Part shown: positions 1 to 64,000 of the stretch, one piece after another | Layout of the letters: each line of letters begins with the position of its first letter | How positions within the stretch are numbered: the stretch's first letter is position 1 | IMG/VR virus record: IMGVR_UViG_3300010392_001176 | Location: 1 to 64,000 of that record | DNA: 64,000 bases | DNA from: a virus | Reading direction: 5' to 3' (one strand) | Notes under the pieces: generated by a model | What the model was told of the DNA's origin: nothing | The model's database searches: none | Seen by the model: only the letters and a program-made list of their open reading frames with translations | Translations under genes and position numbers: made by a program

Positions 1-37
1 AGCCGCCGCTCGATTGTGCGCTGGCATTTCAAAGAGA

Positions 38-1246
38 TCAACTAGCTCTACCAAAGAGGAAACGCAGATTGACGGTGAATTCATTTGTAGGCGCAGCTCC
101 AGAAAGAGTGGGGGTTTTACCAACTGCAGTTAGAGCTTCTTTAGCCGATTCAGCCAATTGAGTAAACTGAGCTAATTGCTCCACACCATCATCTTCCATC
201 CTGACAATCCGGCCTTCGAGATCGTTGAATTTACCTAGCAATTCAGATATTGCCTGCTCAAGACCTGTTGGCACTATAGCTTCGGGCTCGACGATGGGCT
301 CTGGCTCACTTATTGGGGTTTCAATACGCGCTCCCATTAGTTTATCAGTCCAAAACTTCCAGGCTTCATCTTTAGATTTCTCCCAATGTCTCTTGTGACC
401 AAAGATAAACTCGACCATGTGCTTGCTGTTAGCATCCTTTAAGCCTTCGTGTAAATTATAGGATCGCTGGCTTAGTGAGCCGGACAGCTCGATCATGCCG
501 TGGGGCTCTAGGCGCTTGATGATACTCTGCATGGCACTAGAGATGTTAGCTACTGGCTTACCGACACCTTCAGCTAATTCTCTAGTCCTGAACGCTTTGC
601 CTTTGGATTCACAGATTAGATGGATTACATTGTGGGAAGCTGTTTTGAAGGGTAAGTCCACATCGCCCCATTTGCCTTCTCGATCTACAATAACGGGGGC
701 TGCAGACCTTGTGCCTGGACCTGGGAAATACTTTTGATAGAGTGTATCAAATCCTGTTTGCCTATGCTCTAGTGGAATCTTGTACTGAAAAGCCAAGCCT
801 AGCTTTTCTCGATAGATTGCATCATCTCCTTTCATTTTCTTAAAGATGTTAGATAGTGCGCTACTTACATCAGGTAACGCTCTTCCGGTTTCATCAGCGA
901 TAGCCCTAGAGCCTATCATTGTGTCTCCGGCTTGGAATAGAACAAAGAAAACATTTTGGGTAAGACTTGCAAATGGTTTTCCTTTCACGCCGTACTCCTT
1001 CCTTATTTCGAATTCACTTAATCTTCTAACCCGCCCTTTGACTCTGCGCGGATCATCCCCATACCTCTCTCGTGCTCTGAATTTTTTCTTGTGTCTGACT
1101 TTGGTTCCAATTTCCTGTCTGCGTGTGTCGCCTACGTCCTGATCTCTCTCCTTTCTCTCTTCTTCCTCTACGACATCTTCTAGCGGCACACCACCAACTG
1201 TGATACGAGCGTCAGTATCCTTAATTTTCTCGGATCGCCCTTGCAT
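38..1246 (-). CDS. hypothetical protein with two winged-helix-like segments
   Basis: A 402-residue protein with a highly charged N-terminus (about residues 1-85), then two similar helical blocks (about 95-160 and 205-270). Each has the pattern of a winged helix in which a conserved alanine/serine helix is followed by IxxxLxxxGxI-like residues. The C-terminal 90 residues are acidic, Pro/Glu-rich and then coiled-coil-like. The ATG at 1246 has a G-rich ribosome-binding site about 9 bases upstream. It is divergent from the small regulators that follow, so a role in DNA binding or early control is plausible, but I recognise no named family. It could be a replication or transcription regulator. Confidence 0.7.
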   Translation of the reverse strand: MQGRSEKIKDTDARITVGGVPLEDVVEEEERKERDQDVGDTRRQEIGTKVRHKKKFRARERYGDDPRRVKGRVRRLSEFEIRKEYGVKGKPFASLTQNVFFVLFQAGDTMIGSRAIADETGRALPDVSSALSNIFKKMKGDDAIYREKLGLAFQYKIPLEHRQTGFDTLYQKYFPGPGTRSAAPVIVDREGKWGDVDLPFKTASHNVIHLICESKGKAFRTRELAEGVGKPVANISSAMQSIIKRLEPHGMIELSGSLSQRSYNLHEGLKDANSKHMVEFIFGHKRHWEKSKDEAWKFWTDKLMGARIETPISEPEPIVEPEAIVPTGLEQAISELLGKFNDLEGRIVRMEDDGVEQLAQFTQLAESAKEALTAVGKTPTLSGAAPTNEFTVNLRFLFGRAS

Positions 1247-1294
1247 TGCTTCTGTCCCCCCTTCTACGCTGACTCTAATCCTTACACTATTCTA

Positions 1295-1687
1295 ATGGAA
1301 TTGTACACTTATTTTTGGCTTGTCTTGCACTTGACTTCCCTGATACACAGGCCAAGGGTGAGAAAATTCGGCTCGGCACATGAAGCAATCTTCTGGTGGT
1401 ACACACTTGGGGAAATCGGTTTGGAAGTTCGCTCAGTCAACCGCGATCTCACCGGACCAATAGTACAAATTGCTCGACGTATCCCTGCCCCTTCAGATAT
1501 ATGGTGTACTTGGATCACGCTAGAGATACTGATAACGCGGATGCCCACACGGTATAAGCATGTAATAGAGCAATACTTCAGCACGGGCCGTTATGTAAAG
1601 CCTTTTCGTCGATGGAAATTTGCGGGGGCTTGGAAAGCTCTCTGCAGATTCTTTTGGTCTGAATTGCCGGAAGAGCTTAAACTATGA
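1295..1687 (+). CDS. small putative regulator, translationally coupled
   Basis: About 130 residues, rich in Trp and Arg. The C-terminal half (a RYxxxIExYFxxGRxVxPFRRxKFAGAW pattern) resembles small phage proteins of unknown function that sit in regulatory regions, some thought to act on late transcription. The stop overlaps the start of the next gene (ATGA), which supports translation in this frame. The start is uncertain: TTG 1241, ATG 1295 and GTG 1358 are all possible and none has a good ribosome-binding site. The conserved part begins near GTG 1358. The function is not established. Confidence 0.5.
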   Translation: MELYTYFWLVLHLTSLIHRPRVRKFGSAHEAIFWWYTLGEIGLEVRSVNRDLTGPIVQIARRIPAPSDIWCTWITLEILITRMPTRYKHVIEQYFSTGRYVKPFRRWKFAGAWKALCRFFWSELPEELKL

Positions 1688-1893
1688 CGGAACAAAAATG
1701 GTACACCGTCCCTGAGTTTGCCAAGCTACTAGGCTGGTCCAGGCAGTATGTACATGAAATGGTCAAGGCCAGGGTAATCAGCGCACAACGCTTTGGCGGC
1801 ACGAAGAGCCATTTCAAGATACCAAGAAGTGAAGTAATGAAGTGGGGGCTGCTTGGTGATGAAAAAAATGATGTTGACTTGGGGATTGGCTAG
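1684..1893 (+). CDS. helix-turn-helix DNA-binding protein (excisionase/MerR-like)
   Basis: A 69-residue protein starting WYTVPEFAKLLGWSRQYV, the classic layout of the small excisionase-family helix-turn-helix (HTH_17 type). It is followed by a short wing (KSHFKIPRSEV) that ends in a tryptophan. Such proteins bind DNA as transcription or recombination directionality factors. It overlaps the upstream gene by four bases (ATGA) and is followed by a strong terminator, so the two form a short rightward operon. The integrase lies far away, so a transcription role is as likely as excision. Confidence 0.75.
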   Translation: MTEQKWYTVPEFAKLLGWSRQYVHEMVKARVISAQRFGGTKSHFKIPRSEVMKWGLLGDEKNDVDLGIG

Positions 1894-1965
1894 TATATCC
1901 TTGTAGGTAGAAGTGCGCCGTTCCTTCCATTAGTGCGGTGTCTCTTATACCATCTCTCGGTGGGT

Positions 1966-2009
1966 GAGCCCCCTGGTATGCGTGGAGAACCAGGGGGCTC
2001 TCTTCTTTT
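1966..2009 (+). terminator. rho-independent terminator
   Basis: A perfect 12-bp stem (GAGCCCCCTGGT / ACCAGGGGGCTC, 1966-1977 with 1989-2000), an 11-base loop, then TCTTCTTTT. It ends the rightward regulator operon and separates it from the convergent leftward early genes. Confidence 0.85.
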
Positions 2010-2235
2010 ACTCCTTTCTGAATTCTTTTATGAATTCCTTACCGTCAATCATTCCATCAAACTGCCCACCACAATCCTTGATATACGCTATCAAGGCTTC
2101 AATCAGGTTTAAGGCAGAATAAAGATTGAACCTTGGCAAAGCAGGCTCTCTACCATGACCACGCGGGAAGGTGAATGGAAGGAAGCCTGATAAATTTTCA
2201 ATGATAATTTTTGCTTGTTCTTCTGGACGATACAT
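2008..2235 (-). CDS. small hypothetical protein
   Basis: 75 residues starting MYRPEEQAK. I chose the ATG at 2235 rather than the GTG six bases upstream because AAAGGAG then sits seven bases before it. The protein is mixed helical with an aromatic/Pro-rich centre (GFLPFTFPRG) and no family I recognise. It is the last gene of the leftward early block; its stop abuts the convergent terminator at 1966-2009. Confidence 0.65.
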   Translation of the reverse strand: MYRPEEQAKIIIENLSGFLPFTFPRGHGREPALPRFNLYSALNLIEALIAYIKDCGGQFDGMIDGKEFIKEFRKE

Positions 2236-2256
2236 AATCACGCTCCTTTCTAGTTT

Positions 2257-2306
2257 AGGTGGGGCAAGTACGCGCCCCTTTTAGTGGGCCTATACACGCC
2301 CCACCT
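2257..2306. repeat. inverted repeat with an alternative inner hairpin
   Basis: AGGTGGGGC at 2257-2265 pairs with GCCCCACCT at 2298-2306. The inner GGGGC (2261-2265) can instead pair with GCCCC at 2274-2278. It lies just upstream of a leftward gene's ribosome-binding site and overlaps the end of the preceding gene. A similar AGGTGGGGCA...GCCCC hairpin is found near 60176. It may be an attenuator or an RNA-processing site. Confidence 0.45.
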
Positions 2307-2484
2307 GTTTCTGTAATTTAGGGTTTGGATCATACTTCTCGCTAATACCACAACCAGGGCAACGGAATAGAACCGTGCCATTTTTGAATACGTTTTTCAG
2401 AACCGCTTCATTGCTGCATTCGGAGCAAATGATTTTGAAATTCTCCGGCGGCTTCTGTTTTGGTGGTGGTGTAATGAAGATCAT
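2290..2484 (-). CDS. small zinc-ribbon protein
   Basis: 64 residues with two metal-binding knuckles, CSEC (about 20-23) and CPGC (about 42-45), typical of a zinc ribbon. The N-terminus is Pro/Lys-rich (PPPKQKPP). The start overlaps the stop of the upstream gene (ATGA), so translation is coupled. Zinc ribbons in phage early genes often bind nucleic acid or take over host transcription or replication, but nothing more precise can be said. Confidence 0.65.
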   Translation of the reverse strand: MIFITPPPKQKPPENFKIICSECSNEAVLKNVFKNGTVLFRCPGCGISEKYDPNPKLQKQVGRV

Positions 2485-2987
2485 GCTGACTCCTTTGTTT
2501 GAAAGATTCTGGCTACCTCTGCCTTGAATTCCTTCATCGGCTTTTCGCTGTGCTGGCTGGCCATGCGTGCCATGTGATAGAGCTGGAATGCGTGGAGTGA
2601 TCCGATGCCAATAGCGTCTAGCTTGAAGAGAAACTGCGTGAAGTCAACCTTCCATCGCTTGTGCAGATCACGATCCTTACCTTCTTTCAGCTCAACGTAC
2701 ACAGCTTCATGCAAGGGCATGAAAGGCAGCCCGTTACCCATGCCAATAACCTGAAGGTAATCGCTTGTGGCCAATACTTCTGTGATGTAGCAGGCTTCAG
2801 CGGTAGTGAAGTAATCATTCAGCTCAGTCAGCATAGGATTCGACAGTAACATCAGCGCAGCCAAATCCTCTCGAATCTGCGTACCAATGGGCGTGCCATA
2901 GCGATCAAGCCAGCGAAGAAATACATCAGGCAGCCGCAATGAAGTCACCCTGTCTTTACTTTTCGCCGTTTCCATTCCCGTTGCCAT
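2481..2987 (-). CDS. hypothetical protein, N-terminal ribbon-helix-helix-like
   Basis: 168 residues. Residues about 11-40 (KDRVTSLRLP, then an amphipathic helix) resemble the strand-helix-helix start of ribbon-helix-helix DNA-binding proteins; the rest is helical and unassigned. GAAAGGAG lies nine bases before the ATG at 2987. The gene overlaps the 3' end of the upstream gene by 32 bases. Its KDRVT motif is encoded by the same 13-base DNA word (2945-2957) that recurs as KDRVN in two other early genes. Confidence 0.6.
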   Translation of the reverse strand: MATGMETAKSKDRVTSLRLPDVFLRWLDRYGTPIGTQIREDLAALMLLSNPMLTELNDYFTTAEACYITEVLATSDYLQVIGMGNGLPFMPLHEAVYVELKEGKDRDLHKRWKVDFTQFLFKLDAIGIGSLHAFQLYHMARMASQHSEKPMKEFKAEVARIFQTKESA

Positions 2988-3348
2988 TGCCGTTGTCTCC
3001 TTTCTTTGTGGGGGGGCGAAGAGATATGCCCGTTTCAGCTTCCAAGACCTTCGTTGCTATAAAGCGATGCTTGGGATCAGCCATGTCACCCTTCAGGGCT
3101 TCCAGGGCCATTTTCTCGCCTTTCTCGGTGATCTTGAAAGCTAACTCATCATCTTTGAAGGTAGGAAGCAGGAGCCCATCCAGGCAGCAATCCATCAGGT
3201 ATTGACTCATCCTGGTTTCTTCCGCCCATTCATAGATCACTTCCATTTCCTCATCGGTTCCGCCTGCATCTCCACGACCATAGAGAAACAAGCTAATCAC
3301 AGTTGATAAATCTTCTGTTGTTACCCATGCGGGTTTCCAATCACTCAT
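2956..3348 (-). CDS. hypothetical protein with Gly/Asn-repeat tail
   Basis: 130 residues, acidic and helical (a winged-helix-like pattern is possible at about 15-95, with ITEKGEKMALEAL resembling a wing plus helix). It ends in an alternating Gly-Asn tail (GDNGNGNGNGNGEK). The tail's reading frame overlaps the start of the next gene. Coupled to the upstream gene by an ATGA overlap. No family recognised. Confidence 0.6.
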   Translation of the reverse strand: MSDWKPAWVTTEDLSTVISLFLYGRGDAGGTDEEMEVIYEWAEETRMSQYLMDCCLDGLLLPTFKDDELAFKITEKGEKMALEALKGDMADPKHRFIATKVLEAETGISLRPPTKKGDNGNGNGNGNGEK

Positions 3349-3797
3349 TTTCGACCTCTCTTTCTAGCATGGCGCTTTGCTTTATCGCGCTCTCGCCCTT
3401 TGAGTTTTTTCCTCATTGACTTAACGCCCCTGAAGGTACGGCCAAGAGTTAAGGCTATATCTTTCACATGCTCATCTGACTCCAAGAGGTATGCCTTTTC
3501 CTCATCTGACCAGCGGCTACATTTCATAACCGCTTGCCCTACAGTCAGGGCTTGCATTCGGTGTACATACTCATCTCGCTTGTCTTTATCGTAATTAGGG
3601 TCTAACGTCCTGGCGATAGCTTGGCGCAGCCGCATTGCTCCTTTCCGTGCTTGAGCCAAGGGCTCTTTCTGACCCTGGTAAATTCTCCCTGTCAGCTTTG
3701 CGGATTCTAAGATGCTGGCCATAGCATGATCCAGGGCTTTGGCTTCTGGCAGCTTGAATACCATCCGCACACTTACCTCTTGCTGCTTGTCTCTCAT
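3345..3797 (-). CDS. basic protein with Myb/SANT-like helix-turn-helix
   Basis: 150 residues. Residues about 95-130 (WSDEEKAYLLES, then IALTLGRTFRGVKSMRKKL) match the three-helix Myb/SANT-like DNA-binding pattern, with the acidic W(S/T)xEE opening and a recognition helix. The C-terminus is very basic (KRHARKRGRK). This suggests a small transcription factor or nucleic-acid-binding protein. The start abuts the stop of the upstream zinc-ribbon gene and the stop overlaps the next start, so it belongs to one leftward operon. Confidence 0.65.
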   Translation of the reverse strand: MRDKQQEVSVRMVFKLPEAKALDHAMASILESAKLTGRIYQGQKEPLAQARKGAMRLRQAIARTLDPNYDKDKRDEYVHRMQALTVGQAVMKCSRWSDEEKAYLLESDEHVKDIALTLGRTFRGVKSMRKKLKGRERDKAKRHARKRGRK

Positions 3798-4100
3798 TTA
3801 GATTTTTCCTTCCTGCGTCCAGCCGCAATTGGGGCATTTGTAGTAGTAGGTCCGCCCGATCCGGCCACGCAATTTGGTTGTCCGCGTGCATCTCAAACAT
3901 TTAATCTCTCGCTGTGTTCCACCTGTCTTTTGCCTTGGCTTCTTTCCTTTCTTTGGCCGTGGCCGAAGCATTCCTGTGGTGGGCTTCCTGGCCTTGGCAA
4001 TTTCATCTGCTGAAAATTTCTTCTTCTTGCTCATTCTGTTCACCCTGTCTTTTGTCTCTGCTCCGTTCACCCTGTCTTTTGTAGGCACGATTCTGTTCAC
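3798..4100 (-). CDS. basic zinc-ribbon protein with N-terminal KDRVN repeats
   Basis: Up to 100 residues from a GTG at 4100, or 78 from the ATG at 4034. The core has a Lys/Arg/Pro-rich region, then a zinc ribbon with CLRC and CPNC knuckles about 22 residues apart. The N-terminal extension contains two KDRVN peptides encoded by exact 15-base DNA repeats. A third copy lies at the GTG itself, preceded by an in-frame stop where the Lys codon would be. GGGTGA in the nearest repeat could serve as a weak ribosome-binding site for the ATG. The start is therefore uncertain. A nucleic-acid-binding role is likely. Confidence 0.6.
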   Translation of the reverse strand: MNRIVPTKDRVNGAETKDRVNRMSKKKKFSADEIAKARKPTTGMLRPRPKKGKKPRQKTGGTQREIKCLRCTRTTKLRGRIGRTYYYKCPNCGWTQEGKI

Positions 4101-4108
4101 CCTGTCTT
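4038..4108. repeat. three direct repeats GTTCACCCTGTCTT(T)
   Basis: Copies at 4038-4052, 4065-4079 and 4095-4108 (the last with A in place of the final T), spaced 27 and 30 bases apart. Read on the leftward strand they are AAAGACAGGGTGAAC, encoding KDRVN in frame with the zinc-ribbon gene. Further copies are at 6820-6888 and a variant is at 2943-2957. Confidence 0.85.
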
Positions 4109-4220
4109 AAAGCCTGTTTATAGGCATTGCCTGTAAAAACGCGCTAAAACAGGGGGAAACGGCCAAGTGTGGTATTTTCCTACGCGCTAAAACGCCGCAC
4201 AAGGCCATAACTCCCCTTGG

Positions 4221-4240
4221 TTGATACCTGGCTATCCCCC
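4221..4240. promoter_or_regulatory. 20-bp repeat with dyad symmetry, putative operator (copy 1)
   Basis: TTGATACCTGGCTATCCCCC, identical to 61799-61818. Its core GATACCTGGCTATC is an imperfect palindrome (GATAnCnnGnTATC). Both copies lie in gaps upstream of leftward zinc-ribbon genes, which fits a repressor or activator binding site. Confidence 0.55.
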
Positions 4241-4244
4241 TATT

Positions 4245-4814
4245 TTAGTAAATCAGTCCTGCTTGCTCTTCCGTTGCGTGGTCCACAATTCCCTTGGCTT
4301 CTGGAATCATGTAGTCAGCCGGATCACCATAGTAGCCCCAACAAGAATCAACGTGCTCATCATCTTTTTCGATTTCATAGCCATAGACTTCGCCTGTCAG
4401 AAATTGGTCATACTCTTTGACTTCACCTTGCAGGATTTCATAGACTCTAGCGCGGAGCTTGGCGCTGATCCTCTTGACTCCAAACTCATCGCGTATCGTT
4501 TGCTTGGTTACGAAAATGATGCCGACCTGCCCGCTATCCCAAGGGCAGGTAAACGGTCTTGTGCTCATCGTTATACCGCTGTGGTCAAATAGGTACAGCG
4601 GCAACAAGAAAACATCTTCAGGCTCGTTTTCGTACATCTCACGGGCTGATTCTAAATCTAGCTCGTGGTCCTGATCCCCCAGGTTATAACGGGAATGAAA
4701 AGCGGCCATTGTTCCCATGTGGTCAAACATTTCACGCGGGCTCTCATTCAGATCATCATGGTAAACGCTGATGATATGGCCCTTGTATTCGATAGTTTCA
4801 ATTGCTTCTCTCAT
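4245..4814 (-). CDS. phage protein of unknown function (CPWDSGQVG family)
   Basis: 189 residues. The central signature LFDHSGITMSTRPFTCPWDSGQVG is typical of a small protein family found in many unrelated phages; its function is unknown. The ATG at 4814 is chosen because AAAGGAG precedes it by six bases; the upstream in-frame ATG lacks one. It follows the zinc-ribbon gene at 4816 with one base between them. Confidence 0.75.
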   Translation of the reverse strand: MREAIETIEYKGHIISVYHDDLNESPREMFDHMGTMAAFHSRYNLGDQDHELDLESAREMYENEPEDVFLLPLYLFDHSGITMSTRPFTCPWDSGQVGIIFVTKQTIRDEFGVKRISAKLRARVYEILQGEVKEYDQFLTGEVYGYEIEKDDEHVDSCWGYYGDPADYMIPEAKGIVDHATEEQAGLIY

Positions 4815-4815
4815 G

Positions 4816-5001
4816 TTAGCTCCTTTCGATAGGATCAAATCCAACTAGCTTGTAAAGATCGTGCCATTCGCTTTTACAGTCCGTGCAATAGATAGGTTGT
4901 GAAGGATCACCATCAAAATCCCAACTATCACCTTCAATTTGGTCACTATTGCAAAATGGGCAATTCCCAGGATTCTCCAAATACTCTTCATTCGTTTTCA
5001 T
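4816..5001 (-). CDS. small zinc-ribbon protein
   Basis: 61 residues with CPFC (about 14-17) and CTDC (about 39-42) knuckles separated by an acidic Trp-containing loop, then WHDLYKLVGF. This arrangement is shared by short phage zinc-ribbon proteins (Lar/restriction-alleviation-like in layout), but the role is unproven. The ATG at 5001 has AAAGGAG spaced by five bases. Confidence 0.7.
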   Translation of the reverse strand: MKTNEEYLENPGNCPFCNSDQIEGDSWDFDGDPSQPIYCTDCKSEWHDLYKLVGFDPIERS

Positions 5002-5012
5002 GTGCGCTCCTT

Positions 5013-5306
5013 TCACTCTATGTAGTCTTGGATTAGCTCATAGCCTTGCTTGAATGCTGCTATATCTTCAGGCTCTAAATCATCAAAATTCAGCGCCGGA
5101 CAACCAAGCAGCCTTTCAATGGCTTCAACCATTTCAGGGCTCTTTGCTATCAGCGCGGCGTTTTTTTTGTCATACGATACAGCTATATTTTCTCCTGTAT
5201 TTTCTGAAATAACTAAACCCTGGTGGTCGCCTGCTGTGTTGGCTTCGTACCACGGTCCAGGCGAATAGTCTTTTTTAGCTTCATGGTAATATTCTTCGAT
5301 TGTCAT
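5013..5306 (-). CDS. phage protein of the ANARLIAxxPE type
   Basis: 97 residues. It opens with SPGPWYEANT and has the block KKNAALIAKSPEMVEAIERLL, the hallmark of a common group of small phage proteins (typical wording NARLIAAAPELLEAL) of unknown function. Good AAGGAG site before the ATG at 5306. Its neighbour at 5308-5640 is a diverged paralogue. Confidence 0.75.
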   Translation of the reverse strand: MTIEEYYHEAKKDYSPGPWYEANTAGDHQGLVISENTGENIAVSYDKKNAALIAKSPEMVEAIERLLGCPALNFDDLEPEDIAAFKQGYELIQDYIE

Positions 5307-5307
5307 G

Positions 5308-5640
5308 TTAGCTCCTTATTAGGTTGAATTCGTTTGTTGCCCTGGCTAATGCTCCAGCACTTATTTCTGCAAACTCCGCAATGCGCTCAGTTGATAGTTG
5401 GATTTGCTGCTTGTGGGAAAACTCGTTCAGAATGTCAAAAAATAAACCGTCCAAGTCTTGCAGAGCTTTGAACATTGCTGGCGCTTCTTTGATGAGCCTT
5501 GCATTGGCTTCAACTTCAGCCATAGCAGAATATCCGAAGTCATTGACTACAACGGCAACGGTCCTGCTTCCCTTGAGAATGTCGATTGATTCATCTTCTA
5601 CTAAATCGCCCATTGTCCAGGGCGCTTCTGAATGTTTCAT
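5308..5640 (-). CDS. phage protein of the ANARLIAxxPE type, paralogue
   Basis: 110 residues with EANARLIKEAPAMFKALQDL in the middle, the same family signature as the next gene downstream, and an N-terminal APWTMGDLV. Two adjacent members suggest tandem duplication followed by divergence. ATG at 5640 with AAAGGAG six bases upstream. Confidence 0.75.
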   Translation of the reverse strand: MKHSEAPWTMGDLVEDESIDILKGSRTVAVVVNDFGYSAMAEVEANARLIKEAPAMFKALQDLDGLFFDILNEFSHKQQIQLSTERIAEFAEISAGALARATNEFNLIRS

Positions 5641-5651
5641 GTTTGCTCCTT

Positions 5652-6128
5652 TCATTCCATGCGCTGAAGTATGGCTTTTCGCACATCTTCAGGCACATCG
5701 GAAATATCAATTAGTTCTCCCAATTTTTCAGCGCCTTTACTCATTGGCTCAAAATATCCATCAGTCGCCGTGTCGCCTGCATACTGATTAAAGCCTTGTG
5801 GCCAAAACGGATCAGCACTCATGCCAAAAACGGCGGTGTCAATCCAAACTGTGAATCTGTCAATAAATCCTTTATCGCTGTCCCTGATGAATACGTTCAG
5901 GTGTTGATACTCAGTAAATGAAACGTGCCTGCCAATTGGAAAACCCCGCTGGCCCTGGTCAATCCTATCTATGACCAGCTCTTCAGCTTCATTGCGCGTC
6001 TTGGTATAGTGTGAAGCAAGCAAGCTCAAATCAGCGCGGTAAAAGCGAATTCGCCACTTCATATATTTGTTGTAGTCTGAGGTTTTCCGCTCAATCTGCC
6101 AATATCCTTTTTGATGAGATTCTTGCAT
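5652..6128 (-). CDS. hypothetical early protein
   Basis: 158 residues from the ATG at 6128 (AAAGGAG, five-base spacing; the longer in-frame extension has no such site). Mixed alpha/beta composition, aromatic-rich (DRFTVWIDTAVF, DPFWPQGFNQY). No family recognised. Part of the leftward early operon. Confidence 0.65.
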   Translation of the reverse strand: MQESHQKGYWQIERKTSDYNKYMKWRIRFYRADLSLLASHYTKTRNEAEELVIDRIDQGQRGFPIGRHVSFTEYQHLNVFIRDSDKGFIDRFTVWIDTAVFGMSADPFWPQGFNQYAGDTATDGYFEPMSKGAEKLGELIDISDVPEDVRKAILQRME

Positions 6129-6138
6129 GTGCGCTCCT

Positions 6139-6336
6139 TTACTCTTCGCTGTAACCGTCAAACCATGCACCTATTCGCTCGGTACGTTTGCGGTTATGAT
6201 GTTTCTTGCAAGTGCTAGAGCTTGTTTCAGGGTCTTTGCACCATGCTTGCGCTTGCTCTAGCGATAAACCCCTGGCAATGACTCGTTTGTTAGGGAAATG
6301 ATCTTTGTACATTCTCACAATTTTGTAGCTGGCCAT
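6139..6336 (-). CDS. small phage protein ending in WFDGYxEE
   Basis: 65 residues: YKIVRMYKDHF, then RVIARGLSLEQAQAWCKDPETSSST and a C-terminal GAWFDGYSEE. This pattern (RGLTLEEAQAHCxDPETSS...WFDGYEE) is shared by very small proteins in phages of many hosts; its function is unknown. AAAAGGAG lies seven bases before the ATG. Confidence 0.8.
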   Translation of the reverse strand: MASYKIVRMYKDHFPNKRVIARGLSLEQAQAWCKDPETSSSTCKKHHNRKRTERIGAWFDGYSEE

Positions 6337-6351
6337 TTCGGTGCTCCTTTT

Positions 6352-6750
6352 TTAGTTGTGGCGATAAGCTATGGTAAAATGTGAATAATCAGGATGCCTG
6401 CAAACGAAATCACGCTCAAGATGGTCATAGCTTGCAAAGTGCTCTTCAGGTACGCTTTCCCACAAATCAAGCCATTCCTGCAGGCTGCTAACCCCAATTG
6501 AGCCAACAGCGTAATCCTGATTAAGCCCCCAGGCTACCAAGGCTGCTTCGCCTACCATGCAAGTGAATTCAGCCGGATCATTGCTGGCCATATCTTCCCA
6601 ATACTCGCGGGCTGCTTCGCCTGCTTCTTCGGTATCATTGAAGAGATAAAATTCCATGCCGTCAGCACTCAAGGTAGTTAGCCCGTGATTCTCTTCAATA
6701 TCGTATTCATCAAAAACCATTCTTTCGCCGTCTATATATGCCACTATCAT
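6352..6750 (-). CDS. hypothetical acidic early protein
   Basis: 132 residues, strongly acidic, Glu/Asp/Ala/Tyr-rich with many aromatics, no Cys cluster or membrane segment. GAAAGGAG precedes the ATG at 6750. The composition resembles anti-restriction or DNA-mimic proteins, but that is only a compositional hint. No family recognised. Confidence 0.65.
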   Translation of the reverse strand: MIVAYIDGERMVFDEYDIEENHGLTTLSADGMEFYLFNDTEEAGEAAREYWEDMASNDPAEFTCMVGEAALVAWGLNQDYAVGSIGVSSLQEWLDLWESVPEEHFASYDHLERDFVCRHPDYSHFTIAYRHN

Positions 6751-6765
6751 GGTTACTCCTTTCGC

Positions 6766-6900
6766 TTAGATGAAATACCAAACGAGACAAATGATAAAAA
6801 TTGCTCTGTTCATGGTCATGTTCACCCTGTCTTTTACCCATTGAACAATGTTCACCCTGTCTTTGGGCGTACTGTTCACCCTGTCTTTGGTCTTGAGCAT
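6766..6900 (-). CDS. 44-residue small protein with three KDRVN repeats and a hydrophobic tail
   Basis: ATG at 6898-6900 preceded by AAAGGAG with five-base spacing, the same ribosome-binding layout as the neighbouring genes; stop TAA at 6766-6768. The protein has KDRVN three times, spaced 10 and 8 residues apart, then a short hydrophobic segment (AIFIICLVWYFI) at the very C-terminus, suggesting membrane association. The start of the next leftward gene's ribosome-binding site immediately follows the stop. Short, but supported by its start signal and by the repeat periods being multiples of three. Confidence 0.55.
   Translation of the reverse strand: MLKTKDRVNSTPKDRVNIVQWVKDRVNMTMNRAIFIICLVWYFI
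6820..6888. repeat. three direct repeats GTTCACCCTGTCTTT
   Basis: Exact 15-base copies at 6820-6834, 6850-6864 and 6874-6888 (spacings 30 and 24). They match the cluster at 4038-4108 and lie in frame inside the 44-residue gene, where each encodes KDRVN. Confidence 0.9.
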
Positions 6901-6945
6901 GTGCGCTCCTTTCTGCAGGCAAGAGCTTTCCCTGCATTTGAGATT

Positions 6946-6962
6946 TTAGATTCGGATCACCT
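6946..6962. repeat. 17-bp repeat TTAGATTCGGATCACCT (copy 1)
   Basis: Identical to 9217-9233. On the leftward transcript it reads AGGTGATCCGAATCTAA and lies between a stop codon and the start of the 44-residue gene. AGGUGAUCC is complementary to the 3' end of 16S rRNA (GGAUCACCU). Confidence 0.7.
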
Positions 6963-6963
6963 A

Positions 6964-7218
6964 TTAAACTAAATGATAATGGTAAGCGGCTTCGACAATA
7001 TCATCCGCCCACATATCAGCCGCTTCAGTTTCCAATTCAATCAATCGCCGTATTAAAATGGGCAATTCACGCTCATCAAATTGCAATATTGCCCGTTGCC
7101 CATTATCTGTAAATTTGGACCGCGTGAAGCCTTCCAGCCGCGAATCAATACCTTGATTTACAACGGCAATGAATATTTCAAGGTCCGTGCTACCTAGCGG
7201 TGTTGTAATTTCAAACAT
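6964..7218 (-). CDS. small hypothetical protein
   Basis: 84 residues: a beta-rich N-terminus (MFEITTPLGSTDLEIF) and a helical, acidic C-terminus. AAAAGGAG lies five bases before the ATG at 7218, and the stop of the upstream 43-residue gene falls immediately before that site. No family recognised. Confidence 0.65.
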   Translation of the reverse strand: MFEITTPLGSTDLEIFIAVVNQGIDSRLEGFTRSKFTDNGQRAILQFDERELPILIRRLIELETEAADMWADDIVEAAYHYHLV

Positions 7219-7229
7219 AGGCGCTCCTT

Positions 7230-7361
7230 TTAAGCTGTTAAAGGTCTAATGAGCCTTCGCCACAATATGAGCTCATAGGCTCTAAAAACGGGCTTGAACC
7301 GTCCGCCAAAAAACGCCCACAAGTGTAAAGGATGCAATATGTGTTGAAGCCAAATTTTCAT
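7230..7361 (-). CDS. 43-residue small basic protein
   Basis: ATG at 7359-7361 with AAAGGA six bases upstream; TAA stop at 7230-7232 directly before the AAAAGGAG of the next gene. The product has a hydrophobic/aromatic N-terminal half (IWLQHILHPLHLWAFF) and an Arg-rich end (YELILWRRLIRPL). The layout LHPLHxxxxxGGRFKPVFRAYExxLWRRLIRP resembles short membrane-interacting phage proteins of unknown role. It occupies what would otherwise be an unexplained gap, and it starts just after the terminator at 7384-7403. Confidence 0.55.
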   Translation of the reverse strand: MKIWLQHILHPLHLWAFFGGRFKPVFRAYELILWRRLIRPLTA

Positions 7362-7369
7362 TTTTAATC

Positions 7370-7403
7370 CTTTGAAAAAATAAGGGACCGCTTGCGCGGT
7401 CCC
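7370..7403 (-). terminator. rho-independent terminator (leftward)
   Basis: 8-bp stem GGGACCGC/GCGGTCCC (7384-7391 with 7396-7403) with a 4-base loop, followed on the leftward strand by TTATTTTTTC. It ends the 9193-7411 unit; on the rightward strand GTTTTATTT follows, so it may work both ways. The arm GGGACCGCTT recurs in the terminator at 13252. Confidence 0.85.
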
Positions 7404-7410
7404 GTTTTAT

Positions 7411-8298
7411 TTACCAAGCCTGTAGAATAGAGCCACAAAGCGGGCAATAACCGTTGCCATCATCATCACGATAAATAGAGCCTTTACCTTTCAGCTCTAT
7501 ATCATCAGTTATTTCATACTCTTCAAGCTGTTGGCCTGCAGAGTAGCCCGCCGCGCCTTCGAAATACCAATGATAACCATCATCCGTGCTCCAATAGTGC
7601 TCATCGCGGTCTATATCATCAGGCAATGTTTCAAATAGTTTGAGCTGTTGTTTTGGTGAGAGCTTGATATTTTGCTTGATTCGCTCAATTACATTTTTTC
7701 CGAATTGCCGCTCAAAATCAGTTATATCCGGCGGCTTGCATTGGATTGAAGCCCTGGCATTATCCATCAGGCTCATTTCGCTATACATTCCATTTTCTCT
7801 CATTACTTTGGGCGCTGTATATCCGCCGCGCACATCAGCGCCGCCGTGGATTTGAAGCAAGTAATATGCTCCATCATCAGTTTCAAAATATGTGTACTGA
7901 AGCACTTGAGACAACAAGCATTCGCCGTTATAGGTATTAACTGTAAAAGGCTCACCTTCGCCGTAAATACCGCCGCTCTCAATATCTTTGTGCTCTGCAA
8001 GCCACTTTGGAAAGCCTTCCATCAGTTGTGGCCAATACTCATCAGGATCACTATCATCAACAAACTCATCAAAAAGAGCCTGCATATCCTCATCAGGCTC
8101 AATCCGCTCATTCAGAAAATGATAAATATTGTGGGTTACTTCGATATAATCGAATCTGAAGGTTAAACTCGTGGCACTCTCACATGCAAAATCACGGGTT
8201 TGATTTTGTTGCCAAGCGCGGCCACAAGCGCCGCCGCTGTCTAAAAAATGAGTGCCTGTATTTTCTAACATCATCGCCGCTATTATGTTTTTGCTCAT
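7411..8298 (-). CDS. phage protein of unknown function (GTHFLDSGGAxGR family)
   Basis: 295 residues from the ATG at 8298 (AAAGGAG, six-base spacing). The N-terminus MLENTGTHFLDSGGACGRAWQQNQ is the hallmark of a family found in many phages, whose role is not known. A CPLCG motif near the C-terminus could be half of a metal site. It is the last gene before the strong terminator at 7384-7403. Length is within the family's usual range. Confidence 0.8.
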   Translation of the reverse strand: MSKNIIAAMMLENTGTHFLDSGGACGRAWQQNQTRDFACESATSLTFRFDYIEVTHNIYHFLNERIEPDEDMQALFDEFVDDSDPDEYWPQLMEGFPKWLAEHKDIESGGIYGEGEPFTVNTYNGECLLSQVLQYTYFETDDGAYYLLQIHGGADVRGGYTAPKVMRENGMYSEMSLMDNARASIQCKPPDITDFERQFGKNVIERIKQNIKLSPKQQLKLFETLPDDIDRDEHYWSTDDGYHWYFEGAAGYSAGQQLEEYEITDDIELKGKGSIYRDDDGNGYCPLCGSILQAW

Positions 8299-8308
8299 AT
8301 TCACTCCT

Positions 8309-8581
8309 TTATTCAAAATCATCAGGGTTTATTTCATGTTCGCTATGCTCTTGCGGATTTGGGCAATTGCACTCAACTATTTCTGCATATTCGTTGCCGT
8401 GCTCATGTATATCTAAATCCACAAACCAATCTGAAGTTAGTTCAGCTCTTCTATTCCAATCAGTCTCTAATTCATGTAAATCAATCAAAGACTCAAGCGC
8501 GGCTTGGCCGCTTGGAAACACTTCGCAATAGTTTGGTAAATACCCGCGAAGCCCTGCCATTGCTATAAAATGAGTTTTCAT
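8309..8581 (-). CDS. small phage protein (MAGLxGxLPNYCE family)
   Basis: 90 residues. It opens with FIAMAGLRGYLPNYCEVF and ends with HGNEYAEIVECNCPNPQEH, a pairing typical of short conserved phage proteins of unknown function. The ATG at 8581 is chosen for its AAAGGAG; the upstream in-frame extension lacks one. The conserved Cys residues may bind metal. Confidence 0.75.
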   Translation of the reverse strand: MKTHFIAMAGLRGYLPNYCEVFPSGQAALESLIDLHELETDWNRRAELTSDWFVDLDIHEHGNEYAEIVECNCPNPQEHSEHEINPDDFE

Positions 8582-8591
8582 ATTCACTCCT

Positions 8592-8804
8592 TTAACCCAT
8601 ATAAATATGAGTAGCATTCAAGGTATTAAAAACGCGGTCCGCATGTGCAAAATCATCACAATGGAATATCGCAATTGTTTTGCCGTGGTCCCTTAGAGTT
8701 ACAGACCACACTATTGATCCATCGCTCAATCCGTGGTTTGTGATCTGCAGCTCTTCACCTTCCAAGCCGCTTTGCACGCTATACTCAACTTGATAGTTTT
8801 CCAT
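8592..8804 (-). CDS. small hypothetical protein
   Basis: 70 residues, beta-rich (YQVEYSVQSGLEGEELQITNHG, SIVWSVTLRDHGK). ATG at 8804 with AAAGGAG five to six bases upstream. The stop of the upstream 52-residue gene overlaps this ribosome-binding site. No family recognised. Confidence 0.6.
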   Translation of the reverse strand: MENYQVEYSVQSGLEGEELQITNHGLSDGSIVWSVTLRDHGKTIAIFHCDDFAHADRVFNTLNATHIYMG

Positions 8805-8814
8805 TGCCGCTCCT

Positions 8815-8973
8815 TTAAATGATTCGCTTGGCATTAAAAGCTCTTGCAAGGTCTTTTAAATCACTCTTGCGGGCTTTCCGCCGTTGCTTTGTTGGTTTGT
8901 TGGTTTGGATTTGTTTTGTGGTTTGAAACTGGAAAGTTGAAAAACGGGTTTGCGGGTTTACTTGTGCTTTCAT
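8815..8973 (-). CDS. 52-residue small basic protein
   Basis: ATG at 8971-8973 preceded by GAAAGGAG with eight-base spacing; TAA at 8815-8817. The product is Gln/Thr/Lys-rich in its first half and basic and helical in its second (KQRRKARKSDLKDLARAFNAKR). Strong start signal, tight packing with both neighbours and same strand support it as a real gene. No family recognised; nucleic-acid binding is possible from its charge. Confidence 0.6.
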   Translation of the reverse strand: MKAQVNPQTRFSTFQFQTTKQIQTNKPTKQRRKARKSDLKDLARAFNAKRII

Positions 8974-8992
8974 TTGATGAGCTCCTTTCAGG

Positions 8993-9193
8993 TTAATAAC
9001 CTAATTCAATTTCGATTGAGTTTGCTTCGCTCATCAGTTGCCGCCAAAACACGCGGGCTTTCAAATTTCGCTCATCACAAACGATTGAGTGTTCTTGCCA
9101 ATTGCACGCGGTATCTATCAAATCCATCTCATTCAATACCCGCGCAAGTCTCATCTCATTGTAAAACTTGCTCCTTTCATGTGCTTGTTTCAT
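8993..9193 (-). CDS. small hypothetical protein, first gene of early operon
   Basis: 66 residues, helical and charged (RSKFYNEMRLARVLNEMDLI). The ATG at 9193 follows AAAGGAG by five bases; the longer reading to 9253 has no such site. It is the first gene after the strong promoter at 9265-9293, with a leader of about 65 bases that contains the 17-bp repeat. Confidence 0.65.
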   Translation of the reverse strand: MKQAHERSKFYNEMRLARVLNEMDLIDTACNWQEHSIVCDERNLKARVFWRQLMSEANSIEIELGY

Positions 9194-9216
9194 GTGTTCT
9201 CCTTTGTTGAAGGTTA

Positions 9217-9233
9217 TTAGATTCGGATCACCT
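9217..9233. repeat. 17-bp repeat TTAGATTCGGATCACCT (copy 2)
   Basis: Identical to 6946-6962, here in the 5' leader of the leftward early transcript about 25 bases from the predicted start. See the finding on complementarity with the folded element at 55761-55867. Confidence 0.7.
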
Positions 9234-9264
9234 TTACTACATAGTTGCTGCATATCTAATACAC

Positions 9265-9293
9265 AATATAAAGACTCGATTTGCGTTTGTCAA
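9265..9293 (-). promoter_or_regulatory. strong sigma-70-type promoter, leftward
   Basis: On the leftward strand TTGACA (9293-9288), exactly 17 bases, TATATT (9270-9265): a perfect -35 and a near-perfect -10. Expected start near 9258. It should drive the 9193-7411 early genes. Confidence 0.85.
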
Positions 9294-9780
9294 CAAAAAA
9301 ACGGGTAAAGGTACACTTTAAAGCAAAATAACCAAAACCCGCTCATCCTGCATAGCGAATAGATAAGGCTGATGATCTGTAAGGTAAGCGCCTTCGCGTG
9401 CAATGCGGTTTGCTATATGTTTTGGTTTATCTTGCGGTAACTATGGGCTAGCCCTGGCCCACACCACCACACCACACCAAGCAAAGACCGTTGCCCATAG
9501 CAGAGCTATTGCCCATTGCGTATTGGATTTATGAGCCTGTAGGCGCTTGTTTCATGCGCGTAAAGAAGGTACGCGCACGCGCACGAGAGCGGCGCGGATG
9601 CAGGCAGGGCGCGGGGGTACACGGCAGGGGGCGCTGGACCAACGCCCGTCTGCCCTCTATATATGCCCCACTAGGTAATCGTTATAAGATTTTGAAATTT
9701 GGGACTCCATGCGGGGGTTGCCAAATTTTTTTTTGAAAAATTTTTGTTGTATTCGATTTTCCCGCTGGCACACTAAGGGC
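9294..9780. other. 487-bp non-coding region between divergent blocks
   Basis: No gene I can support. The left part is AT-rich next to the early promoter. The centre has a C/A run (CACACCACCACACCACACC near 9460-9478), then a GC-rich alternating purine-pyrimidine stretch (GCGCACGCGCACG near 9571-9584), and the right part has A/T runs around 9723-9746. Position and composition would suit an origin, a packaging site or a control region, but I see no iterons or clear promoter for the rightward genes. Confidence 0.5.
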
Positions 9781-10299
9781 ATGGCATACGCGCCCAAATA
9801 TCCGATTAAGCGTGAAGGCACGTTATTTGTGAAGTTGAAGAATTTTGAAGTACACATGGCGGCCCAGGTGGGCTTGATTCGGAATACGAGTTCGATATGG
9901 AAGAAGCAGGAGCATAACCCGCCGCTGAAGAACAATTCTTATAGCTGGATGAATCATATAGAGGGGGCTGGCGCTGAGTGTGCTGTAGCGAAGCATACTG
10001 AGAGATTTTGGGATGGTAGTTTTGGGACTTTCACGGATAAGCCTGATGTTGGTCCGTATCATGTGAAGTGGGTAACAACTGTGGATGGCAGATTGCGTAT
10101 TCCGTTGAAGAAGCCGCCGAATGCGCTTGATATTTTCATTTTGGTGAGGGGGCCGATGCCGAATTGCGAGTTAGTGGGTTGGTTACGGGCAGGAGTAGGG
10201 ATGAAGCCCGAATTTATAGATAATCCGCATAATCGTGGAGCTGAATATTTTGTAAATCAGGATTTATTGGAAGATATGGCGGATTTACCGGACAAATGA
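9781..10299 (+). CDS. conserved phage protein, possible PD-(D/E)XK-like fold
   Basis: 172 residues. The pattern WMNHIEGAGAECAVAKH, then DVGPYHVKW and later a beta hydrophobic segment (IFILVRG), GW and YFVNQDLL matches a widespread phage family of unknown function. The spacing of Glu, Asp and HxK resembles a PD-(D/E)XK nuclease core (E...PDV...HVK), so a nuclease-like fold is a reasonable inference. The ATG at 9781 has only a weak, close GGG before it, so the start is uncertain. First gene of the rightward block. Confidence 0.65.
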   Translation: MAYAPKYPIKREGTLFVKLKNFEVHMAAQVGLIRNTSSIWKKQEHNPPLKNNSYSWMNHIEGAGAECAVAKHTERFWDGSFGTFTDKPDVGPYHVKWVTTVDGRLRIPLKKPPNALDIFILVRGPMPNCELVGWLRAGVGMKPEFIDNPHNRGAEYFVNQDLLEDMADLPDK

Positions 10300-10312
10300 A
10301 AGGAGTTGAGAG

Positions 10313-10561
10313 ATGGCTATAGAAGGGAGAACAAAGCGTAGGGCTGCCGCTACCGACATGCTAACTAAGTCGAGAGCGAAAGGGAAACTAGCTTTTTTTG
10401 GATTGGGCAAGAAGAAGGCTGAAGCGGCGAAGCCGCCGGACAAGAAAGACAAGGGCAAGGGTTTTGTAGGTTCGGCCAGGGACAGGGCCAAGGCAGCTCG
10501 GCGCAAAAAGCTAATTGCGGCTGGTTTTTCTCAGTCTGAAGCGGCTGAAATGGAACCATAG
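10313..10561 (+). CDS. small basic protein with AAGF motif
   Basis: 82 residues, about one third Lys/Arg/Ala. AAAGGAG lies seven bases before the ATG. The C-terminus RRKKLIAAGFSQSEAAEMEP shares a short motif, LxAAGFsxxxxxxME, with the proteins at 36026 and 36295. Probably disordered; the role is unknown. A DNA-condensing or virion-packaged protein would fit its charge and position. Confidence 0.65.
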   Translation: MAIEGRTKRRAAATDMLTKSRAKGKLAFFGLGKKKAEAAKPPDKKDKGKGFVGSARDRAKAARRKKLIAAGFSQSEAAEMEP

Positions 10562-10575
10562 GGGGGAGATAGGAA

Positions 10576-11013
10576 ATGCCATTACTAAACCCAAGATTAG
10601 GCGGCCCAAGGAAAACAGGGCAAGCTGCAAAGCCTACACTTGCCCGTGAAATTGCTCGTAAGAAACCGCTTGGGAAAGTTATTTCACCTACTCAGCACGA
10701 TCCAAGACAGCAACTACAACAGCGAATCAGTCAACTTGGTAAAGGTTTTGTTCCTGGTCCTGGCCGCCCTGCCCCCACTATCCGAACAGGCTTATACATT
10801 CCAACGGCGGCTGATATTGCAAGCGGTAAATATTCAGGTTCACTCAGTCCAACTGCTAAAGGCACGATAGGCGCAGGCGGTACGCCCACCAAATCAAAAA
10901 CAGGTGGGGGTATTAGAGCGCCAGTAAGTCAAGCTCGTAGGCTTTTGCAAACTGGCCGCGCTACTCCAAAAGCTCGTCTTGGTGCTGGAGCTTCGCGCCG
11001 CTTTAGCAGATAG
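10576..11013 (+). CDS. basic low-complexity protein
   Basis: 145 residues, Gly/Pro/Arg/Lys/Thr-rich with almost no acidic residues, predicted disordered (GFVPGPGRPAPTIRTG, GGTPTKSKTGGGIR). GGGGGGAGA precedes the ATG. One of five consecutive low-complexity genes (10313-12321) with overlapping or near-touching ends. No family recognised. Confidence 0.6.
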   Translation: MPLLNPRLGGPRKTGQAAKPTLAREIARKKPLGKVISPTQHDPRQQLQQRISQLGKGFVPGPGRPAPTIRTGLYIPTAADIASGKYSGSLSPTAKGTIGAGGTPTKSKTGGGIRAPVSQARRLLQTGRATPKARLGAGASRRFSR

Positions 11014-11027
11014 AAAGGAGAAGGAAA

Positions 11028-11354
11028 ATGGCAGATAAAGAAACTGAAGAATTTCTTCGTACTGGCCGTATGAGTCCACGGCAAAGGGCCAGAATACGCT
11101 TGCAGAGTGAAACAGGTCGAGCAGGCAAAGAGCCCACGGCTGGCGAAGTTCGCGGACTGTTCGGCAAGGGACCAAAAAAAGGGCAAAAGAAACCAAGACG
11201 GCCAAAACGACCAGAGGGCAAGCCCCCACATAGAACATTACCACTTCCCACGGGACCGCAAAGACCAAAGCGTAAACCGCCCAAGCTACCCAAGCGACTA
11301 GAAGCCAGTTTCCAGAAATACAACATAGCGCGAGATTTGCGGAAAAGAGCATAA
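11028..11354 (+). CDS. very basic Pro/Lys-rich protein
   Basis: 108 residues. Acidic first dozen residues, then a highly basic Pro/Lys/Arg tract (KKGQKKPRRPKRPEGKPP and similar) and a short helical end. GAAAGGAG upstream. The final codon overlaps the next start (TAATG). The composition resembles protamine- or histone-tail-like DNA-binding proteins; the function is unproven. Confidence 0.6.
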   Translation: MADKETEEFLRTGRMSPRQRARIRLQSETGRAGKEPTAGEVRGLFGKGPKKGQKKPRRPKRPEGKPPHRTLPLPTGPQRPKRKPPKLPKRLEASFQKYNIARDLRKRA

Positions 11355-11773
11355 TGGCTAAAAGAAAAAGAGTGCCGAATATAGATTTGATGAAAGTCGA
11401 TAAGCGCGGTGAGCTCTCAGACCAGCAGCGGCGCGGCCTAGCTGAAGCCATTAGCAGCGGCGACATTACAGCCGAAGAAGCATTGAGTCTAAAGGCTACT
11501 GGAGAGCTACCAGAGCGATTTCCAGATAGAGGTAGGGTTATCTCTAGCCCAAAGGATCTTGGCCGGATCTCCGGCAAGCCCACTCAACCAACTGAATTTA
11601 CAAAGCCCAAGGGTTTATCAATTGATTTTAGTGGATCGGATTTCTGGTCTGATAAATGGGATTTCAAAAAGAACAAGGGCGAACCAGATCCAGACTTCCA
11701 GAAAACCTTGAAAGAGCTAGGGCCAAATCCGCGTTTTTTTGAAGCTCCACGAAATCGCAAAGGGAGAAAATAA
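11354..11773 (+). CDS. small hypothetical protein
   Basis: 139 residues. A basic start (MAKRKRV), a helical block (LSDQQRRGLAEAISSGDITAEEALSL) and a Pro/Asp/Lys-rich tail ending RNRKGRK. Overlaps both neighbours by one base (TAATG), so the run is translationally coupled. No family recognised. Confidence 0.6.
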   Translation: MAKRKRVPNIDLMKVDKRGELSDQQRRGLAEAISSGDITAEEALSLKATGELPERFPDRGRVISSPKDLGRISGKPTQPTEFTKPKGLSIDFSGSDFWSDKWDFKKNKGEPDPDFQKTLKELGPNPRFFEAPRNRKGRK

Positions 11774-12321
11774 TGGCAATGACCATAGATCCAGAAACAG
11801 GTAGATTTGTACCCGTTGGTGGTGGTGGTCAACTGCCAACTGGAAGAACAGGCTCAAGGGATTTAGGCCCATTCGGAATGCGTTATCGTCCAGGTCAAAT
11901 TGTCCCAATGCAACAACAGCCTGCAGGCATACCTAATTTTAATATGTTCGCCCCACCACAAGCCACACCAGCGCAAGTTGATCTTTCTACAGGAATGCCT
12001 GCCCTGCGTGGCCCATCATTCCTTTCACAAGGCCAACAGCTCCAGCGTGGAGCACGAGCAGGGACACTAGGCGTAAGACAAGGACCAGTATTCGGCGGTA
12101 AGCCAGCATTCAGCCCACTCGCCCGCGCAGCTTTAAGACCAGGAATGTCAACTGCCCAACAGATCAGACAACTTATGGGCGGGCGTTTTGGTAGTCGCCC
12201 CTCTATCGCTCCTGGTGCTCCGTTATCATTCGGCCTGCTTGGGAAACAAGGTCCGGCTTCAGGTGGAAGATTTGGCTTTCAAGGTGGACCATTCGGTAGA
12301 TTAGGACAAAGGGGTAGATAA
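11773..12321 (+). CDS. Gly/Gln/Pro/Arg-rich disordered protein
   Basis: 182 residues made mostly of Gly, Pro, Gln, Arg and Phe (RFGFQGGPFGRLGQRGR at the C-terminus). The FG/RG spacing resembles disordered phase-separating or nucleic-acid-binding tails. It is compositionally close to the protein at 45040-45714. No catalytic signature. Confidence 0.6.
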   Translation: MAMTIDPETGRFVPVGGGGQLPTGRTGSRDLGPFGMRYRPGQIVPMQQQPAGIPNFNMFAPPQATPAQVDLSTGMPALRGPSFLSQGQQLQRGARAGTLGVRQGPVFGGKPAFSPLARAALRPGMSTAQQIRQLMGGRFGSRPSIAPGAPLSFGLLGKQGPASGGRFGFQGGPFGRLGQRGR

Positions 12322-12482
12322 TGCAGGAATTATGGACTTTCTTAACTCATCCTCTACAGGTTCGCGCTATTTGGTTCGTGTTCTTCGCCTATCTCTGCTT
12401 CAAGTTGGGGCGAATACTGGAAAATAAGCTCATTTGCGATCACTTTGAGCTTGTTCGTAAGGATATGTACGAAGAGATTTAA
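12321..12482 (+). CDS. 53-residue membrane protein
   Basis: The ATG at 12321 overlaps the preceding stop (TAATG). The product has one clear hydrophobic segment (about residues 15-32, RAIWFVFFAYLCFKLGRIL), then a charged helical tail ending KDMYEEI. Likely a single-pass inner-membrane protein. It is followed by a 78-base gap with no gene. Possible roles include lysis control or superinfection exclusion, but nothing in the sequence decides. Confidence 0.6.
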   Translation: MQELWTFLTHPLQVRAIWFVFFAYLCFKLGRILENKLICDHFELVRKDMYEEI

Positions 12483-12560
12483 AGGGGGTAACAAAAGCAG
12501 TTCATTACCCTATTTAAGCCTTTATTACCCCATTAATTCCCTCATTAAAGGAGATTAGGC

Positions 12561-12980
12561 ATGAGAAACAAAAAATGGCTTTTTGCGGTGCTATTGGTGT
12601 TATTTCTGGCGGGCGTGGCCCTGGCACAGACATGGCACACGGCGAATCAAGCTACCGTTGCCTGGGATGCCGTGACTGTACCAGCCGATAGTACAGTTGA
12701 ATACGTTGTCTATCTATCCAATGCGGTCACAGATCCCAATAAGGATAATCCAGCCGAAGTCGCCACAACTACCGACTTAGATCAGCTCATTACTCTTAAT
12801 GTTGAAGGCTCTTACTTTGTCGGCGTTAAATCCAGGCGCATACTAACTGCAGATGGAACCAATGTGGGAGAGAGCGACATTTCTTGGTCGGACGACCCTA
12901 CGCGAGTGCAGAACGGCGAGACTTTCGGATTAAGGTACTTCATCCCGCCCGATGCACCAGGGAATCTCAGACCTGTATAA
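12561..12980 (+). CDS. exported protein with fibronectin type III-like domain
   Basis: 139 residues. It starts with a textbook signal peptide (MRNKKW, a hydrophobic stretch to about residue 20, then ALAQ for signal peptidase I). The mature part is beta-rich with ATVAWDAVTVPADSTVEYVVYL, VGVKSRR and SDISWSDDP, matching the strand pattern of a single fibronectin type III domain. AAAGGAG seven bases before the ATG. An exported protein among virion genes suggests a periplasmic or cell-surface role. Confidence 0.7.
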   Translation: MRNKKWLFAVLLVLFLAGVALAQTWHTANQATVAWDAVTVPADSTVEYVVYLSNAVTDPNKDNPAEVATTTDLDQLITLNVEGSYFVGVKSRRILTADGTNVGESDISWSDDPTRVQNGETFGLRYFIPPDAPGNLRPV

Positions 12981-13005
12981 GATATTGTAAAAGCGATGGT
13001 ACAGG

Positions 13006-13266
13006 ATGCCGGAAGCCACACGCATGGAAGTCGAGCTGTCTGTGGCCGATAGGCTCCGGCGAATCCGCAAGATCGTTGAAGCTATACCTGACGGAGATCA
13101 AGACAAGGCCGACCTGATACTGCTCTTCGATGAGCTGGACAAGGCCATTGAGGAAAGGCATCAGTATAAAGGTGCTTTAGATACCTGTAAATGGGCTCTT
13201 GAGGTAGCCCTAGAGAAAATAGAAAGACAAGCCACAACTTTGAAACTCTTGGGACCGCTTCCATAG
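13006..13266 (+). CDS. small helical protein
   Basis: 86 residues (or 80 from the second ATG at 13024), almost entirely helical and charged with heptad-like spacing (LSVADRLRRIRKIVEAI, ALEVALEKIERQATTLKLL): a probable coiled coil. No strong ribosome-binding site. The C-terminal codons overlap the left arm of the terminator at 13252. Confidence 0.55.
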   Translation: MPEATRMEVELSVADRLRRIRKIVEAIPDGDQDKADLILLFDELDKAIEERHQYKGALDTCKWALEVALEKIERQATTLKLLGPLP

Positions 13267-13281
13267 CGGTCCTTTTTTTTT
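13252..13281 (+). terminator. rho-independent terminator
   Basis: 8-bp stem GGACCGCT/AGCGGTCC (13252-13259 with 13265-13272), 5-base loop, then nine T. It separates the small-protein run from the fibre operon. The 5' arm is the same as in the terminator at 7384. Confidence 0.9.
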
Positions 13282-13296
13282 GAAGGGGGGGAGAAC

Positions 13297-13818
13297 GTGA
13301 CAACGGCACTATACAGAATATCGTCCAACGAAGTTGTCAAGATCAGCCTATCAGATCAGATGTGGGATGATCGAGATTCTACTTATTGGGGAGTGCTGAC
13401 AACGGCATCTTATCCAGATGGCACTCAGGTTCGCCACATTGACCGTGACTTGCGGGAGTTGGGTTTTGCCAAATTTGCTGATGTTGGCGGAAATACGGTG
13501 CGTAACGCTACGCAGCCGGAAATTGATACCTACGCTCCAGCTCAGACAGATGATGAGAACCAGCAAGACGCTGATGGTGCTGAAATCATCTTCCTGATTA
13601 ATCCACGATTCAGAAAACTTATGACCGCGTACAGCGACATTCTCAAGGATGAATTCAATCATGTGCGCGGCTGGATCGCAGATTTCAAAACCGAAGTAGC
13701 TGCCGCAGCCAATCTTGGCGATCTCAAGACGCGGATCGCCGCCATGCCGGATCTTCCTGATCGTACCCTGGCGCAACTCAAAACTGCCATTCAAAATCGC
13801 ATCAATAAGGACGACTAA
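13297..13818 (+). CDS. hypothetical virion or fibre-associated protein
   Basis: 173 residues, GTG start with AGGGGGGGAGA about seven bases upstream. N-terminal beta-rich part (ALYRISSNEVVKIS) and C-terminal helical part ending LKTAIQNRINKDD. The last codon overlaps the next start (TAATG). It precedes the giant serine-rich gene, so a fibre assembly or attachment role is plausible. No family recognised. Confidence 0.6.
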   Translation: MTTALYRISSNEVVKISLSDQMWDDRDSTYWGVLTTASYPDGTQVRHIDRDLRELGFAKFADVGGNTVRNATQPEIDTYAPAQTDDENQQDADGAEIIFLINPRFRKLMTAYSDILKDEFNHVRGWIADFKTEVAAAANLGDLKTRIAAMPDLPDRTLAQLKTAIQNRINKDD

Positions 13819-14270
13819 TGGGCGTAACTAACCCGAATTACCCGACGATGGAGATCGCCCTGGCTATGGTCAATGCGCCTGATACTGCAGATAACGAGCG
13901 CATGAAAATAGGCGATATTATTGCCATTCGCAAGCCAGGAACATTCATCGGCACAAAGGAAGGCAAGATATTTCTCTGGCTCCAGATTGATGGACTTGAA
14001 GAGAACGCATTCGCTGTTTTTACTCAGCAAGTCTTTGAGCCTACCGATCCTGCAACTGGCGAAAGATTTGACAAGCGAAGATACTGCGTTCCCCTTGGAC
14101 GCTTACAGGTTCTATATCCAGCCCTGAATCAATCCAGAGCCCGCGATGTCAATGATTTTTATCAACCATTCCTGCTCATTGATAGTGAAGATTTTGAAAT
14201 AGTTGCTGCAGATCCAGCATACGATATTAGCGGCCTAGTCTTTGATAAGGCCATAGGAGATTATCTCTAA
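13818..14270 (+). CDS. hypothetical virion or fibre-associated protein
   Basis: 150 residues, mixed alpha/beta, with no recognised motif. It overlaps the upstream and downstream genes by one base each, so the three genes 13297-25369 are tightly coupled. Its place directly before the giant modular protein suggests a baseplate, adaptor or chaperone function by context only. Confidence 0.6.
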   Translation: MGVTNPNYPTMEIALAMVNAPDTADNERMKIGDIIAIRKPGTFIGTKEGKIFLWLQIDGLEENAFAVFTQQVFEPTDPATGERFDKRRYCVPLGRLQVLYPALNQSRARDVNDFYQPFLLIDSEDFEIVAADPAYDISGLVFDKAIGDYL

Positions 14271-17200
14271 TGGCCACATCAAGACGCACGGCCACAAATG
14301 AGAATATAAGCACCTATGATAGTGGGGGCGGTCAAGACTACTCAGCCCTTGCTACCTGGGAAGCTGCTACAGATATAGATTTAGTCAGCGCAACTCAGTC
14401 TGAGGTCTTAGAGTGCTACGCTGGTTCTCACGATGATGAAATAGTAATTGATGGCGCGACTACGAATTCTTCGTATTTTAGGATAATTCGCCCTGCTTCC
14501 GGCGAAGGGCATGATGGCTATCCCCACCAGGACGGATCAGCGGCTTATTTTGTCACGACCACAAGCGACATAGATATGTTCGATGTGGTTGAAGCTAACT
14601 GCCAGATTCAAGACTTGATAATGAGTCTGGATCAAGATGGCGGCAGTATGTATTGCGCTGCCCTAACAGGTGACAACCAGCATTTAATCGGCTGTTTAGC
14701 TATCAATCCGATCAACATTGGCAGCGATTCTAAGGGTTTTAGAGAGAATGGTGGTAGTGGCGATACGATGTATTATATCAACTGTATCGCCATAGGCTGT
14801 GACGATGCTGCCTTTCAGTTCGATTCAGGAACAAGCTACGTCTATAACTGCCATGCCATTGATTCAGGTGAAGGATTCAATGAGAGTGGCGGCACAGTCA
14901 TTTGTAAGAATTGCCTGGGTAACGGTACTTTCGGATCGAGTGACTTTGATGGATCTTACGATGCTGCGAGTGAATATAACAGTTCCGGCGATGGCACGGC
15001 CCCAGGTACAAACAGCCGGATCAATCAAACCTTCGCCTTCTCGGACGCTGGCAACGATGATTTCCGGTTAGGCTACACCGATGGTGGGGCCAGGAATTTC
15101 GGTACGGATCTCAGCGCAGATGGCAATTTCGCTTTCGACGATGATATTGCCGATGGCGTGATGGGCGCGGGGAAAGCAGGGATCACGCGCCCGCAAGAGA
15201 CAGTATGGGATATAGGCTTTCACGAGCGCACGGAAAGTTCATCAAGCTCAAGTTCTTCATCCTGCTCAAGTAGCTTTTCATCCAGTTCCTTCTCATCTTG
15301 CTCATCCAGTTTTTCTAGCTCAAGTTCCTGCTCTAGCTCTTCTTTTTCATCATCATCGTCCAGCTTTTCCTCTTGTTCTTCTTCGAGTTCTTTTAGCTCA
15401 AGCTCTTCGAGCCTAGCTTCATTTTCTTCATCTTCATCCAGTTTTTCCAGTTCTTCTAGTTCCTACTCGCTGCCCTGTGTCAATGATTCAGACCATAAGC
15501 TCTTGCTCCCGATGGATGGCGCTGATGGACACACCTACTTTCAAGATGTGTCTTTAGGCGGCTTTCACGGTGCTGCAACGGTAGTAGGTAACGCAGAAGG
15601 TGATACTTCGGAGAAGAAATGGGGTACTGCTTCACTCTGGTTGCCTTCAACAAGTACCTCTAGCGCCGATGATTATCTCCAATTTGCCGATCATGCAGAT
15701 TGGGACGTTACTCAATATACTAATTTCACCATCCATGCTTGGATTAAATTAGTTAATTATTTTAATCGACAAGAGCCTATTGCTTCTCAGTACGAAGATA
15801 GTAGCAACGGATGGACAGTTAGACACGCTGGCGGTGCTTCTGATGGACTTTTCTTTTCACTCCGTTCTGGCGGCTCAAATATATTAAGTTTCGGTGCTGA
15901 TGGTGGGAGCATTACTGATGATAGTTGGCATCATGTGGCGCTGTGTAAAGTTGGCTCTGATTGGGGGCTCTATCTCGATGGTCAACAAACGTCTTATGGC
16001 TCTGGAAGTCCAACACAGACATTCGCTGCCCCGCTTAGTATAGGTGCATCGCCAACTGGCTTTACTAGCCCATATCAGTTAAATGGCTGGATTGACGAAT
16101 TTGATATTACACATGATAATTGCTTCGGAGCTGCGCCGAATAGCGGAGATACTGATACAATTCCAGTACCGCAAGCTCCATATCAGGTTTCTTACTCTTG
16201 CTCATCCTCATGCTCATCAAGTTCTTCCTTTAGTTCATCGAGTTTTTCATCAAGCTCAAGTTGCAGTAGCTCTTGCTCTTCGAGCTTTTCAAGTTCAAGT
16301 TCGTTCAGCTCATCGTCGTCTTGCAGTTCATCTTTTTCATCGAGTTCATCATGCTCAAGCAGCTCTTTCAGTTCGAGCTCGTGCAGCTCGTCGTTTTCAT
16401 CATCGTCTTGTTCTTCCTCTTACTCAAGTTCCAGCTCTTCGTCGAGCTTTTCTTCTTCTAGTTCAAGCTGTAGCTCATCGAGCTTTTCGTCCTCTTGTTC
16501 ATCGAGTTCTTCATTTTCTAGCTCATCATCTTCTTCGCCTTCATGCGTTCCACCTTCCTGGCGGTGGGCTGATGGTTCTCAGCTAATCGTCGGCACGATA
16601 AATACTGGCGTTTTCTGTGATACCCATGCCTGTGATCTTACTGAGTATGTAATCAATGAGATTTCAGGTGTTGGTATTCCAGCTTTCGATCAAAGATTCA
16701 CCTTTGAAAATGTACCGAAAGCAACTCTTGATGTATCCATTACGGGCTACTACAACGGCAATCCCGCTCATAACGTCAAAATAGCGATCTTTAATTACCA
16801 AACGCTGTTGTGGGATGATATGACAGGCGCAGCCCAGGACTTTCCATCACAAGCTACGCCCTCTAACTATGTATTTCCGCTCTCAGGTGCAGGAACACCG
16901 TCTGATTATGTGAGTGTTGGCAATCAGCTATCAATTAAGATCGACCATCGCTCTAACGGATCAGCCGGACACACATTTCACATGGATTGTGTGCATCTGA
17001 CCGATACAAGCTCTTCGAGTAGCAGTAGCTCCTTTTCGTCGAGCTCATCGAGCTTTTCATCAAGCTGCTCGTCCTCTTGCTCTTCAAGTTTTTCGAGTAG
17101 TTGCAGCTCATTTTCATCAAGCTCGTCGAGCTTTTCTTCTTCTAGCTCCTGCTCATCGTCTTTCTCTTCGAGCTGTTCATCAAGTTTTTCGTCGTCGTCG

Positions 17201-20200
17201 TCTTGTTCCTCTTCTTTTTCAAGCAGTTGCAGCTCTTCTTCTTCTAGTTTTTCGAGCAGCAGCAGCTCATACTCGTCGAGTTCATCATGTTCATCGAGTT
17301 CATTTTCATCATCATCATGTTCTTCGTCTTTTTCATCCTCATCCAGTTCCAGCTTCTCAAGTTCCTCATCTTCATTTTCCTCTTCTTCCTGTTCCTCTTC
17401 GTTTTCGAGCAGTTCATCTTCCTTTTCATCGAGTTCTTCAAGCTCGTCTTTTTCGAGTTCAAGTAGCTCTTTCTCATCTTCATCGAGCTCTTCTTGCAGC
17501 TCATCTTCGGCGGTATCATTTTCAAGCTCGTCCTCTTCGTCTTGTAGCTCATCATTCTCGTCGAGCTCATCGTCTTTTTCGAGCTCAAGCAGTTCCTTCT
17601 CGTCGAGCTGTAGCAGTTCCAGTTTTTCATCTTCATCTTCATCAAGTAGTTTTTCCAGCTCATCCTCTTGCTCATCGAGCTCTTTTTCTTCTTCAAGTTC
17701 TAGCTGTAGTTCATCGCTATCATTTTCGAGTTCTTCATCTTCGTCTTGTAGCTCGTCGAGTTTTTCATCCAGCTCATCGAGCTCTTTTAGCTCATCAAGC
17801 AGTAGTTTCTCCAGCTCATCCTGTTCCAGCTCTTTTTCTTCTTCGAGTTCATCTTTCTCATCGAGCTCTAGTTGTTCTTCATCTTTTTCATCTTGCAGTT
17901 CATCATCGGCAGTATCGTTCTCATCCTCATGCTCTTCCTCTTGCAGCTCGTCTTTCTCTTCCAGCTCATCATCGTTTTCGAGTTGCAGCAGCTCGTTTTC
18001 ATCGTCCAGCTCTTTTTCGAGTTCTTCATCCTGCTCAAGTTCTTTCTCATCGTCTTGTAGCAGCAGCTTTTCTTCATCCTCATCGTCTTTTTCTTCCAGT
18101 TCGAGCTCATTTTCATCTTCGTGCTCAAGCTCGTCTTTCAGCAGCTCATCAAGCTGCAGTAGCTCTTTCTCAAGTTCAAGCTCTTCTTTCTCATCCTCTT
18201 GCTCAAGTTGCTCATCGAGTTTCAGCAGCTCGTCGAGCTCATTTTCATCTAGCTCGTCCAGCTCATCTTTTTCGAGTTCGAGTTCATCATCTTCTTTCTC
18301 TTCTAGTTGCAGCTCGTCGTCCAGCTTTTCAAGTAGCTCAAGTAGTTCTTTTTCCAGCAGTTCTTTCTCATCGAGCTCGTTTTCATCTTCAAGCTCTTCA
18401 TTTAGCTCATCGAGCTCAAGTAGCTCTTTTTCTTCATCTTCTTCTTGTTCGAGTTCTTTCAGCTCGTCGTCCTTCTCGTCCAGCTCATCCTCATTTAGCA
18501 GCTCAAGCTGTTCTAGCTCGTTCTCGTCCTCTTGCTCTTCGAGCTTTTCATCTTCATCTTCGAGCTCTTCATTCAGCTCAAGTAGCTCTTTCTCATCTTC
18601 GAGTTCTTCTTTCAGCTCATCCTGTTCAAGCAGTTCTTTCTCATCCTCATCTTTTAGCTCATCTTCCAGCAGTTTCTCTTCCAGTTGTTCATCGAGCTCT
18701 TCATCACTCTGTCTTAGCGTTTCTTCATCTTCAAGCTGCTCATCTTGCGATTCGGTTTTCTCATCCAGCTCTTGTAGCTCATCCTCTTCAAGTTCGCCTT
18801 CGTGTACTACTGAAAGTGCTTACGGCCCCAATCTGTTCACTACGACTTGGTATGATTACGGCAGGGTGACGGTCAATGAGAACAGCATAGAGCAAGTCCA
18901 TACTGATGCTAGAAGATATGCCGGATTTGAATCACGCAAATTCGTTGCTCTATTCAGGCCAGGGGATCAGGATTCACAAGGGATCGAACAGCGATTTGTA
19001 ATTGGAAATCCAGCAGCTCCGGCTGTAATAGAACAATATCAATACTCTTTTTGGGTATATCCAGTTAATCGCAATAAGATCAGGACTAGACAGCGTGATG
19101 ATGAAGGTACAGAGATCACGCGCAACTATACTGGACTTATTCCGAATGCCTGGAATCAGATCAGCAGCCTTGTTAATATCCAGACAAATGTTAATGCGAA
19201 ATTCGCATGGCATTCAGGAGCGCAAGAATCCGGTACTTGGTACATTGATGAAGCCAGCTTACGCAAAGTTTGGTGTATTGGCTCATCTTGCTCTAGTTCC
19301 TGTGACTCAGCCTTTTCATCTTCGTCTTGTTCTTCGAGTGAATCTTCATTCTCAAGCTCTTGCAGCTCATGGTCGAGCAGTTGTTCCTCATCCTTCTCCA
19401 GCTCAAGCTCCTGTTCTTCTTCATTTTCATCTAGCTCTTCATTTAGTTCTTCGTCTAGCTCTTTCTCATCATCTTCCTGCAGCAGCTCTTTCTCATCATC
19501 GAGTTCTTCTTTTTCCAGCTCATGCAGCAGCTCTTCGTCTTGCGATTCGGCCTTTAGCTCAAGCTGCTCCAGTTCTTGTTTCTCAAGCTCATGCAGCAGC
19601 TCTTCTTCTTTTAGCAGCTCTTCATCTTGCTTCAGCTCATCGTGTTCGAGTTCTTCATCCTGTAACTCGGCTTTCTCTTCTTCTTGTTCCTCTAGCTGCT
19701 CATCTTCAAGCTGTTCATCTTCATCTTCGAGTGAGAGCTTCCAGGTATTGCAAGGCCAGTATTTCTATCCCAATAATGACAAGGGCGGCTGGACTGTTAC
19801 TCCTGTGGGATCTGGAACGACTATCGCTAGTCGAGTGGACAACGGCATAAATGGACCTGGACGACTTAATCTTGGTGGTGGGCCGGATGATACTAATGGA
19901 TTCCAAGGAAGTAATGATGCTTTCATTCAATTTAGACTTACAAATCCAGTTTTTCAGGGAGAAGCAATAGAAGTTCGGGCAACTATAAGGGGATTTGCTT
20001 TCTCAGCACCACCTGGACAGGTTGAAGTAGAATTCCTTAGCGATTCCTCTACTTCACATGGAACACGCACGATCAGCACTTTTACTGGTGTGCCTGCCAA
20101 CTACACGGTAGGATGGAGTCTTAATAAGACAGCGGCAGAGCTTACAGATGCACAATTAATAGTTACTTGCCAAGATGATTTCTGGAATGATCGAGTAACT

Positions 20201-23200
20201 GAGGTTGAGCTTCAAGTCATTATTGAAGGCTCATCTTCTAGTTCATCCTCTTGTAGCTCATCTTGTGACTCAGCATTCTCATCGTCCAGCTCTTCATCTT
20301 CGCTGAGTTCGGTGTCGGTAAGCAGCTCTTCTAGCTCCTGCGATTCGGCATTTTCATCTTCGTCTAGTTCATCATCGCAATCCTCTATTTCTTTCTCAGA
20401 TTCTTCTTCCTGCTCATCTAGCTCCTGCAGCTCTTCAAGCTCCTGCAATTCTGCCTTCTCATCTTCATCCAGCAGTTCTTGTTTCTCAAGTTCTTGTAGC
20501 TCAAGCTGCAGTAGTTCTTCATTCAGTTCATCTTGTTCTTCAAGCTCTTGTGACTCGGCATTCTCATCCTCATGCTCTTCGTCCTGCAGTAGTTCATTTA
20601 GCTGTAGTTCTTCTAGTTGCTCAAGCTGCTTTAGCTCTAGTTCCTCTTCGTCTTGCAGCAGTTCATTCTCTTCATCTTCAAGCTCATCCTGCGATTCCGC
20701 TTTCTCATCTTCATGTTCGAGTTCAAGTTCCAGCTTCTCATCGAGCTGTTCATCTTCATTCTCAAGCTCTAGTCCCTCAATATCATTCTCAAGCTGTAGC
20801 TCTTGCAGCTCATGTGATTCGGCCTTTAGCTCATCCAGTTCTTGCTCATCCAGTTTCTCAAGTAGCTGTAGCTCGTCATTCAGTTCAAGCTCTTTTAGTT
20901 CAAGCTCATTCTCTTCAAGCTCATCGAGCTTTAGCAGTTCGTCGAGTTGCTTTAGCTCATCCTCTTCCTTCTCAAGCTCTAGCTCTTCGTTCTCGTCGAG
21001 TTCATCCTGCTCCAGCTCTTTTAGCTCATGCAGCTCTTCCTTCTCGTCGAGTTCGTCTTGCTCAAGCTCTTTTAGTTCTTGCAGCAGCTCATTCTCATCG
21101 AGCTCCAGTTCATCGAGCCAGAGTTCCAGCAGCAGCTTTTCATCCTCAAGCAGTTCTTTCTCCAGCTCATCGTCCTCTTCTTCATGTTCGAGTTCGAGTA
21201 GCTTCAGCTCATCTAGTTCTTCTTTTTCCAGTAGCTCGTCGTCGTCGTTCTCTTCATCTTCGAGCAGCTTTTCTTCATCCAGTTCTTCTTTTTCAAGCAG
21301 CTCATCATGCTCAAGCAGTTCAAGCTCAAGCTCGTTCTCATCGAGCAGTTCTTCCTTTTCGTCGTCGTCGTTCTCTTCATCTTCGAGTTCATCTTTCTCA
21401 AGCTCATCCAGCTTCTCAAGCAGCTCATCTTGCGACACGCTTTGGGAACAGCATTTCTCCAATGATTCAACTGGCTGGCAATGCTACTTCATGTGCCAAT
21501 GGAGTGGATCTGCGTGGCAACCGAATACCGTGAACATGGGAATCGAAGTTCATTCCTCTGCTACTTGGCAAGTTGGCTACAGGCCGACCAAGGCCAGAGT
21601 AACGATTGCCAATATCACAGACACGCCCGTAAGAATTAGTATGTCGGATGCGATGGGATTCCCGCTTGGAGCTACAGTATCAGTCTTTACGCCTGGGACT
21701 TACGAGATCCCCCTTGTTTATTCTAGCGGAACCGATATTGAAAAATGCGATGAGATAAGTTCATCTACTGGCTTTGATCTGACAAATATCGAATTCTTGG
21801 TCTGCTCTTCATCATCAAGTAGCTGTAGCTCATCAAGTTCCTGCGATTCTGCCTTTAGCTCTTCCTCATCTTCGAGCTGCAGCAGTTCTTTCTCAAGCTC
21901 TTCGTTCTCAAGCTGTAGCTCAAGCTCATGCTCAAGCTCTTTCTCCAGCAGCTCAAGCTGTTCTTCCAGTTTAAGTTCATCAAGTTCCGGCTCTGCAAAT
22001 TATGGTTGGTTCTCATACTTAGACGACGATCATTGGGAGAATGGTGGTGGTATTTTTGCCTGGGATGGCGATTCTTGGGATAGTGGCTCTAGCTCAAATG
22101 GCACACTCCTAGTAAAGTCAGGCTCGACTTGGGCGCAAGGTCTTGTGCCAACTGCTTTCCGCGTGACTTTTAGCGGGCCAGCCGACATTAGTATGGAAGT
22201 AAAAGATGCTTCAAATGATGATTGGTGGTTCGATGATACTGATGATCTTGTTTCTGGACAAGAGCTTGCGCTTACCGATCCTGGCGAAGATATAGGTCGT
22301 ATTTGGTTCCACCGTTTTCTCGGTACTGCGATTGAAATTACCAATATCGAATTCTTCTTGCCCGACCCTGAATCTTCGTCGAGTAGTAGTTCTTGCTCCA
22401 GCTCAAGCTCTTTCTCAAGCTCAAGCTCCAGTTCTTTCTCAAGCAGCTCTTCATCCTTCTCAAGCTCCAGCTCAGAATCATCTTCAAGCAGCTCCTTCTC
22501 AAGCTCATCCAGTTTCTCGTCCTGTAGTTCTTCAAGCTCAAGCTCTTTCAGCTCATCTTCAAGTTCCAGTTCTTTCTCCAGCTCAAGCTCATCGCAATCC
22601 AGTTCCAGCTCAAGCTCCAGCGGAAGTTATGAATTGCAAGGTGAATTCATCGTACCGGATGAAGATGTAGCTTCGTCGGTTGCTACTTTTGGTAGCGGTA
22701 CTGCAAAATGGGATCGGCTGAATGATGGCATTATTAGCGGGACACCGGATGATACGAATGGAATCCTTGGTCTTGACGGTGATTTCCTAACGAGTGGTTT
22801 TATCAATCCTTCTTTTGCTGGAACCTGTTTAGAGATCAAGGTTCATGTACGCGGTAAATCCGATGGCGGCGTACTATCCGATGTTTGGTTCTCGCTATAT
22901 TCTGATGGAGCAAGTAGTGATGGCACGAATACGACCAGCTTTCCTACTGGCTCTTTTCAGACTCAGACCTTTACATACAGCATACAAAAGACAGCCGCGC
23001 AGCTTACAAATCTGAGGGTGCTTACGCAGTTTAAGGCTCCAAGTTTTGATGATCGAGTTTCAGAGATCGAAGTTGAGATTGTAAGGACTTCATCTTCGAG
23101 TTCATCAAGTAGCTGTAGCTCTTGCGATTCTGCTTTCTCTTCATCTTCGAGTTTCAGTAGCAGTTCCTTCTCAAGCAGCTCACACTCATCAAGCTCATCT

Positions 23201-25369
23201 TGCCTTGCTGGACAATGGGTACGAACCTTCGGCCTTTCTTATTGGAATTGTTTAGCGAATTGTAATTGGGATGGTGACTCGTACAATACCGCAGGGCCAG
23301 GGCTGGCGATCCAGACGACTAATAACGGATGGTATACGGATTTTCGACCAACCAAATGGAGAATCACGGTCACAGCTCCAGATACTTACACCCTGAGAGA
23401 TACTGCAGGAAATGTAATCGCAAGCGGGGCAGTTTCGGCGGGTGCTAATGAATTCGACATAGATTGGAGTAACAATCAAGATATAGGGCCAAGCGTTTCG
23501 CCTCAATTTTGGGGTAGAATCTCTAACGGTGCTTCCAGCGACATAACCAACATCGAATGGTTTGTCTGTGCTTCGAGTTCTTCATCATATTCCAGTTCAT
23601 GCTCAAGCTCTTCGCAAAGTTTTTCGAGTTCTTCTTGCTCTTCGAGTTTATTCGGTTCCAGCTTTCTTGTTCCAAATGCTGACGATGCACCTGACGATTG
23701 GGAATTAGATGGCGGAAGTTCTAAATGGGATTCGGTTAATAACGGCGTTGATACACCCGACGACGATGAAATTATCTATGCGTATGAGGACGACACGCTT
23801 GAGCAACAGTTTGATCTCACGAATCCAGTTTTCGCACCCACGGCTGTTTCGGTACGGATGCGGGCGTATATAAGAGGACGGATATGGAATGGTACTGCTA
23901 ACTCCGTCGATGTAGAGTTCTATGATGGAGCAAGCCTGATAGGATCGACTACCACGCCTAATTTTCCTGATGCGGGTGCATCTCAGGGCGTTTGGGGGAA
24001 TGAGTACACGCCTTGGGTCAACACGGTCAAGACAGAAGCAGAGTTGGCCGATCTGAAAATCTTAGTCAGGTCGAATGCTCCCTCTGATGAAGTCGATCTT
24101 TCAGAGATCGAAGTTGAGATAGAGTACGGCCCACCTAGTTCAAGCTCCAGCTCTTGCTCCAGCTCGTTCTCAAGCCCTTCGAGTTCTTCATCTTCACAGA
24201 GCTTTGAAGCATTGCAAAGCCGATTCTCAGTTCCCAATGGCGATCCTAGCCAATCAATTTCAACTTATGGATCTGGTAGTGGACGTTGGGGCCGCACAAA
24301 TGATGGCATCTTCGGCGGTACGCCTGATGATACGAATGGAATTTACGGCCTTGAAGATGATTTTTATCTGGCAAACATGACTAACCTGAATTATGGGGGA
24401 ACGTCTTTAGAGATCAAAGTTCATGTTCGAGCGCAAAACTTTAGTGCAGGATTCGATACTGACTTCGATGTGCTGCTTTATACAGACGGCTCTACTCTTG
24501 ATAAGCAAGAGAATTTCGGGACTTCTGATAGTTGGCAGAATTTCACAATGTCAACAACTATCCAAAAGACGGCAGCACAGCTTAATGGAATGAGAGTCAG
24601 GGTTATATGTAAAGATCCAAGTTTCGATACGCGAATTTCAGAAATAGAAGTCGAAGTTGTTCTGCCTTCATCTTCAAGCTCATCTTCCTCTTTCTCTAGT
24701 TGTTCTTCAAGCAGTAGCTCTTGTGATTCTGCCTTCTCATCTTCGTCTAGTTCATCCTCTTTCAGCTCCAGCTCTTCGAGTTCCTGTGACTCGGCATTCT
24801 CATCTTCATGTAGCTCATCGTCTTTCAGCTCAAGCTCTAGCTCATCGCAAAGTTTCTCGACGTTTCAGACGCGAATATGGATGGTCCCAACAATACCGGA
24901 TGATGAGAGTGGTACTTTTACTTTCGGCGTTGGAACCGCCCCTGGCAATATCAATGATGGCATTTTTGGCCCTGGCGCTTCACCGGATGATAGCAATGGA
25001 ATAGGCGGTAGTCAGGGTGATTATTATGAAGCTGATCTATGGCCTAATGTTCCTTCGAGTATGCCCCAAACTATAAAAATTAAATCTCATTGGCGACTCA
25101 AGGCCGATTCTGGTAGTGGCGATGTGGACGTACAGTTGCGTACCTATGGTTCACCCATAGATCCAGGCGATACCAATATCAATCCTACTACGAGTTGGGC
25201 TACTTATACTGTAGAGCATGATGCACAGTTGACTTGGATAGAGGTTCAAAATCTGGAAATGTTCATTGCATTTGAGGATGCAGCTAACGCTGATCGACTT
25301 TCCGAAATGGAAGTTGAGCTTATTTTTGCTCCATCTTCGAGTTCGTCCAGTTCTTCAACTTCGACTTAG
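14270..25369 (+). CDS. giant serine-rich modular fibre/adhesin-like protein (3699 aa)
   Basis: Order of parts (approximate residues): 1-321 beta-helix-like domain (DYSALATWEAATDID start); Ser linker; 402-641 LamG/concanavalin-like domain; Ser linker; 759-914 beta-sandwich; Ser linker of about 595 residues; 1510-1672 carbohydrate-binding-like domain; then five copies of one ~155-residue domain (A: 1823, 2785, 3129, 3312 and 3528 onward) and three of another ~125-residue domain (B: 2389, 2575 and 2979 onward), separated by Ser linkers. Linkers are Ser runs broken by Phe, Cys and occasional Tyr, with CDSAF/CNSAF recurring about 14 times. Domain A ends in a shared (L/V)SEIEVE-type strand; B ends in a TNIEFF-type strand. 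Most likely a receptor-binding or surface-display fibre. All linkers are in frame with no stop. Confidence 0.85.
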   Translation: MATSRRTATNENISTYDSGGGQDYSALATWEAATDIDLVSATQSEVLECYAGSHDDEIVIDGATTNSSYFRIIRPASGEGHDGYPHQDGSAAYFVTTTSDIDMFDVVEANCQIQDLIMSLDQDGGSMYCAALTGDNQHLIGCLAINPINIGSDSKGFRENGGSGDTMYYINCIAIGCDDAAFQFDSGTSYVYNCHAIDSGEGFNESGGTVICKNCLGNGTFGSSDFDGSYDAASEYNSSGDGTAPGTNSRINQTFAFSDAGNDDFRLGYTDGGARNFGTDLSADGNFAFDDDIADGVMGAGKAGITRPQETVWDIGFHERTESSSSSSSSSCSSSFSSSSFSSCSSSFSSSSSCSSSSFSSSSSSFSSCSSSSSFSSSSSSLASFSSSSSSFSSSSSSYSLPCVNDSDHKLLLPMDGADGHTYFQDVSLGGFHGAATVVGNAEGDTSEKKWGTASLWLPSTSTSSADDYLQFADHADWDVTQYTNFTIHAWIKLVNYFNRQEPIASQYEDSSNGWTVRHAGGASDGLFFSLRSGGSNILSFGADGGSITDDSWHHVALCKVGSDWGLYLDGQQTSYGSGSPTQTFAAPLSIGASPTGFTSPYQLNGWIDEFDITHDNCFGAAPNSGDTDTIPVPQAPYQVSYSCSSSCSSSSSFSSSSFSSSSSCSSSCSSSFSSSSSFSSSSSCSSSFSSSSSCSSSSFSSSSCSSSFSSSSCSSSYSSSSSSSSFSSSSSSCSSSSFSSSCSSSSSFSSSSSSSPSCVPPSWRWADGSQLIVGTINTGVFCDTHACDLTEYVINEISGVGIPAFDQRFTFENVPKATLDVSITGYYNGNPAHNVKIAIFNYQTLLWDDMTGAAQDFPSQATPSNYVFPLSGAGTPSDYVSVGNQLSIKIDHRSNGSAGHTFHMDCVHLTDTSSSSSSSSFSSSSSSFSSSCSSSCSSSFSSSCSSFSSSSSSFSSSSSCSSSFSSSCSSSFSSSSSCSSSFSSSCSSSSSSFSSSSSSYSSSSSCSSSSFSSSSCSSSFSSSSSSSFSSSSSSFSSSSCSSSFSSSSSSFSSSSSSSSFSSSSSSFSSSSSSSCSSSSAVSFSSSSSSSCSSSFSSSSSSFSSSSSSFSSSCSSSSFSSSSSSSSFSSSSSCSSSSFSSSSSSCSSSLSFSSSSSSSCSSSSFSSSSSSSFSSSSSSFSSSSCSSSFSSSSSSFSSSSSCSSSFSSCSSSSAVSFSSSCSSSCSSSFSSSSSSFSSCSSSFSSSSSFSSSSSCSSSFSSSCSSSFSSSSSSFSSSSSSFSSSCSSSSFSSSSSCSSSFSSSSSSFSSSCSSCSSSFSSSSSSFSSSSSSSSFSSSSSSSSFSSSCSSSSSFSSSSSSSFSSSSFSSSSFSSSSSSFSSSSSSSSFSSSSSCSSSFSSSSFSSSSSSFSSSSCSSSFSSSCSSSFSSSSSSSSFSSSSSFSSSSSSFSSSCSSSSFSSSSFSSSSSSFSSSCSSSSSSLCLSVSSSSSCSSCDSVFSSSSCSSSSSSSPSCTTESAYGPNLFTTTWYDYGRVTVNENSIEQVHTDARRYAGFESRKFVALFRPGDQDSQGIEQRFVIGNPAAPAVIEQYQYSFWVYPVNRNKIRTRQRDDEGTEITRNYTGLIPNAWNQISSLVNIQTNVNAKFAWHSGAQESGTWYIDEASLRKVWCIGSSCSSSCDSAFSSSSCSSSESSFSSSCSSWSSSCSSSFSSSSSCSSSFSSSSSFSSSSSSFSSSSCSSSFSSSSSSFSSSCSSSSSCDSAFSSSCSSSCFSSSCSSSSSFSSSSSCFSSSCSSSSSCNSAFSSSCSSSCSSSSCSSSSSSESFQVLQGQYFYPNNDKGGWTVTPVGSGTTIASRVDNGINGPGRLNLGGGPDDTNGFQGSNDAFIQFRLTNPVFQGEAIEVRATIRGFAFSAPPGQVEVEFLSDSSTSHGTRTISTFTGVPANYTVGWSLNKTAAELTDAQLIVTCQDDFWNDRVTEVELQVIIEGSSSSSSSCSSSCDSAFSSSSSSSSLSSVSVSSSSSSCDSAFSSSSSSSSQSSISFSDSSSCSSSSCSSSSSCNSAFSSSSSSSCFSSSCSSSCSSSSFSSSCSSSSCDSAFSSSCSSSCSSSFSCSSSSCSSCFSSSSSSSCSSSFSSSSSSSCDSAFSSSCSSSSSSFSSSCSSSFSSSSPSISFSSCSSCSSCDSAFSSSSSCSSSFSSSCSSSFSSSSFSSSSFSSSSSSFSSSSSCFSSSSSFSSSSSSFSSSSSCSSSFSSCSSSFSSSSSCSSSFSSCSSSFSSSSSSSSQSSSSSFSSSSSSFSSSSSSSSCSSSSSFSSSSSSFSSSSSSSFSSSSSSFSSSSSSFSSSSSCSSSSSSSSFSSSSSSFSSSSFSSSSSSSFSSSSSFSSSSSCDTLWEQHFSNDSTGWQCYFMCQWSGSAWQPNTVNMGIEVHSSATWQVGYRPTKARVTIANITDTPVRISMSDAMGFPLGATVSVFTPGTYEIPLVYSSGTDIEKCDEISSSTGFDLTNIEFLVCSSSSSSCSSSSSCDSAFSSSSSSSCSSSFSSSSFSSCSSSSCSSSFSSSSSCSSSLSSSSSGSANYGWFSYLDDDHWENGGGIFAWDGDSWDSGSSSNGTLLVKSGSTWAQGLVPTAFRVTFSGPADISMEVKDASNDDWWFDDTDDLVSGQELALTDPGEDIGRIWFHRFLGTAIEITNIEFFLPDPESSSSSSSCSSSSSFSSSSSSSFSSSSSSFSSSSSESSSSSSFSSSSSFSSCSSSSSSSFSSSSSSSSFSSSSSSQSSSSSSSSGSYELQGEFIVPDEDVASSVATFGSGTAKWDRLNDGIISGTPDDTNGILGLDGDFLTSGFINPSFAGTCLEIKVHVRGKSDGGVLSDVWFSLYSDGASSDGTNTTSFPTGSFQTQTFTYSIQKTAAQLTNLRVLTQFKAPSFDDRVSEIEVEIVRTSSSSSSSSCSSCDSAFSSSSSFSSSSFSSSSHSSSSSCLAGQWVRTFGLSYWNCLANCNWDGDSYNTAGPGLAIQTTNNGWYTDFRPTKWRITVTAPDTYTLRDTAGNVIASGAVSAGANEFDIDWSNNQDIGPSVSPQFWGRISNGASSDITNIEWFVCASSSSSYSSSCSSSSQSFSSSSCSSSLFGSSFLVPNADDAPDDWELDGGSSKWDSVNNGVDTPDDDEIIYAYEDDTLEQQFDLTNPVFAPTAVSVRMRAYIRGRIWNGTANSVDVEFYDGASLIGSTTTPNFPDAGASQGVWGNEYTPWVNTVKTEAELADLKILVRSNAPSDEVDLSEIEVEIEYGPPSSSSSSCSSSFSSPSSSSSSQSFEALQSRFSVPNGDPSQSISTYGSGSGRWGRTNDGIFGGTPDDTNGIYGLEDDFYLANMTNLNYGGTSLEIKVHVRAQNFSAGFDTDFDVLLYTDGSTLDKQENFGTSDSWQNFTMSTTIQKTAAQLNGMRVRVICKDPSFDTRISEIEVEVVLPSSSSSSSSFSSCSSSSSSCDSAFSSSSSSSSFSSSSSSSCDSAFSSSCSSSSFSSSSSSSQSFSTFQTRIWMVPTIPDDESGTFTFGVGTAPGNINDGIFGPGASPDDSNGIGGSQGDYYEADLWPNVPSSMPQTIKIKSHWRLKADSGSGDVDVQLRTYGSPIDPGDTNINPTTSWATYTVEHDAQLTWIEVQNLEMFIAFEDAANADRLSEMEVELIFAPSSSSSSSSTST

Positions 25370-25406
25370 GAGTTGCAATGCGGAATGCCGCCGTTAGAAT
25401 CGAGAT

Positions 25407-25925
25407 ATGTACGATCTAAATTATTACGAAAATTTACTGAGGATTCACAGCGCCACGGCTGAAGAGATCAGCAAAAGGCGCTGGTTGTTTTTGAGCGATC
25501 ACATTCAGCAGCTCAGTAACGTGCTGGATTATGGATCTGGTGTCGGCTGGTTTCGAGCATGGCGGCCCCCAGGAGTGACCGTCTGGAGCTATGATTTGGG
25601 CCTATATCCACAAACAGGGATCGACATAGTTAGCTATGACGTTATCTGTTTTTGGGACGTTCTGGAGCATATTAGGGACTTCAAGGAGATCGAGCCGATC
25701 CTGGCGCTCTCCAAGCATGTCGCTTGTACAGTCCCGATTGTGCCGGAAGATGGCTTGAAGATGTGGAAGCATTTCAAACCAGGGGAACATTTGCATTATT
25801 TCACTCAAGAATCCCTGGTTGCGCTCTTTGATAAATTTGGCTTCACTCCATTGGCTAAAGATGATGTTGAATGCCCCCCACGCAAAGATGTTACCACCTT
25901 TCTTTTTGGGAGATCCCAATGCTAG
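25407..25925 (+). CDS. SAM-dependent methyltransferase (class I)
   Basis: 172 residues. Motif I VLDYGSGVGWF (39-49) is the SAM-binding glycine-rich loop; YDVICFWDVLEHI is the motif IV region and GEHLHYFT the following loop, as in small methyltransferases linked to sugar or glycan modification. It is shorter than typical enzymes (about 200-250) but the core is complete. It opens the sugar-modification cassette behind the serine-rich protein. The likely substrate is a glycan, not shown by sequence. Confidence 0.75.
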   Translation: MYDLNYYENLLRIHSATAEEISKRRWLFLSDHIQQLSNVLDYGSGVGWFRAWRPPGVTVWSYDLGLYPQTGIDIVSYDVICFWDVLEHIRDFKEIEPILALSKHVACTVPIVPEDGLKMWKHFKPGEHLHYFTQESLVALFDKFGFTPLAKDDVECPPRKDVTTFLFGRSQC

Positions 25926-26134
25926 ATTTCATTGAGATGAGAAAGCAGCTCCAAAGAGCTCTTGCCGCTGGCAAGATGTTCATCACAATTAGCTACATGG
26001 ACGAAGAGGAAACTATTCAGCATTATTACTTAACTCACAACTTCCCACGGGAAGATATTATGATAAGCCTTGAACACCTTTCTAAAGAGGTTCTTCCCGA
26101 AACCCTGGAATTAGATGAGGAAAATAATTCTTAG
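25919..26134 (+). CDS. small hypothetical protein
   Basis: 71 residues from the ATG at 25919, which has GGGAG about six bases upstream and overlaps the methyltransferase stop. Short alpha/beta protein (MFITISYMDEEETIQHYYLTHNF) with an acidic tail. Its last bases overlap the start of the glycosyltransferase at 26115. No family recognised. Confidence 0.6.
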   Translation: MLDFIEMRKQLQRALAAGKMFITISYMDEEETIQHYYLTHNFPREDIMISLEHLSKEVLPETLELDEENNS

Positions 26135-27041
26135 AAACGGACAAAGCCCTGGCGATGTCTTGACAATGACTAGGGGTGTCGCTGATCTTTGTCATTCTTA
26201 TCCTGATTTTTTGGTCGATGTAAGAAGTCCCTGCGCTGAGATATGGGAAAATAATCCCTGGCTTCACCCGCTAGATGAAAATGATGAAGAGGTAGAACAG
26301 TTCGATATTGGCTATGATGCCATTCATCAAAGCGGTGTTACAGGAGTTCACTTCAGCGATGGTTTCAGGATGGATATTGAAAAGAAGCTCGATCTCAAGA
26401 TCCAATCATCAGGGATCTTGCCTGAATTATGGATAAGTGATGATGAGAAAAGCTGGATAAATCAGGCTGAAGTTGAGTTCGGCTGGCGAGACAAATTCTG
26501 GCTCTTGAATGCTGGATCTAAACCAGACAATGCCTTGAAGCAATATCATCGCTGGCAGGAAGTCGTCGATATTCTCACAAGGTTCTTTGACAACCGAATA
26601 AAAATCGTTCAGATCGGCCATGAATCCCACAATCATCCAGAGCTCACGGGCGTTCTTTCGCTTGTAGGCAAAACGGATCTCCGGCAACTCATAAGATTAT
26701 GCCATTGGTCTGAGGGAACAATAGGGCCAATCAGCTTTCAATTCGTGATGGCTGCAGCACTCCAGAAACCTTATGTTTGTGTGGCAGCAGGCAAAGAAGG
26801 TGTGCGCTGGCATCTCTATCCTCATGGGCGCTATCTCTACACAAACGGCTGTCTTGAATGCTGTGAGTGGGATGGCTGTTGGCGCGGCGGCGGCCACACT
26901 AAATGTCTGACGATGGAGAATGGATCTCCGAAATGTTTCACCATGATTAAGCCCTATATGATCGCTGACTCTGTGAAAATGTACTACGAAGGGGGAAAGC
27001 TAAACTTTGATTGGAGAGTACCTAGAGAAGAAGCTGGTTGA
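26115..27041 (+). CDS. glycosyltransferase family 9-like (heptosyltransferase-type)
   Basis: 308 residues. GDVLTMTRGVADLCHSYPD near the N-terminus is the substrate-binding start of GT9 enzymes; FWLLNAGSKPDNALKQYHRWQEVVDIL in the middle is their nucleotide-sugar domain signature, followed by the GKTDLRQLIRLCHWSEGTIGPISF block with the family's conserved switch. The C-terminus is unusually Cys-rich (LECCEWDGCWRGGGHTKC), which could bind metal. GT9 enzymes add heptose or similar sugars. Part of an overlapping operon. Confidence 0.75.
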   Translation: MRKIILRNGQSPGDVLTMTRGVADLCHSYPDFLVDVRSPCAEIWENNPWLHPLDENDEEVEQFDIGYDAIHQSGVTGVHFSDGFRMDIEKKLDLKIQSSGILPELWISDDEKSWINQAEVEFGWRDKFWLLNAGSKPDNALKQYHRWQEVVDILTRFFDNRIKIVQIGHESHNHPELTGVLSLVGKTDLRQLIRLCHWSEGTIGPISFQFVMAAALQKPYVCVAAGKEGVRWHLYPHGRYLYTNGCLECCEWDGCWRGGGHTKCLTMENGSPKCFTMIKPYMIADSVKMYYEGGKLNFDWRVPREEAG

Positions 27042-27771
27042 GTATCTTGAACCAGGGCAGCGTGTCCTGATTCGATTCGGCCACGGATGGGGCGACACGC
27101 TAATGTTCATGCCGATCTTCTGGCGGCTGCAGGATCTCTACCCACAAACTAATTTCGATCTCTATCTTGAATGTGGTCAGGAATGTATCTTTGAATCATT
27201 TCCTGACAAAGAAGGACCGGATCACGACTATGTTTTCCATCTTGATTTTCCTATGGCAGAGGGATCTGGACTCACTAAGGCGCAGAAATGCTGCATAGAT
27301 GAGCTAGGAATTGAACCTTTTTCCGAAATTGCGCCGCTTCCAAAAGTTGATTCACCATTTGTATCGTTGCATTTTCAAGGCACAGCATTACCTAATTCTG
27401 TGAATTGTCCAGAAGAGGTAGCACGGCAAATCTGGCAGGAGTGTTTAGATGCTGGCAAAATCCCTATTGAAGCCCATTTTAGGCATTTGTTTCACAATCC
27501 TATTAACACTCGGTATGGCTTCGTTGATCGTCATGTACGGTACTGTGATGCTAATCTCAATAATCTCATTGGGCTTATACAAAATTCTTTCGCCTTTGTC
27601 GGCATCGCTTCTGGCCCTTTTGTTACTGCTCTATCAATCATGCCTACAAGGACGTTTTACTTGGAACGGAATCACGCGGTCACGGATTATGTGAAGCACC
27701 TGGATATTGCTGCAGCTCATGTGGATCACTATGAGAATGGAACGGTGAAAGAATGGCTCGATACGCTATAG
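27007..27771 (+). CDS. GT-B-fold glycosyltransferase-like protein
   Basis: 254 residues. VLIRFGHGWGDTLMFMPIFWRLQDLYP matches the N-terminal G(x)GDxLxxxPxxxxLxxxYP pattern of heptosyltransferase-like GT-B enzymes, and VGIASGPFVTALS resembles the later conserved loop. Shorter than complete GT9 enzymes (about 320-350). A TTG start at 27007 follows GGGGGAAAG, and it overlaps the previous gene by 35 bases. It may work with, or be a reduced paralogue of, the gene before it. Confidence 0.65.
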   Translation: MIGEYLEKKLVEYLEPGQRVLIRFGHGWGDTLMFMPIFWRLQDLYPQTNFDLYLECGQECIFESFPDKEGPDHDYVFHLDFPMAEGSGLTKAQKCCIDELGIEPFSEIAPLPKVDSPFVSLHFQGTALPNSVNCPEEVARQIWQECLDAGKIPIEAHFRHLFHNPINTRYGFVDRHVRYCDANLNNLIGLIQNSFAFVGIASGPFVTALSIMPTRTFYLERNHAVTDYVKHLDIAAAHVDHYENGTVKEWLDTL

Positions 27772-28610
27772 TTTTTAGCACTACGGCTGGATACATGCCA
27801 GGAACAAACGGGCTCCTGAATGCTTTAGAACACTATGGGATGGGCCACATTGATCCTTATGTAATCATGGTCAATTTTGATCTCCCCCAGGATTACAAAG
27901 ATCAATGGCCCAAAGTGACCTTTGAAGCCCTGGAGCCTAGTTTCTGGCCCCATTCAATGAATGCAGGATGGTATTGCAGATACGCTCCGCCCAATCGTGC
28001 GATTGAATTGCTCAATGATTATGACGCAGTACAGATAAGCGGAGCTGATGTGTGTCCCTTGAATGACTACACACATTGGTTCGATGTTGCCGTAAAGACT
28101 CATAACCCTGTGCTGTCCACTAATGAACAAGGTTGCGCTGATTATTCACGAATGACTCCAAAGGGAGAGCATCCTTATGTGCATACCTGGATGGTCCCTT
28201 ACGCTGATATACCAGCTATTTTTACCCCAAGCCATAGGGGGCTTCTGGCCACAAATTTTGAGTATCAGGAAAGGGACGATTGCAGATTGAGCTGGATGGA
28301 TGGACTCAACTATTCCCTGCGCGATTGGGATCAGAAGGTCAATGTTGTTCCTGGCAACCTGTGGGTTTTCAATCTCAGCTCTCAAGGGAAAGTTGTCAGG
28401 GATGGAGACAAGATATTCTACAACGAGCAGCGCATGAATTCATTTCATAGGAAATATTGGATCGCTGGTGTGTGCAAAAGATACCTGGCTCCAGACAATC
28501 CCAACTGTATGCACAACCATTTGATCTTCAATCAGATGTGGAATTTCTTCAACAGAGATTGTCGAGTTGTCTGGACTGAAGGCGTGGACGAGTGGGACGG
28601 AAAACAATAG
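27753..28610 (+). CDS. GT-A-like glycosyltransferase, DxD motif degenerate
   Basis: 285 residues. The N-terminus (RYAIVFSTTAGYMPGTNGLLNALEHYG) aligns by eye with the GT8-like protein at 29571. Where that protein has YDAICLLDADMF, this one has YDAVQISGADVC, so the first Asp of the metal-binding DxD is replaced. That implies either loss of metal-dependent catalysis or a different mechanism. Overlaps both neighbours by 19 bases. Probably a sugar-binding or transferase partner in the same pathway. Confidence 0.6.
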   Translation: MARYAIVFSTTAGYMPGTNGLLNALEHYGMGHIDPYVIMVNFDLPQDYKDQWPKVTFEALEPSFWPHSMNAGWYCRYAPPNRAIELLNDYDAVQISGADVCPLNDYTHWFDVAVKTHNPVLSTNEQGCADYSRMTPKGEHPYVHTWMVPYADIPAIFTPSHRGLLATNFEYQERDDCRLSWMDGLNYSLRDWDQKVNVVPGNLWVFNLSSQGKVVRDGDKIFYNEQRMNSFHRKYWIAGVCKRYLAPDNPNCMHNHLIFNQMWNFFNRDCRVVWTEGVDEWDGKQ

Positions 28611-29581
28611 TTACCATTGTTGGCACTAGACCACAATTCATCAAGGCGGCTGCGCTGGATCTTGATGATGTGTTGATCCACACAGGCCAGCATTATGGTT
28701 ATGGCCTGTCAAAGAAAATATGGGATGGCTTGAAGCTGAGAGAGCCTGATTATGTACTCTCCTGTGCAAGCTATGATCCCACGATTATGATGAGCCGACT
28801 GATTGACCAGATCGGCTCTATTCTTATCCGACAAAAACCTGATTATGTAATTGTTATAGGAGATTGCAATTCAACATTGGGCGGCGCTCTGGCTGCAGAC
28901 CTACTCAAGATTCCGGTTATTCATATTGAAGCTGGATTGAGATGCTTCGACATGAGTATGCCGGAAGAAAGAAACCGTAAGCTGGTCGATCATATAGCCC
29001 AGGTGAATTTCTGTATCGGCCATAAGGATAAATTTCAGCTTATAAGTGAACGGTGTCTTGGTAAGATTCATGTGGTCGGGGATCTCCTTTATGATTCGAT
29101 GCTCTGCTTCATAGAAAAAGCGGTCCCGATGTTGGGCGATTACTTCCTGGCGACAGTACACAGGGAAGAGAACACGAATCATCATCTTGATGAGATCCTT
29201 GATGGGCTGAATGCACTCAGCCAGAAAGTCCTGTTCCCAAAGCATCCACGAATCAAGCTGGAAAAGAAATATAAAAATATCGAATTCATGGGGCCAGTTG
29301 ATTATCTCACAATGTTAAGCCTGCAGCTCGGCGCTGATATGATCTTTACAGACTCCGGCGGCATTCAGCGTGAAGCTGTTTGGCTTGGCAAGCCGTGTGT
29401 TTTACTGAGGGACAAAACAGAATTCCCACAATATGAACGATACGGCTATGTGTTCTTGGCTGGACACGACAAGGAAAAGATAGCTGGAGCTGTGAGCCAT
29501 GAATGGCCCAAGTATCCTTTTGAACATGGTCAGGATGGTCAGGCGGCAAAGCGAATAGCGGAGATCATTCATGGGCTCTAA
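28592..29581 (+). CDS. wecB: UDP-N-acetylglucosamine 2-epimerase (non-hydrolysing)
   Basis: 329 residues. All signature blocks are present: GTRPQFIK at the N-terminus, HTGQHY, GDCNSTLGGALAA (catalytic Asp), HIEAGLRCFD and MPEERNRKLVDHI (catalytic Glu residues), TVHREEN (catalytic His), and FTDSGGIQREAVWLGKPC for the nucleotide. It interconverts UDP-GlcNAc and UDP-ManNAc in the cytosol. Slightly shorter than the usual ~370 residues. GTG start overlapping the previous gene. It would supply ManNAc-type donor sugar to the neighbouring transferases. Confidence 0.9.
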   Translation: MGRKTIVTIVGTRPQFIKAAALDLDDVLIHTGQHYGYGLSKKIWDGLKLREPDYVLSCASYDPTIMMSRLIDQIGSILIRQKPDYVIVIGDCNSTLGGALAADLLKIPVIHIEAGLRCFDMSMPEERNRKLVDHIAQVNFCIGHKDKFQLISERCLGKIHVVGDLLYDSMLCFIEKAVPMLGDYFLATVHREENTNHHLDEILDGLNALSQKVLFPKHPRIKLEKKYKNIEFMGPVDYLTMLSLQLGADMIFTDSGGIQREAVWLGKPCVLLRDKTEFPQYERYGYVFLAGHDKEKIAGAVSHEWPKYPFEHGQDGQAAKRIAEIIHGL

Positions 29582-30479
29582 GTATGCCTTCATCGTGGCG
29601 GCCAGCGCGAATTATATTCCTGGCCTTGTGGCAATGTTCAATAGTCTGAAACGACTTGACAATGAGCATGACGTTATCCTGATTTCATTTCGTATGCCGG
29701 AATGGTTTCTTGAATCACTCAAGGCATATTCGTACACGATAAGGGTTATTGAAACAGAGGGTGAAAATCAGACCCATCAGACAGCTATTGAGCGATTTCG
29801 CGTAGCTGTGGAAATCGGCCATGAGTATGATGCGATCTGCCTGCTCGATGCCGATATGTTTCTGGAAGCAAATGTAGATGTTTTCTTTCTGGCTGGCAGT
29901 AAGGGGCTGATTGTTACTGGCAGCAACGGCATGATTATCAATTTCAATAAAAAGTATCAGGAACAATATGATTGCTACCTGGATCAAGATGAATGGCCCT
30001 ATCCTCAGATCCATACTACTGTGCCTATTTTTCTTGATACTCGTAACCTTGATTGGTTTGATGCTCTTTATAAGTCCAGGCGGATAGATGCTTGGGATGA
30101 TTTTCTTTACTTGAATCTCTTGGGAATCAAGATGGGCAAGTACAAGAAGATGATCTGTATGCCGCCCTATATGTTCACCGGAATTCATCATTGGCAGATG
30201 AAGCCGGAAACTGCAGTTATGGAAAAAGGGGATCTGCTGCTTTCCGGTACAGAAGAACAAATCTACATGATTCATGGCAAGTGGTGGGATAAGGGCTGGC
30301 TGCAGGATCTAGTGCCAACAATGGAAAGATACTGGCACGATGAAGAGATCAGTTCCAGGGGCCAGGGAAGAACACATAATGCAATTAACTCAATACTCAA
30401 CCGCTTTCGCAACCTTTTAACTGAAGGAGATCAATCATGGCTAACACAGTTACCAGAGGGGGCAGTTTCCTTACCCTGA
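29571..30479 (+). CDS. glycosyltransferase family 8-like
   Basis: 302 residues. YAFIVAASANYIPGLVAMFNSLKRL is the start of a GT-A nucleotide-binding fold; YDAICLLDADMFLEANVD carries the DxD metal site; a later MIHGKWWDKGW supplies the downstream His typical of GT8 enzymes. These retaining transferases include those that extend O-glycans on serine-rich adhesins. Last gene of the sugar cassette; its end overlaps the next gene by 43 bases. Confidence 0.75.
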   Translation: MGSKYAFIVAASANYIPGLVAMFNSLKRLDNEHDVILISFRMPEWFLESLKAYSYTIRVIETEGENQTHQTAIERFRVAVEIGHEYDAICLLDADMFLEANVDVFFLAGSKGLIVTGSNGMIINFNKKYQEQYDCYLDQDEWPYPQIHTTVPIFLDTRNLDWFDALYKSRRIDAWDDFLYLNLLGIKMGKYKKMICMPPYMFTGIHHWQMKPETAVMEKGDLLLSGTEEQIYMIHGKWWDKGWLQDLVPTMERYWHDEEISSRGQGRTHNAINSILNRFRNLLTEGDQSWLTQLPEGAVSLP

Positions 30480-30772
30480 GTGGCATAGATACAGATGTTT
30501 TAGCTAGTGATCTATGGCCGGAACAAGCAGCGGCAGGCGTTCCGATTATCAGCATTGATTTTGTGCCTGCAGCCGGAACGGATAAATGCGTTATCAGAGA
30601 AGGGAGCCTGACAGGGCCGATAATCTTCTCTAAAGATTGTGTCGCTGCAACCTTTGAAGATAGCGGTAGGCGTAAAGATTTTCAAGGCAAACCTATCCGG
30701 CCCTGTATAGACGTATCTGAGGGCAGTTACAATGCTGCAGCCTTAGTAATCTATCACATAGGCAATCTTTAA
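30437..30772 (+). CDS. small hypothetical virion protein
   Basis: 111 residues, beta-rich (GGSFLTLSGIDTD, GVPIISIDFVPAAGTDKCVI, IRPCIDVSEGSY). AAGGAG seven bases before the ATG at 30437. Its place directly before the terminase genes and its all-beta composition suggest a small structural protein. The last codon overlaps the next start. Confidence 0.6.
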   Translation: MANTVTRGGSFLTLSGIDTDVLASDLWPEQAAAGVPIISIDFVPAAGTDKCVIREGSLTGPIIFSKDCVAATFEDSGRRKDFQGKPIRPCIDVSEGSYNAAALVIYHIGNL

Positions 30773-31251
30773 TGGCCAAACCAAAGCGGACTCAAAAAGA
30801 TAAACAATCTGCAGCACTCTCAGCCTTCAATCTCGAAAATCATCTCATAGATCAGATCCGGCTCAAACAAGTAGCCGATAAAAGTGCGGTTGACTTTGAT
30901 CGCATTGCCACACATCTACGCGAGTTGACAGGCCAAGAGATCAGTAAGGAGCTTCTAAAAAACTCCTGGGATCTAATGAGAGTTTTACTTGCGGAAGCGG
31001 TTGAGCTGCGCGACAGAGCGATGATCCACCACATCATCAATGAGATCATCAAGCGCAAAGAGCCCAAGCAGCAGCACGTTAAGACTGAGGGCGAAGTCGA
31101 TCATAAAGTTTTGGTCTTAGTCCAAGGTGTTGAGGAAAAAACTATTGAAGAGCTTATCGCCAGAAGAAACGCTATTACCGTCAGAGATAGCAAGGATCGA
31201 CCAATTAGAGCTATCCCTGATCGACGCGGTTCTGGAAAAAAGAAATCCTGA
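30772..31251 (+). CDS. putative terminase small subunit
   Basis: 159 residues. A basic N-terminus, a helical helix-turn-helix-like core (LIDQIRLKQVADKSAVDFDRIATHLRELTGQ) and a second helical pair, then a tail that overlaps the large subunit gene by about 120 bases. Assigned from position and composition rather than a diagnostic motif; small subunits recognise the packaging site on phage DNA and recruit the large subunit. Confidence 0.6.
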   Translation: MAKPKRTQKDKQSAALSAFNLENHLIDQIRLKQVADKSAVDFDRIATHLRELTGQEISKELLKNSWDLMRVLLAEAVELRDRAMIHHIINEIIKRKEPKQQHVKTEGEVDHKVLVLVQGVEEKTIEELIARRNAITVRDSKDRPIRAIPDRRGSGKKKS

Positions 31252-32803
31252 TTTATTGTATGAGATCAAGATTGAGCCCTATGTCAATGATCCCGTGCTC
31301 TTCGCCAGAGAAGTAATTGGCATCGAGCCTATGGATGAGCAGATTCAATTTCTCACGGCGATCTCTGAGAGCGATCATGTCTCTGCGCGATCAGGTCGTG
31401 GTATTGGCAAGACGACAGGGCTCTCAATGGTGATCTGGTGGTACATGGTTACGCGGCCACATTGCCGCATTCCCTGTACAGCACCTACTGAAAATCAATT
31501 GCGCGATGTTCTGTGGGCGGAGCTGAATAAACAGCATCGCCAAATGGAACCTTACTTTGCTGAACAGTTTGAGCTAACGACTGACAGGATCTTCAACAAA
31601 GAGCACAAAGCTACATGGTTCAGCGTCGCTAGAACCGCACGGAAAGAGGCTTCAGAGAGTTTTCAGGGTTTTCACGAGAAGAATATGATGTTCATTGTTG
31701 ATGAAGCCAGCGGTGTGCCGGATGAAATCTTTGATGTCATGGAAGGGGCCATGACTGATCTTGGCAACAAGGCGCTCCTGGTGGGCAACCCGACCAGGAC
31801 GTATGGCTTCTTTCATTCTACTCATCACGAATATGCTGACAAGCCGTGGAAAACATTTCATTTTTCTAGTGAAGAATCAAAGCTCGTCGGGCGAAACAAG
31901 GTTTGGCTAGAGAATATGGCTGATCGTCCTGGCGGCAAGACATCTAATTTTTACCGTGTGCATTGCTTGGGTGAATTTCCGATTGAGGATGATTCGACAG
32001 TAATTCCGCTACCTTGGATACAGGCGGCTGTGGATCGAGACATTGAATACATCAGGCCGCTCTCACATAGAGCCGTTGATTCAGTCGGCGTTGATATAGC
32101 TGCAGGCGGCGATAATGATACCGTCTTTTGCTTCCTTAAAGGTGTGCGCGTGATCGGCCTTGTGGCTTATGAAAAAGAAGAAAGCATGAAAGCGGCTGGC
32201 CGGATCTCCGGCCTAACACGCAGGGGAGTTGAAACTAGAAACTTTCATGGTCAAAAGAGACAGCCCATTCCGCCGGAGCTCATCAGGATTGATGTTTGTG
32301 GTGTGGGTATCGGTGTGTACGAGCGCCTGATGGAGCAAGGTTTAGATGTCATGGGAATTGATGTGCGCGAAGCTACCAGCGATCCCACACTCTATGCCAA
32401 CAAGCGATCAGAGCTGTACTGGCAACTCAGGGAATATTTTGAAGGCGGTACGATAAGCATCCCAAATGACAAGATTCTTATTCGTGAGCTGGCATCTCTA
32501 AAGTATGAGCTCGATTCAAGAGGAAGAGTCCAGATTTGGAGTAAGCAGCGCATGAAGAAGGAAGGCATCAAATCGCCGGATCGCGCTGAAGCACTCATGT
32601 TGGCTTTCGCTGACTATTATCCAGAGATTAAAAAGACAGCTCCAAAGTCATGGCAGCAGAAATGGATCGAGCATACTGAGAAGCCGCCACAAGATGAAGA
32701 TCCTTGGCAAAAATTCGCTGCAAAGGCGATGAAAGAAGATCGGATTGCAGATCAAGATGGGATGATCTTTCTGGATGAGAATTATGGTGATGATTTATGG
32801 TAG
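31127..32803 (+). CDS. terminase large subunit
   Basis: Up to 558 residues. ATPase: Walker A SGRGIGKTTG (about 88-97), Walker B MFIVDEASG (about 189-197), motif III LVGNPTR. Nuclease: SVGVDIAAGGDND (first Asp), RIDVCGVGIGVYERL (second) and SPDRAEALMLAFADYY (third), the RNase H-like core that cuts concatemeric DNA. It powers packaging at the portal. The start is uncertain: TTG 31127 lies deep in the small-subunit gene and no good ribosome-binding site is visible near the conserved region. Confidence 0.9.
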   Translation: MLRKKLLKSLSPEETLLPSEIARIDQLELSLIDAVLEKRNPDLLYEIKIEPYVNDPVLFAREVIGIEPMDEQIQFLTAISESDHVSARSGRGIGKTTGLSMVIWWYMVTRPHCRIPCTAPTENQLRDVLWAELNKQHRQMEPYFAEQFELTTDRIFNKEHKATWFSVARTARKEASESFQGFHEKNMMFIVDEASGVPDEIFDVMEGAMTDLGNKALLVGNPTRTYGFFHSTHHEYADKPWKTFHFSSEESKLVGRNKVWLENMADRPGGKTSNFYRVHCLGEFPIEDDSTVIPLPWIQAAVDRDIEYIRPLSHRAVDSVGVDIAAGGDNDTVFCFLKGVRVIGLVAYEKEESMKAAGRISGLTRRGVETRNFHGQKRQPIPPELIRIDVCGVGIGVYERLMEQGLDVMGIDVREATSDPTLYANKRSELYWQLREYFEGGTISIPNDKILIRELASLKYELDSRGRVQIWSKQRMKKEGIKSPDRAEALMLAFADYYPEIKKTAPKSWQQKWIEHTEKPPQDEDPWQKFAAKAMKEDRIADQDGMIFLDENYGDDLW

Positions 32804-33060
32804 CTAGTCAGATTCTCCAAGCGGGAATCATTTTCGGAGTGGGGATAATCACAGCGATTATCCTCATTTTTTTTGGATTTGTCTTAGGCAGAAAGACACA
32901 GGGCGAAGATCCGCTGGCAGGCTTTACAGTCTTTAAGCCTGATGAGAAACCGCCTGAAGAAGATGTCTTTGAAAAGGCTCTGCTTTCACCAGAAGAAGGC
33001 GGTTATTCGGATGATGAATTGGAAGAAATGAAAAGAGCAAGACCGTATGAGGGATTGTAA
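32797..33060 (+). CDS. small single-pass membrane protein
   Basis: 87 residues. Hydrophobic segment at about 9-30 (AGIIFGVGIITAIILIFFGFVLG), then an acidic Pro/Glu-rich cytosolic tail. Overlaps the terminase end. Membrane proteins embedded in a packaging operon are unusual; the role is unknown. Confidence 0.65.
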   Translation: MVASQILQAGIIFGVGIITAIILIFFGFVLGRKTQGEDPLAGFTVFKPDEKPPEEDVFEKALLSPEEGGYSDDELEEMKRARPYEGL

Positions 33061-33516
33061 ATGAATATGCTAGATCAGATTGAGAATTATCAAGAGGACA
33101 GAAGAGTAATCCAAGTAGCCTGTGCCAAGTGCCGACAATGGATTGCTAACGCCCGCATAGGTGAGCTGGACCTACCACTCAAGGGCAGCATGTTCGAGCC
33201 AAGAATAGGCTGTGAAAGTTGGGAGATGCCGGAGCCAAATGCCACGGGAATGAATCTTATTTGCCCGCATTCTGTTACCGAAGATCCTGGGGATCTCCAT
33301 CTTTTCGTACCTCATATTCCTGGTAAGGAATTGGAAGCTGATGAGCTCTGTATCCATAGATCAGTTGAGACAATCAAGGTTGAAAAGAAGCCAGAGCCAA
33401 AGATTGAAAAAGAAATTTGCCCTTGTGGTTGTGGCAACGAAGCCATCGTAAACCATAAAAGCGGTAATAAGTATGCTCATGCGGGCTGTCACCTACGATG
33501 GCTTTACAAAAAATAG
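33061..33516 (+). CDS. Cys/His-rich metal-binding protein
   Basis: 151 residues with CAKCRQW near the N-terminus, scattered Cys/His in the middle (CESWE, CPHS, CIHRS) and a C-terminal CPCGCGN...HAGCHLRWL motif similar to treble-clef or zinc-ribbon modules. Likely binds one or two zinc ions. It sits between terminase and portal; the function is unknown. Confidence 0.6.
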   Translation: MNMLDQIENYQEDRRVIQVACAKCRQWIANARIGELDLPLKGSMFEPRIGCESWEMPEPNATGMNLICPHSVTEDPGDLHLFVPHIPGKELEADELCIHRSVETIKVEKKPEPKIEKEICPCGCGNEAIVNHKSGNKYAHAGCHLRWLYKK

Positions 33517-33528
33517 GAGCTAATTAAA

Positions 33529-35544
33529 ATGGCTGAAAATCTGAAGCTCAAAAAACAGGCCATGCCAGATTTGACTGAGAAGGAAGCACAAGAAGTCAAT
33601 TCTCTCCTACCGCCAGAGGGAGATGAGGAAGTTGGCCATACTGCCTTTGCAATCCTTGAAGCTGTTATCAGAGACAAGGATAGAAAGCGGCTGCCACAAA
33701 AATGGTTCCGTAATTACGAAATGTATAGGAATCATCATTGGCGCTCTGGTCAATCTGCTCCCATACCGCTGGCTTCTATCAGCCTTATAAATACCCACGT
33801 TGAACGCACGACCAATATTCTTACAGATAACAATCCGACATTTGATGTAGTTGGCGAAAATGATGAAGTCGCTGATAGACTACATTCAACAGCACGCTTT
33901 TGGTGGAATGAAACTGAGCAACAAAGTGTATTCGCTGATAGTGTCAAAATGGCCGAAGTCCACGGGACCACCATTGAGAAAGTTATATTTAATCCATCGC
34001 TGAATAATGGCCTGGGCGAAGTCGAGACAATTGTTGTAGATCCGCATAACTTTGGCTTTTGGCCGCTCAATGAGAAGAAGGCTGAGAAGTGGGAAGCGGC
34101 TCTGCATTTCTACACAATGCCTGTGAATCAAGCCCGCCGTAAATGGCCGTCCATGAAAAAGCTCATCAAGCCTGATTCTGAATGGAAAAAACAACTCGGA
34201 GAATTAAGGCGAGAGATCCACGGCGGATCTTCCAAACAATTACCGCGTGGCAGCTATGGTGATTTTGCTCGTGACCATGCTTTTCTAAAAGGTAATCCAG
34301 CGATCTTGAGCGTCATGGGCCGTGGTGATGAGGTATTGATCCTAGAGCTATGGGTTAAAGACTACACGCTAGTCAAAGAACAGATGAATGAAGGCATAGC
34401 TGAGTTGGATTTATCAACTGGCCAATTTGAAATCACAGAGCCGCCCATACTTGATAAAGTCCCTAAGTACCCAGGCTTTGTCAGAGTGGTTACAACGTGC
34501 AATGGCGGCGATGTTGTACTGAATGACAGGCCAAATCCTAGCATCAATCCTACCTTACCCAAGGAGAAATTAGCTCAAACCTTTCTCTATAATAGATTCC
34601 CTTTTACGCTGACACCTTCAACTAAAGATCCGGTAAGTCCGTGGGGTTATTCTGCGATAGAACAGTTAGAGCAAATTAACATTGAAATAGATAAGTGCAT
34701 GAGTCAATTAAATTACATGAAAGATCGTATGGCTCGATCTCCATTGATTAACCCGAAAGATTCAATGATACCCAATTCTGATTTCAGTAATGCAGCTCGT
34801 ATTGTTAATCCGAAGAATAGTGTAGTTGCCAAGGCTATTCGCTTCATGGAAAGTCCACCTGTTCAAAATGATATTCAGCTCATCTTAGGTGTATATCGTG
34901 AGCTCTTTGATAAGATTGCCGGAACCTTTGATCTCACAGATCCCCAGGTAATGAAAGGTCGGCTTGCCTTTAAGACCGTGGCTGCTCTCTTAGAAAATAC
35001 TCAAACTATGGTTAGAGGAAAAATCAGAAGCTATGGCCGTATGGTTCGAGATCGCGGCAGAATGTATATCTCTCATGTGCAAAATTGGTACACCGAAGAG
35101 CGTTTCTTTTTCCTAATAGAAAAGGGTGTGCCAACTCAAGGTAGCATTGTGGGGGCTGAATCTATTGAGCCAATTCACTTCCAGGTAGTAAGCGGCTCAA
35201 CCATGCCGATGTCTCGGCTGCAACAAAGAGAAGAAGCCTTGGAGTTGTTTACTGCTCAAGCTATAGGAATACGGGAATTACTTGAAGCTCTGGAATGGCC
35301 AGATCGTGCTGAGATTGCATCGAAGATGGAGATGGGTGTGGCTGGTCCACTCATTGAAAGAATGCAAGGCTTGGCGGTAGATCCGCGAGTGATTCAAACA
35401 GTACAGGAAGTATCTCAGATGGATGAAAGCACCTACAACGCATTATTGCAACAGGTAAAAGAATTTCAAGGTGAACAGGCTCAACAAGGAGCTCAAGGAC
35501 TACCCGCGCCACAAGGCGGCGGCGCTGGTGGGGGAGAATTTTAA
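33529..35544 (+). CDS. portal protein
   Basis: 671 residues. The wing/stem layout and blocks such as RNYEMYRNHHWRSGQ, SLINTHVERTTNILTDNNPTFDVVG and, near the middle, PVSPWGYSAIEQLEQINIEIDKCMSQLNYMKDRM fit large portal proteins of podovirus-like phages. The C-terminus is Gln/Gly-rich. It forms the dodecameric ring through which DNA passes and to which terminase docks. Position after terminase agrees. Good ribosome-binding site (AGGAG). Confidence 0.85.
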   Translation: MAENLKLKKQAMPDLTEKEAQEVNSLLPPEGDEEVGHTAFAILEAVIRDKDRKRLPQKWFRNYEMYRNHHWRSGQSAPIPLASISLINTHVERTTNILTDNNPTFDVVGENDEVADRLHSTARFWWNETEQQSVFADSVKMAEVHGTTIEKVIFNPSLNNGLGEVETIVVDPHNFGFWPLNEKKAEKWEAALHFYTMPVNQARRKWPSMKKLIKPDSEWKKQLGELRREIHGGSSKQLPRGSYGDFARDHAFLKGNPAILSVMGRGDEVLILELWVKDYTLVKEQMNEGIAELDLSTGQFEITEPPILDKVPKYPGFVRVVTTCNGGDVVLNDRPNPSINPTLPKEKLAQTFLYNRFPFTLTPSTKDPVSPWGYSAIEQLEQINIEIDKCMSQLNYMKDRMARSPLINPKDSMIPNSDFSNAARIVNPKNSVVAKAIRFMESPPVQNDIQLILGVYRELFDKIAGTFDLTDPQVMKGRLAFKTVAALLENTQTMVRGKIRSYGRMVRDRGRMYISHVQNWYTEERFFFLIEKGVPTQGSIVGAESIEPIHFQVVSGSTMPMSRLQQREEALELFTAQAIGIRELLEALEWPDRAEIASKMEMGVAGPLIERMQGLAVDPRVIQTVQEVSQMDESTYNALLQQVKEFQGEQAQQGAQGLPAPQGGGAGGGEF

Positions 35545-35849
35545 TGCCACTCTATGATTATGAATGTACGAATTGCATGGTCGAAGTAGAGCTGCATACG
35601 GGCATAGATGAGCAGCCGCGCTGCAAAGTCTGTATGGAGCCCATGCGTAGGCTAATCAGTATCGGCCACGGCGGAGTTAAAAGATCCGATGCAGCATGGA
35701 TTCGATCAGTTAATGGCTATCTCAATGAGCCGGAATACCAGGGACACATTGAAACAAGAGAGCAGGCCCGCGCTCACATTGAGCGAGAGTATTCAGATCC
35801 AGATCCAAAAGTACAGGAGCTCAAGAAAGAGTACCTGGAGAGATTCTAG
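35544..35849 (+). CDS. FmdB-type zinc-ribbon protein
   Basis: 101 residues. The opening MPLYDYECTNC followed by CKVCMEPMRRLIS is the FmdB-family putative regulatory zinc ribbon. The rest is helical and charged. Overlaps the portal stop by one base. Such proteins are common between portal and scaffold genes in environmental podoviruses; the function is unknown. Confidence 0.8.
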   Translation: MPLYDYECTNCMVEVELHTGIDEQPRCKVCMEPMRRLISIGHGGVKRSDAAWIRSVNGYLNEPEYQGHIETREQARAHIEREYSDPDPKVQELKKEYLERF

Positions 35850-35858
35850 GGGGCTGCC

Positions 35859-36026
35859 ATGCCTACACCAAAAAAGGGTGAAAGCAGACAGAGTTTTGTG
35901 AGTCGCTGCATTAGCACGTTGCGCCATGAAGGTGACGAGCGTGATAATCGCATAGTCTCTGGTCAATGTTTCGGCATGTATGACAGTTGGAAAAAGAAGC
36001 AGGGTAAGAAAGGGGGTAAGAAATAA
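35859..36026 (+). CDS. 55-residue small phage protein
   Basis: ATG at 35859 with GGGGG upstream; stop TAA at 36024-36026 overlapping the next ATG. It begins MPTPKKGESRQSFVSRCIS, the KxGExxxxFxxRC pattern of short proteins encoded beside portal genes in many phages, and ends in a Lys/Gly tail. Its function is unknown. Confidence 0.65.
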   Translation: MPTPKKGESRQSFVSRCISTLRHEGDERDNRIVSGQCFGMYDSWKKKQGKKGGKK

Positions 36027-36295
36027 TGCCAGAAAAATATGGCAATCCTGAAGTGGCAGCCACGACTAGAAAAAAGGTCGTTACAAAAAAAGCTGTCCCT
36101 CAACAGCGCACAGATACTCCCTTGCTTAGTCGTGTTGGCTTGGGAACGGGAGTAGCTGAAGCAGCATTTAAAGAAAGAGTTAAGACAGAAGTTGGTCCTG
36201 ACTCCACGCAGCGTGATGTTTTGAAGGCTGCTGGCTTCACAGATAAACAGATCAAAGACTTTATGGAGAAGAAAAAGAAAGGGGGTAAAAAGTAA
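36026..36295 (+). CDS. small basic protein with VLKAAGF motif
   Basis: 89 residues, Lys-rich, with the C-terminal segment QRDVLKAAGFTDKQIKDFMEK and a KKKGGKK tail. The next gene carries the same motif, so the two are diverged duplicates. A short helix-loop-helix is likely. Function unknown. Confidence 0.65.
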   Translation: MPEKYGNPEVAATTRKKVVTKKAVPQQRTDTPLLSRVGLGTGVAEAAFKERVKTEVGPDSTQRDVLKAAGFTDKQIKDFMEKKKKGGKK

Positions 36296-36534
36296 TGCCG
36301 ACGAAAAAAGCTATTGCCGCTATACCCAAGACGCTGCCAATCCGAAAGAAAAAGAAGCCGAAGCCAAAGACAAAGCAGATCACGAGCACAGGCTTACAGC
36401 GCCAAGAAGATGTGTTGAAAGCTGCTGGTTTCTCAACTAGACACATTCAATCAGAAATGGAAAAAGCTATATTTGCGCGTGCCGAAAAAAGCAAGCGCAA
36501 GGAAGCTGCTGAGAAATTGGCCGCTGCACCTTAA
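36295..36534 (+). CDS. small basic protein with VLKAAGF motif, paralogue
   Basis: 79 residues. A Lys/Pro-rich start (RKKKKPKPKTKQ) followed by QEDVLKAAGFSTRHIQSEMEK, matching the upstream gene. Starts one base inside the previous stop (TAATG). Followed by a terminator. Confidence 0.65.
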   Translation: MPTKKAIAAIPKTLPIRKKKKPKPKTKQITSTGLQRQEDVLKAAGFSTRHIQSEMEKAIFARAEKSKRKEAAEKLAAAP

Positions 36535-36559
36535 ACATTAACCCATATCTAACGACACG

Positions 36560-36589
36560 CCGCTACTCCATTGGACTAGCGGTTTTTTT
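36560..36589 (+). terminator. rho-independent terminator
   Basis: CCGCTA (36560-36565) pairs with TAGCGG (36577-36582), followed by seven T. It separates the portal region from scaffold and capsid genes, allowing separate expression. Confidence 0.8.
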
Positions 36590-36612
36590 GTGTCCAAAGA
36601 AAGGAATGAACA

Positions 36613-37575
36613 ATGGAACACAATGATGAGCTAGACGCTAAAGACCAGCGCGAAGATGATGCCGATGCTGGTGTCGGAACGTCTGCCGACGATGCCGGAA
36701 CCCACGATCTCGATCTGGATGATTACGATCACCTAGAAGAAGATTCGCCGGACGCGGCGCTAAAAGCGGAAGAAGCAGAAGATGAAGAAGGGGATCTGAC
36801 ATCAGACGAGCAAGTTGCAGATGAGGAAGAGGAAGTCCCGCCGTTTCACGAGCATCCTAGATGGCAAGAGTTACTTGCCGAAAGGGACAAGCTCAAGACA
36901 GACCTTGAAGAAAGCGGCGCGACTGTAGAGCAACAGGCAAAGAGCATTGAACAGTACGATAGGTACATGCAAGCAGCGACAGCATTTCAACAGCCTGCTC
37001 AAGCTCACCCTGATCCTGGGCTTGAGAGATTGCCCTTTGATGAAGTCCTGTCAATGTCGGATACCGAAATTTACGACGAGTTTCGGAACGATCCGAAAGG
37101 CTTTTTGCAGAGTTTTGGTGCTAGAACCAAAGCAGAAGCCATGCAGGAATTCAGACAAGAAGCAGCATATCAGGCTCAAGAATCTGCTGTAGCGCAAGGG
37201 CTCGAATCATTTGCGGAAGAAAACCCTGACTTTATGGATTTGGTTGAGACAGGGCAGATCGCAATGTTCATCGAGCGCAACCCTATCCACAATGCCATTT
37301 CAGCCTATCACTCACTCAAATCATCTAGCAGCCAAGACACAGATCAATCGGCAATGGAAGCAAGAGAAACACAAATCCGTGAAGATGAGCGCAAAAAAAC
37401 CCTTGCATCAATTCAGGCCAAGCAGGGAGCTACAGTTTTAGATGGTAGCTCTGCTACTGGACCAGAAGCAGGGGCCAATACTGCCATTGATCCTGAATTG
37501 CAAGACACAGCGAAACATGGTGGTAAGCGTGCCGTCTTGACTGAACGCCTAAAGCGATTACGCGAAAGGCTGTAA
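36613..37575 (+). CDS. scaffolding protein
   Basis: 320 residues. The first ~75 residues are almost entirely Asp/Glu/Ala, followed by coiled-coil and helical segments and a basic C-terminus (KRAVLTERLKRLRERL), the usual charge layout of scaffolds that bind coat protein through a basic C-terminal helix. Located directly upstream of the major capsid gene. AAAGGAATG precedes the ATG. Confidence 0.75.
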   Translation: MEHNDELDAKDQREDDADAGVGTSADDAGTHDLDLDDYDHLEEDSPDAALKAEEAEDEEGDLTSDEQVADEEEEVPPFHEHPRWQELLAERDKLKTDLEESGATVEQQAKSIEQYDRYMQAATAFQQPAQAHPDPGLERLPFDEVLSMSDTEIYDEFRNDPKGFLQSFGARTKAEAMQEFRQEAAYQAQESAVAQGLESFAEENPDFMDLVETGQIAMFIERNPIHNAISAYHSLKSSSSQDTDQSAMEARETQIREDERKKTLASIQAKQGATVLDGSSATGPEAGANTAIDPELQDTAKHGGKRAVLTERLKRLRERL

Positions 37576-37586
37576 GGAGATAAAAA

Positions 37587-38534
37587 ATGGCCTTAACCAG
37601 AAGTGAACTCGAATCTGTCACCAGATTTCACTTCATCACCGATGGCGGTAAGGCATTCGATCAGTATTTCCTGTCGAATGGGCTCATCTATCGAGCCATG
37701 AAATCGCCTAAATACCGTCCGAAAGGTGGTAGGCAGATTAAGGTTCCTCTGACTTATGACCGTCTGACAGGTGGATCATTCGACGGTGCGGATCAGTTTG
37801 ATATTGCCCGCAAGGACATCATCAACTCCGCGCTCTTCGACTGGCGACACCAATATGTCAACGTGACGATCATTTGGACAGAAGAGCTCGAAAATGCGGG
37901 ACCGGAAGAGGAAGTGGATATGGTCATAACGAAGTTGGAGAACGCCCAAGAGACAATCCGTTGGGATCTAGCCGATCAACTGTACTCAGATGGTACAGGG
38001 AATTCCGGCAAAGATGTCGATGGCCTGGAAGCTCTCTTCAACACCACGACCTCAACTCCGTATGGTGCTTTGACGCAAGACGACATGGCGCGATGGTCGG
38101 CTGGTGTCACCACTACTGCTGAACCGATTACTTCAGCGGTCCTGCGTACCATGCGTACCGATGCCAAAGTCGGTGATGCGATGATGGACAAGCCAAACCT
38201 CATCGTAACAACTGATGCTTTGCTTGATAGCTGGCTTAATCAGCTCCAGACACAGCAACGCTTTGTGTCGTCTAGGGCTGCAAAGGCTGGCTTTGATGGT
38301 GTTTTCATGCTGGATCAGGCTGAGATATTCAGCGATGGTAAATGCCCCTCTGGAACTGCCTATGCGCTCAATGATCGGCATTGGGGTTTCGCTGTGCATA
38401 CAAGCGGCATGTTTGTAAGGACGGCCTGGAAGGTTCCGACCAATCAGGCTACCAAGTCCATGCAAATCCTGTGGAAAGGCAACATGATTTGTACCAGGAG
38501 AAACAGCCATCGGAAGCACAGTAACTTGGAGTAA
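37587..38534 (+). CDS. major capsid protein
   Basis: 315 residues. Assigned from order (scaffold then capsid), length and an HK97-like sequence pattern: an N-terminal helix, an extended strand (QIKVPLTYDRLTGGSFDG), a helix (EVDMVITKLENAQETIRWDLADQLYSDG) and a C-terminal beta region (WGFAVHTSGMFVRTAWKVP). AAGGAG before the ATG. The protein would form the icosahedral shell. No second coat gene is seen. Confidence 0.8.
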   Translation: MALTRSELESVTRFHFITDGGKAFDQYFLSNGLIYRAMKSPKYRPKGGRQIKVPLTYDRLTGGSFDGADQFDIARKDIINSALFDWRHQYVNVTIIWTEELENAGPEEEVDMVITKLENAQETIRWDLADQLYSDGTGNSGKDVDGLEALFNTTTSTPYGALTQDDMARWSAGVTTTAEPITSAVLRTMRTDAKVGDAMMDKPNLIVTTDALLDSWLNQLQTQQRFVSSRAAKAGFDGVFMLDQAEIFSDGKCPSGTAYALNDRHWGFAVHTSGMFVRTAWKVPTNQATKSMQILWKGNMICTRRNSHRKHSNLE

Positions 38535-38552
38535 ACAACTATCTGGCGGAGT

Positions 38553-38572
38553 GGGGCGGCGCGAACCGCCCC
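38553..38572 (+). other. stable hairpin after the capsid gene
   Basis: GGGGCGG (38553-38559) pairs with CCGCCCC (38566-38572), 6-base loop, no T-tract. It may protect the 3' end of the capsid mRNA or mark a processing site rather than terminate. Confidence 0.6.
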
Positions 38573-38591
38573 AACGTCTAGGAGAAAGCTA

Positions 38592-39332
38592 ATGAGTGCA
38601 GGAAGTAAATATGGTTTTGAAAGCACAACTGGACTAACCATTCAGCAAGGCATCTTTGAAGCATCGGCTGACATCAAGCATTCGATTGGAACACGGATGC
38701 AATTGGCTGATGGCAGGGTGTTTTACTATGCCAAAGCTGGAGCAGTTGCCCTATCCGCTGGCAAGCTCAACATGGCTGCCCTTGCAATCGCAGGCCATGA
38801 AGATAATCCCGTTCTTGCCGATGTTGCGGTTTTTGAGAAGGTCGTTACCGTCACTCCCGCAACGGCTGTTGTGACAGCGAATCAATATGCTGAAGGTTTC
38901 CTGTCATTCCGTGATGGTCCAGGGGAAGGCCAGATGCGAAAGATCAAAAAGCATCCGGCTGCTGGAATTGCCGCCCCTGTGGAGATTACCCTGTATGATC
39001 CGCTTACTGTTGCACTTACCGCTACGACGAGTGAAGCGGATCTCATCAAGAGTCCCTATGATGAGGTAATCGAATCTGCAGTTGAAGAGAACATTCCTTC
39101 AGGTGTTCCCTTGATTGATGTGACGGAAGATTACTACTTCTGGAACCAGACATTCGGGCCTGCCAACGTACTGTCGGATGGAGCAATCGCCGCTGGTACG
39201 CTGGTTAATGCTGGTACTGCGGCTGGATCTGTGGCTGCACAGGCAGCGTTTCTGTTTCCGATGGTCGGTACTGTGATGCTGCTTACCGGAGCTGGCGAGT
39301 ATGGCGCGGTCTTTCTGCGTCTAGCTGCCTAG
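38592..39332 (+). CDS. capsid-associated protein
   Basis: 246 residues, Ala/Gly/Val-rich and beta-dominant. Segments RMQLADGRVFYYAKAGAVALSAGKL and later YFWNQTFGPANVLSDG are typical of proteins encoded just after the coat protein, thought to decorate or cement the capsid. Assigned by position and composition. Followed by a strong terminator. Confidence 0.65.
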   Translation: MSAGSKYGFESTTGLTIQQGIFEASADIKHSIGTRMQLADGRVFYYAKAGAVALSAGKLNMAALAIAGHEDNPVLADVAVFEKVVTVTPATAVVTANQYAEGFLSFRDGPGEGQMRKIKKHPAAGIAAPVEITLYDPLTVALTATTSEADLIKSPYDEVIESAVEENIPSGVPLIDVTEDYYFWNQTFGPANVLSDGAIAAGTLVNAGTAAGSVAAQAAFLFPMVGTVMLLTGAGEYGAVFLRLAA

Positions 39333-39367
39333 AAGTAGTCAACAAAAACGGGTGAAGAAAAACAGGT

Positions 39368-39393
39368 GGGGGAGTCTTTGGCTCCCCCTTTTT
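39368..39393 (+). terminator. rho-independent terminator
   Basis: GGGGGAG (39368-39374) pairs with CTCCCCC (39382-39388), 7-base loop, then TTTTTC. It ends the capsid unit. Confidence 0.85.
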
Positions 39394-39469
39394 CTTAGAC
39401 ATGGAAATATACACTCACCATGCCTGTGGTGTGTTTGTACCCTAAACAAAGGGTAACGGGAGAAACCAA

Positions 39470-39727
39470 ATGGCCAATACTTATGACATACAAAAAATGA
39501 CCAACATGGGCGACATGCGTTTCACGATCACCGAAGTAACTGGCGATGGTTCGACTACCAGCATTACCAATACTGACATTGGTATGCACAGAATCATAGC
39601 CGCGTGGCTGCAAGACATTGATGATGGCGCAGCTCTTGGTCTGACTGTCACTTCAGCGACAGAGCTTACCTTGAGCGCAGGCATCGGCAGTACGCAAATG
39701 CAGATGCTTTTCGCCATTGGATACTAA
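39470..39727 (+). CDS. small structural protein
   Basis: 85 residues, Thr/Ser/Gly/Met-rich and beta-like (MRFTITEVTGDGSTTSITNTDIG). Starts soon after AACGGGAGA. Isolated between the capsid terminator and a hairpin (39736-39753). Possibly a minor head or completion protein. No family recognised. Confidence 0.6.
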   Translation: MANTYDIQKMTNMGDMRFTITEVTGDGSTTSITNTDIGMHRIIAAWLQDIDDGAALGLTVTSATELTLSAGIGSTQMQMLFAIGY

Positions 39728-39735
39728 CAGATAGA

Positions 39736-39758
39736 GGGCGGCGGAAGCCGCCCCTTTC
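39736..39758 (+). terminator. hairpin, weak terminator
   Basis: GGGCGGC (39736-39742) pairs with GCCGCCC (39747-39753), 4-base loop, followed by CTTTCTATAT. A weak T-tract, so it may only partly terminate before the tail genes. Confidence 0.55.
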
Positions 39759-39776
39759 TATATAAAGGAAAGATCA

Positions 39777-40985
39777 ATGGGCGCAACTCTTAGTCTTTTG
39801 AGGAAGTATGTTCGCCAAGAGATCGACGATCCGGCTCCTTTGCGGAAACCTGATTCGAGCACCACCTTTCAGCATGACGGCGGTGATGGACTGACGAGTT
39901 ACTTTTTGGATTCGTCTGAGAATTTTGATGATCTCGGAATCGTCGTGGGAGATGTAATTTACAACGTCACCGATGGCGGATCTCTCGCAACGATAAGAGC
40001 TATCACGGATGGCATGGCTACTGACGACAGGCTGGAAGTGGATTCGATTGATGGTGGGAATGACAATGATTACGACGATGGTGATGTTGTCCAGCTCTAT
40101 GATCGCCATGCTCAGAAAGGGCTCGATGGAACACGGTTTACTAACGCAGAAGTTTTGGATGCGATCAATCAGGCACAGCTCCAGGTAGCAAGAAAATTTG
40201 GCGGTGTTCAGAAAACCGATCTCTTTCAAGACATCAAACAGCAAACCAAATTTGGCATTGATAATATCTCAGGAACCTTTGTTGTTAATGAAACGCTAAC
40301 AGGTAGCAACAATGGCTATACAGCTGTCGTTGAAGTAGAAACATCAGACTTCTTTGTTGTCGAAGATTTTAGAGATGCTGCCGGAGACTTGGATACTACT
40401 GCGCTGTTCGATGATAACGAAGTCCTTACGGGAAACACCAGCGGAGCTACTTGCCAAGTCAACTCGCCCGATGGATATAGCGTCAACAATTTCAATGTTG
40501 GCCAGAATCTACCTACCGATCTCAAAACTCTTGAAGCTGCATATTACTGGAATGGTACTCATCGCCTGGGCTTGGGCAAACAATACATTCAAGAGCTCTT
40601 CAGGGCTGCTTCCTCTACCGGAGATCCATTAATCGTAAGCACCTGGACCAATAGCGACAAGATATGGCTCTGGCCAAATATAACCAGCAATGTCACGAAC
40701 AATCTTCACCTGATCTATGAGGGATGGCCAGCGGATCTTTCTGCAGATACAGATACTAGCGAGTTAGACATCTTGTATGAGCGCCTGCATATACTTTTGT
40801 CTGCAAGGATCTTGGCCGGACAGATGAGAGATAACGATATGGTAGCGCGGATCAGGCAGGATCTTCTCATGGAAATAGATGATGTCTTGTCAACCAGGAG
40901 CGATGAGCCTAGAAGTTATCGGCAAGAGCTCAGATGGGATCTCTATGATGAAACAGCATTCATAGATGGGGGGGGCGGCTGGTGA
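39777..40985 (+). CDS. head-tail adaptor protein
   Basis: 402 residues. An N-terminal helix (MGATLSLLRKYVRQEIDDP) and C-terminal helices (LDILYERLHILLSARILAGQMRD...RIRQDLLMEIDDVLS) surround a beta-rich, Asp/Thr-rich insert (about 130-220). The two outer parts match the fold pattern of adaptor proteins that join the portal to the tail in podoviruses; the insert makes it longer than usual. AAAGGAAAG upstream. Overlaps the next gene by four bases. Confidence 0.65.
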   Translation: MGATLSLLRKYVRQEIDDPAPLRKPDSSTTFQHDGGDGLTSYFLDSSENFDDLGIVVGDVIYNVTDGGSLATIRAITDGMATDDRLEVDSIDGGNDNDYDDGDVVQLYDRHAQKGLDGTRFTNAEVLDAINQAQLQVARKFGGVQKTDLFQDIKQQTKFGIDNISGTFVVNETLTGSNNGYTAVVEVETSDFFVVEDFRDAAGDLDTTALFDDNEVLTGNTSGATCQVNSPDGYSVNNFNVGQNLPTDLKTLEAAYYWNGTHRLGLGKQYIQELFRAASSTGDPLIVSTWTNSDKIWLWPNITSNVTNNLHLIYEGWPADLSADTDTSELDILYERLHILLSARILAGQMRDNDMVARIRQDLLMEIDDVLSTRSDEPRSYRQELRWDLYDETAFIDGGGGW

Positions 40986-43399
40986 TAAAGCGAACAACGG
41001 GACAATTCAGAAATAAGTTTGGCAAGTTAGTTAAAGGGATCTCTGCATTTTTAATTGAGAATGACCAGCTCTCAGATGTTCAAAATATGCTGCCTGGGTA
41101 TGAGTGGCGACAGCGTAAAGGCCAGAGTGAGCTAACCACAACTCCAATAGCAGCCAATCTTGAATTCAAGAGCATGTTTCAGTTTACGCAGCTCAATGTC
41201 GATGGCGATTATATTCTTGCTCATACAGATGATTCTGTGAACGGTGATCGCATTAGACGGGCATCAGCTCTCCCGCCTGCTACTGGAGTTACTTGGGTGG
41301 ATGAATACACCTTAACAGATGGTGGTGTTCCAGCGCAGTTTGCTCAAGTAGGCGATGCTGTCTTGGTTGCGAATAATAAAGAGTTTCTTATCTGGCGTGG
41401 CGAATCTCATCTACCTACAGGTGTTTGGAAATGGGATGATTCAGCCGATCAATACATTGATTATTGGGATGAAATGACTGATGGCCGTTCCACGACCATT
41501 TTAGTTATGAATAGTTTTCCCACGGCAGATCGCATTTACATAATGTCAGATCAGCCATTCAATAAAGTTACTGTGACTGTTGGAAATTCAAATTCTGCCG
41601 GAGCCGTTCTTTCAGTTTTCAGTTATCAATCAGGGGGCTACACGGCAGCAGGGGGGCTCTCTGATGGCACGAGTGTTACCGGACGTTCCCTTTCTGTATC
41701 AGGAGATATTACCTGGACTCTAACTGGCAATGAGCAGCAGACTATCATTGATGGACAGGGCGGTTTCGTTGCTTATCTCACCTGGAACAATGTACTTGAT
41801 GCAAGCTGTGACATATCGGCTATCCAAATAGAAACTGAGTGGAATGAAGTTTTTGATGTGTGGGATGGGGAGATAACAAATCCTGCTGGAGCTTATGTAA
41901 CTGCCGATGATGTAACCTTTGAGGATTATTGGGCCAAGATTTTAAATACTGCAGTTTCAGATTACTTGGATGCTGGCGCTCTGCCGAATGCAGGAAAGGT
42001 CTATGTTGGTTTCAATAGACAGGTAAATGCTGTTGACTTCTGGCCTGATGTTGACAATGCACAGACTAATAGTGTCACCGTTACAGCGGTACAGTATTGG
42101 AATAGAGATGGAACCTGGACGGCGGTAAGTGGCTTAGTAGATACAACTGAAGCGGGCGGTAAATCATGGACACAAAAAGGCACTATTGGTTGGGATCAGG
42201 TCGATCAAGATGTAGAGAAAACCACGATAGTCGCTGGCGATATAAATCCTTGGTATTGGTATCGGTTTGATTGGAGTGGTGTTTTTTCTACAGAAGCCAG
42301 AATTTATCGGATCACAGGCATTCCATCCCCACAAAGAATTGATTACAGCTACGGCGTAACTGCTCATAAGCGCAGAGCTTGGCAAATTGCTCCGCTTAGA
42401 AGAGCAAACATGCTGCGCTTTTCGGCTGATGGTTTGCCAAATACCTGGAATGGAGTTGATGCTGGCTATATCCAATTTGGTGAAAGACCCATGCGGGCTG
42501 CGATGCCTTTTTTTAATGAGCTAATAATATGGGCTGACCGCGAGATGTGGATGCTTCAAGGCGATAATCCTGCTCAGTTTGGCCGAATGAAATTAAGCTC
42601 CAGGGTAGGCATTGATGCTGCCCATTCTGCAATCGCCATAGAAAGCGGAGTCATTGACACAAGGAATATAAGGCGCATTACTTTGGCTTGGTTTTTTCAA
42701 GGCATTTGGTTTTTTGACGGCATTAGATGGTGGGTAATCTCATCTCCAGATATAGATAGTTTCTTTGATCCAGAGCATCCAGACTACATCAATCCAGATT
42801 ATAGAGATCGAACTTATGGAGATTATGATTTAGAAACTGAATGTGGTTATTGGGTTGTCTATAGCGGAGCGAATCAGACCACGCCTAACAAAGTCATAGT
42901 CCTTCACATTCCAACACTCACCTATGGAATTTATAAATACGAGACAGAAATCTCAAGTCTGCTCTCAGCTTTTAACAAGCGATTCTATTTTCTTGGTGGG
43001 AGTTATGATTCCGGCAAACATTATTTATTGAATGATGGCGATCAAGACGTTGATGCTACGGGAACTGCCGTGGCTATCGACGCTTTTATGATAACGAAAG
43101 ATATGTGGGCTCAGTACGATCACGGGCTCAAGCAGAGGATCTTCAGTCTCGTTGTGGAATCTCAGGATCAAGGCATGATTGAACTAGATGAATATCCAGA
43201 TGGATCTAAAACGCCGCAAGCTGCAGGCAAGATGAAACAGACAGCTCTCGGCAAAACTCTAGCAGATGTGCAATGGACGCTCAAAGAATATCCAGGTCAA
43301 CTTACAGCTAAATTTAGAATTCGCAATCGGAGTCTGAATGATCCTTTCATACCCTATGGATACAGTACCACTTGGGATGAGGACAGGAGTGAAGAGTAG
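40982..43399 (+). CDS. tail hub / DNA-stabilisation-like protein
   Basis: 805 residues, beta-rich throughout. An opening KRTTGQFRNKFGKLVKGISAFLIENDQLSDVQNM, then repeated W-containing strands and a central RRAWQIAPLRRANMLRFSADGLPNTWN resemble the beta-propeller tail proteins of podoviruses that seal the portal (P22 gp10-like in layout). An interior region (about 200-350) may hold a carbohydrate-binding-like insert. Position after the adaptor supports a tail role. Confidence 0.65.
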   Translation: MIKRTTGQFRNKFGKLVKGISAFLIENDQLSDVQNMLPGYEWRQRKGQSELTTTPIAANLEFKSMFQFTQLNVDGDYILAHTDDSVNGDRIRRASALPPATGVTWVDEYTLTDGGVPAQFAQVGDAVLVANNKEFLIWRGESHLPTGVWKWDDSADQYIDYWDEMTDGRSTTILVMNSFPTADRIYIMSDQPFNKVTVTVGNSNSAGAVLSVFSYQSGGYTAAGGLSDGTSVTGRSLSVSGDITWTLTGNEQQTIIDGQGGFVAYLTWNNVLDASCDISAIQIETEWNEVFDVWDGEITNPAGAYVTADDVTFEDYWAKILNTAVSDYLDAGALPNAGKVYVGFNRQVNAVDFWPDVDNAQTNSVTVTAVQYWNRDGTWTAVSGLVDTTEAGGKSWTQKGTIGWDQVDQDVEKTTIVAGDINPWYWYRFDWSGVFSTEARIYRITGIPSPQRIDYSYGVTAHKRRAWQIAPLRRANMLRFSADGLPNTWNGVDAGYIQFGERPMRAAMPFFNELIIWADREMWMLQGDNPAQFGRMKLSSRVGIDAAHSAIAIESGVIDTRNIRRITLAWFFQGIWFFDGIRWWVISSPDIDSFFDPEHPDYINPDYRDRTYGDYDLETECGYWVVYSGANQTTPNKVIVLHIPTLTYGIYKYETEISSLLSAFNKRFYFLGGSYDSGKHYLLNDGDQDVDATGTAVAIDAFMITKDMWAQYDHGLKQRIFSLVVESQDQGMIELDEYPDGSKTPQAAGKMKQTALGKTLADVQWTLKEYPGQLTAKFRIRNRSLNDPFIPYGYSTTWDEDRSEE

Positions 43400-44541
43400 T
43401 GAGTAGGCGGCGGCCCTATATATATGAAGATAGGGAATGGCTGGAGATCCATCAGATACAAGAGAAGCAGGACGTTCAGCCTGATGAAATGCCACAAAGC
43501 GAACTCGATCAGCCTTATCAGTTTGGTAACGATGATGATGATAATTACCAGCCCTATGAATTTGATAATCCTGGCTGTTGTGGTCCGTGGGCTCCACCTG
43601 GATGGCCACCACCTGATCCTGTTCCTATTCCTGGGCCATGTGACCAGGGAACGGGCTGCGATTTTGTAACGCTAACAAATGTTCCTGAAGAAGTAGAATG
43701 CGATACCACATATCAATTCACAACAATCCATGTGGTTTCTGGTTGCCAAGCAGCGAGTTTTGAAGATGCCTTTCTTTCTTGGTCAATATCTGCAGGAACA
43801 ATAATTAATACAACTCCACCTGGAATGAAATGGAAAGCTGAAGGACTCAGCGATGGACAGGAAGTAACCGTATGTGTTTCCTCTGCTGCAGGAGATTGTA
43901 GCGATTGCAGAACTTTTAAAATTAAGTGTCCGGTTTGCTGCTCAGATGAAATGGTGATTACCGGAGCTGACACGGCAAATCCTGGCACGGTTTGGGGCGG
44001 CAGCATAGATCCACCTTGCCCTGGTGCAACCTGTACCGTTAGCAATAATTCCGGCTGCCCAATGACTTGCGCGGTCAATCCAGATGGCTCAAGCGTAACT
44101 GTTGCTGTCGGTGCGAAGAATTGCGGATCTTTTACAGTAACAGTCACGGAAGATACATCAACCCCTCAGAAACAAGAAGATATGTGTCCTGGTGAATCCG
44201 CAACAAAGACTGTGCGGATCAATGGCAATGGTGGTAGCTGGCGACTTTGCGGTAGCTGTAGTTTCTTTCTCTGCAATGGCCCGTTTTGCAGTTGTACTTA
44301 TGAGGACGGTGAAAGAAGGTGGCGAATTTGGATTGGGGCAGGGATCTTCTGCGGTCCATGTTGTACTTCCGCTTGTTACGATAATTGGAATCCAGGCGGG
44401 GGCGGACACCCTGGAAATATAGTGTGGGGGCCAGTCCAATTCTGTGCATCTACTTGTGATACCAATGGCCCCTGCGCTGGCGGCTCAATGTTTGGCACAT
44501 CGCTCTGGTATTGGGCCAATCCAGACTGTGAATGTATATGA
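43399..44541 (+). CDS. Cys-rich Ig-like tail or surface protein
   Basis: 380 residues with about 32 Cys, a GTG start that overlaps the preceding stop, an acidic N-terminus, and a GWPPPDPVPIPGP hinge. The middle has Ig-like strands with paired Cys (e.g. SDGQEVTVCVSSAAGDCSDC). The C-terminal 100 residues are Gly/Trp/Cys-rich. No signal peptide, so disulphides would form only after export or lysis. The function is unknown; a cell-surface-contacting tail protein is plausible. Confidence 0.6.
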   Translation: MSRRRPYIYEDREWLEIHQIQEKQDVQPDEMPQSELDQPYQFGNDDDDNYQPYEFDNPGCCGPWAPPGWPPPDPVPIPGPCDQGTGCDFVTLTNVPEEVECDTTYQFTTIHVVSGCQAASFEDAFLSWSISAGTIINTTPPGMKWKAEGLSDGQEVTVCVSSAAGDCSDCRTFKIKCPVCCSDEMVITGADTANPGTVWGGSIDPPCPGATCTVSNNSGCPMTCAVNPDGSSVTVAVGAKNCGSFTVTVTEDTSTPQKQEDMCPGESATKTVRINGNGGSWRLCGSCSFFLCNGPFCSCTYEDGERRWRIWIGAGIFCGPCCTSACYDNWNPGGGGHPGNIVWGPVQFCASTCDTNGPCAGGSMFGTSLWYWANPDCECI

Positions 44542-45035
44542 AAAAGCAAAAGATGAATGAGTATTGCGAATCATTTAATCCGCAACATCTCTTCACAGTC
44601 ATACAGTTTATGGAGTGGTTTGAATGTTGCCAGGATTTGATAGATCCCATACAGGCATTCTTAGATTCAAAAGCCAGGGAACTCGGACAAATAAAAAGAA
44701 GAGCGCGGCTGCAGTTTGAAAGAGCTGGTTTGCCGCTGATTAGTGAAGAAGAGGACGCTGTTTATAGGGAAGCTCCCTGCATTGATGAAACCGACCCAGA
44801 TGATCCATTGGATGATCTCTATCGCAGCGAACCTCAAATAGCTGACCCACCTAGACTTGAAGCAGTTGTCGGCTTCTGCCCGAAATGCACTAGCACAATG
44901 GTCGGAACGGTGCTGCCGCATTGCGAATCAGAGGAAAGTGGCAGACATTTCTATAGTGAGTGTACTGCTTGCACATATTACACAGAAATTTTTAAAGGTA
45001 GAAAAGGTAGATACATAGAAGTGAAGGGGGGATAA
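44532..45035 (+). CDS. hypothetical protein with zinc ribbon
   Basis: 167 residues: a helical N-terminal part and a C-terminal zinc ribbon, CPKC (about 118) and CTAC (about 146), followed by a basic end. Overlaps the Cys-rich gene by ten bases. The domain order suggests a small virion or DNA-contacting protein, with no specific homologue recognised. Confidence 0.6.
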   Translation: MYMKKQKMNEYCESFNPQHLFTVIQFMEWFECCQDLIDPIQAFLDSKARELGQIKRRARLQFERAGLPLISEEEDAVYREAPCIDETDPDDPLDDLYRSEPQIADPPRLEAVVGFCPKCTSTMVGTVLPHCESEESGRHFYSECTACTYYTEIFKGRKGRYIEVKGG

Positions 45036-45039
45036 GAAA

Positions 45040-45714
45040 ATGGCAAATGGGAATCAGCAAGATTTTTCAGCACAAGGTATTCAGGATAGGATTCTGGCCG
45101 GAGCAAGCCCACTCTTTCGCCAAGGTGCTCAAGCTCTTCGACAGGCTGGAGCAGGAGCACGCAGACGAAGAGGTATTGCCGGAGCTGGTGAACTTGGCAG
45201 GCAAGTAACTGAAGGTCTTGGGCAATCGTTAGGGCAAACTGCACTACGAGCTGGTCAGACAGGCGAACAAATGGCTGCTGGATTTGAACAACAGCGAAGG
45301 TCTTTAGAGCAGCAGCTAACAATGCAGCGCGAAAATTTGGCGCAGCAAAAGGAGCTTGAGCAAGGCCGCCTAGCAGAAATGGTTGCAGCGAGACAGCAGC
45401 AAGCTCAAATGCAACTCTTTCCACACATAGGCTTGACACCTGGATTCCTAGAAGAAGTGGGCCTAGAACTTCCTGGTCGTGGTGAACAGCGTCAATTTCA
45501 AAGACAGCTCGGACAATTGGGCTTACCAGGATTTCCTTTTGGTGGTCAAGGTGGTGGTCAAGGTGGTCAATTCGGATTAAGCGGTCTTGGCGGATCGTCT
45601 AATCTACAATTGCAGCGCATGTTTCCTGGCATGTCGCGTGGCGGCAGATTGCAGATGGCAATGAACATGGGCTTGCTCCCAGGAGCAATCCAGCCAGGAC
45701 AATTTCAGCGATAA
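45040..45714 (+). CDS. Gln/Gly/Arg-rich coiled-coil protein
   Basis: 224 residues. A helical Gln/Ala/Leu-rich half (residues about 60-125, EQQRRSLEQQLTMQRENLAQQ) and a Gly/Gln/Phe-rich disordered half (GGQGGGQGGQFGLSGLGG). Its position before two larger internal-virion genes and its composition suggest an ejection protein or one that binds packaged DNA. Similar in character to the 11773-12321 product. Confidence 0.6.
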   Translation: MANGNQQDFSAQGIQDRILAGASPLFRQGAQALRQAGAGARRRRGIAGAGELGRQVTEGLGQSLGQTALRAGQTGEQMAAGFEQQRRSLEQQLTMQRENLAQQKELEQGRLAEMVAARQQQAQMQLFPHIGLTPGFLEEVGLELPGRGEQRQFQRQLGQLGLPGFPFGGQGGGQGGQFGLSGLGGSSNLQLQRMFPGMSRGGRLQMAMNMGLLPGAIQPGQFQR

Positions 45715-45729
45715 AGGGGGGTGAGATAA

Positions 45730-46992
45730 ATGGCTGTTCTTAGAACTGGAAGATCAAAAATACAAAGTCCTTTCGCTGCTGGACAACGTGCTATCGAAAG
45801 ACGAATGAGGGCAGAGGATCAAGCAGCGATAGAACAGGGTAGGCAAGAAAGAGCAGCGTTTGATGAAAGGATGCGCCAACGTGGTGTCGAAAGACGAAGG
45901 CAGGATGAGATCCGCCGCAAATCTGGACTCGCAGAACAAGATGCCCAAATGCGTAGGGATCTTATTCAGACTTTGGCACGCGGCAAAGGTCAAGGCATGT
46001 TTGCCGCAAAACTTCCCAGGATCAATAAGTTTATCCTTCATGCACCAGAAATGGAAAAAGATCCAACAACAGGAAAACTTGTCAAAGCAAGTGAAATTAC
46101 TGGCGAAGCACGCATAGATCCTGGCCATATTGAACGTCTAAGAACAATGGCAGCAGGGGCAAGAGATGAACAGGCGGTCAATGCTCTTGCCTTGCAAGGT
46201 CAAGGTAGGCTGCCGAAGAAAAGTGAAAAGGCTTTAGCGGATCTTGCCAGCGATGATTTTCCTGCCTTCAGTCGAATGGCTGAACAGGCTACAGCAGCAA
46301 TACCAGATGAGCCTATGCCTGAAGCTGTCACAGGGCAACTGCCTACCGTTCCAAGTGCGCCGCAACCGCAACAGGCAGGCCCGCTTGCTCCTGGTGATAT
46401 TGATATGACTCAGTTGCTTTCACAGGGAATCATAGGCCCGCCGCAAGGGACAACTCCAGAAACTTTCCAGCCAGGATTTGAACAAGGATTTCAGGGAATA
46501 GATCAGCCAGCAGCGCCGATTGAAAATATCCATGAGCTCATTCAATCAGGTCTAGTCCCAGGCACAAAAGCACAGACGCAGCAAAGAAATCCGACACAAG
46601 AAAAAATAGATTCCTTTGTCGCTACTATGGCGGCGATGGGCCATGAAGTGACACCTGAAATGATACAAAGGATGGTCGGAGCTGCAGAAAAAGGACCAGA
46701 CTTAATGAAGCAGACGATGATTGATATGACTCGACAGAGATTTGGTCTTGACCCGATTGGAACTGGCACAGCCCAAGCTGCACAACCTAAGAAGGAACCA
46801 GCCAAGAAAAAAGGTGCAGCTCGACCTGAAATTACCACGGAATTTATAACTGAAGCCAAACGCCAATTTCTTGCAGCGAATCCAGAGAGAAGCATAGAAA
46901 GGACCGTCATAAGGGGCGATATTGTAGTCCTGATTGACGATCAAGGTTTTGAAAATCATGCAACGCCACAACCAGGGAAGCAGCGGAGCTAA
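45730..46992 (+). CDS. putative internal virion protein
   Basis: 420 residues. A highly charged Arg/Glu/Gln coiled-coil start (about 20-85), a Gly/Pro/Gln-rich middle and a C-terminal helical domain. AGGGGGG before the ATG. Ejection proteins of podoviruses often have this mix of helical and disordered regions, and it sits directly before the 2030-residue protein. Assigned by context. Confidence 0.55.
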   Translation: MAVLRTGRSKIQSPFAAGQRAIERRMRAEDQAAIEQGRQERAAFDERMRQRGVERRRQDEIRRKSGLAEQDAQMRRDLIQTLARGKGQGMFAAKLPRINKFILHAPEMEKDPTTGKLVKASEITGEARIDPGHIERLRTMAAGARDEQAVNALALQGQGRLPKKSEKALADLASDDFPAFSRMAEQATAAIPDEPMPEAVTGQLPTVPSAPQPQQAGPLAPGDIDMTQLLSQGIIGPPQGTTPETFQPGFEQGFQGIDQPAAPIENIHELIQSGLVPGTKAQTQQRNPTQEKIDSFVATMAAMGHEVTPEMIQRMVGAAEKGPDLMKQTMIDMTRQRFGLDPIGTGTAQAAQPKKEPAKKKGAARPEITTEFITEAKRQFLAANPERSIERTVIRGDIVVLIDDQGFENHATPQPGKQRS

Positions 46993-46994
46993 AA

Positions 46995-49900
46995 ATGCCC
47001 GTTCAATTTACATTTAAAAGAGTACCAAAACCAGAAGAAGAAGAGAAGCAGCCGAAGATTGGATTCGAGAGAGTATTTCCAGAGCCGGAGCCAGAGCCGG
47101 AACCAACGCCGGAACCTACACTAGCGCCAGCTCCAATACCAACACCGGAACCAGAGCCACGACCTAGTGTTGCAGACTTCTTAGATACTGGCAGCCTTGC
47201 TGACCTACCCCCCGAAGCAGACTTGCCTTCTCTTGGAGCTGCAGGCCGTGGACTTGTTGAAGCGACAGCTCCAATAGGTCGTGCTCTTGCTGACATCGGC
47301 CCCAGGTTTGAAGAACCCCCCCCCTTGGAGCCTACATTTGAAGATGTAGAAGCTATCCCTGATCCGGCTTTCGCTGGAAAAGTTGCACTTGGAATTGCCT
47401 TCGCCCCCTTCGCTCCCATTGCTGCTGTGCTGAGATCCCCTGGCGCATTTACTGAAGCAGATGTAAGTGCAGAAGGTCCGGCTGCAATAGAGCGACGAGA
47501 AGCATCTATTCTCGATCTCGCTGGCAGAACTGCACGGCCTGTCCTTAGAGGTTTTGCCGCTGGTCCTATTCCAGAAGCACCATTTGTAGAGGATCTTGGT
47601 TTAAGTGAAGATATGGCTGAACAAGTTGGCCGTGTAGCTACAGAGTTAGCAGCTCTTCATTATGGTATGGGCGGCGCAAGGCTTCTTACTAGGGGCGTTA
47701 GATTTTCTATCCAACAAAGACTGAGAGATTTTCTTATAGAGCGTGGCTTTATTGCTGAAGAAGCTGCTGCTGAAACCATAGCTGATCTCTTCGCTGAAGA
47801 TGCCGTTGGAAATGCTATGAATAGCTCAATGGCTGATGAAACTCTTGGAACACCGGAACGAGTAGCAAATGCTAGGGCATTTCACAGGAGATATAAATAT
47901 CCTGGTCCTAATGATCCTAGAACAGCAGCAGAAATCAAAGCGTTTGCTGCAGAAGAAGGACTTCCTTTAGAGCAAGGTGCTCCAGCTTTCACACGAGCAG
48001 CGGCAGAAGCCGAAGAAGTAGTAGGCGGAGCAGCCGCCGAAGCAACCGCCGAAGCAGCCATAGAAGCAGGCGAAGCGCCAGTATTTAATTTCGCTCGTGG
48101 AGCAGAGCCAGGAGTGCCGCCCGTTGCAGAAGCTCCGCCTGTTGCAGAAGCTCCGGCGGAAGTCGTCGGCCCAACTGAACCTCTGCTTGCCAAAGGTGGT
48201 ACGCCTTTTAAGACAGAGCGTGGAGCTGCTGCCAATTTACAGAAAGCAGCAAAGCGGCTTGGGATAGATGTTGAGCAGCTTAAAGTCGCTGAGATCCCTG
48301 GTGGATTTGGGATCGTAGGTAAGGGAGTGGAAGTATCCCCCGCTGTCGCTGCTGAAGCGGTCAAAAAGCCCGTTAAAGCCGTTGCCCCTAAAGCACGCCC
48401 CACGAAGCCTGTTAAAGCAAAGGCTCCTGCTGCAGCCGAACCTACCCCCCCTGGTGTGGCAGGAGTAGCTGAAGAGAGAATAGTAACAGAGCCGCCAGAG
48501 GTTACGGGCGAAAAGCCTACTCAAACAATCGACACCGAACCAGCACGGGTCTTTGTTACTACAGCCAAAAATAAAAAGGTAGCTCGAAATGAAACACTCC
48601 GATGGATTGATGGCACGATTGAAAATATGCAAAGGGGTTTAATCAAAGAAGGCGGCTCCATTGAAATGTCAATTAGTGGTGTTGAGTTTATGGTTCCGAA
48701 TACCCAGGCTGCCTTGAAAACTCTGAGAAAAGAGATCGGCAAATTTGCCATTAGAAAACCACGAAAAGTACAGGCTGCCCCTCAAGTGCGCGAGTTAGCC
48801 AGGGCTGCGCCGACAAAATTAGATTATGTACCTGTAAGCAAGCCGCCCCCAGGTAAAGAACCACTCTGGACCAATGGATCAATAATCGACAAAGGTGATA
48901 GACCGCCAATAGGTAGCAAAATCGCTGGAGCTGCTGAAGTACCATTTGCACGGCTCGAACAAGATTTTGAAAAAGCCAGGGTGCATGTTGGTAAGAAGCA
49001 GCGCAAAGGAGTAAGTGTACGATTTGCTAAAAATCCAGAAACCGGAAAGCCTGACATCACAGCATCTATTGTGAATCAGGCTGGCGCAGAGATTACAGTC
49101 AGATCAGATGATATTGGTTTCTTTATGACTAAATATCCTGACGCAGAATTCTACTTCAAACCTCAGACTATCAAGCGCACAGACACCGTGCCAGTAATGG
49201 AGAAGGGTGAAGTAGTCGGCCATGAAAAGAAGGTACGACAAGAAACCATAGGAGATATTGCTGTAGTAAGTGAAGGCAGATATGTTGGCACATTCAAAAG
49301 TGTGGGGGCATTCCGAAATCTTGGGGCCAAATACAATGATGCCGGAGAGCTCCAAGATTATGCTTATGGCGAAGCCGACTTCCTTGAGACAAAAGGCCCA
49401 TACGAAAGAGCGTATGGTTATGCTTCTGCCGGAACTGATACATCAGGTGCGGAACAATTCCCAGGCCATTTATCTAACGCGATAGATTTACCTGAGATGG
49501 TTGATTTTGCGAAGCTACTCATGGATGGGGAAGTGCCAAGGGTAGTTAAGCATATAGACAGACACGGCAGAACGCTTGGTCGATTCATCCCTGGTGGTAC
49601 AGGCCGGATACTTCTTCGTGCCGATATATTCAGAGATCCTGAACTAGCAAGAATGGTCACTTCCCATGAGATAGGCCATGTAGTTGATTACTATCCAGAA
49701 GGAAGAATGAAGCGTGGCAATATCCTTGGCAAAATCAAAAAATTTAAAGGGATCTACAGGAAGCATCTCTTACCTAGATGGCCTGGAGCAAAAGAAACGC
49801 TTACCACGGCTGACAGGAGAAGGCTACGCAGCCAAGCTGAAAAGATCATTCGAGAAGAATACAAAGATAAATGGATTGATGAAGTAATCACGAAAGAAAT

Positions 49901-52900
49901 GCCAATTGAGCCACAAGATGTTTTGAATATCTGGAACGCCGTGGATCAAGCAGGATTAACAAATCCTGATATGCAGAGATTCATTGCAGAGCTCTCCGGT
50001 GTAGAGAAAAAAGCAATAGTCAAGGAAGCTCTCAAGGGAGCTGTGGATACACAACTCAAGCAGTTTGCCAAAAAGATAAAGACTAAAACTGGCAAGCAAA
50101 TCAAGGCAGAGATCCCTGATGATGCTGTCGCCAAAAAGTACGCAGAACTTATTGATGTAGAGATTCAAAAACTCAGGCTGTTCAAACTTGATGAAGTCAT
50201 GGATGAGCTGAAAACTCTCACTCGTACTTGGCGGCCCTTTGATCCAATGGCAGATCCAGAATACACAGCTATCCGCTACAACAATAGTGAGCTCTATGCT
50301 GATGCCATTAGTGTTCTTTTCAATAAACCAGGATTGCTTAAAAGGATAGCTCCTAATTTCTATGAAGGCTTCTTTAATTATTTAGATGAGAATCCAAAAG
50401 TGGCTGAACTCTGGCATGAAATACAGGACCGGATCAATGCAGGCACGACGAATACACGATTAGTTGAGAATACTAAGGGGGGCTACAGAGGGGGCGATGA
50501 TGCCTATGCTCTGGCTCTCAAAAAGCCCGCACAACGCTTCGATCATTTCATGCGTGAGATCGTTGACCAGCATTGGGCTATTATAAAAAAAGTCAAAAGG
50601 TTTCAGAAACAAGGGTTTGATTTACCAGCAGAAGAGAATCCCCGTTTCGCTATTGAAAAAATGTTGATGTCTGGTTCCTCTACTGAATGGATTGCAACCA
50701 GAGTGGATTACACAATGAGACAACCACTCGAAGAGGTAGGTTTGGATTGGGATGATTTTGGTTTGTATCGACAGTTGATAAGAATTCAAGATAGCGTGGA
50801 AGCGGCAAGACAAGCTCAACCTCAAGGCTGGACACCAGAAAGAGCTGCAGAGCAATTAAAAGAATACGAAACTAAAACTTGGGCTGGTGAAAAATGGGAA
50901 ACCATGCTTCGAGTTTCGGATAATTTTACCAATCTCAACCGTGAGATCATAGAGAAGGTTGCAGAAACAAAATACTTTCCTCAAGAAGTAATTGATCTGA
51001 TGTTAGAAAAGGTGGGGGTCTATGCTACCTGGGACGTTGTGAGATACGTTGAAGAAAGATTCGGTGCAATTCCTAGTGCCAAAATCTTTCCCAAAGTTGG
51101 CACACTTGAAGATATTACCAATCCTGCTACCGCTACCATTCTCAAAAATGTTGCCATTCTTAAAGCAGCTAACCGCGCTAGAATGGGACGCATTACTGCG
51201 AATTTTCTTCACAAATATCAAGAAGCATTTGGAACGGAAGTTGAAGGCATCACGATCCGGCCAGCCGAAAAGAAATGGAACGGAAAATTTATGGAGATCA
51301 AAAATCCGAAGGCTGGATCTGGTTTAGGTTTGCTGGTCTATCTTGAAGAAGGGAAGGCTGTAGGATGGTATGTTGATAAGTTTGTGGCTGAAGCCTTTGA
51401 TAGAAATCCGATTGAAGGCTGGTGGACCGCCAGAACATTGAATGCTTTTGCCAATCCCTTTAGACAAATCTTCACAGAACTCAATCCTGGTTTTATGGTC
51501 TTTAATACTTTCTTCCGTGATCCTATGCGTGCTGCCCAAATGTTACCACAAGCGAATCTTAGCAAGTTTCTAAGAATATGGCCCAAGGCGGTTAAACCAG
51601 CATGGCGATCAGTCTTTGGAATTCCTGATGATGTCGCTGAGTTTATGCTGAAAAATGAAATGCTCATCAGCATTGAAAGCGCCAGGGGATTGTCTCCAAC
51701 AGATAAAGAACTTGAAAGATGGCTGAAAAGAATGAGCATACTACCACGCGATTGGAATAACAAGGTTATACAACCCTTTGCTACAGCAATAAACTTCATC
51801 GGCAACATAGGCCGTGTAGGTGAGCGTGCTGGTAAAATTGCATCAGCACTTTATCTGCAAAAACATTTTCCTGATATGCCAATAGATCAGTTGCGGCATG
51901 AAGTCATGGTCAAAGGTGGATCTCCGGCATTCATGCGTGTTGGCAGAATGCACCCTATTTTGAATAGCTTTGAGCTGTTCTTCAATGCCTATAAAGAAGG
52001 TAATCGTGGTGATTTTGAAGCTATGACTGCAACGCCGTTGGAATTCTGGTGGAAGAAAGGCAAGTACATACTGCTTCCAAAATTCTTAATGTTTGCCGCT
52101 GCTGCTGGCTGGATAGGTGAAGGCTACAGGAGAATTATGCAGGGCGTAAGCACGTTTGACATGGCAAACTACATCGTTGTTCCTATTGGGCTCACTCCAT
52201 CAGGTAAGAGTATTTACCTTCGCATTCCAACAGATGAAAGCAACCGTTTGATCGGCGGCATCTTCACTAAGATGCTCGAAGTAGAAAAACCCAAGATGCG
52301 TAGGGAACTCCTAGCTTACATGGCAGGACAAGCACCGACTGTCAATCCTGCTATTGGTGCTATCCTTTCATCAGTCCAATACGCTTCAGGTTTCAATCCT
52401 TATGATGGTTTTCGTGGCCGCTATGCCATTCCTGAAAGCATGTTCATAGCTCGTGATGAACGCACTCACGAAGCATTTGTGAAATGGCTGGCCAATAAGT
52501 ATGGCGCTAATGTAGTTTACCGATTCAAGCATGACGACTTGGATCAGATCCGAACAGAGCTTGAACAATTTCTGGATATTCCTGTGCTCTCCAATATCTT
52601 TGGCCGCTTCCTCAAGGTGACTGATGTTGGTGTAAAACAACAACTCAAGTACAGGCGCGAGCTGGTCAAGCGAGAGAATGCCCGACAGGTTTTGGATGCC
52701 AAAGAAGCTCTGACCAAATACATAAATGATGATCCCCTAACACCAGCAGACTTTCTTGCATTGGCTGAGAAGCCTGATATTTGGGATCGTAATTTTATGA
52801 AATACATGGCTCGAAAACATGGTGATGCTGTAGCTGAAGAATTGTTTAGTGTCTATCATACTGGCAGCGAAGAAGAGAAGATGGCAGTATGGCGGGCCAT

Positions 52901-53087
52901 TAATGAAATGAATGTAGCGGATAACGCTGGAGATAAGTACCGCTGGATCTGGCAGAGTGATAAGTTTATTGGCAAAGGGCCAGGATTCAGATTTGAATTT
53001 AAGCGAAGAGGAAAAGTGATGCCTAAGTTTAAATTTGAACGGCTGGAAAAAGGGAAAGTGACATACGGGGGGGAGAGAAGGAGATGA
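46995..53087 (+). CDS. giant internal/polyvalent protein with zincin metallopeptidase motif
   Basis: 2030 residues. An N-terminal Pro/Glu repeat (PEPEPEPE about 30-55), an Ala/Pro/Glu-rich linker (about 340-510), then SHEIGHVVDY with HEIGH at 891-895 (the HExxH zinc site), and long helical regions with segments such as ELNPGFMVFNTFFRDPMRAAQ and a C-terminal polyvalent-protein-like part. A peptidase injected with the genome would fit. N- and C-termini share an FxFxR-type motif (FTFKRVP at the start; FKFERLE at the end). Last large virion gene before lysis. Confidence 0.7.
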   Translation: MPVQFTFKRVPKPEEEEKQPKIGFERVFPEPEPEPEPTPEPTLAPAPIPTPEPEPRPSVADFLDTGSLADLPPEADLPSLGAAGRGLVEATAPIGRALADIGPRFEEPPPLEPTFEDVEAIPDPAFAGKVALGIAFAPFAPIAAVLRSPGAFTEADVSAEGPAAIERREASILDLAGRTARPVLRGFAAGPIPEAPFVEDLGLSEDMAEQVGRVATELAALHYGMGGARLLTRGVRFSIQQRLRDFLIERGFIAEEAAAETIADLFAEDAVGNAMNSSMADETLGTPERVANARAFHRRYKYPGPNDPRTAAEIKAFAAEEGLPLEQGAPAFTRAAAEAEEVVGGAAAEATAEAAIEAGEAPVFNFARGAEPGVPPVAEAPPVAEAPAEVVGPTEPLLAKGGTPFKTERGAAANLQKAAKRLGIDVEQLKVAEIPGGFGIVGKGVEVSPAVAAEAVKKPVKAVAPKARPTKPVKAKAPAAAEPTPPGVAGVAEERIVTEPPEVTGEKPTQTIDTEPARVFVTTAKNKKVARNETLRWIDGTIENMQRGLIKEGGSIEMSISGVEFMVPNTQAALKTLRKEIGKFAIRKPRKVQAAPQVRELARAAPTKLDYVPVSKPPPGKEPLWTNGSIIDKGDRPPIGSKIAGAAEVPFARLEQDFEKARVHVGKKQRKGVSVRFAKNPETGKPDITASIVNQAGAEITVRSDDIGFFMTKYPDAEFYFKPQTIKRTDTVPVMEKGEVVGHEKKVRQETIGDIAVVSEGRYVGTFKSVGAFRNLGAKYNDAGELQDYAYGEADFLETKGPYERAYGYASAGTDTSGAEQFPGHLSNAIDLPEMVDFAKLLMDGEVPRVVKHIDRHGRTLGRFIPGGTGRILLRADIFRDPELARMVTSHEIGHVVDYYPEGRMKRGNILGKIKKFKGIYRKHLLPRWPGAKETLTTADRRRLRSQAEKIIREEYKDKWIDEVITKEMPIEPQDVLNIWNAVDQAGLTNPDMQRFIAELSGVEKKAIVKEALKGAVDTQLKQFAKKIKTKTGKQIKAEIPDDAVAKKYAELIDVEIQKLRLFKLDEVMDELKTLTRTWRPFDPMADPEYTAIRYNNSELYADAISVLFNKPGLLKRIAPNFYEGFFNYLDENPKVAELWHEIQDRINAGTTNTRLVENTKGGYRGGDDAYALALKKPAQRFDHFMREIVDQHWAIIKKVKRFQKQGFDLPAEENPRFAIEKMLMSGSSTEWIATRVDYTMRQPLEEVGLDWDDFGLYRQLIRIQDSVEAARQAQPQGWTPERAAEQLKEYETKTWAGEKWETMLRVSDNFTNLNREIIEKVAETKYFPQEVIDLMLEKVGVYATWDVVRYVEERFGAIPSAKIFPKVGTLEDITNPATATILKNVAILKAANRARMGRITANFLHKYQEAFGTEVEGITIRPAEKKWNGKFMEIKNPKAGSGLGLLVYLEEGKAVGWYVDKFVAEAFDRNPIEGWWTARTLNAFANPFRQIFTELNPGFMVFNTFFRDPMRAAQMLPQANLSKFLRIWPKAVKPAWRSVFGIPDDVAEFMLKNEMLISIESARGLSPTDKELERWLKRMSILPRDWNNKVIQPFATAINFIGNIGRVGERAGKIASALYLQKHFPDMPIDQLRHEVMVKGGSPAFMRVGRMHPILNSFELFFNAYKEGNRGDFEAMTATPLEFWWKKGKYILLPKFLMFAAAAGWIGEGYRRIMQGVSTFDMANYIVVPIGLTPSGKSIYLRIPTDESNRLIGGIFTKMLEVEKPKMRRELLAYMAGQAPTVNPAIGAILSSVQYASGFNPYDGFRGRYAIPESMFIARDERTHEAFVKWLANKYGANVVYRFKHDDLDQIRTELEQFLDIPVLSNIFGRFLKVTDVGVKQQLKYRRELVKRENARQVLDAKEALTKYINDDPLTPADFLALAEKPDIWDRNFMKYMARKHGDAVAEELFSVYHTGSEEEKMAVWRAINEMNVADNAGDKYRWIWQSDKFIGKGPGFRFEFKRRGKVMPKFKFERLEKGKVTYGGERRR

Positions 53088-53090
53088 GAT

Positions 53091-53465
53091 GTGGCTGATA
53101 CCTGTCCACCAGAATGCAAGGTTAAACTTAATGGAATAGATACTACAATAACTGAATTGAAGGAGACAGATAAGAAACAATGGGAAGTATTTGACCAAAA
53201 AATACATGATGTGGAGAATCTAGTGTTTGATCGAGTCAAATCCAAAACTCTCATTGCTCTCTTTGGCATAATGGTTACGGTTTTCCTGGCTATTATGGCT
53301 TTAACTTTCACATCTTTATCAAGCGGTCAGAAGCAGGCAGTATCAAAGCTAGAAACGTACCACTCCCAATCCACCACTCAAATGAACAAGATAGAGCGAG
53401 AAATGGTGAAGGTCGTTACTGAGCTAGAGAACCATACATCGCGCCATGATGGAGAGGGGGGTTGA
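53091..53465 (+). CDS. membrane protein with coiled coil, candidate lysis protein
   Basis: 124 residues, GTG start with AAGGAG seven bases upstream. One clear membrane helix (about 53-75, LIALFGIMVTVFLAIMALTF), a helix before it and a coiled coil after it. This is the layout of XhlA-like and other lysis-associated membrane proteins. The stop overlaps a possible small gene (TTGA). It is the first of several membrane genes next to the peptidase. Confidence 0.6.
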   Translation: MADTCPPECKVKLNGIDTTITELKETDKKQWEVFDQKIHDVENLVFDRVKSKTLIALFGIMVTVFLAIMALTFTSLSSGQKQAVSKLETYHSQSTTQMNKIEREMVKVVTELENHTSRHDGEGG

Positions 53466-53641
53466 AACCCCCATCGCTCAGAGAGCAATGCAACGATGTA
53501 CTAAGGCACTTGATTTCATCAGGTGCTTTTTTATTTCGTGAATGCGTCAAGGATCGGCAGGATTGCCAGAAGAGGTACGAGCTCTGGCAGGAAGCTCTCC
53601 AAAAAGCAGAGCGCATGGTTGAGGAAATTACTGATGGCTAG
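53462..53641 (+). CDS. 59-residue candidate small protein, coupled to neighbours
   Basis: TTG start at 53462 overlapping the preceding stop, with GGAG seven bases upstream. The stop at 53639 overlaps the ATG of the peptidase gene at 53634. The second half (RECVKDRQDCQKRYELWQEA) is charged and coiled-coil-like. A hairpin with a T-run lies inside it (53506-53536), which would argue for a terminator instead. Both readings are possible. Confidence 0.45.
   Translation: MKPPSLREQCNDVLRHLISSGAFLFRECVKDRQDCQKRYELWQEALQKAERMVEEITDG
53506..53536 (+). terminator. possible terminator inside a small gene
   Basis: GCACTTGAT (53506-53514) pairs with ATCAGGTGC (53518-53526), one G-T pair, 3-base loop, then TTTTTTATTT. 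If active, it would lower expression of the lysis genes relative to the virion genes. Confidence 0.55.
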
Positions 53642-54005
53642 ATATTTCAAGCCAGAAGAATTCGCCTGCAAATGTGGCTGTGGTTTCAAGGAAATGAAAG
53701 AAAGTTTTGTGAACAAGCTGGACTATGCCAGGGGCAGAGCCAGAGTCCCTTTCATCGTTAATTCGGCTGCGAGATGTGAGCAACATAATAAGGATGAAGG
53801 GGGCAAGGAAACTTCTGAGCATCTTGCAAACGCGGACGGCTACGCAGAGGGTGTGGATATTTCCACTAAGGATAGCTCGACAAGATGGAAGGTCATTACT
53901 TCCGCCATTGCTGCAGGCATCAGGCGGATTGGGATCGGTGATAACTTTGTCCATCTAGGTGATGGGTTGAGCCACAAACCTCACCCTGTCATGTGGGTTT
54001 ACTAA
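53634..54005 (+). CDS. M15-family peptidase (endolysin-like)
   Basis: 123 residues. ATG at 53634 rather than the longer in-frame reading. MARYFKPEEFACKCGCG, then NSAARCEQHN, SEHLANADGYAEGVDIS and a C-terminal IGIGDNFVHLGDG match the Peptidase_M15 (D-Ala-D-Ala carboxypeptidase/endolysin) pattern: SxH, a downstream Asp and the final His bind zinc. Cuts peptidoglycan cross-link peptides. No signal sequence, so it depends on a holin. Compact, as for phage enzymes of this family. Confidence 0.8.
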   Translation: MARYFKPEEFACKCGCGFKEMKESFVNKLDYARGRARVPFIVNSAARCEQHNKDEGGKETSEHLANADGYAEGVDISTKDSSTRWKVITSAIAAGIRRIGIGDNFVHLGDGLSHKPHPVMWVY

Positions 54006-54022
54006 AACACAGGAGAATCGTT

Positions 54023-54439
54023 ATGAGAAAAGGTCTGTCTTATACAGGACGTTTTCTGATGGTTTGGCTACCGATCTTTGTGCTCTGTTTCGCATTGGTT
54101 AATTCATGCGCTACAGGTCAGCAAAGCAAGATAGTCTCAGATTCTTACAAGGCGTTGAGCCTGGGCGGTCATGCGTATGATGTGGGCATGACCGGAATCG
54201 CTAGTCTCCATCGCAATGGTGTGGTGGGAGATGATGTCAAAGCTAAGACTATTGAGCTTGGCGGCTTTTACCATGATGCCTATCACAGCGCAGTTGAAGC
54301 CCTGACTCTTTATGCTGAGACAGATGGCGAAGAGGGAGACATACAAACTAAACTGCTCAAGGTGGGAGAACAGTTAGGCAAATTTCTTGCCTATATAAAT
54401 CCCATCCTGATTGAGCACGGAATGGGAGAAGTGCAATGA
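54023..54439 (+). CDS. lipoprotein, candidate lysis accessory
   Basis: 138 residues from the ATG at 54023 (GGAG, seven-base spacing). An N-terminal basic start, a hydrophobic stretch and LVNSC form a lipobox (LVNSC-A), so the mature protein should be lipidated at Cys. The remainder is helical (SVEALTLYAETDGEEGDIQTKLLKVGEQL-like). It could be an outer-membrane spanin-like or host-takeover lipoprotein. Overlaps the next gene by four bases. Confidence 0.65.
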   Translation: MRKGLSYTGRFLMVWLPIFVLCFALVNSCATGQQSKIVSDSYKALSLGGHAYDVGMTGIASLHRNGVVGDDVKAKTIELGGFYHDAYHSAVEALTLYAETDGEEGDIQTKLLKVGEQLGKFLAYINPILIEHGMGEVQ

Positions 54440-54672
54440 CAGGTATTGAGATAGCTCAAGTAATATCCATCGTGGTAAGTCTCATTGTCGAGAAGGGTAT
54501 TCCTGCAGCCGTGGCGGTCTTGACCGCATGGCAGAAGCAGAATCCCGAACTCAACGACATCAATGCTCTGCATACTCTTGTCAGAAGGCCGGAAGCATAT
54601 TTTGGTGAGCCACTACCTGTGACTCCGGTAGAGCCCGATGTCACGCCAGATATGATGCCGCCCATAGAATAA
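54436..54672 (+). CDS. small membrane protein
   Basis: 78 residues with a hydrophobic N-terminal segment (ISIVVSLIVEKGIPAAVAVLTA) and a Pro/acidic C-terminal tail. ATGA overlap with the lipoprotein gene. Possible antiholin or spanin component by position. Confidence 0.6.
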   Translation: MTGIEIAQVISIVVSLIVEKGIPAAVAVLTAWQKQNPELNDINALHTLVRRPEAYFGEPLPVTPVEPDVTPDMMPPIE

Positions 54673-54683
54673 GGGGGATAACA

Positions 54684-54956
54684 ATGGAAGAAGTTACCTT
54701 TGGCCAATATGGTTTGCCAGTTATCCTCACCATCATAATGGGCGTTGCCTACAAATTCGTGAACATCACGGACAAGTACAAGGCGCTGATCTGTATTGGG
54801 ATCGGCACAGGGCTTGGTATGCTTGCGCTTGCCTATAACGAGCTGGCCTGGACTGTCCCTAACATCGTGGACTATGGGCTGTACGGGTTTATGTCTGGAG
54901 CTTCAGCGGTAGGCTTGTATGAAGGTGTGTACAGGACGGCTGCAAATCCAAGATAA
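54684..54956 (+). CDS. putative holin
   Basis: 90 residues with at least two membrane segments (LPVILTIIMGVAYKFV and ALICIGIGTGLGMLALAY) and a third weaker one near the C-terminus (YGLYGFMSGASAVGLYEG). AGGGGGA before the ATG. Size and topology suit a holin that releases the peptidase. Last gene of the rightward block. Confidence 0.65.
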   Translation: MEEVTFGQYGLPVILTIIMGVAYKFVNITDKYKALICIGIGTGLGMLALAYNELAWTVPNIVDYGLYGFMSGASAVGLYEGVYRTAANPR

Positions 54957-55027
54957 AAAGTGGGCCTGCCGCTGGCGATCAAGATTGAAGGCATCTACAA
55001 TCGAGATCACGCAACAAGCAGACCCAC
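54952..55027 (-). terminator. terminator-like inverted repeat with a long loop
   Basis: On the leftward strand GTGGGTCTGC (55027-55018) pairs fully with GCAGGCCCAC (54969-54960, one G-T), followed by TTTTTATC. The 48-base loop is unusually long for a terminator. It lies just after the stop of the leftward gene at 55035. Confidence 0.55.
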
Positions 55028-55034
55028 ACCGTAA

Positions 55035-55739
55035 TTAAACTTCTAGTAAGTGCCATGCACCAAGATACGGGTAATACCTATTCCTGGCTGCATGGTACTT
55101 GCTCTTCCCCTGTCTTATAAAGACCATTGCTCCAACAGGAATTGCGCTCTTCGGCACAATGAAATATAGAATGTCTGGATCTTTATTAGCACAGAGAATG
55201 GCAAAGTCAAAGTTTTCCCATCTCGATTTGCTAGATCCGAATCTCCAGTAAGGCCATTTGAAATGGCCCTTGCCAGCCATGTGGGGCTTGCTGGCCCAAG
55301 CCACGATTACTCTATGACCATTGACTGAGAGCTTGGGCTTCGCTCCCTTCCTTTCGGAAAGTATCACTTCAACTTCATATCCCAAATCTATGCAAATATC
55401 ATGCACCATTAACTGCGCTTCGGCGTGGGAGCCCTGAAAGCCCTTCAAATTATCCGCCCGCCACTCAAGGTCTATCCTTTTTTGATATTCCCTTCTTGCC
55501 TTTTCCTCTCTTGCCCTTTGATCTGCCAGATCCTTTTTCCCTTTAAGTCTTGTGTAAGGAACACCATAGATTTTGTTGAATAGCTGGCGCACATATTCCC
55601 TGGTGATCCCGTGTTTCTTGCCCACATCATTTAATCTGATATTGTGATTGGTCCACAAGGAATGAAGGTCTGCCAGAAATTTTTCTCCAAATCTTGCGCC
55701 GATTCTGGCAGCGTATTCAGGATTTTGAATCTCAGCCAT
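55035..55739 (-). CDS. helix-turn-helix / nuclease-like protein, possible homing endonuclease
   Basis: About 234 residues. The N-terminus has a sigma-region-4-like helix-turn-helix (RLNDVGKKHGITREYVRQLFNKIYG). The C-terminal half (EAQLMVHDICIDLGYEVEVIL, KLSVNGHRVIVAWASKP, DFAILC...YFIVPKSAIP) has the strand pattern of PD-(D/E)XK-type homing-like nucleases, though catalytic residues cannot be assigned. Single gene oriented against the lysis operon with folded DNA on both sides, which fits a mobile insertion. The start is ATG 55739 (GTG 55742 also possible); weak ribosome-binding site. Confidence 0.6.
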   Translation of the reverse strand: MAEIQNPEYAARIGARFGEKFLADLHSLWTNHNIRLNDVGKKHGITREYVRQLFNKIYGVPYTRLKGKKDLADQRAREEKARREYQKRIDLEWRADNLKGFQGSHAEAQLMVHDICIDLGYEVEVILSERKGAKPKLSVNGHRVIVAWASKPHMAGKGHFKWPYWRFGSSKSRWENFDFAILCANKDPDILYFIVPKSAIPVGAMVFIRQGKSKYHAARNRYYPYLGAWHLLEV

Positions 55740-55760
55740 CACTTCTCGGTAGGATAAGTA

Positions 55761-55867
55761 TGGCCCTGCTACTCACGGCTAGGTGATCCGAACCCGCCAG
55801 CCGAAGCTGGCTACCTTCCGGCGCACATGCAAGGGGCATGAAGAAAGGAGCTGCTTTCACAGGGCCA
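55761..55867 (-). ncRNA. candidate structured RNA or mRNA leader
   Basis: 107 bases. An outer 8-bp stem TGGCCCTG/CAGGGCCA (55761-55768 with 55860-55867) encloses a perfect GCCAGC-UUCG-GCUGGC hairpin (55796-55811) and a CATGC...GCATG hairpin (55826-55840) on the leftward strand. The unpaired part contains UUCGGAUCACCU, complementary to the 17-bp repeats in two early leaders. Also resembles the end of 16S rRNA (see findings). It is not a known riboswitch that I can name. Confidence 0.45.
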
Positions 55868-55873
55868 CATCGT

Positions 55874-56215
55874 TTATTCTAATGGTTGATCCGGTATAAT
55901 ATGGGTATGGGCTCCCCTGCCTACTCCGGCTTCCAAAATACTCCAGCCTTCGATCACATGAATGTGATTCGTTTCATCTCGCAGGGTTTCACCACTTCCC
56001 AAGCCGTCCACTTCGAATGCGTGAGAATGATTCTCGTGGGGGGGCTCCTGTCCTGTGCTTTCTGATGTTCTTCCTCTAGGCATTTCGATCTCCTTTATTT
56101 TTCCCTCTAAATGTTTCGCTAAGAGGTAGGCTAGAATAAAGAAAACAATCAGCAGATATATTTTCGTTGCATCTAGCCACGCGCCGAATGCCGCTATATA
56201 GTCTATGTGTATCAT
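55874..56215 (-). CDS. membrane protein with His-rich tail
   Basis: 113 residues. An N-terminal membrane segment (about 14-34), a short charged linker, then HENHSHAF, NHIHVI and AHTHII repeats. The HSH...GHxH...HTH spacing is typical of a family of metal-binding phage proteins. The ATG at 56215 has no strong ribosome-binding site. Role unknown. Confidence 0.65.
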   Translation of the reverse strand: MIHIDYIAAFGAWLDATKIYLLIVFFILAYLLAKHLEGKIKEIEMPRGRTSESTGQEPPHENHSHAFEVDGLGSGETLRDETNHIHVIEGWSILEAGVGRGAHTHIIPDQPLE

Positions 56216-56234
56216 TCCACACCGTAAAACTCAA

Positions 56235-56720
56235 CTAAAAAGCGGCGATGTCAACTACAACCATTTTGAGATCCCGTATCCTTGCTGCTTCCAGATAGAC
56301 ATCTCGGCCAGATTTTTTGGTCGCTTGCTTGTCCAGGGTTTCCGCTCTGATGATGTTGTGCTTGTTCAATAGATCCACCATCCCGATCTCGAAATACAAT
56401 TCATCATCGGTGAGATCCGTGAACTTTGGTTCCCCCTGGTAAAGCAAGCCGAATTCCAGGGGAATATCCCTGTGTGTGTCTGCAACAAAAATTTGTACCA
56501 CTCTTCTCATAAACTCTCCTTTCGATGAGCTCATGCTGGAGCTCGTTGAATGTGAAGCAGAGCTCCCACCAATGTCTTGCTGTACCATGAAGGCATGAGT
56601 GGGGGTTTCTTTCTGGTCAAACTCCTGTCTTAATATTGCCCGCTCTGTCAGGGCGGCCTTGATCTTCGGGTCTAGCGATGTTACATAACTCGTCTTGGTA
56701 ATCTCTGGCATTTCTCTCAT
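56235..56720 (-). CDS. hypothetical protein with internal translation start
   Basis: 161 residues from the ATG at 56720 (AAAAGGAG). A Ser-rich linker (SSASHSTSSSMSSSKG) joins an N-terminal part to a C-terminal domain (FVADTHRDIPLEFGLLYQGE...). Within the linker, AAAGGAGAGTTTATG gives a second, nearly ideal start at 56510 in the same frame. The gene could therefore make both the full protein and a 91-residue C-terminal form. No family recognised. Confidence 0.65.
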   Translation of the reverse strand: MREMPEITKTSYVTSLDPKIKAALTERAILRQEFDQKETPTHAFMVQQDIGGSSASHSTSSSMSSSKGEFMRRVVQIFVADTHRDIPLEFGLLYQGEPKFTDLTDDELYFEIGMVDLLNKHNIIRAETLDKQATKKSGRDVYLEAARIRDLKMVVVDIAAF

Positions 56721-56736
56721 GGGCTCTCCTTTTTTA

Positions 56737-56755
56737 GTGGGCCAGGAATGGGCCA
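56737..56755. repeat. 19-bp direct repeat GTGGGCCAGGAATGGGCCA (copy 1)
   Basis: Identical to 56969-56987. Lies directly upstream of the ribosome-binding site for the 56235-56720 gene. Each copy contains TGGGCCA twice. Confidence 0.8.
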
Positions 56756-56848
56756 GATATGTGCGCCAGCGTGCGTTAGGGTGCTCTAGCTGACTCTTCA
56801 TAACCTTTCGGGAATTGGGGCAAAGGCCCATGTGGTGTACATTTACCC

Positions 56849-56877
56849 TTTACAAAAGGGTCTGCAGAGATTATGGT
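56849..56877 (+). promoter_or_regulatory. possible rightward promoter reading into the array
   Basis: TTTACA (56849-56854), 17 bases, TATGGT (56872-56877). The -35 lies inside an ACCCTTTACAAAAGGGT inverted repeat that could be an operator. Transcription would enter the pentamer array after about 100 bases. Confidence 0.4.
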
Positions 56878-56896
56878 AAATCGTCGCGTGCTGCTC

Positions 56897-56917
56897 TTCG
56901 AATCCGACACTCTCCCC
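56897..56917 (+). other. tRNA 3'-end-like segment, possible att core
   Basis: TTCGAATCCGACACTCTCCCC resembles a tRNA T-loop, T-stem and acceptor strand, without the matching 5' half. Phage attP sites often hold just such a fragment. It lies about 1.9 kb from the integrase gene, farther than usual. Confidence 0.3.
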
Positions 56918-56932
56918 ACTCTCTTTCGGGCT

Positions 56933-56942
56933 AGTATAGCAG
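56933..56942 (-). promoter_or_regulatory. leftward extended -10 promoter
   Basis: On the leftward strand TGCTATACT, an extended -10 (TGnTATACT), with no good -35. It could drive 56720-55874. Confidence 0.4.
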
Positions 56943-56968
56943 ATTTAGGGGATTTGGGTTATCTCGGT

Positions 56969-56987
56969 GTGGGCCAGGAATGGGCCA
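56969..56987. repeat. 19-bp direct repeat GTGGGCCAGGAATGGGCCA (copy 2)
   Basis: Copy 2 of the repeat at 56737-56755. It lies four bases before the pentamer array (56992-57560) begins. Confidence 0.8.
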
Positions 56988-56991
56988 CATA

Positions 56992-57560
56992 ATTCATCGC
57001 AATCCATTTCAGAACAAAACATGACAATACTCGGCGGCAAATCAAGGCATATCCCGCCCGTCCAGAACGGCTCTCGTCGCCAAAACAAAACAGTACAGGG
57101 CATTACTCGACGACACAACAAACCAACCCGCCCCGCATCATTTCACTACGCAGCATAACATTACTCGTCGTCATGCCATCACATAGCATTTCGGTACAGA
57201 TCACATCTCGACGGCACTACACTCCGCACCAGCACATCACTCTTCTCGTCGCCACAACACTTCATCGCAGTTCTCGAAGTCAAAACGAAACGGCCCACCA
57301 CACCCCACTCCGCGAAGGCAACTCACCCCGATCCGTAACATCACACCTCACCTCATTCCGCGAAGTCAGCTCATCACGCGACACCTCTACGCGGCACACA
57401 CCACTTCTCGACGGCAGGGCAACCCACCACACACCATATCATCCCACCACTCGAAGGCAAAACGTTCCACCACGCGGCACGGCAAATCTCGAAGTCAGGA
57501 CGCTTCACAACTATCCACGGCATGTCTCGTCGCCAGCTCCGAACAGCTCACGGCACTCCA
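56992..57560 (-). repeat. pentamer/octamer array, non-coding, unknown function
   Basis: 569 bases in strict 5-base register. On the rightward strand there are 80 pentamers of form NNNCR (position 4 is C in all 80; position 5 is A in 59, G in 15, C or T in 3 each) broken by 13 segments of the form NNNC(T/G)CGNNGNCA. On the leftward strand this is 93 NGNNN pentamers with 13 octamers TGNCNNCG. Between successive 13-mers there are 3 to 9 pentamers, so distances between octamers are always 3 modulo 5 (28, 33, 38, 43, 48, 58). There is no long open reading frame in keeping with the pattern, no exact long repeat and no CRISPR-like repeat. It begins 4 bases after the stop of the 57565-58188 gene. Confidence 0.9.
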
Positions 57561-57564
57561 TTTC

Positions 57565-58188
57565 TCATTTCTCAGAAATCTTGAAGGTGTATCTACCTTC
57601 TCCCATACCCCTTTCGCCGCCGTAACCGTGCAATCCGCCATACTCGAAAATGTTTGTAACTTTCTTGATTTTGACCTCTGAATCTTCAAGGATTTTTAGC
57701 GTGAAGATAATCTCAGGCTGGAGAAGAAACTGGATATTTTTTAAGGCACTCCTTGGGCCTTGCCTGCTCATAACATGAACGGGCTGGTCGAAACTGCCGT
57801 CAGGTTCTTGGACGATCTCACCATTCTTGTAAACATGGATTTTATAATCTTCGATGTAAACTTTGTTGGCTACCTTGACTCGGAAGTTTTTGATCTTGAC
57901 CACATCTTTGATCTGATTGGCACAGTCTTTCAGGTGGGCCTTGATAGTACCGCCCCTTAGAAAAATTCCATCATCATCCTGCTGAAAGCCAAGCGTGGTT
58001 TTCTCCATGCTTTCATCTATGGTTTCTCCCACTTCTTCGACCAAATCATCAATGCTCTTGTCAGCACCTTCCGGCTTAGTTTTTGGCATCCGTGCTTCAA
58101 GCCAGGACCGGATAAGCTCTTTGCTTTGCGGGACTGATCCGCACAGCTTGTCAAGAAATTGCATCTTTACGGTGTATTCTTTCCACAT
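57565..58188 (-). CDS. RAMP/Cas7-like protein next to the pentamer array
   Basis: 207 residues from the ATG at 58188 (AAAGGAG, seven-base spacing). After an N-terminal helical region, residues about 80-100 (FLRGGTIKAHLKDCANQIKD) and a C-terminal block (VMSRQGPRSALK, IIFTLKILED, then YGGLHGYGGERGMGEGRY) resemble RAMP-superfamily proteins: an RRM-like beta pattern and a Gly-rich loop near the end, as in Cas7-like and phage RAMP-like proteins. Such folds bind RNA in a repeated register. The stop is followed four bases later by the array, which would be the 3' part of its transcript. The match is from motif shape, not a database search. Confidence 0.6.
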   Translation of the reverse strand: MWKEYTVKMQFLDKLCGSVPQSKELIRSWLEARMPKTKPEGADKSIDDLVEEVGETIDESMEKTTLGFQQDDDGIFLRGGTIKAHLKDCANQIKDVVKIKNFRVKVANKVYIEDYKIHVYKNGEIVQEPDGSFDQPVHVMSRQGPRSALKNIQFLLQPEIIFTLKILEDSEVKIKKVTNIFEYGGLHGYGGERGMGEGRYTFKISEK

Positions 58189-58283
58189 ACCATCTCTCCT
58201 TTAGGGGTAGCCTGGGGCCGTGGTCTGCCACACCACCACGCGCACTAAGTTTGTTGAGATACCGCTTCTCATATATTAAAGCC

Positions 58284-58676
58284 TTATTCGGCCCCAAGCT
58301 CATCCTCTATCCAAGTACCTACTTTGTCCTTGACTATGTAGGCTGTTCTCACACTATCATCATCAAAGTGCTTTGTGCTGGCTTCGATGAATTTACATCG
58401 CCTGCCCGCACTCCTGAATCTATGTTTGGTATTAGGTAAAATTCGTATGTGATCCCCTTCCTTGAAATACTGCGAGACAAAAATACCGTTTTCCTTTTCG
58501 ATGTCTAGCTCCAGTATTCCCTCTAAAATAAGAAAGGTTTCATCCTTGATCCGGTGATAATGAAACCTTCCTTTACTTGACCATATTTGATCTTCACAAA
58601 CGAGAACCTTCAAACAGTAGAGCTCATTGTTTTCAAGTATGAGCTCGTGGCCCCAATCTTTTGGTACAATTCTCAT
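58284..58676 (-). CDS. cupin-domain protein
   Basis: 130 residues. Cupin motif 1 (FHYHRIKDETFLILEGILELDIE, with His/His/Glu ligands) and motif 2 (GDHIRILPNTKHRF). Resembles mannose-6-phosphate isomerase-type or sugar-binding cupins, but the exact substrate is not seen. Overlaps the preceding coiled-coil gene by four bases. It may modify a sugar for the same cassette that decorates the fibre. Confidence 0.75.
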   Translation of the reverse strand: MRIVPKDWGHELILENNELYCLKVLVCEDQIWSSKGRFHYHRIKDETFLILEGILELDIEKENGIFVSQYFKEGDHIRILPNTKHRFRSAGRRCKFIEASTKHFDDDSVRTAYIVKDKVGTWIEDELGAE

Positions 58677-58885
58677 CGCGGGTAAGCCTGCTCATTCTCT
58701 CGTGCTTCTCTCTCTTTTTTAAGTTGCTTTTGCAGGCGCTTATTTTCCGCTCTGAGCCGCTTAATACCTTCATGGATGCCCATGATCGCATCACAGGTTT
58801 TCTTGCTTATACGGAGCCTGTGCGCGTCAGGACTACTACATTTCTGGACTAGCTTCTCCCACCAATATAGATCGGACTCTCTCAC
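58673..58885 (-). CDS. small coiled-coil protein
   Basis: 70 residues. A helical start, then a clear heptad coiled coil (KRLRAENKRLQKQLKKEREAREN). Starts inside the 3' end of the integrase gene (50-base overlap) and overlaps the cupin start by four bases. No family recognised. Confidence 0.6.
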   Translation of the reverse strand: MRESDLYWWEKLVQKCSSPDAHRLRISKKTCDAIMGIHEGIKRLRAENKRLQKQLKKEREARENEQAYPR

Positions 58886-59966
58886 GCTGCGCCTGCTTCT
58901 GATGCCTATTCTTGACTAGAGATTGAGCCATACTTTCCAAATCTATATTTACATGCCCGATGTACTTTTCTGTAGTAGCTAGATGCTTATGCCGCAAGAA
59001 TCTCTGAATAGCCTTGGCCGCGTGTCCATCCAAGGCTAACTTCGTGGCCACATGCCGCCTTAGAGAATGGTAGCCCAAAGGCGGGTCTATTCCTGCTTTC
59101 TTAGAGAGCTGGTATATGAATTTATCACGCTTGACAAATTGTTCGCCGTAAGCGTTTCCGCGTCCACCACCATTGCCGCCAGTATGTGACAGGGAGTAGA
59201 AAACATAGGGTTTGTCCAGGGGCCGATTTGTTTTCCACCACACAAGCCAATTGTGCAGATCATCATTCATTGGTAGCCATTGGTATTCCATTCCTTTGCC
59301 GCCAGTTTTCATGGTTCCCAAGCGGTAAAGTCTTTGGTCCAGCCGAATGTCACGCTTCCAGGTCCAGCGATAAATCTCAGAGCGTCTTGCCGCTGTTCCC
59401 AGGTAGGCTTCTAGGATCGCTCGATCCTGACCTTTGGCTACCAACAGTAACCGATCAACTTCTTCTTTGGTGGGCGGTACTTGCTCTACAGTATTGTGTC
59501 CGAAAATTACACAGTCAACAAACGGGTTGCCTTCGAGTTTTCGGACCTTGTTCACATATTTATTAGAAAATGTGTTGAGGTGCGATCTCTCCTTATTCGC
59601 TCGATACTTGCTCTGTTCCTCTGATCTTTCTAAAAAGTATTGTTGTGTTAAGAAAGTATCAAGCTGTGACCACATAGGATTTGCCAATCCCTTTTCATGG
59701 TCAAGCCATTGCAAGAATCTCGCTATTGATCTGCGAATATCTAAATAATGAACCTTGCTGGATGCTGCCTTAACAATGTCTAGGTACTCGTCTGATAGGA
59801 TCTCTAAGGCCATGTCTTGTGGCCCCTTCCCGTTCAGCCTTTCCTTTAGACGCTTTTCCCAAGTGTCGGCATCTCTTTGTAGGGTGAATTTTTTTCGTCG
59901 CTTTCCCGATGGGAAGCTCGGATGCCTTACTTGGCCCATGTAACCATCTGGTATTTTGTAGGCCAT
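58836..59966 (-). CDS. int: tyrosine recombinase / phage integrase
   Basis: 376 residues. N-terminal SAM-like core-binding region (about 60-150) and a catalytic domain with Arg in AARRSEI (194/195), Lys 220 in TMKTGG, H300-S-L-R303 in GYHSLRRHVAT, His 326/328 in RHKHLATTEKYIG and the nucleophile Tyr 335. Inserts and excises the phage genome at an att site. AAAGGGGG seven bases before the ATG at 59966. Its 5' end overlaps the upstream helix-turn-helix gene by about 197 bases in another frame. Confidence 0.92.
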   Translation of the reverse strand: MAYKIPDGYMGQVRHPSFPSGKRRKKFTLQRDADTWEKRLKERLNGKGPQDMALEILSDEYLDIVKAASSKVHYLDIRRSIARFLQWLDHEKGLANPMWSQLDTFLTQQYFLERSEEQSKYRANKERSHLNTFSNKYVNKVRKLEGNPFVDCVIFGHNTVEQVPPTKEEVDRLLLVAKGQDRAILEAYLGTAARRSEIYRWTWKRDIRLDQRLYRLGTMKTGGKGMEYQWLPMNDDLHNWLVWWKTNRPLDKPYVFYSLSHTGGNGGGRGNAYGEQFVKRDKFIYQLSKKAGIDPPLGYHSLRRHVATKLALDGHAAKAIQRFLRHKHLATTEKYIGHVNIDLESMAQSLVKNRHQKQAQRERVRSILVGEASPEM

Positions 59967-60120
59967 GTCGAATCCCCCTTTCTGTGAAGAACCAACGCCG
60001 TCCTACCTTACCGCCGCCCAACTGTTGAGCATGTTTTTGTACCCATCTTGTTGACATTCCAAACATTTTGGATACCCGCTCGGTAGATAAGAATACGCCG
60101 CTCGGTTCGGATTCACTCAT
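59770..60120 (-). CDS. helix-turn-helix protein, excisionase-type, overlapping the integrase
   Basis: Up to 116 residues from the ATG at 60120. Residues about 10-50 (FLSTERVSKMFGMSTRWVQKHAQQLGG, then a wing GRRWFFTERGI) are an excisionase-like helix-turn-helix. The remaining ~66 residues are translated over the start of the integrase gene in another frame and are Arg/Lys-rich with no family pattern. Either the tail is a real overlapping gene product, or the functional protein is the N-terminal domain alone. It may be the directionality factor. Confidence 0.55.
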   Translation of the reverse strand: MSESEPSGVFLSTERVSKMFGMSTRWVQKHAQQLGGGKVGRRWFFTERGIRHGLQNTRWLHGPSKASELPIGKATKKIHPTKRCRHLGKASKGKAEREGATRHGLRDPIRRVPRHC

Positions 60121-60172
60121 AGGGTACACTTCCACTTCAGAAATTGCAACAAAAAAATGTAATTAAAACAAA

Positions 60173-60198
60173 TAGGTGGGGCAGGAACACGCCCCATT
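60173..60198 (-). terminator. hairpin after the 60204 gene
   Basis: GGGGC (60177-60181) pairs with GCCCC (60190-60194). On the leftward strand it is followed by ACCTATTTGTTTTAATTAC. Weak terminator for the 60515-60204 gene; similar in sequence to the 2257-2306 repeat. Confidence 0.45.
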
Positions 60199-60203
60199 TT
60201 GGC

Positions 60204-60515
60204 CTAATAACCGGATGATTCCATATCTTCTGCTGGATCTGTGGCTTCTGCTTGGCCCTGTGTGCTTGTCTCTGATTCAGGGACCATTTGACCAAGGCTC
60301 CGTGGGCGTTCAGGAGCACATTCGTCATAAGCCTTGTGGTGCTTGTTGTACTCTTCCTCAACGGCCTGGGGATCTCGAATGTACTCACCAAGATCAGCGA
60401 TCATTTTCTCTGGATCTGTGTAAGCAAAATTGGTACAGCCAACATTGACAATGTAGCCAGCATTGGCTGTTGTCCTAATCTCGATTGTCCTCATTGCGAT
60501 TGATACGAATTCCAT
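60204..60515 (-). CDS. hypothetical early protein
   Basis: 103 residues. Beta-rich start (EFVSIAMRTIEIRTTANAGYIVNVGCTNFAYTDPEKMIADL) with a pattern shared by small phage proteins in recombination regions, then a disordered Glu/Gln/Pro-rich tail. I chose the second ATG at 60515 for its spacing to AAAGGAG. Overlaps the stop of the upstream zinc gene. Function unknown. Confidence 0.6.
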   Translation of the reverse strand: MEFVSIAMRTIEIRTTANAGYIVNVGCTNFAYTDPEKMIADLGEYIRDPQAVEEEYNKHHKAYDECAPERPRSLGQMVPESETSTQGQAEATDPAEDMESSGY

Positions 60516-60712
60516 CATTTCTCCTTTTTGAATTTGTCTGCTTCTGGACAGGTAGCCCAATGTGGCATGTAGGTTTTCACCATGACCGCTGCGCCATCAT
60601 CATCAAGCATGATTCTGTTTTCCCCTGGCACATCGGCAGGCATATTCTTTCCCCTTGGTGTCCTGAACCAATAGATTGGGGCTCTGCAGCCCGTACAGAT
60701 AGATTCACGCAT
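60515..60712 (-). CDS. small zinc-binding protein
   Basis: 65 residues. CTGCRAPIYWFRTPRGKNMPADV near the N-terminus and HWATCPEADKF near the C-terminus, a pairing typical of short zinc-binding phage proteins found beside recombination genes. The ATG at 60712 has GGAG eight bases upstream. Function unknown. Confidence 0.7.
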   Translation of the reverse strand: MRESICTGCRAPIYWFRTPRGKNMPADVPGENRIMLDDDGAAVMVKTYMPHWATCPEADKFKKEK

Positions 60713-61241
60713 AGTACATACTCCGCAAGTGGGGGCGGCCTTCGCTGGCCGCGATGTCAGCCAGGAATTTCGTTTCATCAAATTTTCTGAATCCACGAAA
60801 GGGCGGCATTCCCCAAATGATTGGCCAGGGCTCCGGCAAGACCTTCAATCCCCCCTGTACTTGAGGTTCGCTAGAGTAACTGGACAGCTCTTCAACTGTG
60901 GCCGTTGTGGTAGCATACAGCCCCCCGCGCACAAGGAAGCCGCAACCTCTTTTTTCACTTTGAATATCTGTTGGATCTGAAACGTAGTAAACTTTGGAGC
61001 CGATGTCGTCCGGTAGGTCATTCGTCTGAATGCCGTAGATTGTTTCGATGGTGAAGTAAGCGAAGATCACAGGATTGACCTTGTGCTTCTGCTTGGTAAC
61101 GCAGTAAATCTTGTCGCCCCAATCCATCATCCTGAGATCCCGCTGTGGAACGCGGCGACTCACTCCCATTTTATTGGCTTCATTAACGAAAGAGTTGATC
61201 GTGTAGTGAGTAGCGCCTATCCAATGAAGCCATACAGTCAT
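60705..61241 (-). CDS. conserved phage protein of unknown function
   Basis: 178 residues. An opening block (WLHWIGATHYTINSFVNEANKMGVSRRVPQRDLRMMDWGDKIY) recurs in hypothetical proteins of phages and giant viruses, with a conserved GxxHY, SRxVP and WGDxI. The family's role is unknown. Overlaps the next gene by eight bases. Confidence 0.7.
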   Translation of the reverse strand: MTVWLHWIGATHYTINSFVNEANKMGVSRRVPQRDLRMMDWGDKIYCVTKQKHKVNPVIFAYFTIETIYGIQTNDLPDDIGSKVYYVSDPTDIQSEKRGCGFLVRGGLYATTTATVEELSSYSSEPQVQGGLKVLPEPWPIIWGMPPFRGFRKFDETKFLADIAASEGRPHLRSMYYA

Positions 61242-61242
61242 T

Positions 61243-61512
61243 TTATCTCTCCAATATGGCCTGCAGCTCGTCCTGGCTGTAATCCTTGGAGCTCCATCTT
61301 TTAATCTTTGCTCTCAGCCTTTTCTGTGCAGCCTTTTCATATTCATGTAAGACCCTGATGAAATGCAGATAATCCCCCCCACCACGATATTCTGCTTTCG
61401 GCGGCTTTCGATAGCATTCATCGCACAGCGCGTAGCGTGTTGTTGGCCGTCTGCAGCGCCAACAATAGTGGGGGGAGTAGTGTTTGCGTCTGACTCGCTT
61501 ACCTAGTCCCAT
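61243..61512 (-). CDS. small zinc-finger protein
   Basis: 89 residues. An Arg/Lys-rich start, then CWRC and CDEC knuckles about ten residues apart, and a helical basic C-terminus. Likely a nucleic-acid-binding zinc finger. No good ribosome-binding site seen before the ATG at 61512. Confidence 0.6.
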   Translation of the reverse strand: MGLGKRVRRKHYSPHYCWRCRRPTTRYALCDECYRKPPKAEYRGGGDYLHFIRVLHEYEKAAQKRLRAKIKRWSSKDYSQDELQAILER

Positions 61513-61529
61513 CGAATGATCCCATTCAG

Positions 61530-61709
61530 CTAATCATCGGTTTTTTCTGTGGGCCAATAACGCTGACCGCAACCTTCACACCGATACATACCAGGGGGAT
61601 ACGGGACTAAATCTGCCCTGGTACGTCCACACATCATGCAGCTAAAATCGTCAGTCCAATCATCCGGCTGCAGCGCCATTACTGGCCTTTCTAGGTTTTG
61701 CTGGCTCAT
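61530..61709 (-). CDS. small zinc-ribbon protein
   Basis: 59 residues from the ATG at 61709, or 49 from the ATG at 61679, which has AAAGG six bases upstream. CMMC and CEGC knuckles (about 24-45) form a zinc ribbon followed by a tail. The copy-2 dyad repeat at 61799-61818 lies upstream, as for the 3798-4100 zinc ribbon. Role unknown. Confidence 0.6.
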   Translation of the reverse strand: MSQQNLERPVMALQPDDWTDDFSCMMCGRTRADLVPYPPGMYRCEGCGQRYWPTEKTDD

Positions 61710-61798
61710 GCTGGAATTCCCCGAAAATGACCTTTTTGACCTGATTTTAAATTTTTTAATAGCCCTAAAAGCCCGTCTAACGCGACTTCTCGGTGCTA

Positions 61799-61818
61799 TT
61801 GATACCTGGCTATCCCCC
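61799..61818. promoter_or_regulatory. 20-bp repeat with dyad symmetry, putative operator (copy 2)
   Basis: TTGATACCTGGCTATCCCCC, identical to 4221-4240. It lies between the RecT stop and a leftward zinc-ribbon gene. Confidence 0.55.
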
Positions 61819-61830
61819 AAATTCGGGCTT

Positions 61831-63222
61831 TTAGGCTTCCTGTGAAGCTCCGAATGCAGCCAGCTCTGTGTCAGGATCACTCGCAAAACAATGTGAAAAG
61901 TACCCTGTGTATCTGCCCATAATCATCCGGCTTGTGGTGATGGCCCAATCATGCCATTGCTTGAGCCCTATGTTGTAACCCTTCACGAATTTATCTATCT
62001 CCAAGGTCCGCTCGATGCTGGCTAGATTCGGCATCCCTTCACCTTCAGACTCTTCCGGCTCAATGCCCTGGCCAAATTCTAAGGGCTCCTGCGCTTCCTC
62101 TTCTGGCGGTGCAGGCGGCATTTCCGGCGGCTGTTCCGGCGCATCAGGCATCGTGAGTGGTCCCGTTGGTTGTGGCGATGCAAATGATGGACGCGGCCAC
62201 GGCACGCCCCAAAACCTTTGATGTTTCTCATCGACCATTTTGAGTACAGGGCTCCCCTCTGGCTGTTTCGCCAGCGCGAGAATGTTTTCATCTTCGTTGA
62301 GGAATTTTTGGAAGCCACTCTTATGAAGCCCTTTAAACTGAGAGATCAACTGCCTATCTTCCGCCGACACACTTGGATCTTCTATTGGCGCTGGTGTCTC
62401 TACTGGCTTTGGATCAGGCGGTCCCGCTGGCAGAGCTCCGTGTTTCTCGGCCAAATCATCCAATGCTGATTTCCCTGGTTCCTCTATGATCTCTCCGGTC
62501 TGCATATCAACACCGGAAATCACTTCGAGCTGCTGATCTATGCCTGCTTCAGCTCTCTCGTCCAGGCTCACGGCCAGTTGTAGCTCCTGGTCCACTACTG
62601 AGGATGGCAGATATTTGACGCTGTGCCGGATTGCTGTCTTTAAAGCCATTGCATCGAAGTCTGTAATCCACGGCCCTGATCTGCCTGCTGGTGATCGACT
62701 TTGCACTTCTCGGATCTGGCTCATTGACATCACTCGAAACTGAAAACCACCTGTCTTAAAGAAGGCAATGCAGTAACCAGCAATTTGCTCCCCGCGATCC
62801 TTCTTTTCAAAAGCGGGCTTGTGCATAATGTACGGGCTCGATCCATGCTCATAGTCAAATTGATCTTGGGCATAGACTATGTGGGCTTCAATATTTTTGA
62901 ATTTGCCGGATCTCATGGCCAAATCAATCAGGCCCATGTACCCAGGCACAAAAGTCACCTTCTTACCAAAAGGTACTAGGTGAGCCATGTTCCGAACACC
63001 GTCCGGCTCCAAGCCCAACTGAGCGCATGTTAGGACCGCTGACAATAGGCTCTGTGGGCTGCATTCAAGCAATCCTGGTGTCAGAGTTACTGAAGTCATT
63101 ACGATTCGGCTGAACCGTTCAACTCCAATCTGCTTCGGCAGCGCAGCTACCAGGGACTTAGAATTCTGGTGAAGTAGCTGCTTAACCGAAGTCACCTTCT
63201 CCTGTAATGTTAGTGCTTTCAT
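61831..63222 (-). CDS. recT: RecT family recombinase with long C-terminal extension
   Basis: 463 residues from the ATG at 63222, which overlaps the upstream stop. The N-terminal ~270 residues carry the RecT/Redbeta-like core, e.g. LLECSPQSLLSAVLTCAQLGLEPDG, NMAHLVPFGKKVTFVPGYMGLIDLAMRSGKF and WITDFDAMALKTAIRHSVKYLP. The remaining ~180 residues are a Pro/Glu-rich linker and a helical C-terminal part not usual in RecT. It anneals single-stranded DNA, probably with the neighbouring YqaJ exonuclease. Good functional pairing by position. Confidence 0.85.
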   Translation of the reverse strand: MKALTLQEKVTSVKQLLHQNSKSLVAALPKQIGVERFSRIVMTSVTLTPGLLECSPQSLLSAVLTCAQLGLEPDGVRNMAHLVPFGKKVTFVPGYMGLIDLAMRSGKFKNIEAHIVYAQDQFDYEHGSSPYIMHKPAFEKKDRGEQIAGYCIAFFKTGGFQFRVMSMSQIREVQSRSPAGRSGPWITDFDAMALKTAIRHSVKYLPSSVVDQELQLAVSLDERAEAGIDQQLEVISGVDMQTGEIIEEPGKSALDDLAEKHGALPAGPPDPKPVETPAPIEDPSVSAEDRQLISQFKGLHKSGFQKFLNEDENILALAKQPEGSPVLKMVDEKHQRFWGVPWPRPSFASPQPTGPLTMPDAPEQPPEMPPAPPEEEAQEPLEFGQGIEPEESEGEGMPNLASIERTLEIDKFVKGYNIGLKQWHDWAITTSRMIMGRYTGYFSHCFASDPDTELAAFGASQEA

Positions 63223-64000
63223 TTCGCCGCCTTTCTCCTGAGTGTTCTTACCGTTGTGGCATCTACCCAATACCCTTCTCTTTGGTGGGATTTCCAAATG
63301 TATGATGTTCCGTTGGGTAGCACTCCATAAGTGTTAAAACCCATTTCACTTTTGATCTGGTTCTCTAGCCCTGTCTTTTCCTTTTTAAGCTGCCGTTCCT
63401 GCGCTTTGAGCTCTTGTAATTGCTGATCCCAATGCAGGGCATCCCCTGGCAACGCAATTGATTCTCCGGTGTCCTGGCCATACACATGATGAAGGGCTTC
63501 CTTTGATGATTCAGAGTGATCGACAGGTGGGGGATCTTCGTCGCAGATTCGCTTCCAAAATTCGCCTTCTTTTTCAACAAGGATTTCCACAAAGCGGTCA
63601 TTGCGATTTACGTCAACGATTAGACCCTTGTAGTCACCGAAGAACACAGCGAATGATCCCCACTTATAGCCCATGACTGACATCTCATGTTGGATCTGGA
63701 CCTGATAATAAAGCGGTACTTCTTCCTGCCATTCTCCAAGCATCCCTGGTCCCGCCGTCTTGATCTGGACAACCCCAGGACCACGATCATCAAACTGTTC
63801 GATCAAGCGATCAATGGTGCATTGCATGAACGGGTGTTCCTTGCTCTCGAAGATGGTATAGGGCTTTGGGCTGTAGAGTTTCCGGCCCGTTTCCCGCTCA
63901 TAGTATGCGGCCACGGCATCTTCAAGATCCAAGCCCCATTGCATACGCTCGGATGAATCCTGTTCGGGCATTAGATTGAGCTTACGGAGATACAAGGTCA
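63219..64000 (-). CDS. YqaJ-type exonuclease, partial (cut by window edge)
   Basis: At least 258 residues, cut at the right edge. WGLDLEDAVAAYYERETGRKLYSPKPYTIF, MQCTIDRL and GVVQIKTAG carry the YqaJ/lambda-exonuclease acidic residues (Glu in LED, Asp in CTID, Q-x-K in VQIK). QVQIQHEMSVMGYKWGSFAVF completes the core. The first part of the fold (about 25-30 residues) should lie beyond 64000. It degrades one strand so RecT can anneal the other. The end overlaps the RecT start (ATGA). Confidence 0.85.
   Translation of the reverse strand, partial: TLYLRKLNLMPEQDSSERMQWGLDLEDAVAAYYERETGRKLYSPKPYTIFESKEHPFMQCTIDRLIEQFDDRGPGVVQIKTAGPGMLGEWQEEVPLYYQVQIQHEMSVMGYKWGSFAVFFGDYKGLIVDVNRNDRFVEILVEKEGEFWKRICDEDPPPVDHSESSKEALHHVYGQDTGESIALPGDALHWDQQLQELKAQERQLKKEKTGLENQIKSEMGFNTYGVLPNGTSYIWKSHQREGYWVDATTVRTLRRKAAK

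Follow-up and report, generated by a model that had tools for sequence, protein, structure and literature searches.

The analysed stretch of DNA (hereafter the window; 64,000 nucleotides, positions 1 to 64,000) is part of the 65,814-base IMG/VR virus record IMGVR_UViG_3300010392_001176. On its plus strand, positions 25407-30479 encode six enzymes and one small conserved ORF, each overlapping the next head to tail: a methyltransferase, a GT9-like, a GT-B-like and a degenerate-DxD GT-A glycosyltransferase, a nucleotide-sugar 2-epimerase and a GT8-like glycosyltransferase. This cassette starts 38 nt past the stop codon of the gene for a 3,699-aa protein with poly-Ser linkers; at its end lies a small-protein gene, followed by the terminase genes. 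An earlier note on this DNA had proposed these enzyme families, their arrangement in a single overlapping operon and their place directly behind the Ser-rich protein, all of which is borne out by the ORFs, profiles and structures, less firmly in the case of the GT-B-like enzyme. The features of the locus are as follows.

14270-25369, plus strand: 3,699-aa poly-Ser-linker protein, the proposed substrate (ORF, linker statistics, Laminin_G_3 match)
25407-25925, plus strand: class I SAM methyltransferase, MT (Methyltransf_23, E 1e-15)
about 25919-26134, plus strand: small conserved protein of about 71 aa, MLDFIEM... (conserved in relatives)
26115-27041, plus strand: GTB1, glycosyltransferase with predicted GT9 fold (family Pfam match, model fold, alignment)
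27007-27771, plus strand: GTB2, GT-B-like glycosyltransferase, probably GT9-related (profile-profile comparison, conserved G-x-GD motif)
27753-28610, plus strand: GTA1, GT8-like GT-A enzyme with a degenerate DxD motif, GADV (profile comparison with GTA2, alignment)
28592-29581, plus strand: predicted non-hydrolysing UDP-sugar 2-epimerase (Epimerase_2, PDB matches, active-site motifs)
29571-30479, plus strand: GTA2, glycosyltransferase with predicted GT8 fold and an LLDADM metal-binding motif (model fold, alignment)

The small ORF, which is absent from the earlier note, is conserved in the related loci L002, L004, L005, L008 and L015, and its start codon was picked from relatives. No cassette protein contains a TM segment (KD19 of at least 1.8), and a Pfam scan of these proteins yields no Gtr matches; unlike phage serotype-conversion loci (GtrA/GtrB/Gtr), the cassette includes neither a membrane flippase nor a membrane glycosyltransferase. 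Elsewhere in the window, a 2,030-aa late protein without a PHROG or Pfam match is encoded at 46995-53087, and the minus strand carries genes for a phage integrase (58836-59966), RecT and YqaJ within 58836-63995, so the phage is probably temperate.

GTB1 is the most conserved enzyme of the cassette and the candidate initiating Ser O-glycosyltransferase. On its own, the window protein matches nothing in Pfam; among the 13 members of its family, 5 match Glyco_transf_9 (PF01075; best 2.2e-13). The modelled fold (pLDDT 82.5) is that of GT9, with structure matches to 3tov (Z 24.1), WaaF (Z 20.5) and TibC (Z 19.8). The GD motif, Gly13-Asp14, is invariant in all 13 aligned sequences, and the range of the model alignment puts Asp14 near Asp-110 of TibC, a GT9 enzyme whose adhesin substrates are glycosylated on Ser and not on Thr (PMC4358343). 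GTB1 resembles TibC and Aah (BAHT, GT9) in its predicted fold, the putative catalytic Asp of the N-lobe, a C-lobe Cys cluster (invariant Cys 249, 250, 255, 264 and 274) that may correspond to their Cys-rich finger, its presumed cytosolic location and its encoding beside the proposed protein substrate. Unlike these enzymes, it has its catalytic domain right at the N-terminus (residues 1-295 of the model align on TibC 96-391, so that residue 1 corresponds to TibC 96) and lacks the N-terminal beta-barrel, and its proposed substrate is a poly-Ser phage protein. The iron finger was rejected as evidence of BAHT membership, since a comparable group of Cys residues occupies this position in ordinary GT9 enzymes too. 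Judged by the features that define the family, GTB1 is not a BAHT, given the missing barrel and the lack of a significant match to NCBIfam TIGR04414, for which no GTB1 sequence scores above the cut-off (1 of the 13 members matches at E 0.011, and the sequence from G011 gives a partial match at 1e-4).

The other glycosyltransferases fall into two groups. GTB2, which starts with TTG (ATG at the equivalent position in L027), has no Pfam or PDB match, and is probably GT9-related according to a profile-profile comparison with the GTB1 family (E 2.8e-5, probability 74) and its conserved G-x-GD motif. For GTA2, the model (pLDDT 84) has a GT8 fold, with glycogenin (Z 17.5), LgtC (Z 17.0) and GlyE (Z 16.8; also a weak profile match, E 0.023) tied at about 17; Glyco_transf_8 is matched by 3 of the 16 members of the family (best 4e-6), and the DAD motif is invariant in the family alignment. 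GTA1 carries GADV at the position of its relatives' DADM and, as judged by profile comparison (E 8.8e-21), is a GT8-type paralogue of GTA2.

The predicted epimerase matches Epimerase_2 (E 1.9e-74), and its motifs GTRPQFIK, GDCNST, HIEAGLR, MPEERNR, HRE and DSGG are largely invariant among six sequences. The best PDB match, 8sxv (UDP-GlcNAc3NAcA 2-epimerase; 1.1e-68, 235 bits), is nearly tied with the next one, 4neq (archaeal UDP-GlcNAc 2-epimerase; 1.8e-66, 228 bits), so that the product may be either ManNAc- or ManNAc3NAcA-type. The ManNAc-type donor suggested in the earlier note is less well supported than the core of that proposal: the top match is to the enzyme acting on UDP-GlcNAc3NAcA, and many cassettes have no epimerase. 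An IMG/VR scan with the epimerase as a single protein returns no match.

About 1,725 residues of the 3,699-aa protein lie in Ser-rich linkers that separate some 12 globular domains, one of which (residues 414-630) matches Laminin_G_3 (8.6e-16), a LamG/ConA-lectin-like domain. Neither a signal peptide nor a TM segment nor a hydrophobic N-terminus is found in this protein. The earlier note spoke of a fibre, and the protein is likely to be a virion fibre because of the lectin-like LamG domain and the late-gene position, from which we infer its location on the virion. The Ser codons of the linkers come from both the TCN and the AGY families (AGY 31%), and neighbouring Ser residues share a codon at a frequency of 0.132, below the expected 0.185. 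Relative to single-base changes, Thr is depleted (9 observed versus about 77 expected), and Phe (164 versus 24) and Cys (124 versus 48) are enriched. Phe or Cys breaks the linkers every 3-6 residues; Thr, Pro and Arg are avoided. The codon mixing, the scarcity of identical neighbouring Ser codons and the avoidance of Thr indicate that the linkers are under selection for Ser itself at the protein level, not products of repeat slippage. Mixed Ser codons combined with Thr avoidance are what a Ser-specific enzyme would require; the Ser-specific acceptor of TibC (PMC4358343) matches the Thr-poor linkers, which is a parallel, not proof.

Scans with the GT-A enzyme and the terminase retrieve 14 loci, of which some overlap or share a contig. 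In the close relatives, a giant Ser-rich gene directly precedes MT wherever the upstream side is present, and the order poly-Ser, MT, GTB1, GTB2, GTA1, GTA2 is kept; because of this conservation, the operon order is not due to chance. In L015, GTB1, GTB2 and GTA2 are 88-90% identical to those of the window, compared with about 67% for the terminase. The middle slot varies: in L008, L012 and L015, GTA1 is replaced by a homologue of about 27% identity with an intact DADM motif, L008 and L015 have a CxxC protein in place of the epimerase, and L012, with its DADM-type GT-A enzyme, has no epimerase. On the evidence of this variation, the cassette is a conserved core with an exchangeable outer module, in which the epimerase is accessory. 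The joint replacement of GTA1 and the epimerase in relatives suggests that GTA1 uses the epimerase product. The variant cassette of L012 also contains a 190-aa ORF (722-1294) with almost no Ser, which may be due to chance.

A scan with the GT8 family identifies other phages, with GTA2 52-64% identical, most of which hold MT, GTB1, GTB2, a GTA1-like gene and GTA2; in most of these distant phages, no relatives of the window terminase, portal or capsid are detectable. Every distant phage with GTA2 identity of at least 50% also encodes poly-Ser proteins. On one 140-kb contig (L028), four such proteins flank a single cassette (1873-4839 and 13137-19050), one of them of 358 aa with 68% Ser. A second set of loci, fetched with the diverse GT9 family after the hypothesis had been framed, comprises 37 loci, many of them new. 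Clustering of GTB1 in IMG/VR at 80% identity gives 21 clusters, mostly on unrelated phage backbones; MT is found in most cassettes, and several clusters repeat the order poly-Ser, MT, GTB1.

The survey of homologue neighbourhoods that the earlier note had called for confirms the pairing. With a poly-Ser ORF defined by a 40-aa window of at least 65% Ser, such an ORF is present on the contig in 18 of the 21 GTB1 clusters and within 10 kb in 15 of them, versus 2 of 126 control loci (1.19 Mb, 1,370 ORFs). The controls consist of 6 loci obtained with a random 16-mer and 120 obtained with a Ser-Phe DNA pattern, nearly all of the latter chance matches; the pattern-based set leans to Ser-rich matches and is thus conservative. 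For the 10-kb comparison, Fisher P = 5.7e-14, with control loci that are shorter than many test contigs and sets that are not matched for habitat. These two points favour an ecological reading, namely that large environmental phages often carry both poly-Ser proteins and glycosyltransferase cassettes without a functional link between them. Such a coincidence is highly improbable: in several lineages the genes for poly-Ser protein, MT and GTB1 are immediately adjacent and identically ordered, and P is still 3.5e-10 after length adjustment, calculated with the upper bound on the control rate.

Exceptions to the pairing are of several kinds. In G021 and G022, the GT9 enzyme stands alone with no poly-Ser gene on the contig, and the G019/G020 contigs end before any such gene. 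A chromosomal GTB1 relative (37%) from Rhodocytophaga aerolata (L037, 10001-10948) has no poly-Ser neighbour and lies beside large uncharacterised proteins; it could be ancestral or have another use. Together, these cases indicate that a GTB1-type enzyme can serve elsewhere. In G004, G005 and G017, the poly-Ser gene is 13-63 kb away. Two phages with remote GTB1/GTA2 relatives, G010 and G011, have in common a small protein (13636-14271 and 34820-35338, respectively) ending in about 25 pure Ser residues, reminiscent of C-terminal virion glycosylation sites.

Once the linkers are removed, most globular parts of poly-Ser proteins from different lineages show no relationship to each other, and the linkers are alike; the linker is thus what these proteins have in common, which marks it as the probable substrate. 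This recurrence bears on an alternative in which the cassette glycosylates one or more other virion proteins, such as the capsid or the tail tube, and the poly-Ser protein is merely a nearby late gene. In mycobacteriophages, phage-encoded glycosyltransferases do act on the capsid and the tail tube (PMC12363180), and the poly-Ser genes of G004, G005 and G017 are distant, but the association with poly-Ser proteins holds across backbones that, in most lineages, have no detectable relatives of the window capsid, portal or terminase, and the linkers are the feature that keeps recurring; we consider this alternative unlikely.

Remodelling of the host surface, by lysogenic conversion or receptor masking, is less probable still. 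It would be in keeping with a temperate phage (integrase at 58836-59966) and with a GT9 family that includes LPS heptosyltransferases, but it leaves the poly-Ser association unexplained, and the cassette sits inside the late structural operon. The absence of TM segments from the cassette speaks against it as well; together with the absence of a signal peptide from the proposed substrate, it does not fit serotype-conversion cassettes and is consistent with a cytosolic modification that precedes virion assembly. It is very improbable that the cassette puts sugars on phage DNA bases as a defence against restriction: no base-modifying partner gene is present among the genes scanned, the cassette is located in a structural operon and no GT9 enzyme is known to act on DNA. 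The precedent in favour of this idea is that virus-encoded glycosyltransferases hypermodifying DNA are known, as cited in PMC12619734.

Taken together, the enzyme folds and families, the operon layout and the recurrent poly-Ser pairing in otherwise different phages argue that the phage uses the cassette to O-glycosylate, in the cytosol, the Ser-rich linkers of the neighbouring 3,699-aa protein, an interpretation to which we assign a probability of roughly 0.68. In this system, GTB1 would add the first sugar to Ser, the glycan chain would be lengthened by GTB2, GTA1 and GTA2, the 2-epimerase would make one extra donor, probably for the neighbouring variable GT8-like enzyme, and MT would cap the sugars by O-methylation. 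The outcome would be stiff, protease-resistant glycan-brush linkers that space lectin-like domains on the virion. The earlier proposal that the phage O-glycosylates its own fibre linkers is thus strongly supported in its core by the co-occurrence, by the linkers being the sole shared part in most lineages and by the Ser-specific composition, from which we infer the glycosylation itself.

In bacteria, Ser-rich adhesins are glycosylated by neighbouring glycosyltransferases. Like the loci of such adhesins (GlyE/PsrP type), the window combines a Ser-rich protein with an adjacent glycosyltransferase cassette that includes GT8-like enzymes; unlike them, it is phage-borne, its Ser-rich protein has no signal peptide and the putative initiator is GT9-like, not of the GtfA/GtfB type. 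The mycobacteriophages Che8, Corndog and Myrna use their own glycosyltransferases on their own virion proteins (PMC12363180, PMC12619734), and the same is proposed here, with the differences that the target would be poly-Ser linkers, that the cassette is larger, with its own epimerase and methyltransferase, and that three of the cassette glycosyltransferases have no isolate relatives (tblastn against INPHARED with GTA1, GTA2 and three GTB1 versions). Virion glycosylation in phages and glycosylation of bacterial Ser-rich adhesins are already known; what is likely to be new is a poly-Ser-linked, modular and widely distributed phage cassette, and no description of poly-Ser linkers with glycosyltransferase cassettes in phages was found in the open-access papers searched.

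More tentatively, and with somewhat less than even confidence, the cassette and the linker proteins may form a modular, poly-Ser-specific O-glycosylation unit that has spread through many unrelated phages, the GT9-led core and swappable outer-sugar genes letting each phage alter the glycan of its own adhesive fibre. Few phages have been shown to glycosylate their virions, and little is understood of the targets; the pairing of a mobile cassette with a substrate that can be recognised would provide a sequence rule for predicting sugar-coated phage proteins, and may yield compact enzymes with which simple linkers could be glycosylated specifically on Ser. If correct, this interpretation would describe the phage equivalent of the hyperglycosylation of adhesins in bacteria and explain why proteins of environmental phages contain very long tracts of Ser.

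Follow-up and report, generated by a model that had tools for sequence, protein, structure and literature searches.

What is a stretch of viral DNA in which one base recurs without exception at every fifth position, and what would read it? The question is raised by a window of 64,000 nucleotides (the whole stretch that was analysed) from an IMG/VR record of 65,814 bases in which integrase and RecT genes are present. The original prediction, made from the letters alone, had proposed a protein or RNA machine that would read the strand five bases at a time and use octamers as marks, and this idea is now supported by an adjacent gene for a Cas7/Csm3-like RAMP and by matches of the variable bases to genes of other phages. 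The feature is very likely the guide array of a phage-borne RNA-guided system of the VIPR type (Viral Interference Programmable Repeat), which combines a phage-borne RAMP protein, Vipr, with a vrRNA (bioRxiv 2026.04.26.720920, PMC13142463).

Layout of the array

The array and the gene adjoining it lie on the minus strand, as follows.

56992..57565, minus strand: pentamer guide array of 14 units, each AGNNN (YGNNN)n plus an 8-base mark
57359..57368, minus strand: one example of the 13 marks, reading TGACTTCGCG; the family consensus is TGNCGYCGAG
57565..58188, minus strand: vipr-like RAMP gene (gene A, 207 aa), directly upstream of the array and on the same strand

The minus strand follows the layout AGNNN (YGNNN)n TGNCN-NCG, with 107 consecutive units in a strict 5-base register that is broken only by thirteen 8-base marks, the last of the 14 units having no mark. 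The invariant base is a G at pentamer position 2 (a C on the plus strand), found in 93 of 93 pentamers counted, so that the invariance first described for 80 of 80 C residues stands and only the number was an undercount. Position 1 is T in 58 pentamers, C in 17, A in 15 and G in 3. The three N positions had been taken to vary freely; they do vary, but they are not equivalent, as the N that precedes the next YG shows a preference for G (34/93), and strict agreement with targets is confined to the other two. On the plus strand the marks appear as 13 segments C(T/G)CGNNGNCA, at positions 57030, 57073, 57106, 57164, 57207, 57245, 57273, 57311, 57359, 57407, 57450, 57488 and 57526, and the twelve distances between them (43, 33, 58, 43, 38, 28, 38, 48, 48, 43, 38 and 38) all equal 3 modulo 5, exactly as had been claimed.

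This register is far above chance expectation, in agreement with the initial view that it could not be accidental. On the minus strand the chain score of the array is 165.9. Dinucleotide shuffling of the array region gave no more than 20.1 in 500 trials, and shuffling of the window as a whole no more than 13.3 in 30; the opposite strand scores 8.8, and 10.0, reached outside the array on the minus strand, is the highest value anywhere else in the window. The array had also been judged to be neither a CRISPR nor a coding sequence, and both judgements hold. It contains degenerate pentamers and no identical repeats around unique contiguous spacers, and tandem-array detection reported no array there. 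A plus-strand ORF (57173-57625) that spans the array was considered as a real coding sequence and rejected as an accidental product of the register. Scanning the whole window for Rfam families and for tRNAs gave nothing, and neither a sigma-70-like minus-strand promoter nor a terminator was found within 56700-58450.

Two other features of the window deserve mention. The sequence GTGGGCCAGGAATGGGCCA is repeated at 56738-56758 and 56969-56989, flanking a sequence that resembles a tRNA 3' end (TTCGAATCCGACACTCTCCCCA, approximately 56890-56915), and together these probably represent an attP core with integrase arm sites. Additionally, positions 14270-25369 are occupied by a single ORF of 3,699 codons, within which numerous short repeats occur.

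The gene adjoining the array

The product of gene A is a small RAMP of predicted Csm3/Cas7 fold. Its AlphaFold model (pLDDT 88) matched type VII Cas7 and Csm3 (Foldseek E value 2e-7; Z 13 over about 164 residues), and a G-rich loop, HGYGGERGMGEGRY, is located in its C-terminal part. PADLOC gave weak matches to Csm4, Cas6 and Cas5, the best of them (Csm4) with an E value of 9e-4; Pfam and PHROGs assigned it to no credible family, and no credible match to a Nop domain was obtained with Pfam. For comparison, four GGY/NN arrays and the gene of an already characterised Vipr were recovered from phage SUSP1. By hhalign, the gene A profile and that of the SUSP1 Vipr family align co-linearly over 129 columns (P 5.6e-5, probability 66%; 0.17 in the reversed control), a putative link that is modest, yet consistent with the fold and with the plan of the locus. 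The protein of the window has no homologue in INPHARED by tblastn; with the gene A protein of locus L032 as the query, tblastn retrieved one distant phage gene, and none was found in plasmids.

In 8 of the 17 loci found by pattern (L025, L032, L042, L062, L089, L115, L118 and L007) a second small gene (gene B, 83-134 aa) separates the vipr-like gene from the array; it encodes a candidate accessory protein, which has no Pfam match and for which the structure model is helical and of low confidence.

Distribution of the array family

The original prediction had suggested searching viral metagenomes for the pattern and comparing related arrays. A three-mark pattern run over IMG/VR returned 120 stretches, of which approximately 16 are full arrays on different contigs, and in these relatives the frame and the marks are kept while the N positions vary. 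A homologue of gene A is present at 15 of the 17 array loci found by pattern, always in the same orientation and with the array directly beyond its 3' end. When the search was made with the gene A profile, 53 viral loci and two loci in bacterial metagenome-assembled genomes (MAGs) were obtained, 55 in total, and 52 of them carry an array with a score of at least 37 just downstream, on the strand of the gene. In one further locus (L138) the array lies upstream (score 79.9), bringing the relatives with an adjoining YG-NN-n array to 53 of 55; the exceptions are L131, which is weak (19.1), and L145, with a score not above background (14.6), and the opposite-strand controls did not exceed 15.2. In the gene-strand consensus from 3,385 pentamers at 42 loci, Y occupies the first position in 74% and G the second in 92%, followed by two Ns and, in 46%, a final G, and most guides comprise 5-9 pentamers between marks.

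Several loci show particular features. L149, L165 and L175 carry an additional array upstream of the vipr-like gene besides the downstream one. In a scan of 84,980 species genomes, gene A was found in only two, both metagenome bins and both with an array: a Phycisphaerales MAG (L125) and an Elusimicrobia MAG (L126). Near-duplicate guides occur inside the L142 and L093 arrays (for instance, L142 units ending TGGCC CGGAA TGAGG TGAGT), which suggests array growth through duplication. Finally, in the Microcystis phage Mae-JY09 (L182, PP395641.1), positions 2477-3740 contain a distant homologue of gene A followed by a 5-periodic stretch with a different, CC-rich motif (approximately nnCCn), which carries no annotation other than that of a hypothetical gene.

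The reading rule derived from sequence matches

Judging from matches to other sequences, the gene-strand pentamer is organised as Y-G-N-N-n, in which the two Ns are read and the target advances three bases per pentamer, so that the skipped third target base is the codon wobble position in coding targets. When 475 decoded units were compared with 1.5 Mb of sequence, a single score above 9 was obtained, an 11/11 match of an L149 unit under the Y-G-N-N-n reading with a skip of one, and the controls (reversed guides, shuffled guides, skips of 0 and 2) gave at most 8. Readings with the Ns at positions 1-2 or 3-4, or with a skip of 0 or 2, were discarded, as they gave no signal over the controls; the few scores of at least 8 under the positions 1-2 reading appeared in real and shuffled guides alike, because the fixed G favours codons starting with G. 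Dinucleotide composition compared with codon positions was uninformative, and a stop-codon depletion test was mixed, with antisense stops, though not sense stops, below all shuffles.

The third N agrees with the wobble base of the target above shuffled third letters in four guides (p 0.03, 0.10, 0.06 and 0.02), and a hand count over four guide alignments shows it coding for the residue of the target at 19 out of 22 two-fold sites. Since the targets are homologues and not proven true targets, it is only suggestive that this base may be informative about the target residue. A more speculative idea, which at present seems doubtful, is a triplet code in which all three Ns would be copies of three adjacent bases of the target (in coding targets, a codon or its complement). 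A guide would then be a contiguous piece of a rival gene with Y-G after every third base, and the third base would be tolerated or drifting. Such a code, if true, would be unlike the published two-base-plus-skip code and would give a hint as to how guides are made. As for the limits of a guide, neighbouring L157 units have separate targets and the L149 match spans its entire unit, including the dinucleotide inside the mark, which supports the assignment of one mark-to-mark stretch to one putative guide.

Targets and sparing of the phage's own genes

The strings of N had been proposed for comparison with rival phages, and once decoded they match rival vipr, RecT and integrase genes. The L149 unit, CA.GG.TA.GC.GG.GA.CG.AG.GA.GG.GA, agrees in 11/11 dinucleotides with the G-loop HGYAGERSDGE of other phages' vipr genes, and the vipr gene of L149 itself, which uses AGA and TCC codons, agrees in 9/11. 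A degenerate pattern made from two similar L157 guides matched exactly 6 IMG/VR contigs, in all of which the match is in frame at MQFKDDRINRA of a RecT-like gene, with 10/11 to guide 2; Pfam recognised RecT in L222 and gave no match for L220. The next guide of the L157 array did not contribute to that pattern and agrees in 9/10 with a later part of the same RecT-like gene, and L157's own homologue begins MKRKDERVNTA and scores 7/11 and 6/11 with the two guides.

The elements of the window that bear on its own targets are the following.

57361..57408, minus strand: guide 5, AA.GT.TG.CG.AG.TC.TG.AG(.AC), antisense to (V)LHDLRHTF of tyrosine-recombinase box II
58836..59966, minus strand: the phage's own tyrosine integrase, with box II YHSLRRHVAT and at most 4/9 to guide 5
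57108..57165, minus strand: guide 11, which with 11 dinucleotides is the longest guide of the window, without a confident target
57313..57360, minus strand: guide 6, with 25 background-like matches and no coherent target

Guide 5 has 78 exact 8-dinucleotide matches in IMG/VR, 53 of them in codon frame (ORFs of at least 100 aa) and 43 of these 53 reading LH(D/E)LRHTF. The 53 in-frame target proteins form 46 clusters at 90% identity, and Pfam found Phage_integrase in the seven targets tested (7/7). It is probable, with good though not complete confidence, that the predicted aim of guide 5 is integrase box II; as this box is among the commonest phage motifs, the match names the gene and not a particular rival. 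For guide 11, nine stretches match a chosen set of 8 dinucleotides and the best extension, 9/11 in L191, is not significant, and a search for guides 10 and 14 in 44 records (43 with a guide 5 match, plus L191) yielded nothing but one match with two mismatches. An arbitrary control pattern, equal to no guide, gave 23 matches, among them 8 ORFs that are related to one another, so a small cluster of related matches is no evidence on its own. In three cases the phage's own copies are spared, differing from the guides at non-wobble bases.

Proposed mechanism and alternatives

That the gene A protein reads the RNA is inferred from its modelled fold and by analogy with VIPR as described in the preprint. 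The guide RNA would be transcribed from the minus strand as a continuation of the vipr-like gene, and cleavage at the TGNCGYCGAG marks, or close to them, might divide it into guides some 5-11 pentamers long; the cutting is an inference, and the boundaries have the support of the target matches. One RAMP per pentamer, polymerising on the RNA, would hold the fixed Y-G and expose the bases that follow, as the Cas7 fold and the VIPR preprint would imply. The exposed dinucleotides would pair with DNA at three bases per pentamer and leave the third target base free, where the spacing derives from the observed matches and DNA binding is presumed. Guides would in this manner strike conserved spots in rival integrase, RecT and vipr genes, and silencing is the most likely effect, also by inference.

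The alternative that survives best, although improbable, accepts that the guides match rivals and proposes that the system acts on RNA, binding or cleaving mRNA in the manner of type III and VII RAMPs. The closest folds indeed belong to RNA-targeting type VII and III Cas7/Csm3 proteins, and antisense guides such as guide 5 of the window would pair with mRNA. However, the L149 and L157 guides have the same sense as their target mRNA and cannot pair with it, which favours DNA over RNA, and VIPR is described as binding dsDNA (bioRxiv 2026.04.26.720920). Very little remains of the proposal that the array is a series of protein-binding sites in dsDNA (for example for the nearby integrase, chromatin or packaging) and no guide store: the array does lie between the attP-like tRNA 3' end and the integrase gene, with a 5-base spacing close to half a helical turn, but relatives retain it together with the RAMP gene and its variable bases spell genes of rivals, which a structural site would not need. 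Least credible of all is a decoy or regulatory non-coding RNA with unselected Ns that would act as an anti-CRISPR RNA by titrating a CRISPR or RAMP complex of the host, since the N strings hold specific targets while sparing the phage's own genes and the array is accompanied by a RAMP gene of its own, even if the adjacent protein is RAMP-like and CRISPR-mimicking RNAs (Racrs) are encoded by phages.

Comparison with known systems

The guide array of a VIPR-type system, as the feature is interpreted here, can be compared with three kinds of known system. TIGR-Tas systems resemble it in having phage-encoded guide arrays that are not CRISPR arrays; their Tas proteins contain a Nop-like domain and their repeat units are longer, whereas the protein of the window is a RAMP without a credible Nop-domain match in Pfam and the unit has 5 bases. 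The Cas7 proteins of type III and VII CRISPR systems (Csm3, Cmr4, type VII Cas7) share the RAMP fold, the G-rich loop and, presumably, the use of one subunit per RNA step of fixed length, but the step has 6 bases in those systems and 5 here, where there are no CRISPR repeats or spacers. Pfam and PHROGs gave no cas match in the 8 neighbouring ORFs that were scanned, smaller ORFs being left out.

The closest likeness is to VIPR. Its guide RNAs consist of YNNGG pentamers, of which NN pairs with DNA while one base is skipped (PMC13142463). Both systems have a small phage-borne RAMP gene, of a single-RRM class of about 20 kDa in VIPR and of 207 aa in the window, next to tandem pentamers in which fixed bases alternate with a hypervariable dinucleotide. 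They also share a one-base target skip on the codon wobble (by sequence, 11/11 for L149, 10/11 and 9/10 for L157 and 8/8 for guide 5), targets in competing phages, including other VIPRs, with use of both strands, a lack of visible adaptation genes, and carriage by phages or proviruses (here, 53 viral relatives and 2 bacterial MAGs). On the other hand, the window has Y-G as its fixed motif, together with a third position biased to G, where VIPR has GGY, and the guides are short (about 5-11 pentamers), abutting and split only by the 8-base mark, compared with 9-16 pentamers. The structured 3' tail of vrRNA is not seen here, where there is no room between guides and only TGNCGYCGAG is conserved, and no vap-like accessory gene is seen beside the window array.

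Non-contiguous RNA-guided DNA recognition has been proposed to be older than CRISPR (PMC13142463). The present analysis amounts to an independent, sequence-only confirmation of this very recently described form of recognition, in a branch whose fixed motif differs, and it also contributes dozens of long natural arrays, a rule for guide boundaries and concrete targets (the integrase box, RecT and rival vipr genes) together with self-sparing. Guides that are short and separated by marks are, moreover, attractive for the study of guide cutting and acquisition. The kind of system is already published, and this branch may be one of the seven types that the preprint mentions with 'a related consensus' and 'staggered arrays' (PMC13142463); compared with its main text, the new elements are the YG motif, the short guides delimited by marks and a variable third base that, on suggestive evidence, tends to encode the target residue.
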